64,000 nucleotides of DNA, from assembly GCF_002933465.1 (NCBI RefSeq), contig NZ_PSZE01000001.1, forward strand, positions 124,001-188,000, read 5' to 3'. The notes below the pieces were generated by a model. That model saw only the letters and a list, made by a program, of their open reading frames with translations. It had not been told where the DNA came from and did not search any database. Position 1 is the first letter of the stretch. Each line of letters starts with the position of its first letter. This document shows, piece after piece, positions 1-64,000 of this stretch. The stretch comes from Nocardia nova (GTDB lineage: Bacteria; Actinomycetota; Actinomycetes; Mycobacteriales; Mycobacteriaceae). Both the position numbers and the translations under genes were made by a program.

Positions 1-1
1 G

Positions 2-870
2 GAACAATCCGACCATCGTCTCCACACCCGGCAGCGCGGGCGGGCGTCCGGATACCGTGGCGCCGAAGACGACGTCGTCGCGATCGATGCTGCGGCCGAT
101 GAGCAGACCCCACGCCGCCTGCACCACGGTGTTGACCGTGACACCGAGCCGGGCGGCGAGCCGGGTCAATTCGGTGGTGTCGGCGACCGACAGTTCGAAG
201 CCGATTTCGCCCACACCCGCGGAGATCTCCCGGCTCGGGTCGACCGGCGCCAGCGGGGTCGGCTCGGTGATCCCGTCCAGCGCGCGCTGCCACTGCGCCC
301 GCGCGGCGGCCGGATCCTGCGCGATCAGCCAGCGCAGATAGTCACCGTAGGAGCCGGCCGCCGGCAACTGCCGCGACCGCGCGCCCACCGCGTACAGCGT
401 GAGCAGATCCTGCATGAGCAGCGGTGTCGACCAGCCGTCGATGAGGATGTGGTGGCTGGTGACCAGCAGCCGGTAGGCGTCGGCGGCGAGACGGAACAAG
501 GTGAACCGCAGCAGCGGCGCGCGGTCCATCGCGAACCGCCGGCCGTAGTCGAGTTCACACATCCGGACCGCTTCGGCCTCGGCGGCCTCGGGTGTCAGAT
601 GCGTGAGATCGATACTGCGCCACGGTACTTCGACGCGATCGAGTACCACCTGCACCGGATTCCCGGTGGCGTCGGCGGCGAAGGCGACCCGCAGGTTGTC
701 GTGCCGGTCCAGCACGGCCTGCGCGGCCACGCGCAGCCGTCGCTCGTCCACGGCACCGCCCAGATCCAGGGTGAACTGGGTGATGTAGACGTCGGTCGAG
801 GTGTCGGCCAGCAGGGCGTGGAACAGCATGCCCGACTGCAGCGGCGTCACCGGCCAGACATCGGCCAGAT
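2..870 (-). other. DCL-type condensation domain, cut by the window edge
   Basis: This is the last visible part of NRPS-2. The C1 motif reads TPLQSGMLFHAL and the catalytic motif is an intact SHHILIDGWS (around 446-470). The TPLQxGMLFH form is typical of C domains that accept a D-configured donor after an epimerisation domain. The domain is still running at the window edge, so at least one more A-T module must follow to the left. Confidence 0.85.
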
Positions 871-3800
871 CCGGGTAGTCCTGCGACAGCTTCGCGATAT
901 CGGCGGCTTCCAGGCGGACCAGCTCGAAGTCGGACACGGTGAAACCGCCGGCGTCGGCATGGGTTCCGTGCTCGGCGAGGCCGCCCAGCGCCCGCACCCA
1001 CAGTCCGGCGAACTCCTTCACCTGATCGACGGTGAAAACGGCTGCCGCGTAATCGAATCGCGCCAGCAGTCCGTCCTCGGTGGCGTCGACGGTGATGTCG
1101 AGCAGCAGGTCGGCCGCGGGCAGGTGCGGATATGGCCGGGCCGGACGCAGATCGCGGTAGCGGAACGCGGTGCGGCCCTGCGGGGCCGCGGCCAGCGCGG
1201 GCGCGGTGTCGGCGTTGAGATACCGCAGCAGACCGAAGCCGACACCCGAATCAGGCACCCCGCGCCGCAATTCCTTGATCTGCGCGATCGCGTCGCCCGC
1301 GGCCCGGTTACCGAGCAACGCCTGCTCGACATCGATACCGGTGAGGCCGACCAGCAGCGGATAGGTCGAGGTGAAACCACCGACCGTACCGGCGGATTCG
1401 GCGCCGGCGACCGCGCGGCCGTCGGCCGCCAACTGCACCACGGTGCCGATCAGATCACCGGCATCGGCACGGGCGCCCCGCTCCTGCGCGAGCGCGAACG
1501 CGGTGAGCAGCACATCCTCGATGGAGGCGTGATAGGCGTGCGCGACCGCGTCCACGGCGGCCGCGCCCTCGGCGGTGATGACCAGCGAGACCCGGCCGCG
1601 CGCCGTCAGATCGATGCCCTCGACCGGCGCATCGGCGGGTGCGCAGGCGAGATGACGCTGCCACCAGTCGAGTTGCGCCACGGTCTCCGCCGCTACGGCA
1701 CTCGCCGCGAGCGCGCGACCGACGCCCAGCGGACCGGCATCGACGGCCGCGGGCGCGGAATGTCCGCCCGCCCACGACTCCGACAGCTCGTCGACGACGA
1801 TGCGCCACGAGGTGTCGTCCACCACCAGACCGTGGGCGGCCACGACCAGACTCGTTGCGGCGCCCGAGGATTCACCCGGTTCGGTGGGCGCGATCAGCGC
1901 GAAGGCGATGGTGCGCCCGGCGGCCGGATCGAGCTCGCGCCCCAGCGATCGCACCGCCAGGTCGACGGCGTCGGGCCCGGGCCCGAACTGCCGCAGGATG
2001 GCCGGGGCCGGAGTTTCCGGAATCACCAGGGCGCCGGCCTCGACATCCAGGTGAGCCGACAGGATGGCATGCCGTTCGAGCACCCCGGTCACCGCCGCAC
2101 GGATCCGCTCGGGATCGCGGTCGGCCGGAATATCGAGGGCGATCGCTCGGAGTTCGCGCCCGGAGGGGTCGAGTTCCAGCGCGCGACTCGCGGCCGGCGG
2201 CAACGGCATCGGCCCGGACTGCTCGGCGGCGGCCGGCGCCTCGACGGTGGCCGCGCGGGCCAGCGCCTCGACCGTGCGCGCGGTGAACACATCGCGCGGG
2301 GTGAAGTGCACGCCGCGGGCCCGCGCCCGGGACACGACCTGGATGGAGACGATGCTGTCGCCACCGAGGGCGAAGAAGTCGTCGTCCACACCGACCCGAT
2401 CGACGCCCAGGACCTCGCCGATCACCTCGGCGACCACCTGTTCGGTGGCGGTCTGCGGTGCGCGGTAGCGCTTGGCCTCCAGGACCGGTTCCGGCAGGGC
2501 CTTACGATCGAGTTTGCCGACCGGGGTCAGCGGAATCTCGTCCAGGACCACGATCGCGGTCGGAACCATGTACTCCGGCAGCCGCGCGGCGAGTTCGGCG
2601 GTCAGCGCCTCGGTATCGGGCGGCACACCGGCGGCCGAACGCACATACGAGACGAGGATCGTCGTGCCCGTGGCGGTGCGATGCCCCACGGTGACCGCGA
2701 AGTCGACACCGGGCTGATCCATCAGCGCACTGTCGATCTCGCCCAGTTCGATACGCAGACCGCGGATCTTGACCTGGAAGTCGTTGCGGCCCACATATTC
2801 CACCACCGGCTCGCCGCGGCGCCAGCGCACCACGTCGCCGGTGCGGTAGAGCCGCTGCCCGGGCGGGCCGTACGGATCGGCGACGAACCGGGCGGCGGTG
2901 AGGCCGGGCCGGTCGTGGTAACCGCGGGCCAGCTGGATGCCGCCCAGATACAGTTCGCCCGCGACGCCTTCGGGCACCAACCGCAGCCGCGAGTCGAGGA
3001 TCAGCGCCCGCATGCCGCGGACCGGCCCGCCGATGGTCACCACGTCGCCGGGCGAGAGCGGATCGCTGATGTTGGTCATGATCGTGGTCTCGGTGGGGCC
3101 GTATCCGTTGTGGAACCGGCGGCCCGAACCATCCGGCGCACCACCCCATTTCGCGACCAGATCGGCCGGCACGGCCTCGCCACCGGCGACGATGACCTGC
3201 ATCGAGGCCAGCGCATCCGAATCCAGCGAGGCCAGGACCGACGGGGTGAGGAAGGCGTGCGTGACCCGCTGACCGCGGATCACCTCGGCCAGTTCCGCAC
3301 CGCCGAAGGTGCGCGGCGGCACGATCACCAGCGCCCCGCACGCACCGATGGCCAGCAGCAACTCCAGCATCGAGGCGTCGAAGGACGGCGAGGCGAACGC
3401 CAGCGCCCGCGAATCGCGGTCCAGCCGGTAGCGCTCCCGCTGTTCGGCGCTGAAGTTCGCCAGACCCGCATGGGTGACCACGACGCCCTTGGGCAGACCG
3501 GTCGAACCCGAGGTGTAGATGAGGTAGGCGGTGTTGTCCGGGTGCAGCGGGGCCAGCCGTTCGGCATCGGAAACCGGTGCGCCGGACAGGGAATCGACCT
3601 CGTAGGCGAAGTTGGGGTCGTCGAGCACGATCCAGCCGCCCGCGGTATCCGGCAGGTCCGCGACCTCGGCCCGCACGGTGACTCCAAGGTCCGCGCGGCA
3701 GTCGGCGACCATGTGCGCGATGCGGTCGTACGGATAGGTCGGGTCGATCGGCACGAACGCCGCACCCGACTTGGCGACCGACCACAGCGCCACCACGCCC

Positions 3801-6800
3801 TCGAGCGAGCGCGGAATGGCCACCGCCACATGCTTGTCCGGCCCGGCACCCAGTTCGATGAGCCGGCGGGCCAGTTTGGTCGAGGCCAGATCCAGCTGGG
3901 CATAGGTGAACGCGCGCCCGCCCACGACCACCGCGGGACCGTCCGGATTCGTCGCGACCGCGGCCGCCATCAGATCCGGCAGCGTGGCGGGCGCAACCGC
4001 GGGCAGTCCGGTGCGGGCGGCGAGATCCTCGGCTTCGGATCCGACCAGGATGTCGAGATCGCCGACCGCGATATCGGCGTCGCGCGCCACCGCGGCGAGG
4101 ATCCGCCCCAGCCGCCGGCCGAAGTCGATCACCGTGTCCCGGTCGAAAAGATCGGTGGCATAGGTGAACTCACCGAAGATACCGGCCTCGCCGCCGGATC
4201 CGGTGCGCTGTTCGCGCAGCGTCAGCAGCAGATCGAATTTCGCGGTGTCGGCGGCCGGGTCCAGGGCGGTGAAGCTCAGGCCCGGCAGTTCGAAACTGGT
4301 TCCGGCCAGATTCTCGAACGACAGCGCCACCTGGAACAGCGGATGCCGGGCGGTGGAGCGCTCCGGGTCCAGCGCCTCGACCAGCCGCTCGAATGGCACG
4401 TCGGCGTGGGCGAAGGCGCGCAGATCGGTTTCCCGGTTGTCGGCCAGCAGTTCGGCGAAACTGCGGCCCGGCGTCACCCGGCTGCGCAGTACCAGCGTGT
4501 TGACGAACATGCCGATCAGATCGTCGAGTTCGGCCTCGCCGCGGCCTGCGATCGGCGCACCGATGGCGATGTCCTCGGTGCCCGACATGCGGGCCAGGAA
4601 GACCGCCAGGGCGGTATGCACCACCATGAACACCGTGGAATTGTGCCGCTGCGCCAGTGCGGTGAGGCCGGCGTGCACCTGCGAATCGACGGCGAAGTCG
4701 ACCTTGGCGCCGGCGAAGCTCTGCACCGCGGGCCGCGGCCGGTCCGCAGGCAACCGCAGCTCGTCCGGCAGATCGGCGAGTTCGGTTGTCCAATACGACA
4801 ATTGGGCACTGACCAGGGATTCCGGATCGTCCTCGGCGCCCAGCGCGGCGCGCTGCCACAGCGCGTAATCGGCGTACTGGATCGGCAGCGGCGCCCACGA
4901 CGGCGCCTGTCCGCCGGCCCGGGCCACGTAGGCGGTCATCAGATCCCGGGTCAGCGGGCCCATCGACCAGCCATCGGCCGCGATGTGGTGGGCGACGAAG
5001 ACGAGGACGAACTCGCTCGCCGCGAGCTGGAACAACCGGATCCGGAACGGGATCTCGGTGGTCACGTCGAATCCGCTCGCGACCTGGTGCCCCACCTCGT
5101 GGGCCACCCGCTCCTCACCGATCGGCACCGGCTCCAGATCGATGCTCACCGCGCCCGGCGCCAGCACCTGCTGCACCGCGCCGCCGGACTCGGCTTCCGG
5201 ATAGATGGTCCGCAACACCTCGTGCCGGGCCACCAGATCCGCGACCGCCTGTCGCAGCGCGGCCACGTCCAGTGCACCGGACAGCCGGATGGCGACCGGG
5301 ATGTTGTACACCGTTGCGGCGGTGTCGAACTGGTTGAGAAACCACATCCGCTGCTGGGCGTAGGACAGCGGAACGGCGTCCGGACGCGGACCGGCGACCA
5401 GCGGCAGCCGCGGCCGTTCGGTTCCGGTGCGCTCCACCCGGGCGGCCAGTGCGCCCACGGTCGCCGCCTCGAACAGCGCGCGCACCGGCACGCGGACCTC
5501 GAGCGCGGCGCCGATCCGCGCGGCCACCTGCGTGGCCAGCAGCGAGTTACCGCCGAGGGCGAAGAAGTCGTCGTCCAGGCCGACCCGGTCGATACCCAGC
5601 ACCTCGGCGAAGGTACCGGCCACGATCTCCTCCACCGGGGTCGAGGGCGCACGAAAGGCGGTGGTCTCGAATTCCGGCTCCGGCAGTGCTTTCCGGTCGA
5701 GTTTGCCGTTCACGGTGAGCGGCAGCGCGTCGAGTACCACGAAGGCCGCGGGCACCATGTAGTTCGGCAGCGCCGAGGCCAGTGCCGACTTCACCTGTGC
5801 CACATCGAGTTCCCGGTCCGCGGAGACCAGATACGCGACGAGCCGATCGCCGGTGCGTGGGTCGGACTTCGCCACCACGACGGCCTGCGCGAGCTGCGGC
5901 AGGCGCAGCAGCGCCGCCTCGATCTCCCCCAGTTCGATGCGGAAACCGCGCACCTTGACCTGGAAGTCGGTGCGGCCGCGATATTCCAGCTCGCCGTTCG
6001 CCGTCCGGGCCACCACGTCGCCGGTGCGGTACATGCGCGAACCGCCACCGAACGGGTCGGCCACGAAGCGATCCGCGGTCAGGTCCGCTCGGCCGAAATA
6101 ACCGCGAGCCAGCTGCGCACCGGCCAGATACAGCTCACCGGAGACGCCCACGGCCACCGGGTGCAGACGCGAATCCAGCACGTAGACGCTGCTGTTCCAC
6201 TCGGGTGCGCCGATCGGCACGGACAGTTCGTCGGCCGCGCCGACTCGGTGCGCGGTGATCGAGACCGCGGCCTCGGTCGGACCGTACAGGTTGTAGAGCT
6301 CGACCTCGGGATGGGCGGCGGCGAACCGTTGCGCCAGCGCTGCGGGCAGCGCCTCACCGATGGCGAGGACTCGCCGCAGCGGGCTCGCCGCCTGGGGTGC
6401 GGCATTCGTCCGGGCCTCGGTGAGCAGGGCGTCCAGCATCGACGGCACCACATGCAGCGTGGTGACGCCGGTGCGCCGGATCAGATCGTTCAGGTAGGCC
6501 GGATCGCGATGCCCGTCGGGCGCGGCGATCACCAGCCGTCCGCCCGACACCGCCGCGGACCAGAACTCCCAGACCGACAGGTCGAAGGTCGCGGCGGTCT
6601 TCAGCAGTACCGCGTCGTCGGCGCCGAGGCCGAATTCGGCCGTCTTCCAGACCAATTGGTTGACGATCGCGCCGTGCGGCACCGCGACGCCCTTGGGGCG
6701 GCCGGTCGAACCGGAGGTGAAGATCACGTAGGCCGTGTGCTGCGGCAACAGCGGTGCGATCCGGTCGGCCTCGGTGACGGGCCGCGCGGACAGCCCGGAC

Positions 6801-9800
6801 AGATCCAGCTCGTCGAGACGCACGACGTCCTCGCGCGCCGCGGACCGGCCCAAATCGGCCAACGCGGGCATGGATTGCGAGCGACCGCGCCAATCCCGGG
6901 TCGCGGCGCCGGCTGCCGAGGGCGCGGTACGTCCGGGCAGGTCCGGAATATCCGAGGTGGTCAGCACGCATACCGGGTCGGCGGAATCGAGGATGTAGCC
7001 GACCCGTTCGGCGGGCTGATCCGGATCGACCGGCACGTACGCGCCACCGGCCACCGAGACGGCGTACATCGCGACCACCAGATCGACGCCGCGCCGCAGA
7101 GCCAGCGCGACCCGCGATTCGGGGCCGACGCCGAGCGAGATCAGATGCCGGGCAAGGCGGTGGACGCGCTCGCCGAGTTCGCCGTAGGTGAGCTCGGCGG
7201 GCGTACCGCCGAACTGCTCGTCGGCATCGGCCGTCAGGGCCACGGCCTGCGGCCGCGCGGCGATCGTCGCCGCCAGCAGTTCCGGCAGCGTCGCGGCTAC
7301 GACCGGATGCGACGCGCCGGTCGCGGCGCGCTCCAGCTCGGCCCGCTCGGCCGAGGTCAGGATGTCGAGATCACCGACCGGGGTGCCGGCCTCGGCGACC
7401 ACACCGGCCAGCAGCAGCGACAGCCGCTCGACGATCGATTCGGCGGTCGCGGCGTCGAACAGGTCCGTGGCGTAGGTGAGGAAACCACCGATGCCGTCCG
7501 GATTTCCGTCCGCGTCGTACGCGTCGGCCACGATCAGATGCAGGTCGAACTGCGAGACGTCCAGATCGGCGTCCACACCGGCGACGCTCAATCCGGGCAG
7601 TTCCAGTTCGGTGCGCGCCACATTCTGGAACGACAGGCCCACCTGGAACAGCGGGTGATGTGCGGTGGAACGCGGCGGGTTCAGCACCTCGACCAGCCGC
7701 TCGAACGGAATGTCGGCGTGGGCGAAGGCCTGCAGATCGGTTTCGCGCTGGCGGGCCAGCAGTTCGGTGAACGGCTCGCCGCGCTCCACACGGGTCCGGA
7801 AGACGACGGTGTTGACGAACATGCCGATCAGATCGTCGAGTTCGGCCTCACCGCGCCCGGCGACCGGGCTGCCGACGGCGATGTCGTCGCCGCCCGACAA
7901 CCGGGCCAGCAGCAGCGCGAACGCCGAATGCACGACCATGAACAGCGTGGCGCCGTGAGCGCGGGCCAAGTCGACCAGGCCCGCGTGCACCTCGCGCTCG
8001 ATCCGCACGTCCACGCGCGCACCGGCCAGCGTCGCCACCGGCGGACGGGGACGATCGGTGGGCAGCTCCAGCACGTCCGGCAGGCCGGCCAGCTCGCGCT
8101 GCCAGTACGAAATCTGCTGGGCCGCAATGGAATCCGACTGCGATTCCGAGCCCAGTACGGCACGCTGCCAGAGCGCGTAATCGGCGTACTGCACGCGCAG
8201 CGGCGCCCAGTCCGGCGCCGCGCCGGAGGTGCGGGCGGCATAGGCGGTCATCACATCGCGCACCAGCGGGCCCATCGAGGACGCGTCGGCGGCGATGTGG
8301 TGCACTACCACGGCGAGCACGTATTCGCGTCGCGAACCGGGGGCGAGGTCGGAGATCTCCAACAGCCGCACCCGCAGCGGAACCTCGGAGGTGACATCGA
8401 AAGGCGTTGCGGCCAGGGCATATACCGCATCGGCGACCGCGGCGCCGGCGGTGCGTTCGGGGCGCAGGCCCAGCCGGGTATCGGCCGGCAGGATCACCTG
8501 CACGGGCCCCTCGGGGGTCTCCGGGTAGACGGTGCGCAAGACCTCGTGTCGCGTGACCACGTCGTCGAGGGCCGCGCCCAGCGCCTCCACATCCAGGCTG
8601 CCGGTCAGCCGCAGCGCGAAGGGCAGGTTGTAGGCCGCCGAACCGGAATGCACCGCCTCCTCGGCGGTCTCGGCCTGGTCGAAGCGGTTGAGGAACCACA
8701 TGCGCTGCTGCGCCAGCGAGAGCGGCAGCTGTTGCGGGCGCTCGATCGAACCCAGTTCCACGCCGCGCCGAACGTGGGTTTGGGAATCGAGGGTGGCGGC
8801 CAGTCCGGCCACCGTGGGCGTCTCGAACAGCGACCGCACCGGCACGCGGCCGCCGACCGCCGCACCGAGCCGGGCCACCACCTGCGTGGCGATCAGCGAA
8901 TTGCCGCCGAGGGCGAAGAAGTCGTCTTCGGCGCCGACCCGTTCCAGTCCGAGCACGGAGCCGAAGACCTCGGCGACGATCTCCTCCACCGGAGTACTCG
9001 GCGCCCGGAATTCCCGGCTGCTGAAGGTGGGTTCGGGCAGCGCCTTGCGGTCGAGTTTGCCGCTGGGATTGAGCGGGAAGGCGTCGAGAACCACGACGAC
9101 CGCCGGAACCATATAGGCCGGAAGCGAATCCTTCACGCCGTTGCGCAGGCGCTCGGGGTCGAGAGTGGTGCGTGGCTGGGCGACGACGTAGGCGACCAGC
9201 TGATCGCCCAGTGCCGAGCCCGTCACCAGCGCCACCGCCTGGCTCACACCGGGCAGCGCCAGCAGCGCCGTCTCGATCTCACCCAGTTCGATGCGCTGGC
9301 CGCGGAACTTCACCTGGAAGTCGGTGCGGCCGATGTAGTCGAGCCGGGCGGGCCGGGTCTCGTCGGCGTCGCGCCACAGCACCAGATCGCCGGTGCGGTA
9401 CATCCGCTCGCCGTGGCCGAACGGGTTGGCCACGAACCGGTCCGCGGTCAGGTCGGGGCGGCGCACGTAGCCGCGGGCCAGCTGATCACCCGCGAGATAC
9501 AGCTCACCGGGCACGCCCACCGGCACGGGACGCAGGCGGCCGTCGAGCACGTAGACGCGAGTGTTCCACTGCGGCAGGCCGATCGGCACGGTCGGCCGGT
9601 CGTCCTCGCCGACCGGCCAATACGTGACCGACACCGCGGCCTCGGTGGGCCCGTACAGGTTGTGGATGCGCGCATCACACACCGCGTGCACGGCATCGGC
9701 GGTCTCCGGCGGCAGCGCCTCGCCGATCACGAAGATGTCCTGCAGGGTCGGGCAGCTACCCGCCGCGATGTGCGCGGCGAAGACGGTGAGCATCGACGGG

Positions 9801-12800
9801 ACGAAGTCGGTGACCGTAACCCCGTGCGCGGCAATGGTTTCCGCGACGTACAGCGGATCGCGATGGCCGTCGTGGGTGGCCACGACCAGCTCCGCACCCG
9901 CCCGCAGCGGCATGAAATAGCCCCACAGCGAGACGTCGAAGGTGGTCGCTGTCTTCTGCAGATAGACGTCGCCGCTGCCCAGCGGATAGGCGGCCAGCAT
10001 CCACTCGATCTGGTTGTTGATCGCGGCATGCGAGACCGCGACGCCCTTGGGCCGGCCGGTGGAGCCGGAGGTGAAGATGACGTAGGCCGGATGATCTGGC
10101 CGCACCGGCGCGAGCAGTTCACCCGGCCGGATCGGGCGCGGATCGAAGCCGCCGAGATCCATGGTGTCCAGCCGCAGCACCGGAATCCGCGCGGGCACCG
10201 CGACCGTATCGGCGACGGTGGTCACGACGCAGACGGGCTGTGCGGTATCGAGGATGTGCGCGATGCGGTCCGCCGGATGATCGGGATCCAGCGGCACGTA
10301 CGCACCCCCGGCCGCCACGATCGCGTACATGCCGACCACCAGATCCAGCGATCGCCGGATCGCCAGGCCGACCAGGGCATCCGGGCCGACACCACGCGAA
10401 ATCAGCAGACGCGCCAGCTGATTGACCTGCGCGTCGAATTCGGCGTAGGTCAGCCGCGCACCCTCGTAGGTGACCGCCACCGCGTCCGGATTGCGCAGCG
10501 CCGCCCGGCGGTAGCCGTCGAGCAGCAGTTCCGGTTCGACCCGGTGGGCGGTGTCGTTCCAGTCCCGCAGGATGCGCAGGCGCTCGGCCGGGTCGAGCAG
10601 CTCGATATCGCCCACGGCAGCCGCCGGATCGGCGACGATACCCTCCAGCACCCGCACCAGCCGGTCGGCGTAGGTGGCCACGGTCGGCTCGTCGAACAGA
10701 TCCAGCGCGTAGGTGAACATCGCCGATACGCCGGCCGGGGCACCCGCCTCTACTCGCGGTACGGCGGTGAGCTGCAGATCGAATTTCGCCACCGCGCCGT
10801 CGAATTCGACCGTTTCGGCGACCAGTCCGGGCAGCCGCAGCTGCGGCTTCTGCATGTTCTGGAAGAACAGCGCGGCCTGGAACAGCGGATGATGCGCCTG
10901 CGATCGCACCGGGTCGAGCACCTCGACCAAGCGCTCGAACGGCAGCTCGGCATGCGAGAAGGCGCCCAGATCGGTGTCCTTCACCGCCGCGAGCAGCTGT
11001 TCGACCGTCGTCGCGGCGTCGATGCGGGTCCGCAGCACCAGGGTGTTGACGAACATGCCGACCAGAGCGTCGAGTTCGGCCTCACCGCGCCCGGCCACCG
11101 GGGTGCCGATGGTGATGTCGTCGGTGCCGCTGGAGCGGGCCAGCAGGATCGCGAACGCCGCATGCACCACCATGAACAGCGAGGTGCCGGTGCGCTGGGC
11201 GAGTTCCTCGAGCCGGGCGTGCAGTTCGGGCGCGATGTCGAAGATGTATTCCGCGCCGCGCCCCGAGGCGATCTGCGGGCGCGGCCGATCCGCGGGCAGA
11301 TCCAGCCGGTCCGGAATGCCGGCCAGGGTGGTGCGCCAGTAGTCGATCTGCTGGGCCGCGAGGGAATCGGGATCATGTTCGTCGCCGAGCAGCGCTCGCT
11401 GCCACAGCGCGTAGTCGGCGTACTGCACCGGCAGCGGCTGCCAGCTCGGCCGGGCGCTGTTGCGCCGGGCGAGGAACGCGGCCAGCAGATCGCGCGTGAA
11501 CGGCGCCACCGAGGCGCCGTCGGCGGCGATGTGGTGGACCACGACCGCCACGACGTGATCGTCGGGCGCCAGTTCGGCCACCGCGATGCGCAGCGGCACC
11601 TCGGCGGCCACATCGAATCCGGCGAGCAGATATCCGGCCAGCCACTGCGGCAGTTCGTCCTCGGTCACCGGCTTCGGCGCCAGATCCGGAACCGATTGCG
11701 CCGCAGGCAGAATCACCTGGTGTCCGGCGCCGTCGGCGGACGGGTAGACGGTACGCAGCGTTTCGTGGCGCTCGATGACGTCGGCGACGGCCGCCTGCAG
11801 CGCCTCCACGTTCAGCGCGCCGGTGAGCCGGATCGCGAACGGAATGTTGTTGGCCGCCGATTCCGGATCGAACTGGTTGAGGAACCACATCCGCTGCTGG
11901 GCCAGCGAGAGCGGAATGCGTTCCGGACGCGGCATCGGCGCCAGCGCCAGGCGCCCGCCCGCACCCTTCAGCGGTTCCAGCCGCTGCGCCAATTCGGCGA
12001 CCGTGGCCGCCTCGAACAGCAGCCGGGCCGGTACCCGCGCCGAGATCTGGGCGCCGAGGCGGCCCGCGACCTGAGTGGCGATCAGCGAGTTTCCGCCCAG
12101 TTCGAAGAAGTCGTCGTCGGCGCCGACCGGCCCCGGCGGGTCGAGCAGATCGGTGAAGACGGCCGCCACCATCTCCTCGAGCGCACCCGAGGGCGCGCGG
12201 AATTCGCGGGCGGCCAGGACAGGTTCCGGCAGCGCCGCGCGGTCCAGTTTGCCGACCGGGGTCAACGGAATCGCGTCCAGGACCATGATCGTCGTCGGCA
12301 CCATATGGGCCGGAAGACTCTGTCCCGCATGCTCGCTCAGCTCGTCGGTGTCGACCTTCGCACCATCGGCGGCGTGCACGTACGACACCAGAATCGTCGC
12401 GCCGCTGTGCAGGGTGTGGCCGACGGTGACGGCGAAGTCGACCGAATCGTGGGCGGCCAGTACCGCGTCGATCTCGCCGAGCTCGATCCGGAAGCCACGG
12501 ATCTTGACCTGGAAGTCGTTGCGGCCCAGATACTCCAATTCACCAGCGGCCGTCCAGCGCACCAGGTCGCCGGTCCGGTACAGCCGTGAACCGTTGGCGT
12601 CGAAGGGGTTGGCGACGAAGCGGGCCGCGGTCAGGCCGGGGCGCAGGTGGTAGCCGCGCGCCAGTTGCGCACCGGTGATGTACAACTCGCCGACCGCGCC
12701 GCGCGGCACCCGCGCGAGGTGTTCGTCGAGCACGTATTCGGTGATGCCGCGCACCGGCGCGCCGATGGTGACCGTCTCCCCCGGCACCAGCGGCGCGCTG

Positions 12801-13783
12801 ATGTTGGTCATGATCGTGGTCTCGGTCGGACCGTACCCGTTGTAGAACTCGCGGGTGCCGCCCTCGATCGCGATCGCCCAGCGCCGCACCAATTCCGGCG
12901 GGCAGGCCTCACCACCTGCGACCACGACGCGCAGGTCGTCCAGTCCGGCCGGATCCACCGAGGCCAGGGCCGCGGGCGTGATGAAGGCGTGGGTGACCCG
13001 TTCGCGCCGTAGCAGATTCGCCAATTCGTCGCCGCCGAGTACCGACGGGGAGGCCACCACCATGGCGGCCGCACCGCCGATGGCCAGCAGCAGTTCCAGC
13101 ACCGAGGCATCGAACGAGGGCGATGCGAAATGCAGGGTGCGCGAATCGTTTCCGACCCGATACCGCTCGCGCTGTTCGTCACAGAAACTCGACAGCCCGG
13201 CCTGGGTGACCACGACACCCTTCGGCTTGCCGGTCGAGCCGGACGTGTAGATCACATAGGCCGGATGTTCGGCCCGCAACGGCCGCAACCGATCGGCATA
13301 GGTGACCGGATCGCCGGAGAACTCCTCGAGCCGCGCGGCGAAATCACCGGCGTCGACGGTCAGCCACTCCACCGAATCGGGCAAATCCCCCCGCACCGGC
13401 GATACCGTGAGGCCCAGTTTCGCACCGGAGTCGGAGACCATGTGCGCGACGCGATCGGCCGGATAGTTCGGATCCACCGGCACGAAGCCGGCGCCGGTCT
13501 TGGCGACCGCCCACACCGCGACCACCGATTCCACCGACCGGGGAATACCGACGGCGACCAGATCCTCCGGGCCGATGCCGCGGGCGATGAGCAGCCGGGC
13601 CAGCCGGGTCGAACGCTCGTCGAGCTCGGCGTAGCCGAGTTCGACCAGCGTGGTGGTGGCATCGGCGAACACCAGGGCCGTACCGGTCGGATCCGCCTCG
13701 ACCGCGGTGGCCATCAGCTGGGGCAGGGTGGTGACGCGTGGCCGGCGGGTGCGTGTCGGCCGGACCCGAGCGGGGCGCGTCAT
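2..13783 (-). CDS. Non-ribosomal peptide synthetase NRPS-2 (A-T-C-A-T-C-A-T-C-A-T-E*-C..., continues off the left edge)
   Basis: The reading frame is open for 4594 codons from the ATG at 13783 to the window edge with no stop. Residues 10-510 form an A domain (YTSGSTGKPKG, NGYGPTE, YRTGD, final PVGKLDR) and a carrier site GGNSL lies near 565. C-A-T modules follow with carrier serines near residues 1630 (GGNSL) and 2750 (GGNSL). The fourth carrier near 3806 reads GGDSI, the form that precedes epimerisation domains. An E-like domain (about 3855-4220) and a DCL-type C domain (PVTPLQSGMLFHAL, then HHILIDG near 4445) come next. Residues at the ten A-domain specificity positions read DALFVGGIMK, DVWDFILVSK, DLWHLILVSK and DALFVGGIMK, so modules 1 and 4 probably load the same amino acid; I cannot name it. 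The third C domain has HHIAADA, with Ala for the usual Gly. The start lies 153 bp after NRPS-1, so the two genes are probably one operon. Confidence 0.95.
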   Translation of the reverse strand, partial: MTRPARVRPTRTRRPRVTTLPQLMATAVEADPTGTALVFADATTTLVELGYAELDERSTRLARLLIARGIGPEDLVAVGIPRSVESVVAVWAVAKTGAGFVPVDPNYPADRVAHMVSDSGAKLGLTVSPVRGDLPDSVEWLTVDAGDFAARLEEFSGDPVTYADRLRPLRAEHPAYVIYTSGSTGKPKGVVVTQAGLSSFCDEQRERYRVGNDSRTLHFASPSFDASVLELLLAIGGAAAMVVASPSVLGGDELANLLRRERVTHAFITPAALASVDPAGLDDLRVVVAGGEACPPELVRRWAIAIEGGTREFYNGYGPTETTIMTNISAPLVPGETVTIGAPVRGITEYVLDEHLARVPRGAVGELYITGAQLARGYHLRPGLTAARFVANPFDANGSRLYRTGDLVRWTAAGELEYLGRNDFQVKIRGFRIELGEIDAVLAAHDSVDFAVTVGHTLHSGATILVSYVHAADGAKVDTDELSEHAGQSLPAHMVPTTIMVLDAIPLTPVGKLDRAALPEPVLAAREFRAPSGALEEMVAAVFTDLLDPPGPVGADDDFFELGGNSLIATQVAGRLGAQISARVPARLLFEAATVAELAQRLEPLKGAGGRLALAPMPRPERIPLSLAQQRMWFLNQFDPESAANNIPFAIRLTGALNVEALQAAVADVIERHETLRTVYPSADGAGHQVILPAAQSVPDLAPKPVTEDELPQWLAGYLLAGFDVAAEVPLRIAVAELAPDDHVVAVVVHHIAADGASVAPFTRDLLAAFLARRNSARPSWQPLPVQYADYALWQRALLGDEHDPDSLAAQQIDYWRTTLAGIPDRLDLPADRPRPQIASGRGAEYIFDIAPELHARLEELAQRTGTSLFMVVHAAFAILLARSSGTDDITIGTPVAGRGEAELDALVGMFVNTLVLRTRIDAATTVEQLLAAVKDTDLGAFSHAELPFERLVEVLDPVRSQAHHPLFQAALFFQNMQKPQLRLPGLVAETVEFDGAVAKFDLQLTAVPRVEAGAPAGVSAMFTYALDLFDEPTVATYADRLVRVLEGIVADPAAAVGDIELLDPAERLRILRDWNDTAHRVEPELLLDGYRRAALRNPDAVAVTYEGARLTYAEFDAQVNQLARLLISRGVGPDALVGLAIRRSLDLVVGMYAIVAAGGAYVPLDPDHPADRIAHILDTAQPVCVVTTVADTVAVPARIPVLRLDTMDLGGFDPRPIRPGELLAPVRPDHPAYVIFTSGSTGRPKGVAVSHAAINNQIEWMLAAYPLGSGDVYLQKTATTFDVSLWGYFMPLRAGAELVVATHDGHRDPLYVAETIAAHGVTVTDFVPSMLTVFAAHIAAGSCPTLQDIFVIGEALPPETADAVHAVCDARIHNLYGPTEAAVSVTYWPVGEDDRPTVPIGLPQWNTRVYVLDGRLRPVPVGVPGELYLAGDQLARGYVRRPDLTADRFVANPFGHGERMYRTGDLVLWRDADETRPARLDYIGRTDFQVKFRGQRIELGEIETALLALPGVSQAVALVTGSALGDQLVAYVVAQPRTTLDPERLRNGVKDSLPAYMVPAVVVVLDAFPLNPSGKLDRKALPEPTFSSREFRAPSTPVEEIVAEVFGSVLGLERVGAEDDFFALGGNSLIATQVVARLGAAVGGRVPVRSLFETPTVAGLAATLDSQTHVRRGVELGSIERPQQLPLSLAQQRMWFLNRFDQAETAEEAVHSGSAAYNLPFALRLTGSLDVEALGAALDDVVTRHEVLRTVYPETPEGPVQVILPADTRLGLRPERTAGAAVADAVYALAATPFDVTSEVPLRVRLLEISDLAPGSRREYVLAVVVHHIAADASSMGPLVRDVMTAYAARTSGAAPDWAPLRVQYADYALWQRAVLGSESQSDSIAAQQISYWQRELAGLPDVLELPTDRPRPPVATLAGARVDVRIEREVHAGLVDLARAHGATLFMVVHSAFALLLARLSGGDDIAVGSPVAGRGEAELDDLIGMFVNTVVFRTRVERGEPFTELLARQRETDLQAFAHADIPFERLVEVLNPPRSTAHHPLFQVGLSFQNVARTELELPGLSVAGVDADLDVSQFDLHLIVADAYDADGNPDGIGGFLTYATDLFDAATAESIVERLSLLLAGVVAEAGTPVGDLDILTSAERAELERAATGASHPVVAATLPELLAATIAARPQAVALTADADEQFGGTPAELTYGELGERVHRLARHLISLGVGPESRVALALRRGVDLVVAMYAVSVAGGAYVPVDPDQPAERVGYILDSADPVCVLTTSDIPDLPGRTAPSAAGAATRDWRGRSQSMPALADLGRSAAREDVVRLDELDLSGLSARPVTEADRIAPLLPQHTAYVIFTSGSTGRPKGVAVPHGAIVNQLVWKTAEFGLGADDAVLLKTAATFDLSVWEFWSAAVSGGRLVIAAPDGHRDPAYLNDLIRRTGVTTLHVVPSMLDALLTEARTNAAPQAASPLRRVLAIGEALPAALAQRFAAAHPEVELYNLYGPTEAAVSITAHRVGAADELSVPIGAPEWNSSVYVLDSRLHPVAVGVSGELYLAGAQLARGYFGRADLTADRFVADPFGGGSRMYRTGDVVARTANGELEYRGRTDFQVKVRGFRIELGEIEAALLRLPQLAQAVVVAKSDPRTGDRLVAYLVSADRELDVAQVKSALASALPNYMVPAAFVVLDALPLTVNGKLDRKALPEPEFETTAFRAPSTPVEEIVAGTFAEVLGIDRVGLDDDFFALGGNSLLATQVAARIGAALEVRVPVRALFEAATVGALAARVERTGTERPRLPLVAGPRPDAVPLSYAQQRMWFLNQFDTAATVYNIPVAIRLSGALDVAALRQAVADLVARHEVLRTIYPEAESGGAVQQVLAPGAVSIDLEPVPIGEERVAHEVGHQVASGFDVTTEIPFRIRLFQLAASEFVLVFVAHHIAADGWSMGPLTRDLMTAYVARAGGQAPSWAPLPIQYADYALWQRAALGAEDDPESLVSAQLSYWTTELADLPDELRLPADRPRPAVQSFAGAKVDFAVDSQVHAGLTALAQRHNSTVFMVVHTALAVFLARMSGTEDIAIGAPIAGRGEAELDDLIGMFVNTLVLRSRVTPGRSFAELLADNRETDLRAFAHADVPFERLVEALDPERSTARHPLFQVALSFENLAGTSFELPGLSFTALDPAADTAKFDLLLTLREQRTGSGGEAGIFGEFTYATDLFDRDTVIDFGRRLGRILAAVARDADIAVGDLDILVGSEAEDLAARTGLPAVAPATLPDLMAAAVATNPDGPAVVVGGRAFTYAQLDLASTKLARRLIELGAGPDKHVAVAIPRSLEGVVALWSVAKSGAAFVPIDPTYPYDRIAHMVADCRADLGVTVRAEVADLPDTAGGWIVLDDPNFAYEVDSLSGAPVSDAERLAPLHPDNTAYLIYTSGSTGLPKGVVVTHAGLANFSAEQRERYRLDRDSRALAFASPSFDASMLELLLAIGACGALVIVPPRTFGGAELAEVIRGQRVTHAFLTPSVLASLDSDALASMQVIVAGGEAVPADLVAKWGGAPDGSGRRFHNGYGPTETTIMTNISDPLSPGDVVTIGGPVRGMRALILDSRLRLVPEGVAGELYLGGIQLARGYHDRPGLTAARFVADPYGPPGQRLYRTGDVVRWRRGEPVVEYVGRNDFQVKIRGLRIELGEIDSALMDQPGVDFAVTVGHRTATGTTILVSYVRSAAGVPPDTEALTAELAARLPEYMVPTAIVVLDEIPLTPVGKLDRKALPEPVLEAKRYRAPQTATEQVVAEVIGEVLGVDRVGVDDDFFALGGDSIVSIQVVSRARARGVHFTPRDVFTARTVEALARAATVEAPAAAEQSGPMPLPPAASRALELDPSGRELRAIALDIPADRDPERIRAAVTGVLERHAILSAHLDVEAGALVIPETPAPAILRQFGPGPDAVDLAVRSLGRELDPAAGRTIAFALIAPTEPGESSGAATSLVVAAHGLVVDDTSWRIVVDELSESWAGGHSAPAAVDAGPLGVGRALAASAVAAETVAQLDWWQRHLACAPADAPVEGIDLTARGRVSLVITAEGAAAVDAVAHAYHASIEDVLLTAFALAQERGARADAGDLIGTVVQLAADGRAVAGAESAGTVGGFTSTYPLLVGLTGIDVEQALLGNRAAGDAIAQIKELRRGVPDSGVGFGLLRYLNADTAPALAAAPQGRTAFRYRDLRPARPYPHLPAADLLLDITVDATEDGLLARFDYAAAVFTVDQVKEFAGLWVRALGGLAEHGTHADAGGFTVSDFELVRLEAADIAKLSQDYPDLADVWPVTPLQSGMLFHALLADTSTDVYITQFTLDLGGAVDERRLRVAAQAVLDRHDNLRVAFAADATGNPVQVVLDRVEVPWRSIDLTHLTPEAAEAEAVRMCELDYGRRFAMDRAPLLRFTLFRLAADAYRLLVTSHHILIDGWSTPLLMQDLLTLYAVGARSRQLPAAGSYGDYLRWLIAQDPAAARAQWQRALDGITEPTPLAPVDPSREISAGVGEIGFELSVADTTELTRLAARLGVTVNTVVQAAWGLLIGRSIDRDDVVFGATVSGRPPALPGVETMVGLF
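1120..2220 (-). other. Degenerate epimerisation domain (E*) of NRPS-2
   Basis: The order of the segments fits an E domain. The region of the HHxxxDG motif reads AAHGLVVDDTSWRI, so the second (catalytic) His is Gly. The EGHGRE-like segment reads LAADGRA, with the catalytic Glu replaced by Ala. The later TVGGFTSTYP and VPDSGVGFGLLRYL segments are still recognisable, and the FNYLG segment is replaced by FRYRDL. Epimerisation needs the His and Glu as acid and base, so the domain is probably catalytically dead but still folded. The reading frame is fully open, so this is not simple decay by frameshift. Confidence 0.8.
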
Positions 13784-13936
13784 GCCGTCACTTCCAGCGC
13801 GTACTGTCCGCTGACCACCCGTACCACCTATCTCATCCTGCCTGTCATCACCGCATGCGCCCGCACGCAGGCCACCCTTGTCCATCGATTCCGGCCGCGG
13901 CGGGCGTTACTTTCCCGCGATCGTGCCACCGGTTGC
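13784..13936. other. Gap between NRPS-1 and NRPS-2
   Basis: These 153 bp separate the stop of NRPS-1 from the ATG of NRPS-2. I see no gene, no clear terminator and no clear promoter. The gap is too short to hold the missing half of the adenylation domain that ends NRPS-1. Confidence 0.6.
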
Positions 13937-16900
13937 TCAACGAAGCACATTGTCCTGCAGCACTACCAGCTCGGCCGAACCGAAGGCGGCCGGCGCCGGC
14001 GCGTCCTCGAGCACCACGGCCCGCAGGTCTTCCAGCGGTTCCGGATCCAGCAGGTCCAGACCGGCGCGATCGGTGAACAGGTGGGTGACCCATTCGTCGG
14101 CGAGCCCGTCGGTGCCGACCTCGGCCGGCAACACCATCGACGCACCGGTCGTCCCCGCGCCGACCACCTCGAGCAGCGCGGCGACACCGTCGGCCCGGCC
14201 CTGCCGGAAGGTGCGAGATTCGAAGTCCAGCTCGGTACGAGCCCGCAACCGGTCGACCGCGGCGGCCAGCGCGTCGTAACTGTGGATGCCGTCCGCGCCG
14301 ACGAAGGCCGGATCGGCGCCGCGCAACGCCCGGGTGCGGTTGGCGTAGGTCACCGGCCGCGCCGACTCACCCGCGATTTCGGCGGCGACCGCCGCGTCGT
14401 CGAGGACCAACCAGTCGATACCGTTCGGCCCCGCCTTCGGCCGGGCCGCCGCCACGGTGACTCCGGTCTTGATCTCCAGCTCCGACGGCAGCTCCCCACC
14501 GTCGACGACCGGGACCAGCGCGGCACCGGCCTTGAGCACCGCCCAGGCCGCGACCGCCGACTCGATACCACGCTCGAGCCGGACCGCGACCCCGCTACCC
14601 GGACCGCAACCGCGACCGATCAGAGCCCGGGCCAACCGGGAGGAGCGGGCGTCGAGCTCCTGATACGAGACCGCCTCCTCGCCCCAGGCCAGGGCCGGAC
14701 CCTCGGGATCGTCCTCGACGGCGGCGGCCAGCGCCTGCGCCAGCGCGGTGCCGACGGTGGAGCCGGTCGCAGCCGGGTCGGTGCGGGCCGACTCGACCAC
14801 CACCTCCGACTCGTCGTGCAGGTCGATCGCGCCGAGCAGGATCTGCGGATCGGCGGCCACTGCCGCGAGGATGCGCTCGAATCGATCACCCAGCGCGCGC
14901 ATCGTCGCCGGATCGAACAGGTCCCGCGCGTAGGTGAAGATCGTGACCAGCTCCGCCGGTGAGCCGTCGGATTCGTGGCGCGGCTCGACCGTGACCTGCA
15001 GATCGAACTTCGCCGCCACGGCATCGGTGTCGAGTGCGGCGATGGTCAGGCCCGGCAGTTCCAGCGTCGGCTGCTGGGTGTTCTGGAACGACAGCACCAC
15101 CGTGAACAGGCTCTGCGCGCCACCGCGTCCCGGGGCCACGACCTCGGCGACCCGTTCGAACGGGATATCGGAGTTAGCGAAGGCCGCCAGATCGGTGTCG
15201 CGGGCGGTTTCCACCAGCGCGTCGAAGGTGTCGGCGGTGTCGACACCGGTGCGCAGCGTCAGCGTGTTGACGAACATGCCGACCAGATCGTCGAGCGCGC
15301 GCTCGCCGCGGCCCGCGATCGGCGTGCCGACCACCACATCGGCGGTGCCGGACTGCCGGGCCAGCAGCACCGCGAGCGCGGCGTGCACCACCATGAACAG
15401 CGACGAATTATGTTCGCGCGCAATCCGGACCAGCCCCTCGTGCACCGCGGCCGGGATCGCGAAACCGATCGATTCGCCGCGCATCGACGGCGCGGCCGGA
15501 CGCGGATGATCGGGCGTCAGCAGCGGCGTACCGGACACCCCGGCGAGCCGATCCCGCCAGTAGGCGAGCTGCTTGGCCGCCACCGAATCCGGATCGTCGT
15601 CGGTGCCGATGGCCCGGCGCTGCCAGATCGCGAAATCGGCGTACTGGACTTCCAATGGCGCCCAGCCTGGTTCGCGGCCGCCGGTGCGGGCCACATAAGC
15701 GGTCATCAGATCGCGAGCGAGCGGCGCCATCGAGGAACCGTCGCCGGCGATGTGGTGGATCACCAGTGCCAGCACCTGGTCGGAACCGTTGCGCAGCAGC
15801 AGGGCGCGCACCGGAACCTGTTGAGTCACATCGAATCCGGTCGCCATGAGCGCGGCGATCCGGTCGACCGGCTCGGCGGTGTCCTCGACCGGCAGGCCCT
15901 CCGGCAGCGCCTCGCGGACCGAGAGTATCTCCTGATACGGCAGCCCGCCCGGACCGCCGGCCGGATAGCGGGTGCGCAGCACCTCGTGCCGCTCCACCAC
16001 GTCGGCGACGGCCTGACGCAACGCGTCCGCATCGAGATCGCCGGTGAGCCGGATCGCCAGCGGAATGTTGTAGGCCGGTGATTGCGGATCGAGCTGGTTG
16101 ATCACCCACATCCGCTGCTGGGCCGGCGACAGCGGAATCCGCTCCCCGCGCGCGGCCGGTTCCAGGCGCGGGCGCACCGCACCGGCGGCCGCACCGGGCA
16201 CGATCCGCGCCGCGAGCGCCGCCACGGTCGAGGCCTCGAACAGCTCCCGGACCACGAGGTTCGCGTCGAGCGCCGCGTTGATGCGAGCCACCGCACGGGT
16301 CGCGAGCAGCGAATTGCCACCGAGAGCGAAGAAGTCGTCATCGAGGCCTACACCGGTCGTCTCCGCCCCGGCGACACCGAGCAGGTCGGCGAACACATCG
16401 GCGACGGTCTGTTCGATCGGCGTACTCGGCGCCCGGAAGGCGGCCGCGCTGACGACCGCCGGTTCGGGCAGCGCGCGACGATCGAGTTTTCCGTTCGGCG
16501 TCAGCGGCAGCGCGTCGAGCACGACCACCACGTTGGGCACCATGTAGCCGGTCAGGAAGGCGCCGACCTCGGCGCGCAGCGCGATCGGATCGAGCGGCGA
16601 ACCCGCCTCGGGCACAACGTAACCCACCAGCCGCTCACCGGAATGCTCACCGGTGCGGACCATCGCCACCGCCTGCGCGACACCGGTGCAGCGCAGCAGC
16701 GCGGCCTCGATTTCGCCGAGTTCGATGCGGAAGCCACGCAGCTGCACCTGCTGATCGCTGCGGCCGGCGTATTCCAGCGCGGCCTCGCCGTCGAAGCCGG
16801 CCCAGCGGCCGATATCGCCCGAGCGGTACATCCGGGAACCGGGCGCACCGTACGGATTGGCCACGAACCGCGCCGCGGTCAAGCCCGGACGGCCGAGATA

Positions 16901-19900
16901 ACCGCGCGAAAGTTGTTGTCCGGCAATGTACATCTCGCCAGCCACGCCGACCGGCGCCGGATGCAGCCGGTCGTCGAGCACATAGGTCTCCAGGCCCGGC
17001 AGCGCCCGGCCGATAACGCTGGCCGGATGGTCGGCCAGGCCCTCGTCCAGCGCCAGGAACGACACGTGCACGGTCGTCTCGGTGATGCCGTACATGTTCA
17101 CCAGCTGCGGCGCGGTGGAGCCGTGCCGTTCGTACCAGCGCGCGAGCTGCCGCAGATCCAGCGCCTCACCGCCGAAGACGATGTAGCGCAACGCGAATTT
17201 GGCCGCGACCGTCACCGCGGCGTCGCCGGTGTGGCTGTGCGCCGCGCGGTCGGCCTCGGCGAGTTGATAGAACGCCGAGGGCGTCTGGTTCAGCACGGTG
17301 ACCTGTTCGCGAATCAGCAACTCGCGGAACAGCTCCGGCGATCGCGAGGTGAGGTGATCGACCACCACGACCGCACCGCCGTTGGCCAGCGAACACCACA
17401 GTTCCCAGACCGAGAAGTCGAAGGCGAAGGAGTGGAACAGCGTCCACACGTCGGTTTCGTCGAAGTCGAACAGCAGCTGGGTGTTGGCGAACAGTTCCAG
17501 CACGTTGCGGTGAGTGACGCCCACCCCCTTGGGCACGCCGGTAGAGCCCGAGGTGTAGATGACGTAGGCCAGATCGGCCGGTCGCAGCGGGGCGAGCCGC
17601 TCGGCGTCGGTGATCCGGCCGCCGGCGAAGTTGCCGGTCTCCTCCAGCAGCACCGTCGCCAGGCCAGCGGCGGGCACCGCCTCGCGCAGCTCGGCGGTCG
17701 TGAGCACACACGCCGGCGCGGCGTCGCCGAGCATGAATTCCAGCCGCTGTACCGGATATCCGGTGTCGATGGGCAGATAGGCGGCGCCGGCGAGCAGCAC
17801 GCCGAGCAGCGCGACCGGCAGTTCCTCGGTGCGCGGCACCGCCACCGCCACCAGCGATTCCGGCCCGACGCCCTGGACGATCAGCGCGCGGGCCACCCGG
17901 CTCGCACGCTCGTGCAGATCACCGAAGGTGAGCGTGGTGTCACCGAAGCGGACCGCCACCGCACCCGGCCGGCGCCGGACCTGCGCGGTGATCAGATCCA
18001 CCAGGGTCACCGGCGGCACCGGCGCACCGGGCGAATTCCATTCGTGCAGAACGAGTTCGCGCTCACCGGGGGCCAGCACATCGATATCGCCCACCACGGC
18101 CGCGGCGTCGGCGGCGACGGCATTCAGGATGCGCGTGAACCGATCGGTGAAATCGCGCACCGTCGCCTCGTCGAAGAGGTCGGTGGCGTAGCTGAAGGCG
18201 GCCGAAATGCCCTGCGGCACACCGTGCTCGTCGATCCGCTCGGCCATCGCCAGCTGCAGATCGAACTTGGCCAGTTCGATGTCGAGGTCGACACCGGAAA
18301 CCGCCAGCCCGGGCAGCTCCAATTCGGTGCGGGCCAGGTTCTGGAAGGTCAGCATCACCTGGAACAGCGGATGCCGCCCGGCCGAACGCGCCGGATCCAG
18401 GATCTCGACCAGCCGCTCGAACGGCACGTCGGCGTGGCCGAACGCCGCCACGTCGGTGCCGCGGACATCGGCCAGTACCTGTTCGAAACTGCGCGCCGGG
18501 TCGATCTCGGTGCGCAGCACCAGGGTGTTGACGAACATGCCGATCAGCTCGTCGAGCGCCGCCTCACCGCGCCCCGCGACCGGGGTGCCGATCGCGATGT
18601 CGCGGGTGCCCGACAGCCGGGCCAGCAGCACCGCGAGCGCGGCGTGCACGACCATGAACAACGTCGAATGATGTTCGTGCGCAAGGCGGTTCAGCGCCGC
18701 GTGCACATCCGGGGCGATCTCGAAGTCGAGCGTGGCGCCCCGATAGGACGCGACCGCCGGACGCGGCCGATCGGCCGGCAGGTCCAGTTGTTCGGGCAGA
18801 GCGGCGAGTTCACGGCGCCAGAAGTCGATCTGCGCGGCGAGCACCGACTCCGGATCGTCCTCGCGGCCCAGCGTTTCCCGTTGCCACAGGGCGTAATCGG
18901 CGTACTGGACGGCAAGGGGCGTCCATTCCGGACGACCGCCGCGCACCCGATCGAGGTAGGCGGTCATCAGATCGCGGGTCAGCGGCCCCATCGAGAAGCC
19001 GTCACCGGCGATGTGGTGCACCACGCACACCAGGACGTGCTCGGTCTCGCTGGCGCGGAGCACCCGCAGGCGCACCGGCGGCGCGGCCGTCACATCGAAG
19101 CCGCCCGAGACGGTCTCGGCAACCAGGGCGGCCACCTCGTCCTCGCCCGCTTCGACCAGGGGAATCTCGGGTATCGCCCGGGGATCCGAGACGGGCAGCA
19201 CCCGCTGGTAGCCCTCACCGTCGAGTTCCGGATAGATGGTGCGCAACACTTCGTGGCGCTCCACCAGATCGCGCACCGCGGACCGCAGCGCGTCCACGTC
19301 GAGGCGTCCGCTCAGCCGCACCGCGACCGGGATGTTGTTGACGGCCCCCGCCGGGTCGAAGCGGTTGAGAAACCACATCCGCTGCTGCGCGTAGGACAGC
19401 GGGATGCGTTCGGGCCGCGGCATCGGCCGCAGCCGCTCGCCGGTGTCGGTTCCGGCGTGCCGTTCCACCTGTTCGGCCAGTGCGGCCACGGTCGATGCCT
19501 CGAACAACAGCTGCACCGGCACCCGGGCGCCCAGGGCCGAGCCGATCCGGGCCGCCGCCTGCGCGGCCAGCAGGGAATTGCCGCCGAGTTCGAAGAAGTC
19601 GTCGTCGGCGCCCACCCGGCCGGGATTGTCACCCTCGCCGGGGACGAGCAGAGCCGCGAACACCTCGGCGACGATCTCCTCCACCGGGGTGGCGGGAGCA
19701 CGGAATTCGCGTGCCGCGAAGGTCGGTTCCGGCAGCCGGGCGCGGTCGAGTTTGCCGACCGGCGTCAGCGGAATCTCGTCCAGCGACATGATCGCCGCGG
19801 GAATCATGTAGGCGGGCAACGAGTCCGCCAGGAAATCGTCGAGGGTCGCGATATCGAGCGCCGCACCGGGACGCGGCAGCACGTACGACACCAGCGCCGT

Positions 19901-21298
19901 CGCGCCGGAAGGCAACGCGCGGCCGATGGTGGCGGCGAAATCGATATCCGGATGCGCGGTCAGCGCGTTGTCGATCTCGCCCAGTTCGATGCGGAAGCCG
20001 CGAATCTTGACCTGGAAATCGGAGCGGCCCAGATATTCGATGGTGCCGTCGGATTCGTTGCGGCGCACCAGGTCACCGGTGCGGTACAGCCGGGCCCCGG
20101 ACCTGCCGGTTTCGGCGCCGAAGGGACTGGCCACGAACCGTTCCGCGGTGAGCCCCGGGCGGCCCAGATATCCCTGCGCCAGCGCCGGGCCCGCCAGATA
20201 CAACTCGCCGACCACCCCGGCCGGCACCGGTCGCAGCCGCGAATCCAGCACGAACGCGCCGACCCCGGCGATCGGGGTGCCGATCGTGATCGGCTCGCCG
20301 GCAATCATTTCCGCGCTGGAGGTGGCGAGGATCGTCGCCTCGGTCGGGCCGTAGCCGTTGTAGAAGCGCCGCCCGTCGCGCGCCCAGCGACCCACCAACT
20401 CCGGGCCGAACTTGTCGCCGGCCACGACGACGGCCTCGAGGTCGGGCAGTCCGGCCGGATCGACCGATTCCAGCGCGCCCGGGGTGATCAGCATGTGCGA
20501 AACCTGTTCGCGGCGCAGCAGATCGGCCAGCTCGAAACCGCCGAACACCTCCGGCGGCGAGACCACCAAGGTCGCACCCGACGAGAAGGTCAGCAGCAGT
20601 TCCAGGACGGAGACGTCGAAATTCGGCGAACAGACGTGCAGGACACGGGAATCCTCGGTCACGCCGTAGTGCTCGCGCTCGGCCGCGACCAGACCGCCGA
20701 GTCCGGCATGGGTCACCACGACGCCCTTGGGACGCCCGGTGGAGCCCGAGGTGTAGATCACGTAGGCCGGGTGATCCTCGGTGAGCGGGCGGACCCGGTC
20801 GGTGTAGGAGATCGGATGCGCGGGGCGCGCGCCGATTCGCTCCGAGGCGGCCGGATCGTCGAGTTCGAGCCAGTACACACCCGTCCCCAGCGCCCGGCGA
20901 TGGGCTCCGGTGGTCAGGCCGAGGACCGCGCCGGAGTCGGCGACGATATGCGCGATGCGCTCGGGCGGATAGGCCGGGTCGACCGGAACGTAGGCCGCGC
21001 CCGCCTTGGCGACCGCCCAGATCGCGAGGACGGATTCGATCGAGCGGGCGATGCCGATAGCCACCACGTCGCCGGCGCCGATGCCGTGGGAGATGAGTTC
21101 GCGGGCCAGGCACGACGATCCCTCGTCGAGCTCTCGATAGGTCAGCTGCCGCGCGTCGGCCGGATCGTCGGTCGGCGCGTACCGGATCGCCACCGCATCG
21201 GCGGCGGACTCGACCGCGGCGGTCAGCAGCTGGCCGAAAAGGGGGCTGCCCGACCTGCGGCGACGACCTCCACGAGCGGAACGGCGGGCAGTATCCAT
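13937..21298 (-). CDS. Non-ribosomal peptide synthetase NRPS-1 (A-T-C-A(Thr)-T-C-A*)
   Basis: The protein has 2453 residues from an ATG at 21298 that follows an AGAGGTGA ribosome site; an open TTG lies further upstream. The N terminus is arginine-rich, as in NRPS-2. Order: A1 (about 20-520, [18 protein letters not shown]), carrier GGNSL near 570, C domain (HHIAGDG near 763), A2 (1100-1615), carrier GGNSL near 1660, C domain (HHIAGDG near 1850) and a C-terminal A remnant (2185-2453). A2 reads DFWNVGMVHK at the specificity positions, one conservative change from the canonical L-threonine code, so it very likely loads Thr. A1 reads roughly D-V-L-L-V-A/G-G-I-L-K, which I cannot assign. There is no C domain before A1, so this is probably the initiating protein. 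The LuxR-like gene lies directly upstream in the same direction. Confidence 0.95.
13940..14750 (-). other. Shrunken, loop-less adenylation domain (A*) at the C terminus of NRPS-1
   Basis: The segment begins like a normal A domain ([19 protein letters not shown]) and follows the A-domain core for about 270 residues. Where [13 protein letters not shown] should be, it has only [13 protein letters not shown]. The specificity region survives as an alignable but altered stretch, and the NGYGPTE, YRTGD and final lysine parts are absent. There is no carrier domain after it. It cannot activate an amino acid. The next protein starts with a complete A domain, so A* may be a structural or docking element, or a relic of a fused module. 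Confidence 0.85.
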
Positions 21299-21477
21299 TC
21301 GAGTGTCTTCACCTCTCGCGTCCAGCAGGTCCGCACGGTCGAACACCCCCTCGCGCGGTCCGAGCAATCATATAAGGATGGCGAGCACGACGCGGTGCGC
21401 CGGATCGAACTGGTGACCCGCCGGTACTCCTGGTACTCATCGCTGCCAGGGTGCCTTGATGTTGCGCCTCGTGTCGA

Positions 21478-21540
21478 CTTCCGTGGCGCTGGTCACAACT
21501 TCCGTGGCACTGGTCACAACTTCCGTGGCACCGGTCACGG
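21478..21540. repeat. Three tandem 21-bp repeats upstream of NRPS-1
   Basis: Three head-to-tail copies of a 21-bp unit of the form ACTTCCGTGGCxCTGGTCAC lie between the 3' end of the LuxR-like gene and the start of NRPS-1. The units differ at one or two positions, plus the last bases of the third. The 21-bp period is two helical turns, which would put protein sites on one DNA face. Either an operator array or a minisatellite is possible. Confidence 0.8.
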
Positions 21541-21555
21541 TAGGTCCCCCGCTTG

Positions 21556-22533
21556 TCACAGCCAGCCGCGGCGGATCGCCTGCACGCCCGCCTGGAACCG
21601 GGTGCTGGCACCCAGTCGCTCCAGCAGGCTCGCGGTCCGCCGCACCACCGTGCGCCGGGACATGCCCAGCCGCCGGGCGATCGTGTCGTCCGTCGCGCCC
21701 AGGCCCATCAGAGTCAGAATGGCCCGGTCGCGTTCGTCCAGCGGCTGGTCCGGATTCACCGAGATCGGCGCGGCCAGCGACCACAACACCTCGAAGGTGT
21801 GCACGATCGCGTCCAGCGTGGGGCAGGCCGCGACGCGCAGCCCCATCGGATCGCCGCGGCGTTCATCGTGGTGCAGCATCAGCGCCGCGCGGTCGTCGTC
21901 GGCGATGATCACCTTGAAGGGCGGATCGGGCAGCGTGCGCGCCTGCGCCCCGGCGGTATTGGCCTGCAGTGCGAAGCGCAGCCGATCGGGATCCTGATAG
22001 ATGGTGTCCTGATACAGCGTCTGGTAGCGCACGCCCGCCGACATCCGCGCCGAGCGCAGATCGAACAGCCGCGCGGCACGTTCGCCCTCGCACAGATACG
22101 GTCCCCGGTCGATCATCCGGATCCGGCCGCGCGCGGCACGCTGTAGATCCTCGAATTCGGCGACCACCTCGCGGGCCTCGTACATCGGCACGACGCTGCC
22201 GTCGCCGCGGGTGGTGCGCCGCACCGAACGAAAGGTCTCGCCCAGCCGGGCCGCGGCCTCGTGCATGCGCGCGGTTTCGGCCTGGCGGCGGCGGGATTCG
22301 GCTTCCGACAGGGCCTCGGGGGCATGGGCGTCCCAGCGGACGGTGTCACCGATGTCGATGCGGACCGCGGCCTGCATCTCGCAGAGTTCGCTCAGGGCGG
22401 CCGCGACGGACTCGCGGGAGCACTCGAGATATTGCGCCAGCTCCGACAGGCTGGACCGCGGATGCTGCACCAGAGCCGTATAGGTGCGGCCGTGCATGGA
22501 TCCGGAGTCGAACAGCTCGTACAAACCAGTCAA
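21556..22533 (-). CDS. LuxR-family regulator with TrmB-like N-terminal helix-turn-helix
   Basis: The 325-residue protein starts like a TrmB-type winged helix (GRTYTALVQHPRSSLSELAQYL, where successive steps read as a DNA-binding helix). It has a central effector-like region and ends in a LuxR-type helix-turn-helix (LDERDRAILTLMGLGATDDT, then RRLGMSRRTVVRR). No phosphoreceiver domain is seen. The TTG at 22533 is my start because the region before the ATG at 22497 is still helix-turn-helix-like; the frame is open further upstream. Its place between the peptidase and the NRPS pair, on the same strand, suggests a local activator of the NRPS genes. That role is inferred. Confidence 0.8.
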   Translation of the reverse strand: MTGLYELFDSGSMHGRTYTALVQHPRSSLSELAQYLECSRESVAAALSELCEMQAAVRIDIGDTVRWDAHAPEALSEAESRRRQAETARMHEAAARLGETFRSVRRTTRGDGSVVPMYEAREVVAEFEDLQRAARGRIRMIDRGPYLCEGERAARLFDLRSARMSAGVRYQTLYQDTIYQDPDRLRFALQANTAGAQARTLPDPPFKVIIADDDRAALMLHHDERRGDPMGLRVAACPTLDAIVHTFEVLWSLAAPISVNPDQPLDERDRAILTLMGLGATDDTIARRLGMSRRTVVRRTASLLERLGASTRFQAGVQAIRRGWL

Positions 22534-22586
22534 TGCATCAACCCCCCGCGGCCGGCCGAGCCGGGCGGCCGACGACAACGCGGGCG

Positions 22587-23450
22587 CTATTCGCCCGCCC
22601 CCCACGACTGCTGGGACAGGACGACGCCCTTGCTCGCCAGATAGGGAGCCGGATCGATCTTGACGTCGCTGGGATCCCAGATCTCCAGATGCAGGTGCGG
22701 GCCGGTGGAGTTGCCGCGGTTGCCGACGGTCGCGATCACGTCGCCGGCGTTCACCCGCTGACCGACGTGGGTGAGGATGTCGTTGACGTGGCCGTATACC
22801 GCGGTGGTGCCGTCGTCCTGCTTCACCCGCACCCACAGCCCGAAGCCCGAAGCGGGACCGGCATCGATCACCGTGCCGTTCTCCACCGAATGAATAGGAG
22901 TACCGATCGGGTCGGCGAAGTCGACACCGTAGTGCATGGCGCCCCAGCGGGACCCGAAGCCGGAGCTGACCACCCCGGCCACCGGTCGCACGGCCTGGGC
23001 CGGTGCGAGCTGCTGCTGAATACCCTTCAGCACCTCTTCGGCGTGCGAGAGCGGACCGGCGACTTCCGGCGGCAGATTCTGCAGACCGAACGGTGCGGGC
23101 GCGGGCGCGGCCACCGGCTGGGCCTGCGTCTCGGCGGCGACCGGGGCGGCGACGGGTGCGGCCTGCTGTTCGGCCTCGTGCGCGGGTTCGGCGGCCGACT
23201 TCAGCGCGACCGGTTCGGGAGTGTCGTTGTGGCCGCTGGGCAGCAGCGGCGTGGCGTGCGCGAACTGGGTGGCGGTGCCGATCAGCGCGCCGGTCGCGAC
23301 GGCGGCGCTGGCGGCGAGCTTCATCCGGTCGCCCGTGCGCGGCTGGGCGCGGTGGCGGGTGCGACGCTCGGCCGCGCCGTCACCGGCGTAGATGTCACCG
23401 AGAAGGTCCTGAACGGATACGGAACTGGATGTCTCACGGTGCTGCGGCAA
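22587..23450 (-). CDS. M23-family metallopeptidase (LytM domain), membrane-anchored or secreted
   Basis: The 287-residue protein has a cytosolic N terminus of about 42 residues, a hydrophobic segment (43-66), an Ala/Pro-rich linker (67-120) and a C-terminal LytM domain. The zinc motifs HYGVDFAD (173-180) and HLHLE (252-256) are intact, with a further YGHV at 219-222. This family cuts peptidoglycan cross-bridges or acts in cell-wall remodelling outside the membrane. The start is TTG after an AGGA site; an ATG at residue 43 would remove the N terminus. It lies 54 bp before the LuxR-like gene on the same strand. Confidence 0.9.
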   Translation of the reverse strand: MPQHRETSSSVSVQDLLGDIYAGDGAAERRTRHRAQPRTGDRMKLAASAAVATGALIGTATQFAHATPLLPSGHNDTPEPVALKSAAEPAHEAEQQAAPVAAPVAAETQAQPVAAPAPAPFGLQNLPPEVAGPLSHAEEVLKGIQQQLAPAQAVRPVAGVVSSGFGSRWGAMHYGVDFADPIGTPIHSVENGTVIDAGPASGFGLWVRVKQDDGTTAVYGHVNDILTHVGQRVNAGDVIATVGNRGNSTGPHLHLEIWDPSDVKIDPAPYLASKGVVLSQQSWGAGE

Positions 23451-23651
23451 GGCTCGTCCTAGCGTCGATCAACTCGGTGGCGACGCCGGGTCGAAACCTG
23501 ACATTCGGTAACGATTCGGCATCTGTTGTGACGGAAACTGTACTCCGTCGTGACCTTTTCGCAACCTCCTCGGAGAAATTCGCAGGTGGAAGGCTGATCT
23601 TGGTGCCGTGGGCGCCGTTACCGGGACCACGGCCGGGTTCAGACTGGGGAG

Positions 23652-24695
23652 GTGATCCTCGACAACGTGCGCACCCCGATCGTGCTGGCGCCGATGGCCG
23701 GCGGCCCGTCCACCCCGGAACTCGCCGCCGCTGTCGGCAATGCGGGCGGGCTGGGATTCCTCGCCGCCGGGTATCTGAGTGCCGCCGATGCCGCCGCGCG
23801 GATAGCGGCGCTGCGCGAACTCGCCGAGACTCCCTTCGGCGTGAACCTGTTCGTTCCGGGCGCGCCCACGCCGCCGGAACATTTCGCGGCCTACCTCGAC
23901 CGGCTGGGTCGCCGTTTCCCGCTCGGCGAGGCGCGATTCGACGCCGACGCCTGGGACGAGAAGCTCGACCTGCTCACCGCCGAGCCGGTGGCGGTGGTCT
24001 CGTGCACCTTCGGCTGCCCCTCGGAGGCCGAGATCGAGCGCCTGCATCGCGCCGGATCCGAGGTGTGGGTCACGGTGACCTCGGTGCCGGAGGCACGAGT
24101 CGCCGCCGAAACGGGTGCCGATGTCCTCATCACCCAAGGCGCGGAGGGCGGCGGACATCGTGGCGGTTTCGCCGACCGGCCCGAGGAGGACGGCGCCGAT
24201 CCGCTCACCACCCTGGCGCTGGTGCAACTGGTGCGCGCAGCTGTCGAGACGCCCGTGGTCGCGGCGGGCGGGATCGCCACCGGCGCGGGCATTGCCGCGG
24301 TCCTCGCCGCCGGCGCCGCGGCCGCGCAGTTGGGCACGGCCTTCCTCCGCTGTCCGGAGGCGGGCACCTCGGGACTGCACCGCGATGCGCTCGAGATCGA
24401 GACACCGACCATGCTGACCCGCGCCTTCAGCGGCCGCCGAGCCCGTGGCCTGCGCAATCAATTCATGCTCGACAACCCCGACGCGCCCGCGGCCTATCCC
24501 GAAATCCATTACGCCACCGGACCGTTGCGAGCCGAGGCCCGCGCCGCCGACAACCCCGACGCGGTGAATCTGTGGGCCGGGCAGGCACATACCCTCGCGG
24601 AGGCCATTCCGGCCGCCGACCTGGTGCGCAAGCTCACGGAGGAAACGAAAGCCGCTCTGCAATCGGCACTTTCGCGGTCATTCTCGTCTTGTTGA
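23652..24695 (+). CDS. Nitronate monooxygenase-like FMN protein (NPD/2-nitropropane dioxygenase family)
   Basis: The 347-residue TIM barrel begins VRTPIVLAPMAGGPSTPELA and continues with NAGGLGFLAAGYL, typical of this FMN family. The motif QGAEGGGHRGGF near residue 163 and the glycine-rich VAAGGIATGAGIAAVLAAGA near 215 form the FMN phosphate site. Family members oxidise alkyl nitronates, though many are of unknown substrate. The start is GTG directly after a GGGAGGT site. It is transcribed away from the M23 gene, with about 200 bp of shared upstream DNA. Confidence 0.9.
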   Translation: MILDNVRTPIVLAPMAGGPSTPELAAAVGNAGGLGFLAAGYLSAADAAARIAALRELAETPFGVNLFVPGAPTPPEHFAAYLDRLGRRFPLGEARFDADAWDEKLDLLTAEPVAVVSCTFGCPSEAEIERLHRAGSEVWVTVTSVPEARVAAETGADVLITQGAEGGGHRGGFADRPEEDGADPLTTLALVQLVRAAVETPVVAAGGIATGAGIAAVLAAGAAAAQLGTAFLRCPEAGTSGLHRDALEIETPTMLTRAFSGRRARGLRNQFMLDNPDAPAAYPEIHYATGPLRAEARAADNPDAVNLWAGQAHTLAEAIPAADLVRKLTEETKAALQSALSRSFSSC

Positions 24696-24753
24696 CAACC
24701 TTTTTCGTTTAGACTCGTGGGACATCACCCGCCCATCCCACGAGGAGAGCGTC

Positions 24754-25146
24754 ATGTCATTGGATGTCCCAGCCGCACTGCTCGAACGCGCCGAAAGCGG
24801 TCCGGTCAGCGACGAGGAATTCGTCGAATGCGTTCGCACCTCACTGCCGTACGCCTATGAGGTCGTCAGCCGAGTGGCCGCCGACTTGCGTTCCGGCACA
24901 GCAGAATTCGCGGACAATCAGGTTCCCCCGCCGGACGAGACGGCCCGCGGCCAACTGCTGCGCGCGATGGCGTCGGATTCGATTCGCGGCAGCTTGGAGC
25001 GGCATTTCGGCATCAAGCTCGCCTTCCAGAACTGCCATCGGGTGGCGGCCTTCCCGCTGTCCGCCGTCGGCGGTGACACCTACTCGACCTTCATCTCCAC
25101 CCGTGCTCAACTGCTCAATCAGAGCCCGGAACTGCGTAACTGCTGA
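24754..25146 (+). CDS. SCO5389-like conserved actinobacterial protein
   Basis: This 130-residue protein (MSLDVPAALLERAESG..., later PPPDETARGQLLRAMASDSI and HFGIKLAFQNCHRVAAFPL) closely matches my memory of the Streptomyces SCO5389 family in length and in its DNQxPPPDE, NCHRV and LLNQSPE blocks. Its biochemical role is not known to me. It has no signal peptide or membrane segment. An AGGAG site precedes the ATG. It ends 44 bp before the convergent acyl-CoA synthetase. Confidence 0.8.
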   Translation: MSLDVPAALLERAESGPVSDEEFVECVRTSLPYAYEVVSRVAADLRSGTAEFADNQVPPPDETARGQLLRAMASDSIRGSLERHFGIKLAFQNCHRVAAFPLSAVGGDTYSTFISTRAQLLNQSPELRNC

Positions 25147-25190
25147 ACCGTACGGTTCCGGCGCCGGTGCGTCCGGCGCCGGAACCGGCG

Positions 25191-26825
25191 TTACGTTCCG
25201 CCGCCTTCTCCCCACTGCCGCAGCCGCCACTTGAGGACCTTTCCGGTGGGGTTGCGCGGCAGTTCGTCGATGAAGATCACCTCGCGAGGCACCTTGTAGC
25301 GCGCCAGGTTCGACTTCACATGCGCTTTGATCTCCTCCGCGCCGAGGGTGTCGGTGGTGCGGACGACGAAAGCGACCAGCCGGGCGCCGTATTCGTCGTC
25401 GGGCACGCCGATGACGGCGGCCTCGCGCACGTCCGGATGCGCGTCGAGCAATTCCTCGACCTCGGCCGGGAACACGTTCTCCCCGCCCGCGACGATCATG
25501 TCGTCGTCACGGCCGTCGATGAAAAGCCTTCCGGCGGAATCGAAATGACCGACATCGCCGGTGGACATCAGCCCACGGATCTGCTCCTTGCCGCCGCCAC
25601 CGGTATAGCCGTCGAAGGGCATCGCGTTGCGGACGAAGATCCGCCCGGTGGTCCCCGGCGGCACCGGCTCACCCCGCTCGTCGAGGATCTCGACCACCGC
25701 GCCCGCCACCGGTGAGCCCACACATCCCGGTTCCTCCGCCAGATCCTCCGGGGTGGCGACGGTGGCGTAGGCGACCTCGGTGGATCCGTACAGGTTGTAG
25801 ACGACCGGTCCGAAGGTAGCGGTCACCCGCCGGCACAACTCGGCGCCCAACTGCGCTCCGGCGACGAAAACGATGCGCAGCGCCGACAGATCCCGCTCGC
25901 GCACCGCCTGCGGTCCCAGCTCGACCATGCGCGCGAGCATCACCGGCACCACGATCAGCGCGGTCGCGCGATGCTCGGCCATACTGTCGATCACCCGCTG
26001 CGGATCGAATCGCCGCCGGATCACCAGTGTCGAGCCGAAACCGATGGCCAGCAACGACATTGCGAAGCCGAGTGTGTGGAACAGCGGCGCCGGGCATTCG
26101 GTCACCTCCCGGGTCCGGAACGGCACCTTGCTGAGAATCGCACCCAGCGGTTCCAGCGAACGCGGCTCCGACCGCGGCGCGCCCTTGGGTGTGCCGGTGG
26201 TGCCGCTGGTCAGCAGGATGATCTTGGCGCCGGAGCGCGAGAACGGCGGCGTGGCGGGCGAGCCGGCGGTGATCAGCGACTCCAGGCTGGAGGTGTGCCC
26301 GGTCTCCGACCAGGCCCGATAAGCCCCCCGCTGGGGGCTCAGATCGCCGAGGATGGATTCGTACTCCTCGTCGTACACCAGCAGATCCGCCCTCTCCCGG
26401 GCGGCCACATCGCGTAGTTGAGGCCCGGCGAAGTCGGTGTTCAGCAGAATGATCCGGGCCCCGCATTTGGCCGCGGCGAAGACCGCGTCGAGCAGCCCGC
26501 GGTGGTTGCGGGCCAGAATCGCCACGCCCTCGCCGGTGCGGAGTCCGCGCTTGCGCCATTCGTTGGCCAGCCGGTTGGAGCGGTGGTCGAGTTCCCGATA
26601 GCTCAGCGTGCCGAGTTCGTCGATCACGGCCGCGCGATCGCCGTAGCGGGCGGCGGCCAGCCGCAACAGCGCGGGCAGCGCGCCGTGACGCAGCAGCGCG
26701 TCGCCCGCGGACAGCAACGTCAACGGCGACTCGATGCCGACCACGCCGCTGCCGACCGCCAGCCGCAGATATTCCAGTTCGGACCACGCCCGTGCGATCA
26801 CCGTGCGTAACAGATTCACCGTCAT
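25191..26825 (-). CDS. Acyl-CoA synthetase, FadD2/FadD12-like
   Basis: This 544-residue member of the AMP-forming synthetase family carries TSGTTGTPKG at 206-215, NLYGSTEVA near 355 and the DGRDDDMIVAGGENVFPAE block near 450, and ends with PTGKVLKW containing the catalytic lysine. It activates a fatty or aromatic acid to its CoA ester. The N terminus (about 65 residues before the usual domain) resembles the long leader of mycobacterial FadD2 and FadD12. The ATG at 26825 gives this length. The hotdog thioesterase lies about 250 bp upstream on the same strand. Confidence 0.9.
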   Translation of the reverse strand: MTVNLLRTVIARAWSELEYLRLAVGSGVVGIESPLTLLSAGDALLRHGALPALLRLAAARYGDRAAVIDELGTLSYRELDHRSNRLANEWRKRGLRTGEGVAILARNHRGLLDAVFAAAKCGARIILLNTDFAGPQLRDVAARERADLLVYDEEYESILGDLSPQRGAYRAWSETGHTSSLESLITAGSPATPPFSRSGAKIILLTSGTTGTPKGAPRSEPRSLEPLGAILSKVPFRTREVTECPAPLFHTLGFAMSLLAIGFGSTLVIRRRFDPQRVIDSMAEHRATALIVVPVMLARMVELGPQAVRERDLSALRIVFVAGAQLGAELCRRVTATFGPVVYNLYGSTEVAYATVATPEDLAEEPGCVGSPVAGAVVEILDERGEPVPPGTTGRIFVRNAMPFDGYTGGGGKEQIRGLMSTGDVGHFDSAGRLFIDGRDDDMIVAGGENVFPAEVEELLDAHPDVREAAVIGVPDDEYGARLVAFVVRTTDTLGAEEIKAHVKSNLARYKVPREVIFIDELPRNPTGKVLKWRLRQWGEGGGT

Positions 26826-27073
26826 GCTCGACTCCCCCTGCCGCGCCGACTGTCTGGCATCGGATGGCGGTGCACGCCCATTACCCCGGACCTCTCTGTC
26901 CCCGCCCGGTGGAGCCGAGGTCCGCGAGGAGGCTACGGCTGCGTGGCCACGCGGGCTCCCCTGTCGGGCGCATACGACACCGCCTCTTCGACGGTACGCG
27001 CCCTCACCGTAACCCCGCCGCACACAATCGGTCGACCGCAACCGCGCCGGCGCAGTCGCTACCGCCGGACCCG

Positions 27074-27559
27074 CTACTTTCCGTGCGCGCGCAACTGGTA
27101 GAGCCCGCGAGTCTCGGCGACGACCACCCCGTCGGCGTCGGTCACCGTGGCCGCGAGGGCGAAGTCGGCCTTGCCGTTGGCCTCGGCGTCGGCGATCACC
27201 CGCGCGATCTCCTCCTCCGACAGCGAAGCCTCGGCGCGCACATCGGTTTTCGCCGGCTTGCGGAAGAAGATCTGCAGGTCCTTCACCAGCGGGTAGTACT
27301 TGGCGCTGTCGAAGGTGGCGATCGGAATCGCACCGCCGAGAATCTCCGCGACGGTGAACAGCACGCCGGCGTACATGACGCCGAAGTGGTTGCCGTTGCC
27401 CTCGATCGGCACGGTGGTGGCCGCGAAACCGGGCCGCACCTCGAGCGCTCGCACACCCATCTTGTGCGCGATCGGGATGGTGAACTCCAGCCCACCGTTC
27501 ACCACATCCGCGAACGCGGGGGTGTCGTTGTTCATCTCGGCGCTGCTCGTCTCGGTCAT
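27074..27559 (-). CDS. Hotdog-fold thioesterase, YiiD/DUF4442 type
   Basis: The 161-residue protein has the hotdog pattern: a helix after GNGNHFGVMYAGVLFTVAEI and strands with DLQIFFRKPAKTDVRAEASL and ALAATVTDADGVVVAETRG. Such proteins hydrolyse acyl-CoA or other thioesters in the cytosol. The ATG at 27559 follows an AAAGGG site. The frame is open 62 codons further upstream, but that part is basic, low in homology and reaches into the repeat array. It sits between two acyl-CoA synthetases on the same strand, which fits a role in CoA-ester turnover. Confidence 0.8.
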   Translation of the reverse strand: MTETSSAEMNNDTPAFADVVNGGLEFTIPIAHKMGVRALEVRPGFAATTVPIEGNGNHFGVMYAGVLFTVAEILGGAIPIATFDSAKYYPLVKDLQIFFRKPAKTDVRAEASLSEEEIARVIADAEANGKADFALAATVTDADGVVVAETRGLYQLRAHGK

Positions 27560-27742
27560 CGCCAGCCCTTTCTGCACGTGATCGGACGCCCACCGGACGT
27601 CGGCACTCAGCGTACGACACCTTGTTGACATAGCGCCAACAGGTTCGGCGATCACTCGCCGATCGGCACGGGCGGGCACCGCGGCACCCCGCTCACACCG
27701 CAGCCGCGGCCGGATGGTCCGGTCGCGGCTGCGGGATTCGTT

Positions 27743-27903
27743 CACAGCGTCGGGACGCTCGTTGTCACAGCGTCGGGACGCTCGTTGTCACAGCGTCGGG
27801 ACGCTCGTTGTCACAGTGTCGGGACGCTCGTCGTCACAGCGTCGGGACGCTCGTTGTCACAGCGTCGGGACGCTCGTCGTCACAGCGTCGTGACGCTCAA
27901 TTC
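27743..27903. repeat. Seven tandem 23-bp repeats, each holding a perfect 14-bp palindrome
   Basis: Units begin at 27743, 27766, 27789, 27812, 27835, 27858 and 27881. Each of the core units contains AGCGTC-GG-GACGCT, a perfect inverted repeat with a 2-nt centre, followed by CGTTGT or CGTCGT. Unit 4 and unit 7 carry single changes in the palindrome. The last unit overlaps the final codons and stop of the upstream fadD, so the array may have grown by duplication of that gene's 3' end. In RNA each unit could fold into a small hairpin. Confidence 0.95.
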
Positions 27904-29514
27904 GCCGTCGGCGTAGCGGGCCCGCAGCCGCTTCTTGTCGAATTTGCCGACGCTCGTCTTGGGCACCTCATCGATGAAGGTCCAGTGCTCGGGCAGCTGC
28001 CACTTGGCGAATTTGTCCGCCAGGAAATCACGCAACTCGGCCGGTTCGGCGCTCGCGCCCTCCTTGAGGACGATGGCGACCAGCGGCCGCTCGTCCCACT
28101 TCTCGTCCGGCACTCCGATCACCGAGGCCTCGGCGACTGCCGGATGGCCCATGATGGCGTTCTCCAGATCGACCGAGGAGATCCATTCGCCGCCGGACTT
28201 GATCACATCCTTGGACCGGTCCACCAGGGTGAGATAGCCGTTGGGCGTGATCTTGCCGACGTCACCTGTGCGCAGCCAGCCGTCGTCGAACTTGTCGGGA
28301 TCGACGGACGCGCCCTCCGGTGAGTAATAGGCCCCGGCGATCCACGGGCCGCGCACCTCGAGTTCGCCCACGGCCTTGCCGTCGTTGGGCAGCACCGAGC
28401 CGTCGTCGCCGACCAGGCGCGCCTGGACCAGGGCCGGGAACCGCCCCTGCGTGTAGCGGTACTCCCATTCGTCCTCGCCCGTCACCCCCTTCGGCGGGTG
28501 CGCGACGCTGCCCAGCGGCGAGGTCTCGGTCATTCCCCAGGCGTGCAGCAGTCGCACCCCGTGCTTTTCCTGGAAGGCCCGCATCATCGACGGCGGCAGC
28601 GCCGAACCGCCGACGACCACCTCGCGCAGATGCGTGATGTCCTGCGGCTTCGCCTCCAACTGCGCCAGCACGCCGCCCCAGATGGTCGGCACCGCGGCGG
28701 CGAAGGTCGGCTGCACCGCGGCCATCATCTCCAGCAGCGGCGCCGGCTGCAGGAAGCGGTCGGGCATCAGTACGCTCGCCCCCGACAACATCGCGCCATA
28801 CGGCAGACCCCACGCGTTGGCGTGGAACAGCGGCACGATGGTCAGCACGGTGTCGTCGGAAGTGAATCCCATACTCGCGTTCGTCAGCACCTGCATGGCG
28901 TGCAGGACATTGGACCGGTGCGAGTACACCACGCCCTTGGGGTCGCCGGTGGTGCCGGAGGTGTAGCACATCCCGGCCGCGGAGCGTTCGTCGACGACCG
29001 GGAAATCGTAGGTATCCGGTTGTCCCGCAAGCAATTCCGCGTAGGAGTGCACCTGTACGCCCTCCGGCGCGGTCAGATCCGCGGCATTGCCGCGGGCCAC
29101 GATGACGTGGCGGACGGTCTTCAGCGTCGGCAGATAGTTGGCGAACATCGGCAGCAGCGAACCGTCGACGATCACGACCTGATCCTCGGCGTGATTGGCC
29201 ACGTAGGTGATCTGCTCGGGGAACAGTCGCAAGTTCAGCGCGTGCAGCACGGCGCCCATCGCGGGCACGGCGGCGTAGGCGACCATATGTTCGTTGTTGT
29301 TCCACATGAACGTGGCGACGCGGTCGCCCACGTCGATCCCCAGCCCGCGCAGCGCGTTGGCCAGCCGCGCCGATTCCGCACCCAGTTCCCGATAGGTCAT
29401 GGTGCGCACCCCGTCGCCCGTCCAGGTCGACACCGTGGCATCGCCGTGGAACGTGGACGCATATCGCAGCAGGGTGGCCAGCGACAGTTGCTCGTCCTGC
29501 ATCGTGCTCAACAT
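27880..29514 (-). CDS. Fatty-acid CoA ligase (medium/long-chain FadD)
   Basis: This 544-residue acyl-CoA synthetase has TSGTTGDPKG at 185-194, AWGMTETSPLG near 325, GWLRTGDVG near 410 and the terminal TSVGKFDKKRLR with the catalytic lysine. The VPLFHANAWGLPY and MPDRF blocks are typical of medium- and long-chain fatty acyl-CoA ligases. The ATG at 29514 is chosen because GAAGGAG lies 11 bases before it; an upstream frame and a second ATG 5 codons later exist. The end of the gene encodes the seventh unit of the 23-bp repeat array. Confidence 0.9.
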   Translation of the reverse strand: MLSTMQDEQLSLATLLRYASTFHGDATVSTWTGDGVRTMTYRELGAESARLANALRGLGIDVGDRVATFMWNNNEHMVAYAAVPAMGAVLHALNLRLFPEQITYVANHAEDQVVIVDGSLLPMFANYLPTLKTVRHVIVARGNAADLTAPEGVQVHSYAELLAGQPDTYDFPVVDERSAAGMCYTSGTTGDPKGVVYSHRSNVLHAMQVLTNASMGFTSDDTVLTIVPLFHANAWGLPYGAMLSGASVLMPDRFLQPAPLLEMMAAVQPTFAAAVPTIWGGVLAQLEAKPQDITHLREVVVGGSALPPSMMRAFQEKHGVRLLHAWGMTETSPLGSVAHPPKGVTGEDEWEYRYTQGRFPALVQARLVGDDGSVLPNDGKAVGELEVRGPWIAGAYYSPEGASVDPDKFDDGWLRTGDVGKITPNGYLTLVDRSKDVIKSGGEWISSVDLENAIMGHPAVAEASVIGVPDEKWDERPLVAIVLKEGASAEPAELRDFLADKFAKWQLPEHWTFIDEVPKTSVGKFDKKRLRARYADGELSVTTL

Positions 29515-29973
29515 CAGTAACCGCACTCCTTCACCGGTGAACGACGTCACACCTGCCGCGAGAATAGCCGAAACCGGACGTAGCGGTTATCGGCCCGGAC
29601 CAGATGGTCCACTTTTCCCGCGACACGCCGCGCGAACAGCACAGACATAGGATGAATCGGCTGCACGTGGCGAACCCCTGAGCGCCACGTGCAGCCGCCC
29701 CTGCCGCCCGGATGCACCCGGGTACGGCAGATCAGTCCCGCATGGCCGCCGGACGCGCGACGACACCCCCTGCAGCGCCGTCGAAAACGTCAAATGCCCA
29801 CCGGGACAGGCTTTTTGAAGAGGAACTGCTATAGATAGTAGGTTCGGCGGGCCGGACCTGTCCAGCGGAGTCACATGTCCGGTCCCGCGCGGCAGCCACG
29901 GTATGGCCGGAAATATTGATTCATTGACCGCTGATCTCTCGGAGCGGACCGCCCGGCGCTCTACTCTTCGACT
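29515..29973. other. Divergent intergenic region between fadD and the monooxygenase gene
   Basis: About 460 bp with no convincing gene. It must hold the promoters of two divergent genes. A locally AT-rich stretch around 29810-29842 (CTATAGATAGTAGG) is the only promoter-like part I see, and it is not specific enough to call. Confidence 0.4.
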
Positions 29974-31440
29974 ATGACTGCCACGCCATCCATCGTGATC
30001 ATCGGCGCCGGATTCGCCGGCCTCGGCATGGCGCTGGAATTACAGCGCGCCGGTATCGACAACTTCACCATCGTCGAAAAGGCCGGCGATCTGGGCGGCG
30101 TCTGGCGCGAGAACACCTATCCGGGCGCGGCCTGCGATGTGCCCTCGCCGCTGTACTCGTGGTCGTTCGAGCCCAAATCCGATTGGCCGCGCCGCTTTTC
30201 GCAGCAGCGCGACATCCACGCCTATATGCGCGCGGTCGCCGAGAAGCACGATCTGCCGCGCAAGATCCGGTTCGGCGTCGAGGTCACCGACGCGGAGTTC
30301 GATCCTGCCCGTGGCGCCTGGCAGGTGCGCACCGCGGACGGCGAGACCCTCACCGCCGACGTGCTGATCCCGGCGGTGGGCCAGCTCTCGCGGCCGGCGA
30401 TGCCGAATATCCCCGGCATCGATACCTTCACCGGTCCGGCCTTCCATTCCGCCGAATGGGACCACAGCGTCGATCTCACCGGCAAGCGGGTGGCGTGCAT
30501 CGGCACCGGAGCCAGTGCGATCCAGTACATTCCGGCCATTCAGCCTACGATCGGGCATCTCACCCTGTTCCAGCGCTCCGCCGCCTGGGTGCTGCCGAAA
30601 TTCGATACCGAATACACCGGCCTGCATCACGCGCTGTTCAAGTACTTTCCGCCCAGCCGGTGGGCCGAACGCTTCGCCATCTGGACCTTCTTCGAGGTGA
30701 TGGCGCTGGCGCTGACCGACGTGCCGTGGATCAAACATCCGGTGATCGCCATCGCCGACCGGCATCGCGCCAACGGGGTGCCCGATGAACAATTGCGCGC
30801 CAAGCTCACTCCGGATTACGCCGCCGGCTGTAAGCGCGGCCTGTTCTCCAATGAGTATTTTCCGGCACTCACCCGGCCCAATGTCAGCGTGGAGACCACC
30901 GCGATCGAGGCGGTCACGGCCGACGGAATCCGCACCGCCGACGGCGTCGAGCATCCGGTGGACGTGATCATCTACGGCACCGGATTCAAGGGCACCGAAT
31001 TCCTCGCGCCGATGAACATCTACGGCCTCGGCGGTCGCAAACTGTCGGACGAATGGGCACCGGAGGGCGCGCGGGCATTCCTGGGCATGTCGGTGCCGGG
31101 CTTCCCGAATCTGTTCATGATGTACGGGCCCAACACCAATGTGGGTTCCGGCTCCATCATCTACATGCTGGAATCACAGGCCCGCTACATCCGGCAGGTG
31201 ATGGAGTATCTGTCCGCCAAACCCGGACATTTCCTCGCCGCGCAGCCCGCCGCGGAACAGGCCTGGGACGACTGGTTGCGCAAACGCCTGGCCGATACGC
31301 CGTGGAACTTCTGCTCCAGCTGGTACCGCAACGCCTCGGGGCGCATCACCAACAACTGGCCCGGCGCCACGCTGCTCTTCCGATGGAAGACACGGCGTTT
31401 CGACCCGGCCGACTACGCCGAAGGCGTGGCCGGATCCTGA
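29974..31440 (+). CDS. Flavin-containing (Baeyer-Villiger type) monooxygenase
   Basis: This 488-residue protein has an FAD-binding GAGFAG at 11-16 and an NADPH-binding GTGASA near 177. Between them is the type I BVMO fingerprint FTGPAFHSAEWD (F152, H158, W162). The second part includes FKGTEFLAPM and the NTNVGSGSII block seen in bacterial BVMO/FMO enzymes. Such enzymes insert oxygen into ketones or oxidise heteroatoms with NADPH and O2. The substrate cannot be predicted. It stands alone and is divergent from fadD. The next gene converges on it with a 16-bp gap. Confidence 0.9.
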   Translation: MTATPSIVIIGAGFAGLGMALELQRAGIDNFTIVEKAGDLGGVWRENTYPGAACDVPSPLYSWSFEPKSDWPRRFSQQRDIHAYMRAVAEKHDLPRKIRFGVEVTDAEFDPARGAWQVRTADGETLTADVLIPAVGQLSRPAMPNIPGIDTFTGPAFHSAEWDHSVDLTGKRVACIGTGASAIQYIPAIQPTIGHLTLFQRSAAWVLPKFDTEYTGLHHALFKYFPPSRWAERFAIWTFFEVMALALTDVPWIKHPVIAIADRHRANGVPDEQLRAKLTPDYAAGCKRGLFSNEYFPALTRPNVSVETTAIEAVTADGIRTADGVEHPVDVIIYGTGFKGTEFLAPMNIYGLGGRKLSDEWAPEGARAFLGMSVPGFPNLFMMYGPNTNVGSGSIIYMLESQARYIRQVMEYLSAKPGHFLAAQPAAEQAWDDWLRKRLADTPWNFCSSWYRNASGRITNNWPGATLLFRWKTRRFDPADYAEGVAGS

Positions 31441-31456
31441 TTCGCCGACGCGGTGT

Positions 31457-33694
31457 TCACAACCGGATGGTGGTGAACACCGCGACCGTGCTGTCCTGGC
31501 GGTAGTAGATGTCGGCCGGTGCGTCGGCGAGATGAGCATCGGGTAGCCAGCTGTAATCGACCGCCCGGAGAGCGAGTGGTCCGGCCGGCGCCGTGAGTTG
31601 GATATCGACCCCTTCGGCAGGCGGTGCGTAGAACCGAACTCCCTGGGCGGGCACCGGCGTGATGTCGCGTCCGGCGACCGTGAGTGCGCGCACCGGCCCG
31701 GTATACCGCAGCGCGACGGACGTGGCCCCACGGGTGGATCGCAGCCGCAGCCGCACAGTGCGCAGATCCGCCTCGGTGCGATCGGAGAGTTTTTCAGCGA
31801 CAGGACCGGGGAGATCGTGCGCCGGGGCGGCGCCGGCGGCCGCCGCGTCGGTCCACAACTGCGCGAATGCCCCGGGCGGAGAACCGGATTCGACGAAGCC
31901 GCGGGTCCATCGATCCGGCGCCTCGGCGGAAATCCACTGTGCCTCGCGGCTGTTCGCATCGAGCGCATAGGACAGGTGCGCCATCAGCGGATGCCACGCG
32001 TCGAACCGGTCGACGACCGTCCCGGCCGCCGCGAGCGCCACCGTGAGGACCACCGCCGCCGCGGGAACGAGGACGCCGCGACGGCTCGGCCACGCGTGGG
32101 CCAGGGCGAGCGTGAACAAGCAGCCGAGAATCAGCACCACGGGCGCGGTGAGATACGCGGCGGCGGCGAGTCCGGTCTGCAGCGCCGCGTACGCGGTGCC
32201 ACCTGCGAAGACCGCCGCCGGGACGAGGAACACGGTGAGCACCGGCAACCGCAGGCGGTCGGGCACCGCGAAGGTCAGCACGACGCCGACTACGGCGGCG
32301 AGGGCCGGAATCACCACCATCACGCCCGCTGCCGGCGCCAGAGCCGTGACCACCACACCGATCGCCGTCACCGCGCACAGCACGCCCACGGCGGTCGCGG
32401 AAGGCCCGAACAGCCACCGCGACAGCGCATACCAGGCGGCGAGGACCGCCACACACGCCATCACCACAGCCGCGCCGTAGAACTGCGGCCGGTACGGATC
32501 GACGAACAGGGCGCGATACTCCGGGCGGATCGCGGTGATCGTCTTCCACAATCCGTAGACGACGCCCATTCCGATCGGAACCGCCACCAGAGCGGTTGCC
32601 GCCGCGCCCAGAGTCCGGCCGATCGTTGCCTCACCGGTCCGGCGAATCCGCCACACCACCCAAGCCGCGAGCAGCACCGAGGCCACCGCGGCCACGACCA
32701 CCACCCACAGCGGCAGCACCACCAGCTCACCGAAGGGCAGCGGAAAGTACGCGCGATTCGGCTGATCGGCCGCGGCCCGCAGATCCCGCGCCGCGAATTC
32801 GCGCGCCGCGGCGGTGGTGTTGTCGCCGAACTGCTGCACGGTGGCGAGGTCGACGTGGTCCGGGTCGTCGAACGGATTGTGGTAGTAGGCATTCCGACCG
32901 GCGAAGGCCCAGTCGAGCACCCGGAAGCCATGGGGGTCGAGCGCCGCGAAATCGGTATTGCTCCCGGTCTGATCCCCGCCCAGGGTCGTGGACAGCGAAT
33001 CGGTGTTCGGATGCGGTACTCCGGTGACCACGCTGATCAGCCCCGCATCGGGATGACTGATCCGCCACAGCATCGGCGGACCACCGGCGCCACGCGCCTC
33101 GTGATTGATCACCACACCACCGCGCGGGTCCGCACCGCCGGAGGTCGCGAAGGCCTCGGCGCCGAGCAGACCCACCTCTTCGGCGTCGGTGAGCAGCACC
33201 ACGAGATCGTTGCGCGGCTGCAGCCCGCTCGCCCGCAGCGCACGCACCGCTTCCACAGCGGTGGCGACACCGACCCCGTCGTCGTTCGCGCCGGGGCCGG
33301 GCGGCACCGAATCATAATGCGCGACAAGGTAAATCGTGCCCGTAGCAGCCCGGCCCGGCCAGCGGGCGACGATATTTCCGGTCTCCCCGAGCACCGCTAC
33401 CGCACGATGCGGATCCACCGGATACTTGCCCACTCCGTAGCGAACATCGGTGTCCAGCCCCAGTTCTCGCAGCTTGCCCACCAGATGCTCGCGCACCCGG
33501 TCGTGTTCGGCGGTGCCGACGGGGTGCGGCCGGGAGGCGATCTCCCGAATCGTCGCCAGCGCACGCTCGGCACTGAATTCCGTGGCAGGGGCCGCGGCGT
33601 CGCGATATCCGTGCGGTTGTTGCTCCCAGGCCGTCGCGATCGCGATCAGGACCAGGACAGCAACGGCCAGCACACCCGATACTCGACGCCCCAT
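31457..33694 (-). CDS. Membrane-bound M28-family metallopeptidase
   Basis: The 745-residue protein begins with a signal anchor (GVLAVAVLVLIAIATA), then an M28 aminopeptidase-like domain with ligands in HYDSVPPGPGANDDG, DAEEVGLLG and NHEARG. From about residue 290 it has eight or more hydrophobic segments and ends with a soluble C-terminal domain of about 170 residues. The layout resembles Fxna/vacuolar membrane protease-like M28 proteins. It probably removes N-terminal residues from peptides outside the membrane. The start is the ATG at 33694; an upstream open frame is not needed. Confidence 0.88.
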   Translation of the reverse strand: MGRRVSGVLAVAVLVLIAIATAWEQQPHGYRDAAAPATEFSAERALATIREIASRPHPVGTAEHDRVREHLVGKLRELGLDTDVRYGVGKYPVDPHRAVAVLGETGNIVARWPGRAATGTIYLVAHYDSVPPGPGANDDGVGVATAVEAVRALRASGLQPRNDLVVLLTDAEEVGLLGAEAFATSGGADPRGGVVINHEARGAGGPPMLWRISHPDAGLISVVTGVPHPNTDSLSTTLGGDQTGSNTDFAALDPHGFRVLDWAFAGRNAYYHNPFDDPDHVDLATVQQFGDNTTAAAREFAARDLRAAADQPNRAYFPLPFGELVVLPLWVVVVAAVASVLLAAWVVWRIRRTGEATIGRTLGAAATALVAVPIGMGVVYGLWKTITAIRPEYRALFVDPYRPQFYGAAVVMACVAVLAAWYALSRWLFGPSATAVGVLCAVTAIGVVVTALAPAAGVMVVIPALAAVVGVVLTFAVPDRLRLPVLTVFLVPAAVFAGGTAYAALQTGLAAAAYLTAPVVLILGCLFTLALAHAWPSRRGVLVPAAAVVLTVALAAAGTVVDRFDAWHPLMAHLSYALDANSREAQWISAEAPDRWTRGFVESGSPPGAFAQLWTDAAAAGAAPAHDLPGPVAEKLSDRTEADLRTVRLRLRSTRGATSVALRYTGPVRALTVAGRDITPVPAQGVRFYAPPAEGVDIQLTAPAGPLALRAVDYSWLPDAHLADAPADIYYRQDSTVAVFTTIRL

Positions 33695-33834
33695 CGTGCG
33701 ATGGTAACGCGGGAAAACCGCAGAAATCGGGCAGGACGAGCGCCGGCGACGCCGCACATGGCAGCACCGCAACGGTTTCGATCCGTCCGAGCACAACGGT
33801 GGGATCGCCCGATGCGCGCACTAGCCTCGATCCG

Positions 33835-34770
33835 ATGAGTCTTTCAGTTCCGATCGGGGTTTCGGTCTGGCCGCGGCCCGATGCGGCCAACGACGTCGAC
33901 GAGGTCCTCCGGCTCGCCACGGAGGCGCAGCGCACAGGTGTGCGTTCGGTGTGGTTCGGACAGAAATTCGATCTCGATGCGCTGACCCTCGCGGCGGTGG
34001 TCGGGCTCGCTGTGCCGGAGATCGGGGTGGGCACCTCCGTGGTGCCGATCAATCCGCGCCATCCGCTGGTTGTCGCGTCGCAGGCCCAGACCGCACAGGC
34101 CGCGTCGGGTGGCCGCTTCCGCCTCGGCATCGGATTGGGCGCTCCCCCACTGGAATCGGCGGCATTCGGCATCCGCGAGGACAAGCCGGTGCGGCGGCTG
34201 CGCGAGTATCTGATCGCGCTACGCCAGGCCATCGAGGACGGCACCGTCGACGTACAGGGCGAGCGGGTGTACGCCCGCCCGCCGATACCCACGACGGTGC
34301 ACGGCGGCAGCGACATCCCCCTGCTCGTGGCCGCCATGGGTCCGCAAGCGTTGCGGGCCACGGGCGAATCGGCCGACGGCGTGTTGCCGTTCCTCGCCGG
34401 ACCGCGCACGCTGGAATCGCATATCGTGCCTACTTTGCAGCAGGCCCGCCCGGCGAATCCGGTGCGACCCCTCCAGGTGGTCGCCGGTGTGGTCGCGGTC
34501 GTCACCGATCGCGCCGAGCAGGTGCGCGAGAGCGCCGCGCAAGCGCTGGCGTTCTACGAACAGTTCGATTCCTACCGCGCGGTTCTCGACCGCGAGGGGG
34601 TGGCCCACGCGGTCGACGTGGCGCTGATCGGCGACGAGGACCATGTCACCCGCGGCCTGCAGGCGTATGTCGATGCCGGTGCCACTGAACTGCTGATCCA
34701 CCAGACCGATCTCGCCGGCGAGGACGATCAGCGGCGCACCTGGAAGTTCCTGGCCGAACTCACCGCCTGA
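33835..34770 (+). CDS. LLM-class (luciferase-like) F420-dependent oxidoreductase
   Basis: This 311-residue TIM-barrel protein starts PIGVSVWPRPDAANDVDEVL and continues with VWFGQKFDLDAL, GVGTSVVPINPRHP and GGRFRLGIGLG, as in actinobacterial F420-dependent LLM enzymes. It likely transfers hydride from F420H2 to an unidentified substrate; use of FMN instead cannot be excluded. The ATG at 33835 fits the family start. Its stop abuts the stop of the convergent universal stress gene with no gap. Confidence 0.88.
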   Translation: MSLSVPIGVSVWPRPDAANDVDEVLRLATEAQRTGVRSVWFGQKFDLDALTLAAVVGLAVPEIGVGTSVVPINPRHPLVVASQAQTAQAASGGRFRLGIGLGAPPLESAAFGIREDKPVRRLREYLIALRQAIEDGTVDVQGERVYARPPIPTTVHGGSDIPLLVAAMGPQALRATGESADGVLPFLAGPRTLESHIVPTLQQARPANPVRPLQVVAGVVAVVTDRAEQVRESAAQALAFYEQFDSYRAVLDREGVAHAVDVALIGDEDHVTRGLQAYVDAGATELLIHQTDLAGEDDQRRTWKFLAELTA

Positions 34771-35625
34771 TCATTCGGTGCGGGGCCGGGCGATGATGAT
34801 CGGGCATTCGACGCTGTGCATCAGCGCCTGACTGGTGGAGCCCAGCGTCATCCCGGGAAATCCGCCCTTACCGTGACTGCCGACCACGACCAACTGTGCC
34901 GCGGCGGATTCGTCGAGGAGACGCCGCACCGGCCGATCCTCGACGACGACCCGCCGCACCGAAATCGGTTCGTCCGGATCCTCGTGCGCGGCCAGGGCGG
35001 CGTCGAGGAGCCGATTCCCCTCTTCTTCGAGGGCCGCCGGAGACGGGTAGTCGCCGAACCGCTGCCAGGCGTGCACTACCACCAGATCGGTCCGCCGCCG
35101 CCGCGCCTCGTCGACGGCGATCGCGAGAGCCTGTGCGCTGCACGGGGAATCGTCGTATCCGACGAGCACCGGCCGCTCGGACCCGAGCAGCGGATCCGCC
35201 GGCACCACGGCGACCGGGCCGCGAGCGTGCCGTACCAGCGCGGTGCTGACCGAACCGAGCAGGCTGCGCTGATAGGCCCCGAGCCCCCGCGCGCCGACCA
35301 CCACCAGACGGGCCTCGTCGGCTTGGGACAGCAGCGCCGGAATGATCGGCGCATCGATCACGGCGGTGTCGATATCGATCTTCGGCGCGATATCGGCCGC
35401 CGCCCGAGCGGCCGCCGCGATCGCGCGCTGGGCCTGCTCGCGGGTGCGCTCGTGGTAGGCGCACACGCCCTCGTCGCCGGCGCGGTCCTCCGGAACCGGC
35501 GGCACCGCCGAAACGACTTCCAGCGGAACCCGGTGCAGCGCCGCATCATTGGCGGCCCAGCGCGCGGCCCGCAGCGCATCGCCGGAACTGTCGACTCCCA
35601 CCACCACGGGCGCCTTCGAGGCCAT
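34771..35625 (-). CDS. Universal stress protein with two Usp domains
   Basis: The 284-residue protein has two tandem Usp domains. The first starts VVVGVDSSGDALRAARWA and ends VVVGARGLGAYQRSLLGSVS. The second starts PVLVGYDDSPCSAQAL and ends VVVGSHGKGGFPGMTLGSTS. Both keep the G-2x-G-9x-G-S/T nucleotide motif. Mycobacterial relatives bind ATP and belong to dormancy and hypoxia responses. The ATG at 35625 follows GGAAGG. It is divergent from the Acg-like nitroreductase, a pairing seen in DosR regulons, but I find no clear DosR box in the 136 bp between them. Confidence 0.92.
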   Translation of the reverse strand: MASKAPVVVGVDSSGDALRAARWAANDAALHRVPLEVVSAVPPVPEDRAGDEGVCAYHERTREQAQRAIAAAARAAADIAPKIDIDTAVIDAPIIPALLSQADEARLVVVGARGLGAYQRSLLGSVSTALVRHARGPVAVVPADPLLGSERPVLVGYDDSPCSAQALAIAVDEARRRRTDLVVVHAWQRFGDYPSPAALEEEGNRLLDAALAAHEDPDEPISVRRVVVEDRPVRRLLDESAAAQLVVVGSHGKGGFPGMTLGSTSQALMHSVECPIIIARPRTE

Positions 35626-35761
35626 GCGTCCCACCTTCCGAGCGGTTCACGAGCGTTCCAGGACGAAGACACCCCCACCCTACCGGCCGGAATGGTGACA
35701 ACTACGATACTGGCAATACTCTGGCGAATGCACCCGACGAAATATCGCTCTGGGAGGCATC

Positions 35762-36736
35762 ATGCAGCACGTTCCGGACCGCTCGACCATCGTCGCGGCC
35801 CTGCAGTTGGCCGGCCGCGCCCCGTCGGTGCACAACACCCAGCCCTGGCGCTGGGATTTCGACGGGACCCGCCTGCGCCTGTTCGGTGATTCCACCCGGC
35901 AACTGAAGGTGGCCGATCCGAGCGGGCGCCAGGAGGTGATCAGCTGCGGCGCCAACCTGCACCACGCCCGAATCGCCTTCGCCGAGCAGGGGCATCCCAT
36001 CGCGGTGTCCTATCTGCCCCAGGAAGGGCTGCACGACCTGCTGGCCGTCGCCGAATTCGAGCCGCCACGCGCGCCTTCGGATCGCGAGCGCGCCCTGGCC
36101 GCCGCGATCCGCACGCGCCGCACCGACCGGCTCCCGATGTCGGCGCCCGACCGGCCGGAGCTGGTGCAGCAGCTACGTGAGGTGTCCGAGGTGGACGGTG
36201 TGCACCTGAACGCCGTCGACGATTCGGTGCGGCCCCGCCTTGCCGCCGCTTCCGAGCAGACCGCCGCCCTGCAACAGTTCGACACCCCTTACCAGAACGA
36301 ATTACACTGGTGGACAGGTGATTTCGATCTGCCGGAGGGGATACCGCCCTACGCTCTGCCCACCGCGCGCGAGGCGGCACTGGTCGACGTCGGCCGCGAC
36401 TTTCCCATCCCGCCCGGAGACCCGCACCGCACCGGCGAACCCGATCACGCCACCCTGCTGGTGCTCAGCACCACCGAGAACACCCCGCACGAATGGCTGG
36501 CGACCGGCGAAACCCTGTCCACCGCCCTGCTGTCGGCCACAGCGGCCGGACTGGCGACCTGTCCCCTCACTCACATCACCGAAATCCCGGCCGCCGTCCG
36601 CGCGATCCGCACTCTCCTCCCCGACTCCGATCGCATCCCCCAGGTACTCGTCCGCCTGGGCACCGCACCCCACGACACCTTCGTCCCACCCACCCCGCGC
36701 CGCCCGGTCGAGGATTTCCTGTCCTTGCCGAACTGA
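35762..36736 (+). CDS. Acg-family (Rv2032-like) nitroreductase-fold FMN-binding protein
   Basis: This 324-residue protein begins with a helix and AGRAPSVHNTQPWRWDF, the signature of the Acg subfamily of nitroreductases. It continues with RTRRTDRLPM and an internal duplication of the nitroreductase fold (DHATLLVLSTTENTPHEW, TCPLTHITEIPAAV). Mycobacterial Acg binds FMN and may store it under hypoxia; enzyme activity is uncertain. GGGAGG precedes the ATG. It is divergent from the universal stress gene. Confidence 0.9.
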   Translation: MQHVPDRSTIVAALQLAGRAPSVHNTQPWRWDFDGTRLRLFGDSTRQLKVADPSGRQEVISCGANLHHARIAFAEQGHPIAVSYLPQEGLHDLLAVAEFEPPRAPSDRERALAAAIRTRRTDRLPMSAPDRPELVQQLREVSEVDGVHLNAVDDSVRPRLAAASEQTAALQQFDTPYQNELHWWTGDFDLPEGIPPYALPTAREAALVDVGRDFPIPPGDPHRTGEPDHATLLVLSTTENTPHEWLATGETLSTALLSATAAGLATCPLTHITEIPAAVRAIRTLLPDSDRIPQVLVRLGTAPHDTFVPPTPRRPVEDFLSLPN

Positions 36737-36906
36737 GGCGCCGGAGACCGGTCGTCACCATGGCGGAGTAGCCACCGGCCCGCCACACGCTAGACTGACC
36801 ACGCCTGATCGTCGCCCCCGGGAGGCACAGGCATCGTGGACCACTGCGAGGCAGGTTCGAATTCCGTTGCGAAACGGGGTTTTCCACACTTTCGCGCACG
36901 GTCCGC

Positions 36907-36979
36907 GCCCTCGTAGCTCAGGGGATAGAGCACCGCTCTCCTAAAGCGGGTGTCGCAGGTTCGAATCCTGCCGAGGGCA
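36907..36979 (+). tRNA. tRNA-Arg (anticodon CCT)
   Basis: The 73 bases fold as a cloverleaf. The acceptor stem pairs GCCCTCG (36907-36913) with CGAGGGC (36972-36978) and leaves discriminator A at 36979. The D arm is GCTC-AGGGGATA-GAGC. The anticodon stem CCGCT/AGCGG encloses CTCCTAA with CCT, and the T arm is GCAGG-TTCGAAT-CCTGC. The CCA end is not encoded. The island repeat starts five bases after the gene. Confidence 0.95.
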
Positions 36980-36983
36980 CTTA

Positions 36984-37019
36984 CCTGCGACGACGTTTCC
37001 GCAGGTCACAGCGGTTGAC
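36984..37019. repeat. 36-bp direct repeat, left copy (candidate attachment-site relic)
   Basis: The 36 bases from CCTGCGACGACG to GCGGTTGAC are identical to 47388-47423, in the same orientation. Similarity continues at a lower level for about 60 bp more (the TTTCC..CAG..TCGCACGT.GCAGGT part). The copy lies 5 bp after the tRNA-Arg gene. Confidence 0.9.
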
Positions 37020-37335
37020 ATGCCATTTACCGAAAGCGTCTTCAGCGTTTCCCCAGGTCGCACGTCGCAGGTCAGCCGAATTGCCCGATCAAACGCAGAG
37101 CAACGCAAGTTATTCGCAAGGCACTCAGCCGCAGTGCGATGCCGCCGACATCCAGTTGCTGTCACGTACGCTGCCTCCCCACCTGATGCAGACACCTGGC
37201 GCTTTCGCCTTCGACCGGACCAGCGTAGTAGGCGTAGTCGCCGCTGTCCCGGATACCGATAGCCCCTCCTTGTGGACCGCCGCGATCTGAAAAGCCTTCG
37301 TTCTGTGCGCGCTGACGCGGACAGAAGCCATTCAT

Positions 37336-37353
37336 TGACCGTCCGGTCGGTCA
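37336..37353. promoter_or_regulatory. Second copy of the TetR operator palindrome
   Basis: The 18 bases TGACCGTCCGGTCGGTCA are identical to the site at 40009-40026. Flanking bases (CATTG before, GTGATAGG-like after) are also shared. Here the site no longer serves an intact TetR or hydrolase gene. Confidence 0.85.
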
Positions 37354-37410
37354 TCGTGATAGGCTGTCGTCGTGCAGCGAGTCAACAAGAAATTTCGAGG
37401 AAAGGTCGAA

Positions 37411-37464
37411 GTATCAATCCGAGTCGAGACGGCCGCATACAAACGGGCCACTCGACCGAAGTGA
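37411..37464 (+). pseudogene. Relic of a TetR gene start
   Basis: The bases translate as VSIRVETAAYKRAT followed by a stop, against MSIRVEAAARTRAEL at the start of the intact TetR gene at 40085. The distance from the operator (58 bp here, 59 bp there) is also kept. Only about 17 codons remain. Confidence 0.7.
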
Positions 37465-37567
37465 GAGCTTCACGCGACCCGAAATGCGGTCCGGAGACGT
37501 TGCGCTGTTGCACAGCAAGCAATTTTTTTCTGCTCCCTTTATTCATGCGGAAGACGTAGGAGATTGT

Positions 37568-38050
37568 GTGAACATTCGATCTTTGGTCGGCGGATCGGTT
37601 GCTGCTGTGGCGATTTCGATCACCGGTGGGGCAGTTGCGGGTGCGGTCCCGTTCGCTGCCTCGAGCGGGACCGTGCAGAACCCCGCCGATTACCTGGTGG
37701 GCGATACCGTGTATTTCAGTGCCGGGTACGCGAATTGTTCGATGCACCCGAACGGTGACGTGGGCTGTGACATCAGCCTCGGAGTCGCCACCTTGTTCGG
37801 CGTTCCGATCGACAATGTCGCCATCGATCTACCGTTCCTCCCGGCACATCCGACGTTCGGACTGACCGGTCCGCTCGGGCGCGCGGGCAGCCGCTCCATC
37901 GACTCGGGGCCCGCATCAGACGGCTACGACTACGGCGGCGTCATAAACTACGGCGGCGCCACCTGCAGTGGCGGTGGACGCGGCGCGGTGCAGTGCAGTT
38001 CGAAGGGACACACTTTCAATTTCGGCTGGTCGGGCACCAATCTCAGCTGA
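37568..38050 (+). CDS. Putative secreted protein of unknown function
   Basis: The 160-residue product has a signal peptide (IRSLVGGSVAAVAISITGGA VAGA split over residues 3-26) and a mature part rich in Gly, Asp and Tyr with five cysteines (NCSMHPNGDVGCDISLG, ATCSGGG, QCSSKG). No catalytic motif is visible. It may be stabilised by disulfides. The GTG start follows AGGAG by six bases. I do not recognise a named family. Confidence 0.7.
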   Translation: MNIRSLVGGSVAAVAISITGGAVAGAVPFAASSGTVQNPADYLVGDTVYFSAGYANCSMHPNGDVGCDISLGVATLFGVPIDNVAIDLPFLPAHPTFGLTGPLGRAGSRSIDSGPASDGYDYGGVINYGGATCSGGGRGAVQCSSKGHTFNFGWSGTNLS

Positions 38051-38170
38051 CGACAGCACTGACTCGACCCAAATGGGCCGCCGCAAGCCTTCCCGGGGTC
38101 GCGGCGGCCAGTTCCGGCCGCTACGCACCGGCAGCGGACGGCTGGCAATCGTTTCCTCGCCGGTCGTTCA

Positions 38171-39186
38171 TCAAATCGGCAGCGCCCCGCGATGTCCGCC
38201 GGTTTGCCGCCCGCGCTCGGTCAGCGCGACGACAGCGCGACCCGTTACTGTGGTCTGCGGTCCCAGCGTCAGTGGCCCCACCGACGCCCGTTCTGCGATA
38301 CGCGCGGCGGTCATCGCGTCCGGAATTCCGGTCCGGTGCTGGAATTGCCCCCACAGCGCATCCCACATTTCGATGCTCGGGGCAGTGAAGGCGATGTCGT
38401 TCCACGCGTCCGGGGAGAAGCCATGATCACGCAACCATTGCGACACCGGCTTCGCACGCAGCCCCTCCTCAGACGGGTGGGGGTCGCCGTACAACCACAG
38501 CTCCTCATGGACACAATCGTTGAGGTGGGCGGTGCGTATCGTGTCGCCGTTTTCAGCGATACACCAACCGCCCCATTCGTAATCATCCGGTTCGCCACGA
38601 TCTCCTTCCAAATCTCGGACTCCTGCGCCGCACGGATCCGCTGGTCATCGCTCAGGTAATGAGATGCCGGGTCGCCGAATACGAGCGTCCAGCCGTTGAG
38701 GCAGGGGGTGACGTAGACACTTTCGCATTCTTCAATCGGATGCCGCCGGTTTTTCATGGCTACCGCGGTACCCATGGGAGCGGTTGCCGGAACCGGATCC
38801 GATAACCCGAATGCTTCGAGTACCGCAGCTCTATCATCGGTGGGCAGCGCCCACCACAGACAATTCGTCGCTGCCGGTATTTGCGGAGTCTCGCGCGCGA
38901 GCTTGCCCATGATCAGTCGATGTAGCAGCACAAGGTCGTCGACTTCGATTGTGTGCCAGCCGATTTCGGCGAGAGCATACAGCGCGCCACGCCGTTCGGG
39001 TAGACGCGACCGTCTGACACGTTGTAGCAGTGGAACGGTTTGCTCGCCCAACTCGCCGAACGACTTCACTGCTGTGCGGCGCACCCTCTCATCGCTGTCG
39101 CCGAGTAGCGCGGTATTCGGCGCGGCTCCTCGAATGGGTTCGAGAACGGCCGTCGTTGAAATATGCCAATATGCAACAAGTTTCGA
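38171..39186 (-). pseudogene. HEAT-repeat-like protein, N-terminally truncated and frameshifted
   Basis: Two frames together give one protein. The first part (from 39186) has HEAT-like helices (VRRTAVKSFGELGEQTVPLL, RRGALYALAEIGW) and runs to DQRIRAAQESEIWKE. Near 38605 it must shift frame to continue as GDRGEPDDYEWGGWCIAENG and RTAHLNDCVHEELWLYGDPH to the stop at 38171. A TAG at 39187-39189 cuts the N terminus, and no good start codon or ribosome site is present. It is probably a dead fragment; a single-base sequencing error could explain the shift but not the missing start. Confidence 0.75.
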
Positions 39187-39226
39187 CTACTCGTGGAGAA
39201 TCGAAGCAACGGTCGCGGGAAGCGGC

Positions 39227-39991
39227 TCATGCGCCGAGGAACGGGAGTGCGGCCGCCAGGAACCCGTCTGGATCGGAGGAGAATGCCACGTGGCCGGTGT
39301 CCAGCTCGACAATCGATCCCAGCGCTTCGGGGAGGAAATCTCGGCGAACGATCGGATCGTGCCGACCCCAGACCACCAGTGTAGGAGCGGTAATCTCGCT
39401 GCGACCGAGGTTGTAATCCGGGCTACTGAAGCCCCGCCAGATACTCGCGACCACCTGAGCACCTTCGGGCGTCTTGGCGCGAGCCACGGCACGCGATTCG
39501 ATCTTCCTGTCGGACTCGGTGCGTGAACGCATGTAGGCCGGCACCATCCGCGGCATCACCAGCCGGGCGATCGCCGGCTTCCCGATGGTGCGAGAGACGG
39601 CGCGTACGAACCATGGCACCGTGACGAATCCACCAGGATTCACCAGAATCAGATGGGTGACGGCTTCCGGGCGCCGTACCGCAAGGCGCCCGGCGGCGAA
39701 CGCTCCGACGGAGTTGCCGATGTAGGCGGCAGTGGACAACCCTAACGAGTCCACGACGTCTTCGAGCACATCCGCGAGCAACGTCACTGACGGCCGCGCG
39801 GGATCGGACAGGCCGTGACCAGGCCAATCGATGGCGACAACACGGAAATGCGCAGCCAATCGGTCTGTGATCGGATCGAAGTCATGGCGATCGTGCAACG
39901 TGGCGTGCAGCAGCACGACCGGAGGACCCGCGCCGCGTTCGACCACATGGACCAGGCCGGCCCGGGTGCCGATCATCGCTGACTCGCTCAT
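39227..39991 (-). CDS. Alpha/beta-fold hydrolase
   Basis: This 254-residue hydrolase has the nucleophile elbow GNSVG with Ser94, an acid in VVWGRHDP (about Asp208) and a His in LDTGHVAF (about 236). The oxyanion region is VVLLHATLHD. It probably hydrolyses an ester or C-C bond; the substrate is unknown. The ATG at 39991 follows AGGAAGAG. It is divergent from the TetR gene, with the 18-bp palindrome in the shared upstream region, so it is very likely under that repressor. Confidence 0.88.
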   Translation of the reverse strand: MSESAMIGTRAGLVHVVERGAGPPVVLLHATLHDRHDFDPITDRLAAHFRVVAIDWPGHGLSDPARPSVTLLADVLEDVVDSLGLSTAAYIGNSVGAFAAGRLAVRRPEAVTHLILVNPGGFVTVPWFVRAVSRTIGKPAIARLVMPRMVPAYMRSRTESDRKIESRAVARAKTPEGAQVVASIWRGFSSPDYNLGRSEITAPTLVVWGRHDPIVRRDFLPEALGSIVELDTGHVAFSSDPDGFLAAALPFLGA

Positions 39992-40008
39992 GACACTCTT
40001 CCTTTCAT

Positions 40009-40026
40009 TGACCGTCCGGTCGGTCA
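40009..40026. promoter_or_regulatory. TetR operator palindrome
   Basis: TGACCGTCCGGTCGGTCA is an inverted repeat with 6-bp perfect outer arms and a central CCGG. It lies 18 bp upstream of the hydrolase start and 59 bp upstream of the TetR start. The position and the exact second copy beside a relic TetR start support an operator role. Confidence 0.7.
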
Positions 40027-40084
40027 CTGATGATAGGTTAATGTCGCACTGCACCGCAAGAACAGACTCCGAGGAGGAATTGAC

Positions 40085-40636
40085 GTGTCGATCCGAGTGG
40101 AGGCAGCCGCTCGTACGCGTGCCGAGCTGGTCGATGCGGGGCTGAGGTTGGCGGGACGGTTCAGCCTTGCCGAACTCAGCGCCAACCGGGTCGTCGCCGA
40201 GGCCGGAGTGTCCAAAGGGACGTTCTTCCACCACTTCCCGAACAGAGTCCACTACCTCCTGGCCCTGCACGAAAGCTTCCACGACCGCATCGATACCGAA
40301 ATTGCCACTGCGATCGCAGATCTGCCCCCAGGGCGGGAACGTCTACGCGCGGCGCAGCGGGCCTACCTGGACAGCTGCCTGCGCAATCGAGGGGTGCGCG
40401 CGCTGCTGCTCGAGGCCCGCGCCGAGCGGGCGATCACCGATCAGATCCGTGCCCGCAACGAAAGGCTCGCACGCGTCGCGGCGGAGGACTTTCGCGCCAT
40501 GGGCTGGTCGCACCCGTTCGAGTCGGCGCTGTTGTGGATCGGCCTGGTCGTCGAAGCCGCCTTGCTCGAACTCGAGGAAACAGCCGCACATCCCGCGATC
40601 CGCGCAGCGCTGGAGCAGTACTTGACCGTGAAGTGA
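40085..40636 (+). CDS. TetR-family transcriptional regulator
   Basis: The 183-residue protein has the N-terminal TetR helix-turn-helix (LAELSANRVVAEAGVSKGTF FHHF over residues 27-51) and a helical ligand-binding domain. The GTG start follows GGAGGA. It probably represses itself and the divergent hydrolase through the palindrome at 40009, and possibly the DoxX gene. The inducer is unknown. Confidence 0.9.
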   Translation: MSIRVEAAARTRAELVDAGLRLAGRFSLAELSANRVVAEAGVSKGTFFHHFPNRVHYLLALHESFHDRIDTEIATAIADLPPGRERLRAAQRAYLDSCLRNRGVRALLLEARAERAITDQIRARNERLARVAAEDFRAMGWSHPFESALLWIGLVVEAALLELEETAAHPAIRAALEQYLTVK

Positions 40637-40645
40637 ACCGCCGGA

Positions 40646-41041
40646 TCATCCCGCAAGAGAAGCCGCCGCACCCCAGAGCTTGCGACTGCCTGGCCGCAAT
40701 GCCCACGACGCCACCGCGCACACCGTGAAGAATCCGGTGTAGAACAGATGAATCACCGTCGAGCCGTGCGCGACGTGCGAAGCGAAAGCACCAGTGAGAT
40801 CGAAAAACGTACCCGCGTAGGCCCATTCCTTGACCAAGGGAAACCGCGGAACCAGGATCGCCATAGCGCCGAGCACCTTCCAGAATCCGAGGATGGTCAT
40901 AACGTAGGCGGGATATCCCAACTCGGCCATGCCCGCCGCAGTGTCACCGACGTGCAGTAGGTCGGCAACACCACCTGAAGCCAGGACGAAGACCGTAACC
41001 ACGGTGGTAGCCCAGTATCCGATTGATCGTGCATTGCGCAT
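40646..41041 (-). CDS. DoxX-like membrane protein
   Basis: This 131-residue protein has four hydrophobic segments (GYWATTVVTVFVLASGGVAD, VMTILGFWKVLGAMAILV, AGTFFDLTGAFASHV, LFYTGFFTVCAVASWAL) and the FWKVLGAMA and EWAYAG.FFDLTGA blocks of the DoxX-like family. The role of these proteins is poorly known; some relatives take part in redox or thiol-stress complexes. It converges on the TetR gene with a 9-bp gap. Confidence 0.85.
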   Translation of the reverse strand: MRNARSIGYWATTVVTVFVLASGGVADLLHVGDTAAGMAELGYPAYVMTILGFWKVLGAMAILVPRFPLVKEWAYAGTFFDLTGAFASHVAHGSTVIHLFYTGFFTVCAVASWALRPGSRKLWGAAASLAG

Positions 41042-41271
41042 GGTGACTCTTCCCGATTCGTAATCTCGACGCGATTGCGTTGCGCGCCATCACATCTCTG
41101 ACGCACGAGCCGAGCCGGACGTGACCGCGCACCCGCGGACACATCCGCGCCGGAACGGAAACGACCACCTGAGTTGCGGCCGGTCGCGCGGCGCGCGTGC
41201 GGCGCTCGGTCACAACACCGCCGTGGTGTGCGTCAACAACACGACGTACCACATTCACCAAAGGATCAGAT

Positions 41272-41898
41272 ATGGCCTCGATCAGTCACCTGCGTCTCGG
41301 AACGACCTCCCCGTCGGCCGCCGTGACCTTCTATTCGACCGCGTTCGGTATTGATACGCCGATCCACACCGAAAGCTCGGCGCAAGCATCCAACGGTTTC
41401 CGCGGATTCACCTTGGGGGTGGATGTCGCCGGACCGGCGAGCGTCGACAAACTCTTCGCCCACGCTGTGGGACTGGGAGCCACGGAGGTGAAACGTCCGA
41501 AGCGGCAGCTCTGGGGCGGCTATTCCGGCGTGTTGAGCACTCCGGACGGCACCGTCTTGAAGATCGCGACGACAGCCAAGAAGGACGACATCCCGCTGGA
41601 GCTGAATCCCGAGCGCGTGGTGCTGCTGCTCGGTGTTTCCGACGTCAAAGCCAGCCAACAGCTTTACAGCGCCCGAGGGCTGGCCGTGGCGAAGAGCTAC
41701 GGCAGCAAGTATGTCGAATTCGAGCAGCAGGGCGGTGCGATCACACTCGGTCTGTACAAGCGCGCAGGTTTGGCGAAAGAGTTCGGTGTCTCAGCGGAAG
41801 GCAGTGGCTCACACCGGCTCACGATCGTGTGGAGCGGCGAGCCCTTCACCGACCCCGACGGGTTCGTCTGGGAATCGGTCGATGCGATCCACGATTGA
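41272..41898 (+). CDS. VOC-superfamily protein, two domains
   Basis: The 208-residue protein has two glyoxalase-like halves (MASISHLRLGTTSPSAAVTF..., and RVVLLLGVSDVKASQQLY ...). AAGGATC precedes the ATG. The GFRGFTLGVDVAGPASVDKL block matches actinobacterial glyoxalases of unknown substrate. The metal ligands are not fully conserved to my eye, so enzyme activity is uncertain. A second VOC gene starts 14 bp after it, so they are probably co-transcribed. Confidence 0.85.
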   Translation: MASISHLRLGTTSPSAAVTFYSTAFGIDTPIHTESSAQASNGFRGFTLGVDVAGPASVDKLFAHAVGLGATEVKRPKRQLWGGYSGVLSTPDGTVLKIATTAKKDDIPLELNPERVVLLLGVSDVKASQQLYSARGLAVAKSYGSKYVEFEQQGGAITLGLYKRAGLAKEFGVSAEGSGSHRLTIVWSGEPFTDPDGFVWESVDAIHD

Positions 41899-41912
41899 TA
41901 CGGACCCGAAGT

Positions 41913-42341
41913 ATGAGCCCTGTGGAATTCCGCATCAGTCGAATCGTTGTTCCCGCTCTCGATGTAGAAGCTTCGCTGGCCTTCTACCGTGATGTCCTCG
42001 GCTTCGAGGTTCGTGGCACCGAAGGTGAAGGGGCCACGCGTCGGCTCACGGTCGGACCCGTCGGCCAGCCCGAGCTGTCGGTGGTGCTTTCGCCACTCAC
42101 CGCGGCCGGCAGGCCGTGCTGTTCCGAGCAGATCGATGACGGCGCATTTCCCAGTATCTGCCTTTCGACCCCGAATCTTCTCGATACCTTCGCGCACCTC
42201 GAGGCGGGCACGGCCATCGTGGAGGTGATTCAGGAGCCGATTCGGCACGAGTCCGGGGAATACGATTGCGCCTTCTTCGACCCGGCAGGCAACGTAGTGC
42301 GTCTCGTGGAGGACCATGGGAAAAGGCCTGATACCGCCTGA
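41913..42341 (+). CDS. VOC-superfamily (glyoxalase/bleomycin-resistance fold) protein
   Basis: The 142-residue single-domain protein begins FRISRIVVPALDVEASLAFY and ends FFDPAGNVVRLVED, with a glutamate in the expected final metal position. Such proteins are dioxygenases, isomerases or drug-binding proteins. It lies 14 bp after the two-domain VOC gene, so one transcript is likely. Confidence 0.85.
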   Translation: MSPVEFRISRIVVPALDVEASLAFYRDVLGFEVRGTEGEGATRRLTVGPVGQPELSVVLSPLTAAGRPCCSEQIDDGAFPSICLSTPNLLDTFAHLEAGTAIVEVIQEPIRHESGEYDCAFFDPAGNVVRLVEDHGKRPDTA

Positions 42342-42455
42342 AATAGGCAGCCTCGGGAACATCCGGCCGCAGCTCGCACCGGATGTTCCCGACGTAGGCC
42401 ATGTGCTCGACCGCGACTCACCCAACAAAACGGCACGCACCGCAGGTGCGGTATG

Positions 42456-42899
42456 TCATCGACTCCGCTCGCGCAACCGGTCGATCGACTGTCCGATGCG
42501 GCGCAACCGCGTCTCGGGTCTTTTGGCGTTCTCGATCAAGCGGATCTGTTGACGCTTCTGGCTGACGGTCAGTCGTTCATAGGCGGCACGGGCATCCGGA
42601 TCCGCGGCCAGCGCCGCAGCGAAATCAGCTGGCTCGGCGACCGTCACAGGTTCGTTGTTCAGTTCGACTCCCACCTCGACCATTTCGCCGATCGCGACTC
42701 CGGCCGCGGCCCTGTTGGCGTTGCTGAGTCCGATCAGGTGACGGCCGCGCATGATCGCGATCCGCGTATCCCAGGTGTGCCCGCTGATCGTGACGTGCAC
42801 TCGCGGTCGCGCGCCCCCGGCCAGTGAGTCGACGACCGCCGCGGGCACCTCCAGACCACGCATCGGTTCAGGGGGCTCAACCTCGGCGCGAAACCGCAT
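42456..42899 (-). CDS. YdeI/OmpD-associated, DUF1905-type protein
   Basis: This 147-residue protein has an N-terminal DUF1905-like barrel (MRFRAEVEPPE..., GHTWDTRIAIMRGRHLIGLS) and a C-terminal YdeI tail (AADFAAAL-like DFAAALAADPDARAAYERLT and IENAKRPETRLRRIGQSID). Relatives are linked to bacteriocin or stress protection, but the mechanism is not known. Its ATG begins one base after the stop of the ECF sigma gene, so the two are translationally coupled. Confidence 0.85.
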   Translation of the reverse strand: MRFRAEVEPPEPMRGLEVPAAVVDSLAGGARPRVHVTISGHTWDTRIAIMRGRHLIGLSNANRAAAGVAIGEMVEVGVELNNEPVTVAEPADFAAALAADPDARAAYERLTVSQKRQQIRLIENAKRPETRLRRIGQSIDRLRERSR

Positions 42900-42900
42900 C

Positions 42901-43770
42901 TCAAGAATCCGTTCGCTCGTGGGTGAGATCCAGGGTGGCCAGGATCTCGGGATCGGCGATCAATTCGATCTCGCGCACCAGACCGTCGTCGATCCAGAAG
43001 GTGAATGCGACCTTCGCCCGCCCGCCGACAATCCATGCGAGGCCGGGCTCGCCATCGATCGTGGCCGGTCGCGCTCCCCGGGCGCCGCCATGGAAGCGGG
43101 CGGCGACAGCGGCAGCGCCGTCGTAGGTCTGCTGGGTGCCCATTCGTTCGCCGACAGCATCGGCGCGCATGACCGCGTCCGGCGCCAGCAGGTTCAGCAG
43201 ATCGGACAGTTCGCCACCGCGGGCGGCCGAGAGAAACGCGTCGACCACCTCACGACTTTCCGCGCGCGCCTGCTGCTCCTCCACCGGCTCGGGCGCCCCC
43301 CGCACTTTGCGCCGTGCGCGGCTGGCCAGCTTGCGCACCGCCGTGTCCGAGCGGCCGAGCGCGACGCTGATCTGCTCGAACGGGTATCCGAACACATCAT
43401 GCAAGACAAATGCCACGCGCTCGGCCGGTGCGAGCGTGCCCAGGACGACCTGCATCGCGTCACCGACCTGCTCGGCTAATAGCACATCGGCCTCGGGATC
43501 CACGCGTGCAGTATCGGCGGGTGCATCGGTTCGAGCCGCCGACTCGGCTGCTGATCTGGTCTGGCGTCGGCGCAATTGATCGAGACACAGGCGCGTCACC
43601 ACGGTAGTCAGCAACGCCGGCGGATCCTCAACCGTCTCGATACTCGACAGCCGCAGCCACGCTTCCTGGATCACATCGTCGGCTTCGGCATCGGTCCCGA
43701 GAACTCGGGCCGCGATCGCGGTTAGCCGCGGACGCTCGGCCTCGAGTTCGGCTACATCCATACTTGTCAT
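42901..43770 (-). CDS. ECF RNA polymerase sigma factor with SnoaL-like C-terminal domain
   Basis: This 289-residue protein has sigma region 2 (ARVLGTDAEADDVIQEAWLR), a short linker, region 4 (LAPAERVAFVLHDVFGYPFE, QISVALGRSDTAVRKLASR) and a C-terminal SnoaL/NTF2-like domain (from about 190). This is the SigJ-type layout, in which the extra domain tunes activity in place of a separate anti-sigma factor. ATG 43770 is used; another in-frame ATG lies 3 codons later. It shares an upstream region with the divergent VOC gene at 43851. Confidence 0.88.
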   Translation of the reverse strand: MTSMDVAELEAERPRLTAIAARVLGTDAEADDVIQEAWLRLSSIETVEDPPALLTTVVTRLCLDQLRRRQTRSAAESAARTDAPADTARVDPEADVLLAEQVGDAMQVVLGTLAPAERVAFVLHDVFGYPFEQISVALGRSDTAVRKLASRARRKVRGAPEPVEEQQARAESREVVDAFLSAARGGELSDLLNLLAPDAVMRADAVGERMGTQQTYDGAAAVAARFHGGARGARPATIDGEPGLAWIVGGRAKVAFTFWIDDGLVREIELIADPEILATLDLTHERTDS

Positions 43771-43850
43771 GCTCTTATGACGAGCGCCGCAGCGGCAATG
43801 TGACACACCTACCGCTGTCACGATTGTTGCCCGGTCCGCGTCAGTAGAGC

Positions 43851-44201
43851 ATGAACACTGTCGAAAACATCGTGTACACCGTCGCAGACCTGGATGCGGC
43901 GAAGGCCATCCAGATCGCGCTGCTCGGAACCGAGCCGCACACCGACAACGCCCATTACGTGGGCTTCACGGTGGATGGAATCGAAATCGGCCTGACCCCT
44001 GCCCGACCCGATGCTCCCGCCACCGCTGTCGCACATATCCGGGTCGCCGATCTCGATACCGCACTGAAACGCGCGCGCGATGCCGGCGCAACCGTCGTGA
44101 GCGAACCCCGTCAGGTCAGCGCCGACACTCGCGTCGCAGCAGTTCAAGGCCCCGGCGGTCCCACATACGGGCTGATCGAGCACACCGAGAGCGCTACCTA
44201 G
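43851..44201 (+). CDS. Small VOC-fold protein
   Basis: The 116-residue protein (IVYTVADLDAAKAIQIALLG, then VAHIRVADLDTALKRARDAG and GPTYGLIEH) is a single VOC domain. It is transcribed divergently from the ECF sigma gene with an 80-bp gap, and VOC proteins are common neighbours and targets of SigJ-like sigma factors. Function is unknown. Confidence 0.8.
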   Translation: MNTVENIVYTVADLDAAKAIQIALLGTEPHTDNAHYVGFTVDGIEIGLTPARPDAPATAVAHIRVADLDTALKRARDAGATVVSEPRQVSADTRVAAVQGPGGPTYGLIEHTESAT

Positions 44202-44246
44202 CCCGACGCGGTAAAAGACCGTTTTCAGTGAAAGTGAGATTTTCGA

Positions 44247-44873
44247 ATGAGACGCTCCACCGTTGCCTTGGTATGCCTGATGGCCACGACCATCAGCCTC
44301 GGCACCTCCGCGATCGCGGTCGCCGATCCGGTAGCAGACACCTCGCGCGACGCCATCACAGACGATGGTTGGCAGATACGAATCAGCAAGCTGGAAGAGA
44401 ACGTGGATCGGGTTACCAACCTGGCCGAGTCGCCGTTCACCCGGGAGGGATTCGTCAAGCTCAAAGCGGTCGCCGACATCACTGGGAACGGCCGAGTACC
44501 AGTTGACGCGGGGAACCTGACGCTGGGGTATCAAATCGGCTGCCAAGTCGATGTCTCCAACGGCATGACCGTCGGATTGTCCGCGGCGGTAGGGCCGAAC
44601 ATCAGCGTTTCCGTGGGCGGAATGAGCGCGGGCATGAGTGCATTGGCGATTCCGAGTCTGTCCTTCGCCCCCAAACCGGGCACGATCACCACCGTGCCGT
44701 TGGCAACGAAGCAGCTCGCTGGCGCGCATGCCTCGGCCACGGTTGATCAGGTGCAGGTCAAGGTCGATTCATGCCTGGGGCCGGTGAGTCTGCGCTCCTA
44801 CGCAATAGTGTCGACCTCGACTGCCGACGCCGACAACTCCGTAGCCGTCTACGGCGATCCCGTCTGGTTGTGA
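44247..44873 (+). CDS. MspA-family porin
   Basis: The 208-residue precursor has a signal peptide (STVALVCLMATTISLGTSAI then AVADP). The mature part carries the MspA pattern: DGWQIRISKLEENVDRVTNL, SPFTREGF, GYQIGCQVDVSNGMTVGL, GTITTVPLATKQLAGAHA and VDSCLGPVSLRSYA. Such proteins form channels across the outer mycolic-acid layer, taking up small hydrophilic solutes. A small secreted protein gene follows 3 bp later. Confidence 0.93.
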   Translation: MRRSTVALVCLMATTISLGTSAIAVADPVADTSRDAITDDGWQIRISKLEENVDRVTNLAESPFTREGFVKLKAVADITGNGRVPVDAGNLTLGYQIGCQVDVSNGMTVGLSAAVGPNISVSVGGMSAGMSALAIPSLSFAPKPGTITTVPLATKQLAGAHASATVDQVQVKVDSCLGPVSLRSYAIVSTSTADADNSVAVYGDPVWL

Positions 44874-44876
44874 CAG

Positions 44877-45185
44877 ATGCGGACCACGTTGTGCCCGATT
44901 GCGCTTGCGGCGGCGATCTCCGCGGCGGCGTTCTCGCTGCCGAGCGCCCAAGCCGATCCGGCGTCGCCCACCAGCACGTGCACCGGCGCCCAACCACCCG
45001 GCTCATCACATTGTCCGCCCCCGGCGACCGCAGGTGACACTCGCTCGTCACCCCTTCCATTGCCGATGCTCGTCCAAGCACCCCGCAAACCCAACAATGC
45101 CGGCCCTCAAGACAAGGCCGGCGCATTGGTCCCGCCACCACCGGCGGTGAATCACGATCGAAACCATCCGCCGATCGTGTCGTAG
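44877..45185 (+). CDS. Small secreted protein of unknown function after the porin gene
   Basis: The 102-residue product begins with a signal peptide (LCPIALAAAISAAAFSLPSA QA) and has a proline-rich mature part with two cysteines (STCTGAQPPGSSHCPPP). The ATG lies 3 bp after the porin stop, so it is probably co-translated. In Nocardia porin loci a second MspA gene often follows; this could be an unrelated gene or a decayed remnant that kept only the signal peptide. Confidence 0.6.
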   Translation: MRTTLCPIALAAAISAAAFSLPSAQADPASPTSTCTGAQPPGSSHCPPPATAGDTRSSPLPLPMLVQAPRKPNNAGPQDKAGALVPPPPAVNHDRNHPPIVS

Positions 45186-45660
45186 CGGGTCGACACCGAC
45201 CCCCGCAACGAACCGGTCCCATACCGAACGCCGACCGTTGGTAGCCGAGAATGAAATCAACGGCCGGCGTTCGGTAATGCGGCACGAGTTCATCGGCGCC
45301 GATCCGACCTACTCATTCCATACGGTATCTGCTGCGGCTCACCGCTGCTCCTGCCCAGCTGCTCCGAATGGCTGAAAGGCCGGCCGCTAATCCGGAGACC
45401 GCCTTCGCCAGTACGACGACCGGCACCTGCAACATGCTCGCCGTCCTGTTCTGCCGCGACACGGCCGCCCTGCTGACCTACCTCACTCACCGACCGGGCG
45501 CACTCAGCGGCATCGAACCGGCCCCGATCACCGCCCACGCCAACACGTTTCGCGCTGATCCGGATAGCCCCCACCGCAGCAGCAGTGCGCGGTCAGTTCT
45601 CGCGATCCACGCTGGCATCGCTGTTCTTGCTTGCGCCAGAAAATGATTCGGTTAAGTAGC
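45186..45660. other. Intergenic stretch with no convincing gene
   Basis: Apart from the hairpin at 45222-45276 I see only short, low-support open frames on both strands (for example 92 codons from 45368). None has a ribosome site or family resemblance. It may be decayed coding DNA. Confidence 0.5.
45222..45276. terminator. Long inverted repeat after the porin operon, possible terminator or structural hairpin
   Basis: Arms 45222-45239 (TACCGAACGCCGACCGTT) and 45259-45276 pair at 17 of 18 positions around a 19-nt loop. There is no T run after it, so it is not a classical intrinsic terminator. The position after the porin genes fits a transcript end. Confidence 0.5.
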
Positions 45661-45664
45661 CCAT

Positions 45665-45915
45665 GCCTGCTGTTCTCGCCGCAACGGCGCCGATCCGGCC
45701 ATCACCGGGGAGCCTCCGAAAGAGCGCACCCCTATTCGGGACACTGCCAGTAGAACCGGACGTATGTCGTACGTCATAGCGACGAACTGAGCGGCACACG
45801 AGCAGTTCGTGCGCAAGCGGGGTGGTACCGCGGGCTCGCAGGCCGAAGTGCCTGGGAGCGACGTCCCTGCATAGGTCAGATAACTACCTGTGCGAGAACG
45901 GAACCGAGGGAGTAC
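45665..45915 (+). promoter_or_regulatory. T-box riboswitch of the ileS type (short stem I, ATC specifier)
   Basis: The leader holds the conserved T-box core GCGGGGTGGTACCGCG at 45817-45832, with TGGT for pairing to the tRNA acceptor end. Further upstream is CCGGCCATCACCGGGGAGCC, in which ATC (45701-45703) lies in the loop position of the ultrashort stem I known from actinobacterial ileS leaders. A perfect 8-bp stem (45782-45789 with 45803-45810) corresponds to stem III. Actinobacterial ileS T-boxes usually act on translation by hiding or freeing the ribosome site. Here the GAGGGA site at about 45905-45912 lies 10 bases before the ATG. Confidence 0.92.
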
Positions 45916-45921
45916 CCACGC

Positions 45922-47371
45922 ATGGTCCACGACCGGACTGCTACCCCTTTCCGCGTCCTTCCGACGCGCATCGACCTGCCCGCCGCCGAGATGAGAATCA
46001 TCGACTGGTGGCGTGAGCGGGACATCTTCGCTCGTAGCCTGAACCGCACTGCGAACGGCCCACGATGGGGCTTCTACGAAGGTCCGCCCACCGCAAACGG
46101 ATCACCGGGTGTTCATCACGTCGAGGCACGGGTGTTCAAGGACGTGTTCCCGCGTTTCAAGACCATGAAGGGCTACTCGGTGTCCCGCCAGGCCGGCTGG
46201 GACTGCCACGGCCTGCCCGTGGAACTCGCCGTCGAGAAAGAGCTCGGACTCAACGGCAAGCCTCAGATCGAGACCTTCGGCATCGCGGCATTCAACGCTC
46301 GCTGTCGCGAGTCGGTGATGCGCCACGTGAGCGAGTTCGAACAGCTCACCCAGCGGATGGGCTACTGGATCGACCTCGAGCATCCCTACACCACCATGTC
46401 ACCGGAATACATCGACAGCGTGTGGTGGTCGCTCCAGCAGATATTCGATCGCGGGCTGCTGACCGAAGACTTTCGAGTGGCGCCGTATTGCCCGCGTTGC
46501 GGTACAACATTGTCCGATCACGAACTCGCCCAGGGCTACGAGACGGTCACCGATCCCTCGGTCTACGTGCGGATGCCGTTGCTCGACTCCATCGCCGACA
46601 TCGACGATGCCGAACTGCTGATCTGGACCACCACGCCGTGGACACTTCCGGCGAACACCGCGGTAGCGGTGAACTCCTCGACCGTATACGTCATCGCGCG
46701 CACCGAATCGGGGACGTTCATCGTGGCCGAACCACTCGCTGGCGCAGTGCTCGGCGAGGACGCCGAGACAGTGGCGGCAATCAGCGGCACGGAGCTGGCC
46801 GGCCTGCGTTATCTCCCGCCTTTCGACCTGGTCGAGATCCCGCACGCGCACCGCATCATTGAAGCCGGCTACGTCACCGCCGATGAGGGCACCGGTCTGG
46901 TGCACCAAGCTCCGGCCTTCGGCGCCGACGACCTTGCCGTCTGTCAGGCGAACGGGTTGCCGTTGATCAATCCGCTCCAATCGGACGGGCGATTCTCCGC
47001 TCACCTCGATTTGATCGGCGATGTGTTCTTCAAACACGCCGACCCCAGGACCTGCACGACCGCGGACTGCTGTTCGCACAAACCGATTTCGAGCACAGTC
47101 ACCCACATTGCTGGCGATGCCACACCCCTTTGATGTCGTAAGAGTTGTCCAAAACGCACGTCGCGAGGCAGGCCTGGATGTATCGGACCGGATCGCACTG
47201 ACGATCGCCGTTCCAGAAGGCATCTCAGCCACGATCGAAACGCACAATGCATACATCGCCCACGAAACACTGGCGAAGTCCATCGCTGTGAAGGACTCCC
47301 TCGGTGATGGCTACACAGGCACCGTCGGCGACGGTCATGAAATCCGGGTCAGCGTAACCAAGGTCGATTAG
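45922..47371 (+). pseudogene. ileS: Isoleucyl-tRNA synthetase, internally deleted and frameshifted
   Basis: Residues 1-375 are a good IleRS N-terminal half (WGFYEGPPTANG, QAGWDCHGLPVELAVEKELG, LLIWTTTPWTLPANTAVAV). The motif that is usually HxGH reads GVHH (63-66). A one-base deletion near 47047 shifts the frame; the next frame continues correctly as [20 protein letters not shown] then CWRCHTPL. At about 47131-47140 the sequence jumps to the extreme C terminus ([20 protein letters not shown] ... TVGDGHEIRVSVTKVD). About 550 residues, including the KMSKS loop and most of the anticodon domain, are missing. The product cannot work. A complete ileS must exist elsewhere in the genome. Confidence 0.93.
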
Positions 47372-47387
47372 CAGACCGTGTTACGGG

Positions 47388-47423
47388 CCTGCGACGACGT
47401 TTCCGCAGGTCACAGCGGTTGAC
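47388..47423. repeat. 36-bp direct repeat, right copy (candidate attachment-site relic)
   Basis: Identical to 36984-37019. It lies 16 bp after the end of the ileS pseudogene. Beyond the 36 bp, similarity to the left copy continues weakly to about 47480. Confidence 0.9.
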
Positions 47424-47469
47424 GTGTCCTTTTTCAAAGAGAGCTTCGGCATTTCCGCAGTCGCACGTG

Positions 47470-47507
47470 GCAGGTTCGAGCCCTTCCCTAAAAGGGCACG
47501 AACCTGC
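47470..47507. terminator. Strong hairpin with a tRNA T-arm-like sequence
   Basis: Arms 47470-47485 and 47492-47507 pair at 15 of 16 positions around a 6-nt loop. The left arm contains GCAGGTTCGA, like the T arm of the tRNA-Arg at the other end of the island. There is no T run. It may be a rearranged tRNA fragment, an integrase arm site or a terminator. Confidence 0.45.
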
Positions 47508-47714
47508 GACACAGATCTGCGGGCCAGCCGGATTGCCGAGTCTCGAGTGGAAAACAACCTTCCCACCGCATCTCAGCTCATGCCACGCCGATTCGTATTC
47601 TCCCGGCCGACCGTACGCCCGCTCCTCGGTGGCCTTGCACATTTGCCACCTACGGTACGAAGGAAACCACCGCATTTCACCCGCTCATCGAGGGCCCCGG
47701 GCATCCAGTGGCAG

Positions 47715-48336
47715 CTAGGAGCAGGCCGTTGCCCGGCGTGGCCGGACCCGCTTGCCCTGTCGGGCTCGGGACTCGTCTCCTGCGCCGGGGTCAGGTCCGG
47801 CTCTTCGAGACGTGGCCTTCTGCTTCGACTTTCGCTTGCGTGTGTGTCCGACGGGTGCGGCGCCCAGCTCTTCCCAGACATTCTGTCGTAGGCGGTCGAG
47901 GCGCCCCTCGACAGCGCGCGTACCGATGCCGAACTCCTGGCCGCACGGTCACGCCGAACGCCACCCACCGGTCGTCGTCATCGGTGATCACATACTCTTC
48001 GGCGCCCCCGAGAACGATCGCCTCGACCGCCGCGGCCGCCTGGGACGGCTCGTCCTCGAACTGGATTTCGTAGTCGGCGATGGCGCGGACGCACCAGCCC
48101 GTTTCGATGCGCACCGCGGCGTCACCGATATCCACCAGTTTGATGTGTGGATTGGCCCCGCGCACTTCGGCTTCCGAGGACGACGATCCGCTGGAGAGCA
48201 CCAGGGTGCCGGGATTCGAAAACGTCTGGATGGCGTAACGCTCGGCGATAGCAAACACCTCCGAGCAGAACATCTCCCATTCCGTCCCACTCACCCCGGC
48301 CTCCAAGCCACTCGCAATCTCGCCCCGCCTCAGCAC
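47715..48336 (-). pseudogene. Hypothetical acidic protein, frameshifted near its 3' end
   Basis: From the GTG at 48336 the frame reads sensibly (EWEMFCSEVFAIAERYAIQT, VRIETGWCVRAIADYEIQFE, YVITDDDDRWVAFGVTVR). It then becomes arginine/proline-rich. Shifting frame by one base near 47940 gives a better end, QEFGIGTRAVEGRLDRLRQN then VWEELGAAPV and a lysine-rich tail to the stop at 47715-47717. I therefore read a one-base deletion. The GTG overlaps the end of the gene before it (TAGTG), so the two were translationally coupled. The family is not recognised. Confidence 0.6.
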
Positions 48337-48795
48337 TACTTACCGCACGGATTCACCACCGTGTCCGAGTACTTCCACACCGAGGATGCGAGGGTACTCC
48401 CCCGTACACGCCGCCCCCGCGAGCAGCCGTCCGGTACTCCCCGTCCCCGCAGGTGGTAGCGCCCTGGGCAACGAGTTTGGTGCCCGCGGCGGGCTTGGTG
48501 ACCTCGTTGTGGCCGCCGCCGACCCGCGTCCAGCTCCCGCCCTCCTTGCGCTGGAGTTCGACATCGATGTACAGCGAGTCGATGTCCGCCGTGCAGCTGA
48601 TGCTGCCCTTCCCGACGATGTCGGTCGGCGTGCCCTTGGAATTGTGCGGATTCATGGCCTTCACGGCGTCCACGTGGCAGTACGCATCGCCCGGCCGGGC
48701 GCCGCGTCGGCGGCGGGCAATGCCACACACGTGGTCATCAAGACCGCGAGCACGCCACCCGCGACCACCCCGATGTTCCTCGCGTACTTCGTCAT
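48336..48795 (-). pseudogene. Small secreted protein with two frameshifts
   Basis: The N terminus is a signal peptide (ARNIGVVAGGVLAVLMTTCV ALPAADA) from the ATG at 48795 after a GGGGG site. Near 48690 the frame shifts to DAYCHVDAVKAMNPHNSKGT ... SCTADIDSLYIDVELQRKEG, and near 48400 it shifts again to TLASSVWKYSDTVVNPCGK and a TAG at 48336-48338. All three parts fit one secreted protein of about 145 residues with paired cysteines. Two indels in one short gene point to decay, or to local sequencing error. Confidence 0.65.
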
Positions 48796-49037
48796 TCGCT
48801 TACCCCCCAGTTGATGAAATCTTCGGTTCTTCATCTGCCTGGACGTCGAAGCACCCCGATCGGTTCCATTTTTCAGCCAATGTTTTTCATCCCCCTCCGC
48901 CATCGCCCGAACCCGCCGCAACTGCGCACCCCCGTTGAGATCAATTGCCGTTGTGAACAGGTTGATTCGGCAACTTCTGGCGCACGCCGAAAACGCGTAG
49001 AATTTCACCAGGTCGGGACACCTATCTGGAGCCCATT

Positions 49038-49370
49038 ATGATCAAGAAAAGGAATTCACACTCGAAATTCGCCCGGTTGGCAGCAGCAGCCGGAATAGCC
49101 GCAGTCGCTGCGGTTCCGGTCGTCGCGGCCGCGACACAAGCATCCGCCACAACGACGCCGACATCCGCGACCCAATCCGTCGACAACCCTGGCTGGGGCC
49201 ACGGCAACGGCTGGGGCCACGGCGACGGCTGGGGCAACGGCAACGGCTGGGGCCACGGCAACGGCTGGGGTTGGGGCAACGGCGGCTGGGGCAACGGCGG
49301 CTGGGGCAACGGCGGCTGGGGCAACGGCGGCTGGTGGAACCCCTTCGGCGGCGGCTGGGGAAGCTTCTAG
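49038..49370 (+). CDS. Secreted Gly/Trp/Asn/His-repeat protein
   Basis: The 110-residue product has a basic start and a long signal peptide (FARLAAAAGIAAVAAVPVVA), followed by about 57 residues made of tandem GWGHGN, GWGHGD, GWGNGN and GWGNG units (from about residue 51) and a final WWNPFGGGWGSF. The tract has about 13 tryptophans, no lysine and no cysteine. Glycine-tryptophan repeats suggest a surface or wall-associated, self-assembling or aromatic-stacking polypeptide. AGCCC precedes the ATG, with no strong ribosome site. The signal peptide makes a real gene likely. Confidence 0.75.
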   Translation: MIKKRNSHSKFARLAAAAGIAAVAAVPVVAAATQASATTTPTSATQSVDNPGWGHGNGWGHGDGWGNGNGWGHGNGWGWGNGGWGNGGWGNGGWGNGGWWNPFGGGWGSF

Positions 49371-49475
49371 TGCCGATGACCGAGCCCGGACACGCACAGC
49401 GTGCCGGGCTCGGCCGCATCCGATACCGATCATGTGACGCCGGGATAGACCAACCGGACCGGAACTGGTGACCGA

Positions 49476-50729
49476 ATGAAAATCGTATGTGTCGGTGGCG
49501 GGCCGGCCGGACTGTACTTCGCCATTTCGATGAAGCGGCGCGACCCGGGCCATGCCGTCACGGTGATCGACCGGAATCCTCCCGGGTCCACCTACGGCTG
49601 GGGCGTCGTGTACTGGGACGACCTGCTCGACATCCTGTATCGGAACGACCCCGACAGCGCACAGACGGTACGGGCCGGATCGGTGCTCTGGCGTGAACAG
49701 GCGATCCACGTGGGCGACGACCGGACCGCGTACTTCCCGGGCTACGGATTCAGTATGGGGCGAGCGGCATTGCTCGATGTGCTGTCCCGGCGGGCGACCG
49801 ACCTCGGCGTCGATGTCCAGCACGACCGGGAAATCCACGATCTGTCCGGCTTGGACGACGCCGATCTCGTCATCGCTTCCGACGGCGCGAACAGCCGGGT
49901 GCGGCAGCTGGACGATCATCGCTTCGGAACGTCGGTGCGGCTCGGCGAGAATCGATATATCTGGCTCGGCACCGACAAGGTCTTCGACCGATTCACCTTC
50001 GCCTTCGAACACACCCCGGCCGGTTGGATATGGTTCCATGCCTACCCGTCGATCGCCGGAAAGATCAGCACCTGCATCGTCGAGTGCCAACCGCAGACGT
50101 GGCACGAATCAGGATTCGATTCCCTGGACAGCACCGAAAATGTGCGTCTTCTGGAAAGGATATTCGCGCGCGTTCTCGAAGGTCACTCTTTGATCAGCAA
50201 GACGCGAGGCGAATTCGCAAGGTGGAGTTGCTTTCCCGAGGTGACCAACAAATCCTGGTATCACGACAATGTGGTGCTGCTCGGCGATGCGGCGCACACG
50301 ACGCATTTCACCATCGGTTCGGGCACCCGGCTGGCGATCATCGACGCCATCGTGCTCGCCCAGAGCCTGTACGAAAACGGCGAGATCGCCGATGCGCTGG
50401 AGAATTACGACGCGCAGCGGCGCGCGGCGATGCGCCCGATACAGGCGGCCGCCCGTGCCAGCATGACCTGGTTCGAACACGCCGACCGGTATCTCGACCG
50501 CAACGCCGTGCAGTTCGCCTATGCGATGGCGGTTCGACACGGGCTGCAAATGCCGTGGCGATACCAGATGCACCTGCTCTCCCAGGTTCCCCCTGTGCGC
50601 AAGATCCGGAACGTCGCCGACTCCGGACAGCGCTGGTGGCGAGCGGCCCGACGGGGCGAAGTCGCGATGACACTGCCCTCGCCACGACGCCCACGCGAAT
50701 CCGGCGCGGCGGATCGGTCCGAGTTGTGA
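49476..50729 (+). CDS. FAD-dependent aromatic-type monooxygenase
   Basis: This 417-residue enzyme has the FAD motif VGGGPAGLYFAISMKRRDPG (5-24), the DG motif VIASDGANSRVR near 147 and the GD motif VVLLGDAAHTTHFTIGSGT near 264. The layout matches single-component hydroxylases close to salicylyl-CoA 5-hydroxylase and the anthraniloyl-CoA or VioD-type enzymes. It would use NAD(P)H and O2 to hydroxylate an aromatic or CoA-linked substrate. It stands alone; the next gene converges. Confidence 0.88.
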   Translation: MKIVCVGGGPAGLYFAISMKRRDPGHAVTVIDRNPPGSTYGWGVVYWDDLLDILYRNDPDSAQTVRAGSVLWREQAIHVGDDRTAYFPGYGFSMGRAALLDVLSRRATDLGVDVQHDREIHDLSGLDDADLVIASDGANSRVRQLDDHRFGTSVRLGENRYIWLGTDKVFDRFTFAFEHTPAGWIWFHAYPSIAGKISTCIVECQPQTWHESGFDSLDSTENVRLLERIFARVLEGHSLISKTRGEFARWSCFPEVTNKSWYHDNVVLLGDAAHTTHFTIGSGTRLAIIDAIVLAQSLYENGEIADALENYDAQRRAAMRPIQAAARASMTWFEHADRYLDRNAVQFAYAMAVRHGLQMPWRYQMHLLSQVPPVRKIRNVADSGQRWWRAARRGEVAMTLPSPRRPRESGAADRSEL

Positions 50730-50757
50730 TCACCGCTTCCGGAACCGGCAGGTGCGC

Positions 50758-51462
50758 CTATTCCGTTGCGCGGTCGTGGTCGTCGCGGTGCAGCACCCAG
50801 GTTACTCGGCCGGCAGCTTTGGCGCGGTACAGGCCGACGTCGGCATCGTTCAACAGTTTCTCGGCGTTCGCGCCGGCAACCGGTGCGACGACAGCGCCGA
50901 TGCTGCCCGACAGCACCAGCAGGTCGGTGGGACCGACCGGAATCGGGTCACTCAGGGTCGCGAGCATGGGCTCCGCGGTGGCATGGGCCTTGCCGTCGTC
51001 GCAGGGTGGTGCCAGCAAGGCGACGAACTCGTCTCCTCCGATGCGAGCCGGCGTCACCGCCGACGAGGTCAGGGTCGCGTCGAGCCGGCGACCGACCTCG
51101 GCCAGCACACTGTCGCCCGCGCGGTGGCCGTAACGGTCGTTGATCAGCTTGAACTCGTCGAGGTCGAGAAAACACAAACCGATGTGGTTGGCGGGACCGG
51201 CCGTCGCGACGATGGCCTCCAGTTGTTCGAGCAGGCAATGACGATTGGGCAGCCTTGTCAACGTGTTAGCGAATGGGGAAGGTCGTCGGTGCCGGGCCCG
51301 CGGGTCCCGGCAATGAAGGAAGGTCCTCGCGGTTTCCGCGCACGGGCCGACCGCCGTAACACGGTGGCGTGGTCGGTGGCCGAAGCCCTCGATGGCACTC
51401 ACCGACGCCGCCGCTCGGACCGTGCGAGATCGCGAGCCGAGGGTCACCGGGCGACCGTTCAC
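50758..51462 (-). CDS. GGDEF-domain protein (diguanylate cyclase), possibly truncated
   Basis: The 234-residue product has a full GGDEF domain from about residue 65: NTLTRLPNRH, LCFLDLDEFKLINDRYGHRA and ARIGGDEFVALL. The signature and the metal Asp residues are intact, so it could make c-di-GMP. There is no RxxD inhibitory site before the motif. The first 60 residues are arginine-rich and unlike a sensor domain, and the start GTG is not well supported, so the gene may have lost its N-terminal sensor or membrane part. Confidence 0.75.
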   Translation of the reverse strand: MNGRPVTLGSRSRTVRAAASVSAIEGFGHRPRHRVTAVGPCAETARTFLHCRDPRARHRRPSPFANTLTRLPNRHCLLEQLEAIVATAGPANHIGLCFLDLDEFKLINDRYGHRAGDSVLAEVGRRLDATLTSSAVTPARIGGDEFVALLAPPCDDGKAHATAEPMLATLSDPIPVGPTDLLVLSGSIGAVVAPVAGANAEKLLNDADVGLYRAKAAGRVTWVLHRDDHDRATE

Positions 51463-51765
51463 GCCGGTTGTGTTGAAAAACGCAGCGCAGCAATCATTTT
51501 CGAGAGCAATTCGCTAAGATCCTGACGGGCTGTGGCATACGGCGCAGACACGAGCGGTTGACCGAACTGGCCGGTGCCGCGTGCACCGCCGGCGCGCGCG
51601 GCCCAATTGAAGGCGCTCGGAAATCCGGCCATGCACCTGGCGGTGACCGCGCGGACGCGCAGCCGGCGCCGCTGAGGCCGGGGTTACGTTCGTACCGGCC
51701 TCACATTTCGGCGTGCTGTTTCGTCCAACAGTGGAAGGACCTGTACCGAGCGAGGGAGCGAGACC
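51463..51765. other. Divergent upstream region of the GGDEF and ECF41 genes
   Basis: About 300 bp without a gene. It must contain the promoters for the two divergent genes, but I cannot pick a specific box. Confidence 0.4.
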
Positions 51766-52653
51766 ATGACCGATCCGGAAGCGAGCGCGGTGGTGAGTGA
51801 GCGGCGGGCGCTGCTCAACCTCGCCTACCGGCTGCTCGGCTCCCTCGCGGAGGCCGAGGACGTGGTGCAGGAGACCTATGCGCGCTGGTACGCCCTGGCC
51901 CCGGAGCAGCAGCAGGCCGTCGAGGCGCCCGGTGGCTGGTTGCGGACCGTGGCCAGCCGCATCTGCCTCGATCTGCTCGGTTCGGCGCGGGCTCGGCGCG
52001 AGCGCTACGTCGGTGAATGGCTTCCGGAGCCGGTCCCGGACCGCAGCGAATGGGGCGCGCCCGCACCGGCCGATCCGGCCGACCGGGTGACGCTCGACGA
52101 ATCGATCAGTATGGCGTTCCTCGTCGTGCTCGATTCCATGACGCCGGCCGAGCGGGTGGCCTTCGTCCTGCACGATGTCTTCCGGTATTCCTTCGCCGAG
52201 ATCGCCGATATCGTCGGCCGCACTCCCGCGGCCTGCCGCCAGCTGGCCTCCTCCGCACGCCGTCGTGTCCAGACCTCCGCACGTCCGTCTCGGGACCAGC
52301 GTGCCGAGGTCGTCCGAGACTTCAAACGCGCGTGGGAGACGAAGGATATCGAGGCACTGATCGAGATCCTGGATCCGCGGGCCGTCGCGACCGCCGACAG
52401 CGGCGGCCGGGTGGTCGCCTTCCGTCATCCGATCACCGGTGGTGAGCAGATCGCTCGCGCATGGATCGAAATCGCTTCCCGCGCCACGGAAGTCACACTT
52501 CTCGAGCGCACCGTCAACGGCCAGCCCGGCCTGGTGGCGCAGATCGACGGCACCATCGCGACCGTCTACGCCTTCGATATCGCCGACGGCCGGATCACCC
52601 GGATCTGGGCGATCCGCAATCCGGAGAAGCTGCGGGAGTGGACGGATGCCTGA
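51766..52653 (+). CDS. ECF41-type RNA polymerase sigma factor (SigJ-like)
   Basis: The 295-residue protein has region 2 (LAYRLLGSLAEAEDVVQETY), the WLPEPV motif near 84, region 4 (MTPAERVAFVLHDVFRYSFA, EIADIVGRTPAACRQLASS) and a SnoaL-like C-terminal domain with a DSGGRV block and NPEKLREW at the end. The WLPEP and NPDKL-like motifs are those of the ECF41 group, whose C-terminal domain replaces an anti-sigma factor. GGAGCG precedes the ATG. A cytochrome P450 gene follows 149 bp later and could be a target. Confidence 0.9.
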   Translation: MTDPEASAVVSERRALLNLAYRLLGSLAEAEDVVQETYARWYALAPEQQQAVEAPGGWLRTVASRICLDLLGSARARRERYVGEWLPEPVPDRSEWGAPAPADPADRVTLDESISMAFLVVLDSMTPAERVAFVLHDVFRYSFAEIADIVGRTPAACRQLASSARRRVQTSARPSRDQRAEVVRDFKRAWETKDIEALIEILDPRAVATADSGGRVVAFRHPITGGEQIARAWIEIASRATEVTLLERTVNGQPGLVAQIDGTIATVYAFDIADGRITRIWAIRNPEKLREWTDA

Positions 52654-52802
52654 CCGATGAAAGCGGTTCGGGCGGAACGGTTTCTACGCGAATCGGGCAT
52701 CTGCGGCTCGGCCTGATTTTCGGTACGTTGGATATGGTCACCGTTACGACCGGTCCGACACCGCGGGGAGCGCTGATCGGCGCCGGTAGCAGGGAGCACA
52801 GT

Positions 52803-54029
52803 ATGGCCGAGGCCGAGGTTTCCGAGCAGATCGAATTGGTGGAAGAGGACTTCCACGACGATCCGCACAAGTACTACGAGCGCTGGCGGGCCCGCGGACC
52901 GGTACACAAGGTGCGGTTCACGCACGAGCGCGGGATTCCGTGCTGGGTTGTCGTCGGCCATGCGGAAGCGCGAGCGGCACTGGCCGATCCGCGCTTGCAC
53001 AAGAACTCGGCCGGCACTATCGAATTGTTCCGGCGCAAAGGCTCCGCGGTGCTGTCGAATTCGGATGCGCGGGCGTTGAGCACCCATATGCTCAATACCG
53101 ATCCGCCGGAACACACGCGACTGCGGAAGCTGGTGAACAAGGCCTTCACGCCGCGGCGGGTGGCGGCCTTGCGCCCTCGCATCGAGGAGATCACCGCCGC
53201 ACTGCTCGACGAGGTGGCGGCGCAGGATGAGGTCGAGCTGCTTTCCGCGTTCGCGACCCCGCTACCCGTCACCGTGATCTGCGAACTGCTCGGCGTTCCC
53301 TTCACCGATCGCGACGATTTCCAACTGTGGACGAAGATCCTGGTGGGGGCCGCCGGAGATCTGGCGGACCATGACCGCGCATCCGCCGATATGGGCAGAT
53401 ATCTGACGGCGCTGCTGGCGGACAAACGCGTTCGGCCCGGCGACGACCTGCTGTCGGGACTGGCCACCGAACAGGACGAAGGCGACCGCCTCACCGATCC
53501 GGAATTGGTGGCGATGGCTTTCCTGCTGCTGGTGGCCGGTCACGAAACGACGGTGAACCTGATCGGCAACGGCACCTTCGCACTGCTGCGCAGCCGGACC
53601 CAATTCGATGCGCTGCGGGCGGACCCGGACGGCATTCCCGCCGCCGTGGAAGAGTTTCTGCGACTCGACGGCCCGGTCGGCTGGGCCACGGTCCGGTACA
53701 CCGAGGACCCCGTTGACATCGGCGGAACCGTCATTCCCGCAGGCGAATTGGTCTATGTCGCCCTCTCGGCGGCCGATCGCGATCCCGAGCGATACCATTC
53801 ACCCGACGAACTCGATATCGGCCGGAAACCGTCCGGACATGTGGCTTTCGGCCACGGAATCCATTTCTGCGTCGGCGCTCCGCTGGCCCGGATGGAGGCC
53901 GCCGTCGCCTTCACCGCTCTGCTGGATCGCTTCCCCAAGCTGGCACTGGCGCCGTCGTTCACCCCGCGGTGGCAGCCGAGCCTGCTCATGCGGGGACTCA
54001 CCGAACTGCCGGTGCGCCCGCACGGATGA
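52803..54029 (+). CDS. Cytochrome P450 (CYP107-like)
   Basis: The 408-residue enzyme has the oxygen-activating AGHETT at 245-250, EEFLR (ExxR) at 283-287 and the haem loop FGHGIHFCVG with the cysteine ligand at 356. Length and motifs fit bacterial class I P450s of the CYP107 kind, which need a ferredoxin and reductase; none is seen nearby. The ATG at 52803 follows AGGGAG. The substrate is unknown. Confidence 0.92.
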   Translation: MAEAEVSEQIELVEEDFHDDPHKYYERWRARGPVHKVRFTHERGIPCWVVVGHAEARAALADPRLHKNSAGTIELFRRKGSAVLSNSDARALSTHMLNTDPPEHTRLRKLVNKAFTPRRVAALRPRIEEITAALLDEVAAQDEVELLSAFATPLPVTVICELLGVPFTDRDDFQLWTKILVGAAGDLADHDRASADMGRYLTALLADKRVRPGDDLLSGLATEQDEGDRLTDPELVAMAFLLLVAGHETTVNLIGNGTFALLRSRTQFDALRADPDGIPAAVEEFLRLDGPVGWATVRYTEDPVDIGGTVIPAGELVYVALSAADRDPERYHSPDELDIGRKPSGHVAFGHGIHFCVGAPLARMEAAVAFTALLDRFPKLALAPSFTPRWQPSLLMRGLTELPVRPHG

Positions 54030-54044
54030 GCTGAACCCGCTGGG

Positions 54045-55274
54045 TCATCCGGTCGGCAGCGCGGTCTTCGCCGCCACCACACGCAGCGCGGTGCGCAACC
54101 CCCGGCGCGAACGAGAAGGTGTGCCCTCGGCGGCCGCGAACGGGCGGTATCCGAGAAACTTTCGCTCCGACGCCGTTTCGGGGGCGTCGTCGGAGGTCGC
54201 GGTGAGAAAGCGATCCGGCAGCGCCAATTTGTGGATCGTCCGGAGGGTGAGCGCATACTGTCGCAGCAGTGGACCCGTGGTATACGGCAGATCGAATTCT
54301 TCGCACAGGGCACGCACACGGGTGGCGATGTCCCGGTACCGGTTGCTGGGCAGGTCGGGGAACAGGTGATGTTCGATCTGGTAGCACAGATTGCCGCTCA
54401 TGAAGGCCTGAACCCGCCCGGCATCGAAGTTCGCGGTGCCCAGCATCTGGCGCAGATACCATTCCGCCTTGGTTTCCGACTCCAGCACCGACGGAGTGAA
54501 TTTCTCCGCGCCGTCGGGAAAATGGCCGCAGAAAATCACCAGGTACGCCCACAGGTTGCGCAGCACGTTGGCGCCGAGATTGGCGAAAAGCGTGCGCCGC
54601 CACCGCTTTCCGCTCAATGCCGGAAACAGCACATAATCCTTGCCGGCCTGCCGGACCAGTTTTCCGAGCAACGCCCGGGTCTGGCCGGCCCGCTCGGCGG
54701 TATCGGTCACCCGGTCGTGGACGGAGTCCAGGTCGTGCCAGGCGATACCCCATTCGAAGGTCGCCGCCAGCAGCACATTCTGCACCGGTTGCAGCAGCAG
54801 GCGCGGCCGCCAGCGCTGGTCCCTGGTCACCCGCATCACGCCGAAGCCGATATCGTCGTCCATTCCCAGCACGTTGGTGTAGAGGTGATGACGGACGTTG
54901 TGTGCGTAGCGCCACTGCGCGGACAGCCCGGCCATATCCCACTCCCAGGTGTTGGAGTGAATTTCCGGGTCGTTCATCCAATCCCATTGACCGTGGGAGA
55001 CGTTGTGTCCGATCTCCATATTCTCGACGCTCTTGGCCGTCGCCAGGCCCACCGCACCGAGCACCCAGGCGAGGCGGCCGCGACCGGCGAGGATGATCAC
55101 TCGGGCGGCGGCGTCGAGGGTGCGCTGAAAGACGATCGTCCGGCGAATGTAGTTCGCGTCGCGAGTACCCAGGTCGGCCTCGACATCGGCGCGAATCCGG
55201 TCGAGCTCACGACCCAGCGCCTCGATATCGGCGGGACTGAGATGTGCGTACGCGCCGATCTCGGTAATTGCCAT
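54045..55274 (-). CDS. Membrane fatty-acyl desaturase, DesA3-like
   Basis: The 409-residue protein has the three histidine boxes of di-iron acyl desaturases: GHNVSHGQWDW, YAHNVRHHLYTN and CYQIEHHLFPDLP. It resembles mycobacterial DesA3, a stearoyl-CoA delta-9 desaturase that makes oleate for membrane lipids with an oxidoreductase partner; no partner gene is adjacent. The ATG at 55274 has GAGG 9 bases upstream; an ATG 3 codons earlier has the same site too close. A MarR gene follows about 200 bp upstream on the same strand. Confidence 0.9.
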   Translation of the reverse strand: MAITEIGAYAHLSPADIEALGRELDRIRADVEADLGTRDANYIRRTIVFQRTLDAAARVIILAGRGRLAWVLGAVGLATAKSVENMEIGHNVSHGQWDWMNDPEIHSNTWEWDMAGLSAQWRYAHNVRHHLYTNVLGMDDDIGFGVMRVTRDQRWRPRLLLQPVQNVLLAATFEWGIAWHDLDSVHDRVTDTAERAGQTRALLGKLVRQAGKDYVLFPALSGKRWRRTLFANLGANVLRNLWAYLVIFCGHFPDGAEKFTPSVLESETKAEWYLRQMLGTANFDAGRVQAFMSGNLCYQIEHHLFPDLPSNRYRDIATRVRALCEEFDLPYTTGPLLRQYALTLRTIHKLALPDRFLTATSDDAPETASERKFLGYRPFAAAEGTPSRSRRGLRTALRVVAAKTALPTG

Positions 55275-55472
55275 AACCCACATCCTCGGGTTGGTGTGTG
55301 GTGGCGCGAACGCCCACCGACGAGGACATATGCGGAGACCCGCCGATCACCCGAGCCTACCCGTACTCGATGAACGGTCCGCGACACGCCCGAGGCGGCG
55401 TGCGGACGATTGACGACTACCGCCGTCTCGTCGGGCGTCGACCGTGCCGTGGACGTCGGCGAAGGCGGCCGA

Positions 55473-55961
55473 TCAGGTGCCGAGCTCGGCGGCGGAGTCC
55501 GCGCCTGCGGTCCCGGTCTGCCGGAGGAAGTCCGCGATCACCTCCAGCTCCGTCTCCGAGTACCGCTCGAGCACCTCGTCCATGCGCCGGTTCATGCCCG
55601 AGAACACCTGGAAAAGTTCGGAATTGCGTTCGCGGACGGCGCGCAGGGTGACTGCGCGCCGGTCGCTCGCCTCGGGGTCACGTTCCCGGACGATCCAACC
55701 GCCCTTCTGCAACCGGTCCAGGACACCGGTGAGGGTGGCCGGGTGCAGGCCGGTGAGCCGGGCCAGCGCGGTCGGCGAGACGGGGCCCCGCCGGTTGATC
55801 AGGTCCAGGCAGGTCCAGTCCACGTCGCGAAGTTCGACCCGGCCACCGAACCGCCGATTCAGCAGTGCGAGCTGAATGTTCAAGTCGCGCAACGCATCCT
55901 TGACGTCGACGGCCAACCGGCGCCGTTGCTGCGCGGCCGCGCGATCCGCCTCCGAGCTCAT
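55473..55961 (-). CDS. MarR-family transcriptional regulator
   Basis: The 162-residue protein has the winged helix (VDWTCLDLINRRGPVSPTAL, ARLTGLHPATLTGVLDRLQK, WIVRERDPEASDRRAVTL) with helical dimer arms on both sides. The GGAGGG site sets the ATG at 55961. An imperfect palindrome lies 19 bp upstream. It is on the same strand as the desaturase, with about 200 bp between, so control of the desaturase is possible but not shown. Confidence 0.9.
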   Translation of the reverse strand: MSSEADRAAAQQRRRLAVDVKDALRDLNIQLALLNRRFGGRVELRDVDWTCLDLINRRGPVSPTALARLTGLHPATLTGVLDRLQKGGWIVRERDPEASDRRAVTLRAVRERNSELFQVFSGMNRRMDEVLERYSETELEVIADFLRQTGTAGADSAAELGT

Positions 55962-55979
55962 CGGCACCCTCCGGTCGAT

Positions 55980-55998
55980 TCATACGGTTTTCATATGA
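55980..55998. promoter_or_regulatory. Possible MarR operator
   Basis: TCATACG-GTTTT-CATATGA is a 19-bp imperfect inverted repeat (6 of 7 arm positions match) in an AT-rich spot just upstream of the MarR start. Autoregulation through such a site is common in the family. Confidence 0.5.
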
Positions 55999-56073
55999 TA
56001 TCCCGACGCGGACAGCCCCGGCAGATCAGTGCGGTTCGACCCGGGCGATCGGAACGATCGGCCGAGCGAACGC

Positions 56074-56346
56074 TCAGCCGATCGTCTTCCGGATCCATTC
56101 TTCCGCAGCGACTTTCGCCTCCGCGACCGATCGCGCGCTGACCTCGCGCAACATCCGGCCGTCGGCGGTTTCGATACGCCAGGCGCAGGTGGTCCGCGTG
56201 GTCGGCTTCACCAGCCCGCGCGCATCGCCGAACGCCTTGACCAGCCACCAGCGGGTGTCGTCACCGGCCAACTCCCAGCCATCGACCGCATCCGAGGGGC
56301 GCACCGGCCCGAACGGCTCGTCGGCATTCGCCCGAGTCTCGGCCAC
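56074..56346 (-). CDS. Small conserved-looking cytosolic protein of unknown function
   Basis: The 90-residue product (DGWELAGDDTRWWLVKAFGD, TTRTTCAWRIETADGRMLRE, ARSVAEAKVAAEEWIRKTIG) looks like a compact alpha/beta fold with a final helix. The GTG at 56346 is chosen because GGAGGAGGG lies just before it; the frame is open 23 codons further upstream. No family is recognised. Confidence 0.6.
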   Translation of the reverse strand: MAETRANADEPFGPVRPSDAVDGWELAGDDTRWWLVKAFGDARGLVKPTTRTTCAWRIETADGRMLREVSARSVAEAKVAAEEWIRKTIG

Positions 56347-56489
56347 CGGCCCCCTCCTCCGCGATTCACGTTGCAATCCAATGCTGTCGATCTCGACACC
56401 GATCTCGATGCACATTGTCGCGCAACATAACCTCGCGGCGGATTCGAACCCCTGGATCGGCGAGCCGCGTGGCGCACCCGCCGGCGCCG

Positions 56490-57068
56490 TCAGAAGCGGC
56501 GGGCGCCGGTGACCGGCATCTGCGCGATCGCCGATCGGATGACACCCTCACCGCTCGTCGCGGCGTGCACGACCGTGCCGTCGCCGGCATAGAGGGCGGA
56601 GTGTCCACCCCCGTAGAACGACACCAAATCGCCCGGTTGCAGCGCATCCAGGTCGACCGGCGTGCCGGCGGACAGCTGGTCGTAGCTCGTCCGCGGCAGG
56701 TCCACCCCGACCTGCCGGTACGCCCACTGCACCAGACCCGAGCAGTCGAAGGCATCGGGCCCGGCGGCACCCGAGCGGTAGGTCGAGCCGATCTTGGACT
56801 CGGCGGCCTCGAGCGCCCGCTCACCGACCGATTTCATGGGCTCCGGCGGGGCCGGATGGATTTCCGGGAAGATCCCGGGAATTGTGAGCTGCGGCGGCAG
56901 TGGAATTCCCGGTACGACCGGGGCGGGTAATGGCGAGTCGGCGTGTGCCGGGCCGGCGGTCGCCACCATCGTGTCCGCCGCGCCGAACAGAACGACCAGC
57001 GTCGCCGCGGTCGACCAGGCCCTACGACCCGGAAAGCGGGTACATCGACCCGCCTCGGTTCCTGCCAT
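56490..57068 (-). CDS. NlpC/P60-family cell-wall hydrolase, secreted
   Basis: The 192-residue precursor has a signal peptide (AATLVVLFGAADTMVATAGP AHA), a proline-rich linker and a C-terminal NlpC/P60 domain from about residue 85. The catalytic cysteine is in FDCSGLVQWAY and the histidine in GGGHSALYAGDG, followed by VVHAAT. It resembles the small mycobacterial RipD-like proteins and probably cuts or binds the stem peptides of peptidoglycan. GGAGG precedes the ATG. Confidence 0.9.
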   Translation of the reverse strand: MAGTEAGRCTRFPGRRAWSTAATLVVLFGAADTMVATAGPAHADSPLPAPVVPGIPLPPQLTIPGIFPEIHPAPPEPMKSVGERALEAAESKIGSTYRSGAAGPDAFDCSGLVQWAYRQVGVDLPRTSYDQLSAGTPVDLDALQPGDLVSFYGGGHSALYAGDGTVVHAATSGEGVIRSAIAQMPVTGARRF

Positions 57069-57258
57069 GATGCGTTCCTCCGAATCTCGTAGCGAGAGCA
57101 GATTTCCGAAACACCACGGTGATCAGTCGATCGTTGGATCCGGGGAGCCATGATTCGCCACGGTCGGGGAGAAACCAAATACCGAACGCGCCAATTCGAA
57201 TAACAAAACGATAAATTCGCGAAATACCTCAGATATCGCTGGTATCTCGATACAATCC

Positions 57259-58695
57259 CTACAACCGGCCGGCCGGCGTCTCGGAGGTATCCGGGCCGGT
57301 CGCCAGCAGGGAATGGCGGCGGCTGTAGGTCAGGTAGACGATCGCGCCGACGGCGAACCAGACGGCGAAGCGCAACCACGTCACCGGTTGCAGATAGGTG
57401 ATCAGCCAGATCGAGAAGCCGATGCCGAGCAGGGGCACCACCGGCATCCCCGGCGTGCGGAAGCCGCGCGGCAGATCCGGACGGCGATAGCGCAACACGA
57501 TCACCGCCGCACAGACCACGATGAAGGCCAGCAGGATGCCGATATTGGTCAGCTCGGCGGCCTGGCCGATCGGCAGCAGCCCCGCGATCACCGCCGACGC
57601 GACACCGACGATCCAGGTGATCCGCGTGGGCACCTGACGTACCGGGTGGGTTTTGGCAAACCACTTGGGCAGCAAGCCGTCCCGGCTCATCGAATACCAG
57701 ACGCGGGTGACGCCGAGCATGAAGGTGAACAGCACCGTCATGATGCCGACGATGGCCCCGGCCGCGATCAGACTGCCCAGCCCGGGCAGGCCGACGGATT
57801 CGAAGGCGGTGGACAGCCCGCTCTCCGGATCGATGTCGGTGTAGTGCTGCATTCCGGTCAGGACCAGGCAGACCAGCACATAGAGCACCATCGACACCGC
57901 CAGCGACAACAGAATCGCCTTGGGCAGGTGGCGTTTCGCGTCCACCGACTCCTCGGCCGCGGTCGACATCGCGTCGTAGCCGAAGACCGCGAAGAAGACG
58001 GTCGCCGCCCCGGTGACCGCGCCGGACATGCCGAACGGGAAGTACGGGTGGTAGTTGGCGGAATCGATGTGGAAGAACCCGACCGTGATCACCACCACGA
58101 CGACCACGATCTTCAGGCCCACCACGAAGGTTTCGAATCGCGCCGCGGCCCGGATACCCAGGTTCAGCAGAGCGGCGATGAGCAGGCACAGCATCGCGGC
58201 GAACAGATTCACCACATGGCCGTGCCCGGTTCCCGGCGCACCCAGCATCCACTCGGGGAGCTCGATATCCCACTGCCCCAACAGGAATTGGATGTAGCCG
58301 GAGATGCCGATCGCCACCACCGAGACGATCGCGGTGTATTCGAGCAGCAGATCCCAGCCGATGAACCAGCCCACCGGTTCGCCGAGTACGGCGTAGCCGT
58401 AGGTGTAGGCCGAACCGGCGCGCGGAATGAGTCCCGCGAATTCGGCGTAGGACAGCGCGGCGGCGGCGCTCGCGACGCCCGCGATCAGGAAGGAGACGAG
58501 GACGGCCGGGCCGGCGGTCTGATTCGCGACCGCACCGGCCAGCGTGAAGATGCCCGCGCCGATGATGCCGCCCACCCCGATGGCGGTCAGCTGCCACAGG
58601 CCCAGCGTCCGGTGCAGGGTGGTGGCGGATTCGTCCTGGATCTGGTCGATCGGCTTGCGCCGGAAGAACTCTCGCAGAGCGGGACCGGTTCGCAT
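57259..58695 (-). CDS. APC-family amino-acid permease
   Basis: The 478-residue membrane protein has about 12 hydrophobic segments. The consensus GVGGIIGAGIFTLAG in the first segment and SYAEFAGLIPRAGSAYTYGY mark the cationic amino-acid transporter branch of the APC superfamily (YfnA-like). It would import amino acids with proton coupling. It is divergent from the P450-TetR pair, with 152 bp between. Confidence 0.92.
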   Translation of the reverse strand: MRTGPALREFFRRKPIDQIQDESATTLHRTLGLWQLTAIGVGGIIGAGIFTLAGAVANQTAGPAVLVSFLIAGVASAAAALSYAEFAGLIPRAGSAYTYGYAVLGEPVGWFIGWDLLLEYTAIVSVVAIGISGYIQFLLGQWDIELPEWMLGAPGTGHGHVVNLFAAMLCLLIAALLNLGIRAAARFETFVVGLKIVVVVVVITVGFFHIDSANYHPYFPFGMSGAVTGAATVFFAVFGYDAMSTAAEESVDAKRHLPKAILLSLAVSMVLYVLVCLVLTGMQHYTDIDPESGLSTAFESVGLPGLGSLIAAGAIVGIMTVLFTFMLGVTRVWYSMSRDGLLPKWFAKTHPVRQVPTRITWIVGVASAVIAGLLPIGQAAELTNIGILLAFIVVCAAVIVLRYRRPDLPRGFRTPGMPVVPLLGIGFSIWLITYLQPVTWLRFAVWFAVGAIVYLTYSRRHSLLATGPDTSETPAGRL

Positions 58696-58813
58696 GGGCG
58701 CTCCTTGTCCGACGGGCGGCGCTGGTCAGCCCACAGTACCGATCTCACCGGCGGGTCGCCCGGTATCGGTCCGGGTGCGCGAGCGGCGGACCGCCACCGA
58801 TGAAACAGGTTCT

Positions 58814-58835
58814 AGACATACTCGGCTATTTGTCT
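58814..58835. promoter_or_regulatory. Possible operator for the P450-TetR pair
   Basis: AGACATA and TTTGTCT form an imperfect inverted repeat (6 of 7 positions, AGACA/TGTCT perfect) just before the P450 start at 58848. The spot is AT-rich for this window. A TetR gene overlaps the end of the P450 gene and would be the natural regulator. Confidence 0.4.
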
Positions 58836-58847
58836 TACCGTCGATAC

Positions 58848-60065
58848 ATGAGCACGACGATGTCTCACGAGGCACGCTTCACCTTGCGTTCCGGCGACTC
58901 CTGGCGCGACCCCTGGCCGATGTACGCCGCCTTGCGCGAATCCGATCCGGTGCACCACGTCGTCCCCGAGAACCGCCCGCACGAGGACTACTACGTCCTT
59001 TCGCGCTACGCCGACATCTACGCGGCGGTGCGCGATCCCGAGACGTTCTCCTCGGCTCAGGGTCTGACGGTCGACTACAACAATCTCAGCGAGATCGGGC
59101 TCGGCGAGAACCGGCCGTTCGTCTTCACCGATCCGCCCGACCACACCGTCTTCCGGCGCCGCGTGGCCAAGGGGTTCACCCCGCGGCAGGTCCAGGAGAT
59201 CCGGCCCGCGGTCGAGGCGTTCGTGATCGAGCGGCTGGAGAAGCTGCGCGCGGCCGGTGGCGGTGACATCTCGGTGGAGTTGTTCAAACCGCTGCCGACC
59301 ATGGTGGTGGCGCATTATCTCGGGGTGCCGGAAGAGGACCGGGCACAGTTCGATCGCTGGAGCGAGGCGATCGTGGCGGCCTCGGCGACCGGCGGCATCG
59401 AGCATGCGCAGGAGGCGGTCGGTGAGCTGACCCAGTACTTCATCGCGATGATCGAGAAGCGCAAACTCGAACCGGCGGACGACACCGTCTCCCATCTGGT
59501 GGCCTCGGGACTCGGCGCCGGCGGCGACTTCGGCGAAATCCTGCAGATCATCGGTTTCGCGTTCACGATGATCACCGGCGGCAACGACACCACCACCGGA
59601 AATCTCGGCGGCGCGGTGCAATTGCTGACCGGCTACCCCGAGCAGCGGCAGCGCCTGCTCGACGATCCGAGCCTGATCCCGGGCGCGGTCGACGAATTCC
59701 TGCGCATGACCTCGCCGGTGCAGGGTCTGGCCCGCACCACCACCCGCGATGTCGAGATCGAGGGCGTCACCATTCCGGCGGGACGGCGGGTGCTGATGCT
59801 GTACGCGTCGGCCAACCGGGACGAGCGCGAATATGGTTCGGACGCAAGCGAACTCGATGTGACACGGAATCCGAAGAGCATCCTCACCTTCGGCAACGGC
59901 AACCACCACTGCCTCGGCGCGGCCGCCGCCCGCATGCAGGCCACCATCGCGCTGCGGGAACTGCTGGCCCGGTGCCCGGACTTCTCCGTGGATCCGGACG
60001 GCGTCCGGTACACCGAGGGCAATTACGTGCGCTGGCCGGTCAACGTCCCCTTCGTCCCGGCATGA
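58848..60065 (+). CDS. Cytochrome P450 with TGGNDT oxygen motif
   Basis: The 405-residue enzyme has TGGNDTT at 243-249 (Asn in place of the usual His-Glu pair), DEFLR at 282-286 and the haem loop FGNGNHHCLG with the cysteine at 355. The AGGNDTT-type I helix is common in mycobacterial P450s that act on lipids or steroids. The ATG at 58848 is only a few bases after the AT-rich promoter-like stretch, so the mRNA may be nearly leaderless. Its stop overlaps the start of the TetR gene (ATGA). Confidence 0.92.
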   Translation: MSTTMSHEARFTLRSGDSWRDPWPMYAALRESDPVHHVVPENRPHEDYYVLSRYADIYAAVRDPETFSSAQGLTVDYNNLSEIGLGENRPFVFTDPPDHTVFRRRVAKGFTPRQVQEIRPAVEAFVIERLEKLRAAGGGDISVELFKPLPTMVVAHYLGVPEEDRAQFDRWSEAIVAASATGGIEHAQEAVGELTQYFIAMIEKRKLEPADDTVSHLVASGLGAGGDFGEILQIIGFAFTMITGGNDTTTGNLGGAVQLLTGYPEQRQRLLDDPSLIPGAVDEFLRMTSPVQGLARTTTRDVEIEGVTIPAGRRVLMLYASANRDEREYGSDASELDVTRNPKSILTFGNGNHHCLGAAAARMQATIALRELLARCPDFSVDPDGVRYTEGNYVRWPVNVPFVPA

Positions 60066-60628
60066 GCGACTGGCTGGCGCATCCGCGCTCGCTACAGGCG
60101 GCCGAGCGGATCCTGGACGCCGCCGCGAGCCTGTTCTCCGAACGCGGCGTGAACGCGACCCAGATGGGCGATATCGCCAAGGCCGCCGGCTGCTCGCGGG
60201 CGACGCTGTACCGGTACTTCGACAGCCGGCAGGCGGTGCAACTGGCGTACGTGCATCGCGAGGCACGGCGGGTGGGCGCCCGCGTCACCGCCGAGATCGG
60301 GACGATCGCCGACCCCGGCGAACGCGCCGTCGCCGGAGTGCTGGCCAGTCTCCGCGCGGTGCGTTCGGACCCGCTGCTGATCGCCTGGTTCCGGCCCGAC
60401 GACGCCGGAGCGACCCTGCAGATCGCCCAGACCTCCGAGGTGATCGAGGCCATCGCCCGCTCGCTGTTCACCGCGGAAACATCCTCGGCACACGATGATT
60501 GGGCGCGGCTGGCCCGCTGGCTGACCCGCATCATCGTCTCGCTGCTCACGGTGCCCGGCCGGGACGAGGCCGAGGAGCGCGACATGCTGGAGCGCTTCAT
60601 CGCTCCCCTCGTCGCCCGAGCCGGCTGA
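60062..60628 (+). CDS. TetR-family regulator coupled to the P450 gene
   Basis: The 188-residue protein has a TetR helix-turn-helix (AERILDAAASLFSERGVNAT, IAKAAGCSRATLYRYFDS) and a helical sensing domain. Its ATG overlaps the P450 stop by four bases (ATGA), so it is translated with the P450. Self-regulation of the operon is likely. Confidence 0.9.
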   Translation: MSDWLAHPRSLQAAERILDAAASLFSERGVNATQMGDIAKAAGCSRATLYRYFDSRQAVQLAYVHREARRVGARVTAEIGTIADPGERAVAGVLASLRAVRSDPLLIAWFRPDDAGATLQIAQTSEVIEAIARSLFTAETSSAHDDWARLARWLTRIIVSLLTVPGRDEAEERDMLERFIAPLVARAG

Positions 60629-60629
60629 G

Positions 60630-60701
60630 CACACCTCCCGGCGCACACCTCCCGGCGCACACCTCCCGGCGCACACTGTTCCGGCGCACACTGTTCCGGC
60701 G
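60630..60701. repeat. Five tandem 14-15-bp repeats
   Basis: Three units of CACACCTCCCGGCG (14 bp) at 60630-60671 are followed by two units of CACACTGTTCCGGCG (15 bp) at 60672-60701 and a diverged sixth. The array starts two bases after the TetR stop codon. Confidence 0.9.
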
Positions 60702-60807
60702 CGCACCCACCGGCCCGACGGCGCCGGACCTGCCACGCCGGAGCCGTCACGGCGACGGCACGCCCGCACACCTTGCGCGCGCGGGGGTTGCCCAGCAGGC
60801 TTGGGTT

Positions 60808-62607
60808 ATGGATTCGCTCATCATGTCCGCTCGCGACCTCGATTTTCTGCTCTACGAGTGGCTCGACGTGACCGGGCTGACCGAGCGCGAGCGCTATCGG
60901 GAACACAGCCGCGAGACCTTCGATCAGGTGCTCGCGCTGAGCCGGGAACTGGCCGAGAAGTACTTCGCCCCGCACAACCGCGAGGGCGATCTGCACGAGC
61001 CGACCTTCGACGGCGAAAAGGTGCACATCATCCCGGAGGTGGCGACGGCGCTGTCGGCCTTCGCGGAGGCGGGGTTCGTCGGTGCCGCGATGGACGAGCG
61101 AGTGGGCGGTATGCAATTGCCGCATACGGTCTTCACCGCGTGCATGGCGTGGTTCTACGCCGCCAATGTGGCGACCGCCAGCTACGCGCTGCTGACCATC
61201 GGCAACGCCAACCTGCTCGCCGCGCACGCGGATTCCGAACAGCTCGACCGCTTCGTGCGGCCGATGCTGACCGGGCGCTACTTCGGCACGATGGCGCTGT
61301 CGGAACCACAGGCGGGTTCCTCGCTGGCCGATATCACCACCAAGGCCGTCCCGCAGGACGACGGCACGTACCGGCTGTTCGGCCGCAAGATGTGGATCTC
61401 CGGCGGTGACCACGACCTGTCGGAGAACATCGTGCATCTGGTCCTGGCGCGCATTCCCGGATCGGATGCCGGAACCCGCGGCATCTCGCTGTTCATCGTG
61501 CCGAAATACCTTCCCGCCGAGGATGGTTCGCTCGGTGAGCGCAACGATGTGGTGCTGGCCGGGATCAACCACAAGATGGGCTGGCGCGGCACGGTGAACA
61601 CGGCGCCGGTCTTCGGCGACGGGGCGTTCACACCCGGCGGCGCACCGGGTGCGGTCGGCTACCTGGTGGGTGCGCCGAATCGCGGCCTGACCTATATGTT
61701 CCACATGATGAACGAGGCGCGCCTCGGCGTCGGCCTGGCCGCTACCGCGCTGGGGTACACCGGCTTCCTCAAGGCCCTCGACTATGCCCGCAACCGGCCG
61801 CAGGGCCGCCCGGTGACGGTGAAGGGCGATGCGAGCGCGCAGGTCCCGATCGCGCAGCATCCGGATGTTCGCCGGATGTTGCTGGCGCAGAAGGCCTATG
61901 CCGAAGGCGCCCTCGGCCTGCAGTTGTACTGCGGCACCCTGATCGACCGGCAGCGCAGCGCCGTGGACGCCGATGAGGCGCAGCGCGTCGCCCTGTTGCT
62001 GCGAGTACTGACCCCGATCGCCAAGAGTTGGCCGAGCCAGTGGTGCCTGGCCGCCAACGATCTCGCCATCCAGGTGCACGGCGGCGCCGGATACACCCGC
62101 GACTACGACGTCGAACAGCATTACCGCGACAACCGCCTCAATCCGATTCACGAAGGGACACATGGGATTCAGAGTCTGGACCTGCTCGGCCGGGCGGTGG
62201 TCGCGGACGGCGGCGCGGCCCTGACCCTGCTGCTCGACACCATGGGCGAAACGGTCGATCGGGCTCGCGCGACCGGCGACGGCGAACTCGGCGACTTCGC
62301 CGATGCGCTGGCCGCGGCCGCCGGACGCATCGCGACCACCACCGCCACGGTGTGGCGCGACGCCGATCCGGAAGCGGCACTGGCCAATTCGTCCGCCTAC
62401 CTGGAGGCGTTCGGACATGTGGTGCTGGCCTGGATCTGGCTGGAGCAGGCGGTGGCCGCCGCGCGCGGATCCGAGGACTTCCACCGCGGTAAGCGGGTCG
62501 CGGCACGGTACTTCTTCCACTGGGAATTGCCCCGTACCGCACCGCTTTTCGATCTGCTCGACGCGATGGATCGCACCACGACCGACCTCGACGACGCCTG
62601 GCTCTAG
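60808..62607 (+). CDS. Acyl-CoA dehydrogenase, FadE5-like with extended C terminus
   Basis: This 599-residue flavoprotein has the ACAD core: ALSEPQAGSSLADITTKAV near 168, MWISGGDHDLSENI near 195, NEARLGVGLAATALGY near 305 and GGAGYTRDYDVEQHYRDNR near 425 with EGTHGIQSLD, which carries the catalytic glutamate region. The C-terminal 120 residues match the acetyl-CoA dehydrogenase-like extension of FadE5-type enzymes. It removes hydrogen from acyl-CoA to give the 2-enoyl-CoA. Starts at 60808 and 60823 are both possible. Confidence 0.93.
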   Translation: MDSLIMSARDLDFLLYEWLDVTGLTERERYREHSRETFDQVLALSRELAEKYFAPHNREGDLHEPTFDGEKVHIIPEVATALSAFAEAGFVGAAMDERVGGMQLPHTVFTACMAWFYAANVATASYALLTIGNANLLAAHADSEQLDRFVRPMLTGRYFGTMALSEPQAGSSLADITTKAVPQDDGTYRLFGRKMWISGGDHDLSENIVHLVLARIPGSDAGTRGISLFIVPKYLPAEDGSLGERNDVVLAGINHKMGWRGTVNTAPVFGDGAFTPGGAPGAVGYLVGAPNRGLTYMFHMMNEARLGVGLAATALGYTGFLKALDYARNRPQGRPVTVKGDASAQVPIAQHPDVRRMLLAQKAYAEGALGLQLYCGTLIDRQRSAVDADEAQRVALLLRVLTPIAKSWPSQWCLAANDLAIQVHGGAGYTRDYDVEQHYRDNRLNPIHEGTHGIQSLDLLGRAVVADGGAALTLLLDTMGETVDRARATGDGELGDFADALAAAAGRIATTTATVWRDADPEAALANSSAYLEAFGHVVLAWIWLEQAVAAARGSEDFHRGKRVAARYFFHWELPRTAPLFDLLDAMDRTTTDLDDAWL

Positions 62608-62678
62608 CACACCGGGCCGGGCGGCGCCCACCCCTCCTGGCGATATTCGGCCATCGAACCGCCGACTAATCTGGCCCG

Positions 62679-63455
62679 GTGGAAACGCACCCGGTGGAGA
62701 TGGGCTGGCAGCAGCTGGCGCAGCAGTGCCTCGTCGACGAGGACGAGGCGATCATCGCACTGAACAAGCCGGCCGGAATCGCCGTGACCGGGGAACGCCA
62801 CGACACCGATCTGGTCGAGCTGGCCGCGGCCGCGGGGATCACCCTCTACCCGGTGCACCGCATCGACAAGGTCACCTCGGGCCTGGTGCTGTTCGCGAAG
62901 GATCTGGCCGCGCACGGTGGTTTGACCAGGCAGTTCACCAAGCGCACGGCCGACAAACGGTATCTGGTCGTCACCGCTGCCACCGATCTGCCCGATACCG
63001 GCGTCATCGACCTGCCGTTGAGTGTCGGGCGCAAGAACCGGGTGCGGATCGCGGCACCGCGCGACACCATCCGGCGGGAGGGGCATCTGTGGACGGTCGC
63101 CGAGAGCGATCTCCTGGCCGGTAAGAACTATCCATCTCGGACCGAGTTCACCACCGTGGCGCGGACCGATCGGCACACGGTGCTGCTGGCCCGGCCGATC
63201 ACCGGGCGGCGGCATCAGATCCGGGTTCATCTGGCCTGGATCGGCTATCCGATCGCGGGCGATCCGCTGTTCGACAAATCGGGTGAGTACGCGCGCACCC
63301 ATCTGCACTCGCTGTCGTTGCGGGTGGAGGCGCCGTGGCGTGCGGGTTCCGAACTCGCGTTGACCGCCGTACCGGGTCCGGACTTCTTCACGACGGGTTC
63401 GAGTCCGATCATCGACAATCCGGCCGCCCTGCTCGAGCGGGTCGCTGCGGAATAG
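62679..63455 (+). CDS. RluA-family RNA pseudouridine synthase
   Basis: The 258-residue enzyme has IALNKPAGIAVTG, the catalytic PVHRIDKVTSGLVLFAK with the Asp nucleophile in HRIDK, LARPITGRRHQIRVHLAWIG and YPIAGDPLFD. It lacks an S4 domain, so its target may be tRNA or a limited set of rRNA sites. The start is GTG; an ATG lies 7 codons later. Confidence 0.9.
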   Translation: METHPVEMGWQQLAQQCLVDEDEAIIALNKPAGIAVTGERHDTDLVELAAAAGITLYPVHRIDKVTSGLVLFAKDLAAHGGLTRQFTKRTADKRYLVVTAATDLPDTGVIDLPLSVGRKNRVRIAAPRDTIRREGHLWTVAESDLLAGKNYPSRTEFTTVARTDRHTVLLARPITGRRHQIRVHLAWIGYPIAGDPLFDKSGEYARTHLHSLSLRVEAPWRAGSELALTAVPGPDFFTTGSSPIIDNPAALLERVAAE

Positions 63456-63672
63456 CGGCTCGCCGCCCCGCACTCTACCCATAGCCGTCCGCTATAAAAG
63501 GTGGCATCCGTCACGGAGACGGCGCGCTGAGGACCTTCTACTCTGGACACGTGCCGTATCGGCACGCACGCGGCCGAAGCGATCACACCCGGGGGCCGAT
63601 TCCACACGGGCTCGCACAGGTCGTTCCCGGCGACGGGCGCAACGGTGCGATCCCACGAGAAAGCGGACGCCA

Positions 63673-64000
63673 TGATTCTGTTGGCACAGCTCAGCGATAC
63701 TCACTTCGATCTGGATCCGCGCAACGCCGAACGAGTCGCCGCCGTCCTCGGCTACCTCGACCGATTACCGCGCCGGCCCGACGCCATCCTCGTGACCGGC
63801 GACCTCACCGAATCCGGGACCCTCGCCCAGTACGAACAGGCGCGCAAATCGCTGACCACCGACATCCCGCTGTACGTCCTGCCCGGCAATCACGACGACC
63901 GGGCCAATCTGCGGCGGACGCTCCTCGACGGCCCCGCCGAGGAGGGACCGATCAATCAGGCCGTCGATATCGGCGGGCTCACCGTGGCACTGCTCGATTC
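63673..64000 (+). CDS. Metallophosphoesterase (Rv0805-like cyclic nucleotide phosphodiesterase family), cut by the window edge
   Basis: The first 109 codons are visible: MILLAQLSDTHFDLDPRNAE, then ILVTGDLTESG and VLPGNHDDRANLR. The D-x-H, GD and GNHD metal motifs are those of class III phosphodiesterases like mycobacterial Rv0805 and CpdA. The gene continues beyond the right edge. About 215 bp without a gene lie before it. Confidence 0.9.

What the first reader, a model, noticed from the sequence alone, without database searches (positions are those of the whole stretch)
13783..14750. Synthetase split by a loop-less adenylation remnant: A* ends NRPS-1 and a full A starts NRPS-2
NRPS-1 ends C-A* with no carrier, and NRPS-2 starts directly with a complete A-T. 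A* has lost its ATP-binding loop and everything after the specificity region, but the remaining core is alignable and open. A C domain on one protein thus has to use the A-T of another. A* may have become a docking domain that pairs with the next A domain or C domain. I know of no established docking class of this kind.
Basis: partly seen in the sequence, partly recalled or inferred. Interest (0 to 1): 0.72.

Follow-up and report, generated by a model that had tools for sequence, protein, structure and literature searches.

The report
Broken enzyme half joins peptide synthetases
In Nocardia, Rhodococcus and their relatives, giant peptide-making enzymes that are cut into separate proteins end in a dead half of an amino-acid-activating domain, and the next protein usually starts with a complete copy behind a positively charged tail, which looks like a previously undescribed plug and socket for joining such proteins.

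Summary
NRPS-1 (window 13937-21298, -) is A-T-C-A-T-C-A*; A* lacks motifs A3-A10, the P-loop included. NRPS-2 starts at 13783 with an intact A-T and ends, outside the window, in a thioesterase. It is neither an error nor a local oddity. A* matches occur in 141 of 150 genus genomes and in 9 of 31 sampled genera of the family; of 113 distinct A* ends with an adjacent same-strand NRPS gene, 113 are followed by an A-first gene. A* forms one clade (SH-aLRT 100), resembles the A domain that starts the next protein more than internal A domains, is under purifying selection (dN/dS 0.12-0.20) and is predicted to fold. I also found an Arg-rich tail before the acceptor A domain (147 of 156 A-first proteins, 3 of 338 internal A domains); A* itself is unusually acidic. 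Acceptors form two clades that mostly match A* types; a giant synthetase on another contig ends in the A* type that fits NRPS-1's own N-terminus. Best reading: a docking pair at a C|A split inside a module, absent from the docking review section I read. Binding is inferred, not shown; AlphaFold did not fix the geometry; some acceptors and donors lack a visible partner.

The parts
13937..21298 (-). NRPS-1, 2453 aa, A-T-C-A-T-C-A*
21245..21298 (-). Arg-rich N-terminal tail of NRPS-1 ([18 protein letters not shown]), class I acceptor tail
   Evidence: near-identical tails in other Nocardia NRPS-1 homologues
20009..21238 (-). NRPS-1 first A domain, class I acceptor (start A); no NRPS gene upstream of it in the window
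   Evidence: class by its homologues in the tree (this row itself was not in the tree)
14816..16165 (-). last C domain of NRPS-1 (approximate limits), co-inherited with class II A*
13940..14743 (-). A*: loop-less N-terminal half of an adenylation domain (motifs A3-A10 lost), proposed C-terminal docking domain
13784..13936 (-). gap between the NRPS-1 stop and the NRPS-2 start codon
13727..13783 (-). Arg/Pro-rich N-terminal tail of NRPS-2 (MTRPARVRPTRTRRPRVTT), class II acceptor tail
12548..13726 (-). NRPS-2 first A domain core, complete by motifs A2-A10 (A8-A10 lie just beyond this core), best full-length match of A* within the two proteins
11984..12205 (-). NRPS-2 first T domain, the carrier that the NRPS-1 C domain must use (approximate limits)
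   Evidence: (GGNSL motif)
2..13783 (-). NRPS-2, part inside the window; open frame 5660 aa in the genome contig (about 5626 aa from this ATG), ending in a thioesterase

Best explanation
A* is a C-terminal docking domain made from a dead half adenylation domain. The last C domain of NRPS-1 needs the amino acid loaded on the first T domain of NRPS-2. A* (the first, Rossmann-like part of an A core, without nucleotide loop, barrel or Asub) recognises the N-terminal end of NRPS-2: the homologous half of its first A domain plus the Arg/Pro-rich tail in front of it, which would meet the acidic A*. Docking rebuilds a C/A-T module from two proteins. Two acceptor classes exist, with A* types that mostly match (class I: giant synthetase to NRPS-1; class II: NRPS-1 to NRPS-2). 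Shown: architecture, recurrence, descent, selection, tail, charge, partial class matching. Inferred: binding, which faces touch, specificity, and that the giant on another contig feeds NRPS-1.
For: (1) Recurrence: A* query matches in 141 of 150 genus genomes at E<=1e-40 and in 88 of 401 family genomes, 9 of 31 genera, at E<=1e-38; at least one opened locus in each of the 9 genera shows a truncated A end (in g24 the internally deleted form). Named hosts Nocardia, Rhodococcus, Prescottella, Antrihabitans, Aldersonia. (2) Pairing: of 113 distinct A*-ended NRPS with an adjacent same-strand NRPS gene, 113 are followed by an A-first gene, 0 by a C-first gene. (3) Descent: an A* profile scores A* 276-470 bits, first A domains 185-255, internal A 49-246 (medians 431, 227, 110); in the tree 54 of 54 A* rows are one clade, and 33 of 34 first A domains share a starred clade with 1 internal A. 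(4) Selection: A* dN/dS 0.12-0.20 against 0.08-0.16 for the C domain before it. (5) Acceptor tail: Arg cluster in 87 of 88 first A against 0 of 144 internal A; over all loci 147 of 156 against 3 of 338. A* net charge -7.7 per 100 aa against -4.1 (first A) and -3.8 (internal A). (6) Five of the nine A-first proteins outside the tail pattern lack a typical A* upstream (L164, L206 none; L099, L270, L279 atypical); the other four have basic tails of another spelling. (7) Types by best match: 96 II|II, 8 I|I, 7 I|II, 2 II|I (Fisher p 5e-7, not corrected for relatedness). (8) In N. pneumoniae, N. amamiensis and G180 the acceptor keeps the tail and the A N-half but has lost its own P-loop, and a new full A follows it: docking part kept, catalysis replaced. 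(9) A* is predicted to fold well (pLDDT mostly 85-98).
Against: No binding data. AlphaFold leaves the tail disordered and does not fix C against A* (pTM 0.58 for C-A*; 0.61 for the tethered C-A*~A chain); C-A* and C-A match solved C-A modules only at rmsd 22-23 and 18-20 A. Nine Arg-tailed A-first genes follow an end with a T domain and no A* (seven of TE-like length). Of the 16 genus genomes without a strong class I A*, 12 were checked and all 12 still carry a class I-like acceptor (60-65% identity). Class I A* are not one clade: they are several basal branches outside the class II group (84), and two tandem NRPS-1 copies put a class II A* beside a class I acceptor. The C-half of A* is less constrained (dN/dS 0.29-0.33). 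Same-operon inheritance can mimic class matching.
Confidence: 0.73

Rival explanations
1. A* is only a vestige: an ancient gene split duplicated an A domain, and the C-terminal copy decays slowly because it does no harm.
For: Graded forms exist: a full-length loop-less core (L279), an internally deleted core (L099, L270) and the half core (Nocardia, Rhodococcus); the C-half is less constrained.
Against: Retained in frame over many genera, dN/dS 0.12-0.20, A*-specific conserved positions, an A-first acceptor at 113 of 113 adjacent junctions, high predicted order.
Confidence: 0.13
2. The Arg/Pro tail alone docks (to the C domain or to A*), and A* mainly serves as a structural cap that keeps the last C domain soluble and shaped in the absence of its own A domain.
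For: The tail is the sharpest acceptor signature; class II A* follows its own C clade (40 of 41 A*-preceding C rows of that kind, the clade also holding one C of a mislabelled A* end).
Against: A* is closest to the acceptor type of A domain, A* attaches to two different C types, and acceptors that lost catalysis still keep the A N-half. AlphaFold does not pack A* on C with confidence.
Confidence: 0.16
3. A* and the next protein together make one split but working A domain, as in corallorazine.
For: A split A domain that works across two proteins is published (PMC11342130, abstract and passages).
Against: NRPS-2 A1 has motifs A2-A10 while A* lacks A3 to A10; nothing is left for A* to complement.
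Confidence: 0.03
4. A* binds another factor (for example an MbtH-like protein) or regulates the line, rather than joining subunits.
For: MbtH-like proteins activate A domains (PMC3537567 passages).
Against: Does not explain why A* sits at C-terminal ends before A-first genes, nor the Arg tail of those genes.
Confidence: 0.05
5. Sequencing or assembly artefact, or a gene broken in this strain only.
For: None found.
Against: Same frame and stop in N. elegans, N. nova and N. africana, conserved in the genus.
Confidence: 0.005

Closest known systems
COM docking domains of NRPSs
   Same: Matched C-terminal and N-terminal elements that order NRPS subunits.
   Different: Reported at E/C junctions: a short helix and a hand built into the next C domain (PMC9113145 section 11). 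Here the junction is C|A inside a module and the donor is a half A domain.
PAX three-helix docking domains
   Same: Charged contacts help specificity; separate N- and C-terminal partners.
   Different: Small helices at a PCP/C junction; here a folded pseudo-enzyme of about 270 aa and an Arg/Pro tail predicted to be disordered.
Beta-hairpin (betaHD/SLiM) docking domains
   Same: One partner is a short charged tail.
   Different: Beta-hairpin on the acceptor, short linear motif on the donor (review passages; detail partly recalled); here the tail is on the acceptor and no hairpin is evident.
Split adenylation domain of corallorazine (Crz1/Crz2)
   Same: A-domain material lies on both sides of a subunit break.
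   Different: There the smaller A subdomain lies on the second protein and both parts are needed for activity (PMC11342130 abstract and passages); here one side is a complete A domain and the other a dead duplicate.
Inactive A domain served in trans by an A-T protein (albicidin, ramoplanin, enduracidin)
   Same: A C domain uses an amino acid activated on another protein.
   Different: There a stand-alone A-T protein serves a dead A within the line (PMC8949500 passages); here A* is the protein's last domain and the acceptor is a whole downstream synthetase.

Membership tests
Docking domain pair (general kind) | Located at the C-terminus of one subunit and the N-terminus of the next | tested here: met
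   113 of 113 adjacent junctions; orphan A* ends also exist
Docking domain pair (general kind) | Matched, co-diverging partner types | tested here: inconclusive
   96 II|II, 8 I|I, 7 I|II, 2 II|I; class I A* not one clade; shared operon inheritance is not controlled for
Docking domain pair (general kind) | Partners bind each other | not testable with these tools
   no binding data; tethered AlphaFold model pTM 0.61 is not decisive
COM docking domain | E/C junction; next subunit starts with a C domain that carries the hand | tested here: not met
   next subunit starts with A in 113 of 113
PAX docking domain | PCP/C junction | tested here: not met
   junction is C-A*|A
PAX docking domain | Three-helix bundle of short helices | not tested
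   no complex structure
Beta-hairpin docking domain | N-terminal beta-hairpin domain on the acceptor, short C-terminal motif on the donor | tested here: inconclusive
   acceptor tail has low confidence and no strand in the model; donor ends in a folded half domain
Active adenylation domain | Core motifs A3-A10 | tested here: not met
   none found in A* by pattern or alignment
AMP-binding (Pfam PF00501) family by descent | Sequence similarity above the family cut-off | tested here: met
   58.4 bits, cut-off 29.9, profile 3-77
Split working A domain (corallorazine type) | Neither part complete; together one A domain | tested here: not met
   NRPS-2 A1 has motifs A2-A10 by pattern

The most novel reading that the evidence does not exclude
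The half A domain, the matching A domain and the Arg tail form a shared docking code by which one giant N-terminal synthetase on another locus feeds NRPS-1, and NRPS-1 can feed more than one downstream synthetase, so that these bacteria mix subunits into several peptides. In the window's genome a synthetase with a 14,684-aa frame on contig C86 ends C-A* (not class II) with no NRPS gene in the next 13 kb, while NRPS-1 starts with a class I acceptor and has no NRPS gene upstream in the window. In genus g6 (L094-L096) the three kinds of gene lie in the order C-A* protein, NRPS-1 homologue, last subunit. In G031, G067, G046, G018 and G125 two successive downstream genes carry the same class II tail; the first ends in a thioesterase in the three tested.
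Probability: 0.37. Interest if true: 0.87.

Novelty: new variant of a known kind. Interest (0 to 1): 0.77.

Why it matters
How NRPS subunits find each other limits the engineering of peptide assembly lines. The review section I read lists few NRPS docking classes, at E/C and PCP/C junctions. A pseudo-enzyme half domain used as a plug, at a C|A break inside a module, would add a class with natural partner pairs and a simple acceptor signature that can be found by sequence. It would also explain why many Nocardia and Rhodococcus synthetases seem to end in an incomplete module, and would let genome mining join genes that lie on different loci into one line.

Tried and rejected
Rejected: artefact or single-strain break; simple one-gene split (A* is an extra domain beside a complete A); split working A domain; a simple fusion of giant and NRPS-1 in genomes whose A* ends a very long frame: their bodies differ, and the C before A*, the A* and the acceptor are the parts alike. 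Orphan counts as proof of pairing: not perfect. Nine of 150 genomes lack an NRPS-1-type A* at the threshold but have a strong giant-type A*; in four of these nine (G008, G012, G027, G147) the best class I acceptor starts a 4.8-5.6 k-aa frame, in the other five the best acceptor frame is 0.5-2.2 k aa, perhaps cut by contig ends, which I did not check. Of the 16 genomes without a strong class I A* I checked 12; all 12 have a class I-like acceptor.

Led nowhere or weak: AlphaFold geometry. From pTM arithmetic (C alone would give about 0.6 of C-A*, about 0.4 of the tethered chain; seen 0.58 and 0.61) one may guess that A* and the next A are placed together, but this is my inference and no coordinates or error maps were available. 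Order- and class-level searches found matches only in this family, but only the best few candidates per genome were scored, so other forms elsewhere are not excluded. In g29 and other genera I saw full internal A domains, a frameshifted A (L283) and, in g21 and g9, graded forms like that of g24 (L270, L279, L099). Not every family-level match was opened: 20 were (L083-L102; 19 outside the genus), and each holds an NRPS frame that ends in a truncated A by my reading. PDB search with A* gave A domains, mostly over the first 75-150 residues. Ten paper searches found no description; most subscription papers and preprints are not held, so absence is not proof.

Rows dropped before counts: tree rows were thinned for redundancy (92 A* to 54, 88 first A to 34, 144 internal A to 82 and then 30; C domains 137 and 304 to 57 and 191, then 45 and 60). 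Domain calls rest on profiles built from the window's own domains, with a loop test by pattern that mislabels some rows (for example L098, L053). E domains are inferred from weak C-profile hits. Of the 80 loci, 48 end in A* by this rule and 45 of these have an adjacent A-first gene; the other 32 are mostly full A domains or contig edges. Several of the seven I|II rows have close scores on one side; all were left in the table.
Full report
1. What is there. On the minus strand NRPS-1 (window 21298 to 13937, 2453 aa) has the order A-T-C-A-T-C-A* and NRPS-2 starts at 13783 with A-T. In the host genome (window = G000:C31:124001-188000) the NRPS-2 frame is 5660 aa and ends in a thioesterase. A* is 39% identical over 270 columns to NRPS-2's first A domain. 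The loop [14 protein letters not shown] is replaced by a short FVGADG stretch, the conserved FD of motif A4 is gone, and the chain ends just before A5. Codon-position composition is like that of the rest of the gene. Against N. elegans, N. nova and N. africana, A* has dN/dS 0.12, 0.14 and 0.20; the C domain before it 0.11, 0.16 and 0.08; NRPS-2 A1 0.10, 0.10 and 0.08. The N-half of A* is tighter (0.06-0.15) than the C-half (0.29-0.33).

2. It recurs. With A* as query, 141 of 150 genomes of the genus match at E <= 1e-40, 57 of them two or three times by my count of the table, and 88 of 401 family genomes match at E <= 1e-38, in 9 of 31 genera. Order and class samples gave 8 of 298 (E <= 1e-34) and 7 of 394 (E <= 1e-60), all in this family; some of these hits are full A domains. 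Named genomes with A* are Nocardia, Rhodococcus, Prescottella, Antrihabitans and Aldersonia. I opened 20 loci (L040-L059) and 20 more (L083-L102): where both sides are visible on one strand, A* ends one protein and the next starts with A. Among 85 distinct A* ends in loci L001-L102, 80 have such a neighbour; of the other five, two belong to orphan giants, one runs off the fetched stretch and two have an opposite-strand gene next. Of 48 named A* ends, 45 have it and 3 do not. Over all loci held, 113 distinct A* ends have an adjacent same-strand NRPS gene, and all 113 of those are A-first: 110 with the Arg-tail pattern and 3 with a basic tail of another spelling. Carrier ends followed by a C-first gene, the conventional kind, appear 3 times in the same table, all in one genome.

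3. Where A* comes from. A profile of 92 A* scores A* at 276-470 bits, the A domain that begins an NRPS protein at 185-255, and internal A domains at 49-246 (medians 431, 227, 110). In a tree of 118 thinned rows all 54 A* form one clade (SH-aLRT 100), 33 of 34 first A domains share one starred clade (95) with a single internal A, and A* and first A lie together with 5 internal A (94, drawn open). So A* is most likely an old duplicate of the acceptor type. The acceptors split into two starred clades: class I at the start of NRPS-1-like proteins, class II at the start of NRPS-2-like proteins. Among A*, those at NRPS-1-like ends form a group of 44 rows (84, class II); those after the E-C ends of giant proteins (class I) lie outside it as several basal branches, not one clade, and L090 also lies outside. 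By best match the junctions are 96 II|II, 8 I|I, 7 I|II (several with close scores) and 2 II|I; the last two are tandem copies of NRPS-1. Of 41 thinned C domains in front of A* that are not of the giant kind, 40 fall in one starred clade (with one more C whose A* end my rule mislabelled), and the 4 of the giant kind fall in another, of a different C type; L090 is the exception.

4. The acceptor tail. The start of the acceptor protein is a conserved basic tail: MTRPARVRPTRTRRPRVTTLPQL in Nocardia class II, RRERPARRxRxxxxTLPQLL in Rhodococcus and relatives, [25 protein letters not shown] in Nocardia class I. An Arg cluster is present in 87 of 88 first A domains and 0 of 144 internal A domains; over all loci in 147 of 156 and 3 of 338. 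The nine exceptions are informative: two have no A* upstream (L164, L206), three follow atypical A remnants (L099, L270, L279), and four have basic tails of another spelling (L155, L161, L302, L170). The three K-type tails go with their own A* group (85-93% identical to each other, at most 57% to others), though these three are also close relatives. A* itself is acidic: -7.7 net charges per 100 residues, against -4.1 for first and -3.8 for internal A.

5. Natural experiments. In N. pneumoniae (L137), N. amamiensis (L151) and G180 (L092) the acceptor keeps the tail and A N-half, has lost its own P-loop, and is followed directly by another complete A domain. The retained part thus seems needed for something other than adenylation. 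In G169, G172 and G157 the C-terminal A remnant is longer or differently cut and the acceptor lacks the tail, which looks like earlier or separate stages.

6. Structure. C-A* alone is predicted at pLDDT 88.2, A* itself mostly 85-98, with a disordered linker at model residues 443-459 and pTM 0.58. A tethered chain C-A*-read-through-A1 gave pLDDT 85.5 and pTM 0.61, with the linker and most of the tail below 50. Against solved C-A modules, C-A* aligns over 661-701 residues but at rmsd about 22-23 A, and C plus A1 of the tethered model at 18-20 A. A* is therefore predicted as a folded half A core; its placement on C or on the next A is not settled.

7. How it most likely works. The NRPS-1 C domain must take its acceptor substrate from NRPS-2's first T domain. 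I propose that A* binds the homologous N-half of NRPS-2 A1 and its Arg tail and so rebuilds a module from two chains. The recurrence, descent, selection and tail are shown; binding, orientation and specificity are inferred. Confidence 0.73.

8. Beyond the window. The second A* of this genome ends a giant synthetase on contig C86 (open frame 14,684 aa) with no NRPS gene in the next 13 kb. In 134 of 150 genus genomes a strong match to it is present (my reading: 140 with a match, six of them weak). In g6 (L094-L096), G304 (L097) and G198 (L100) the giant-type A* is directly followed by an NRPS-1-like gene. NRPS-1's first A domain is class I by its homologues, and the window holds no NRPS gene upstream of it, only two lone ligase-like frames. 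Among the ten matches listed for the host genome, only NRPS-1 and NRPS-2 lie at the start of a protein and carry the tail (read; the A at the edge of contig C69 has no such tail). This suggests a line giant, NRPS-1, NRPS-2 over two loci. In G031, G067, G046, G018 and G125 two successive genes carry class II tails; in the three tested (G031, G067, G125) the first ends in a thioesterase. G020 carries three class I acceptors and one strong giant A*. One donor may therefore serve several acceptors. Against this, 12 of 12 checked genomes without a strong class I A* still have a class I-like acceptor.

9. Comparison with the literature. The docking review PMC9113145 (section 11 read whole; other passages) lists COM, PAX and beta-hairpin classes for NRPSs and none built from A domains in what I read. 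Corallorazine (PMC11342130, abstract and passages) has a split but working A domain. Trans-served inactive A domains are reviewed in PMC8949500 (passages). Genome surveys of Rhodococcus and actinomycetes (PMC5550956 and PMC3848822, passages; PMC11433410, no match for the terms) and papers on mycobacterial lipopeptides (PMC11978893, PMC3537567, passages) and NRPS architecture (PMC10212144, passages) do not mention the arrangement in what I saw. Glidonin's A* (PMC10587159 passages) is a partial A that lacks its core inside a module, a different thing. The class appears undescribed in the held library by the ten searches named above; subscription papers are mostly not held.

Noticed in passing
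G000:C86:102538-146589 (L112, L103): An NRPS with a 14,684-aa open frame, a weakly matching starter-like first C domain and a C-A* end, without a following NRPS gene in 13 kb; other Nocardia A* ends without a following NRPS gene in the stretch fetched are L101/L116, L181, L187, L201 and L300.
   Followed up: partly
L137, L151, L092: Acceptor protein starts with an Arg tail and a P-loop-less A half, followed at once by a second, complete A domain.
   Followed up: partly
L164 and L206 (Rhodococcus): A C-ended frame is followed within 4-18 bases by an A-first frame without A* and without Arg tail: another C|A break or an interrupted gene.
   Followed up: no
L049 (G115:C1:4965000-4984999): An NRPS-1/NRPS-2-like gene pair in which several A, Asub and T domains score weakly or are missing, as if the line were decaying or changed.
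   Followed up: no
L052 (G090), L053 (G114): Tandem NRPS-1-like copies, the second with a class I start directly after a class II A*, before a class II acceptor gene.
   Followed up: partly
window 13784-13936: The gap before the NRPS-2 start codon is 97-98% identical between the window and three close species although it is not clearly coding.
   Followed up: no
L094-L096 (genus g6): A further Arg-tailed A-first gene follows the subunit that ends in a thioesterase (thioesterase tested in L094 only).
   Followed up: no
window 25194-27692 and 27883-29586 (-): Two lone frames with weak A-domain matches (ligase-like), the only other A-like frames in the window.
   Followed up: no
window 36907-36980: tRNA-Arg (CCT).
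   Followed up: no
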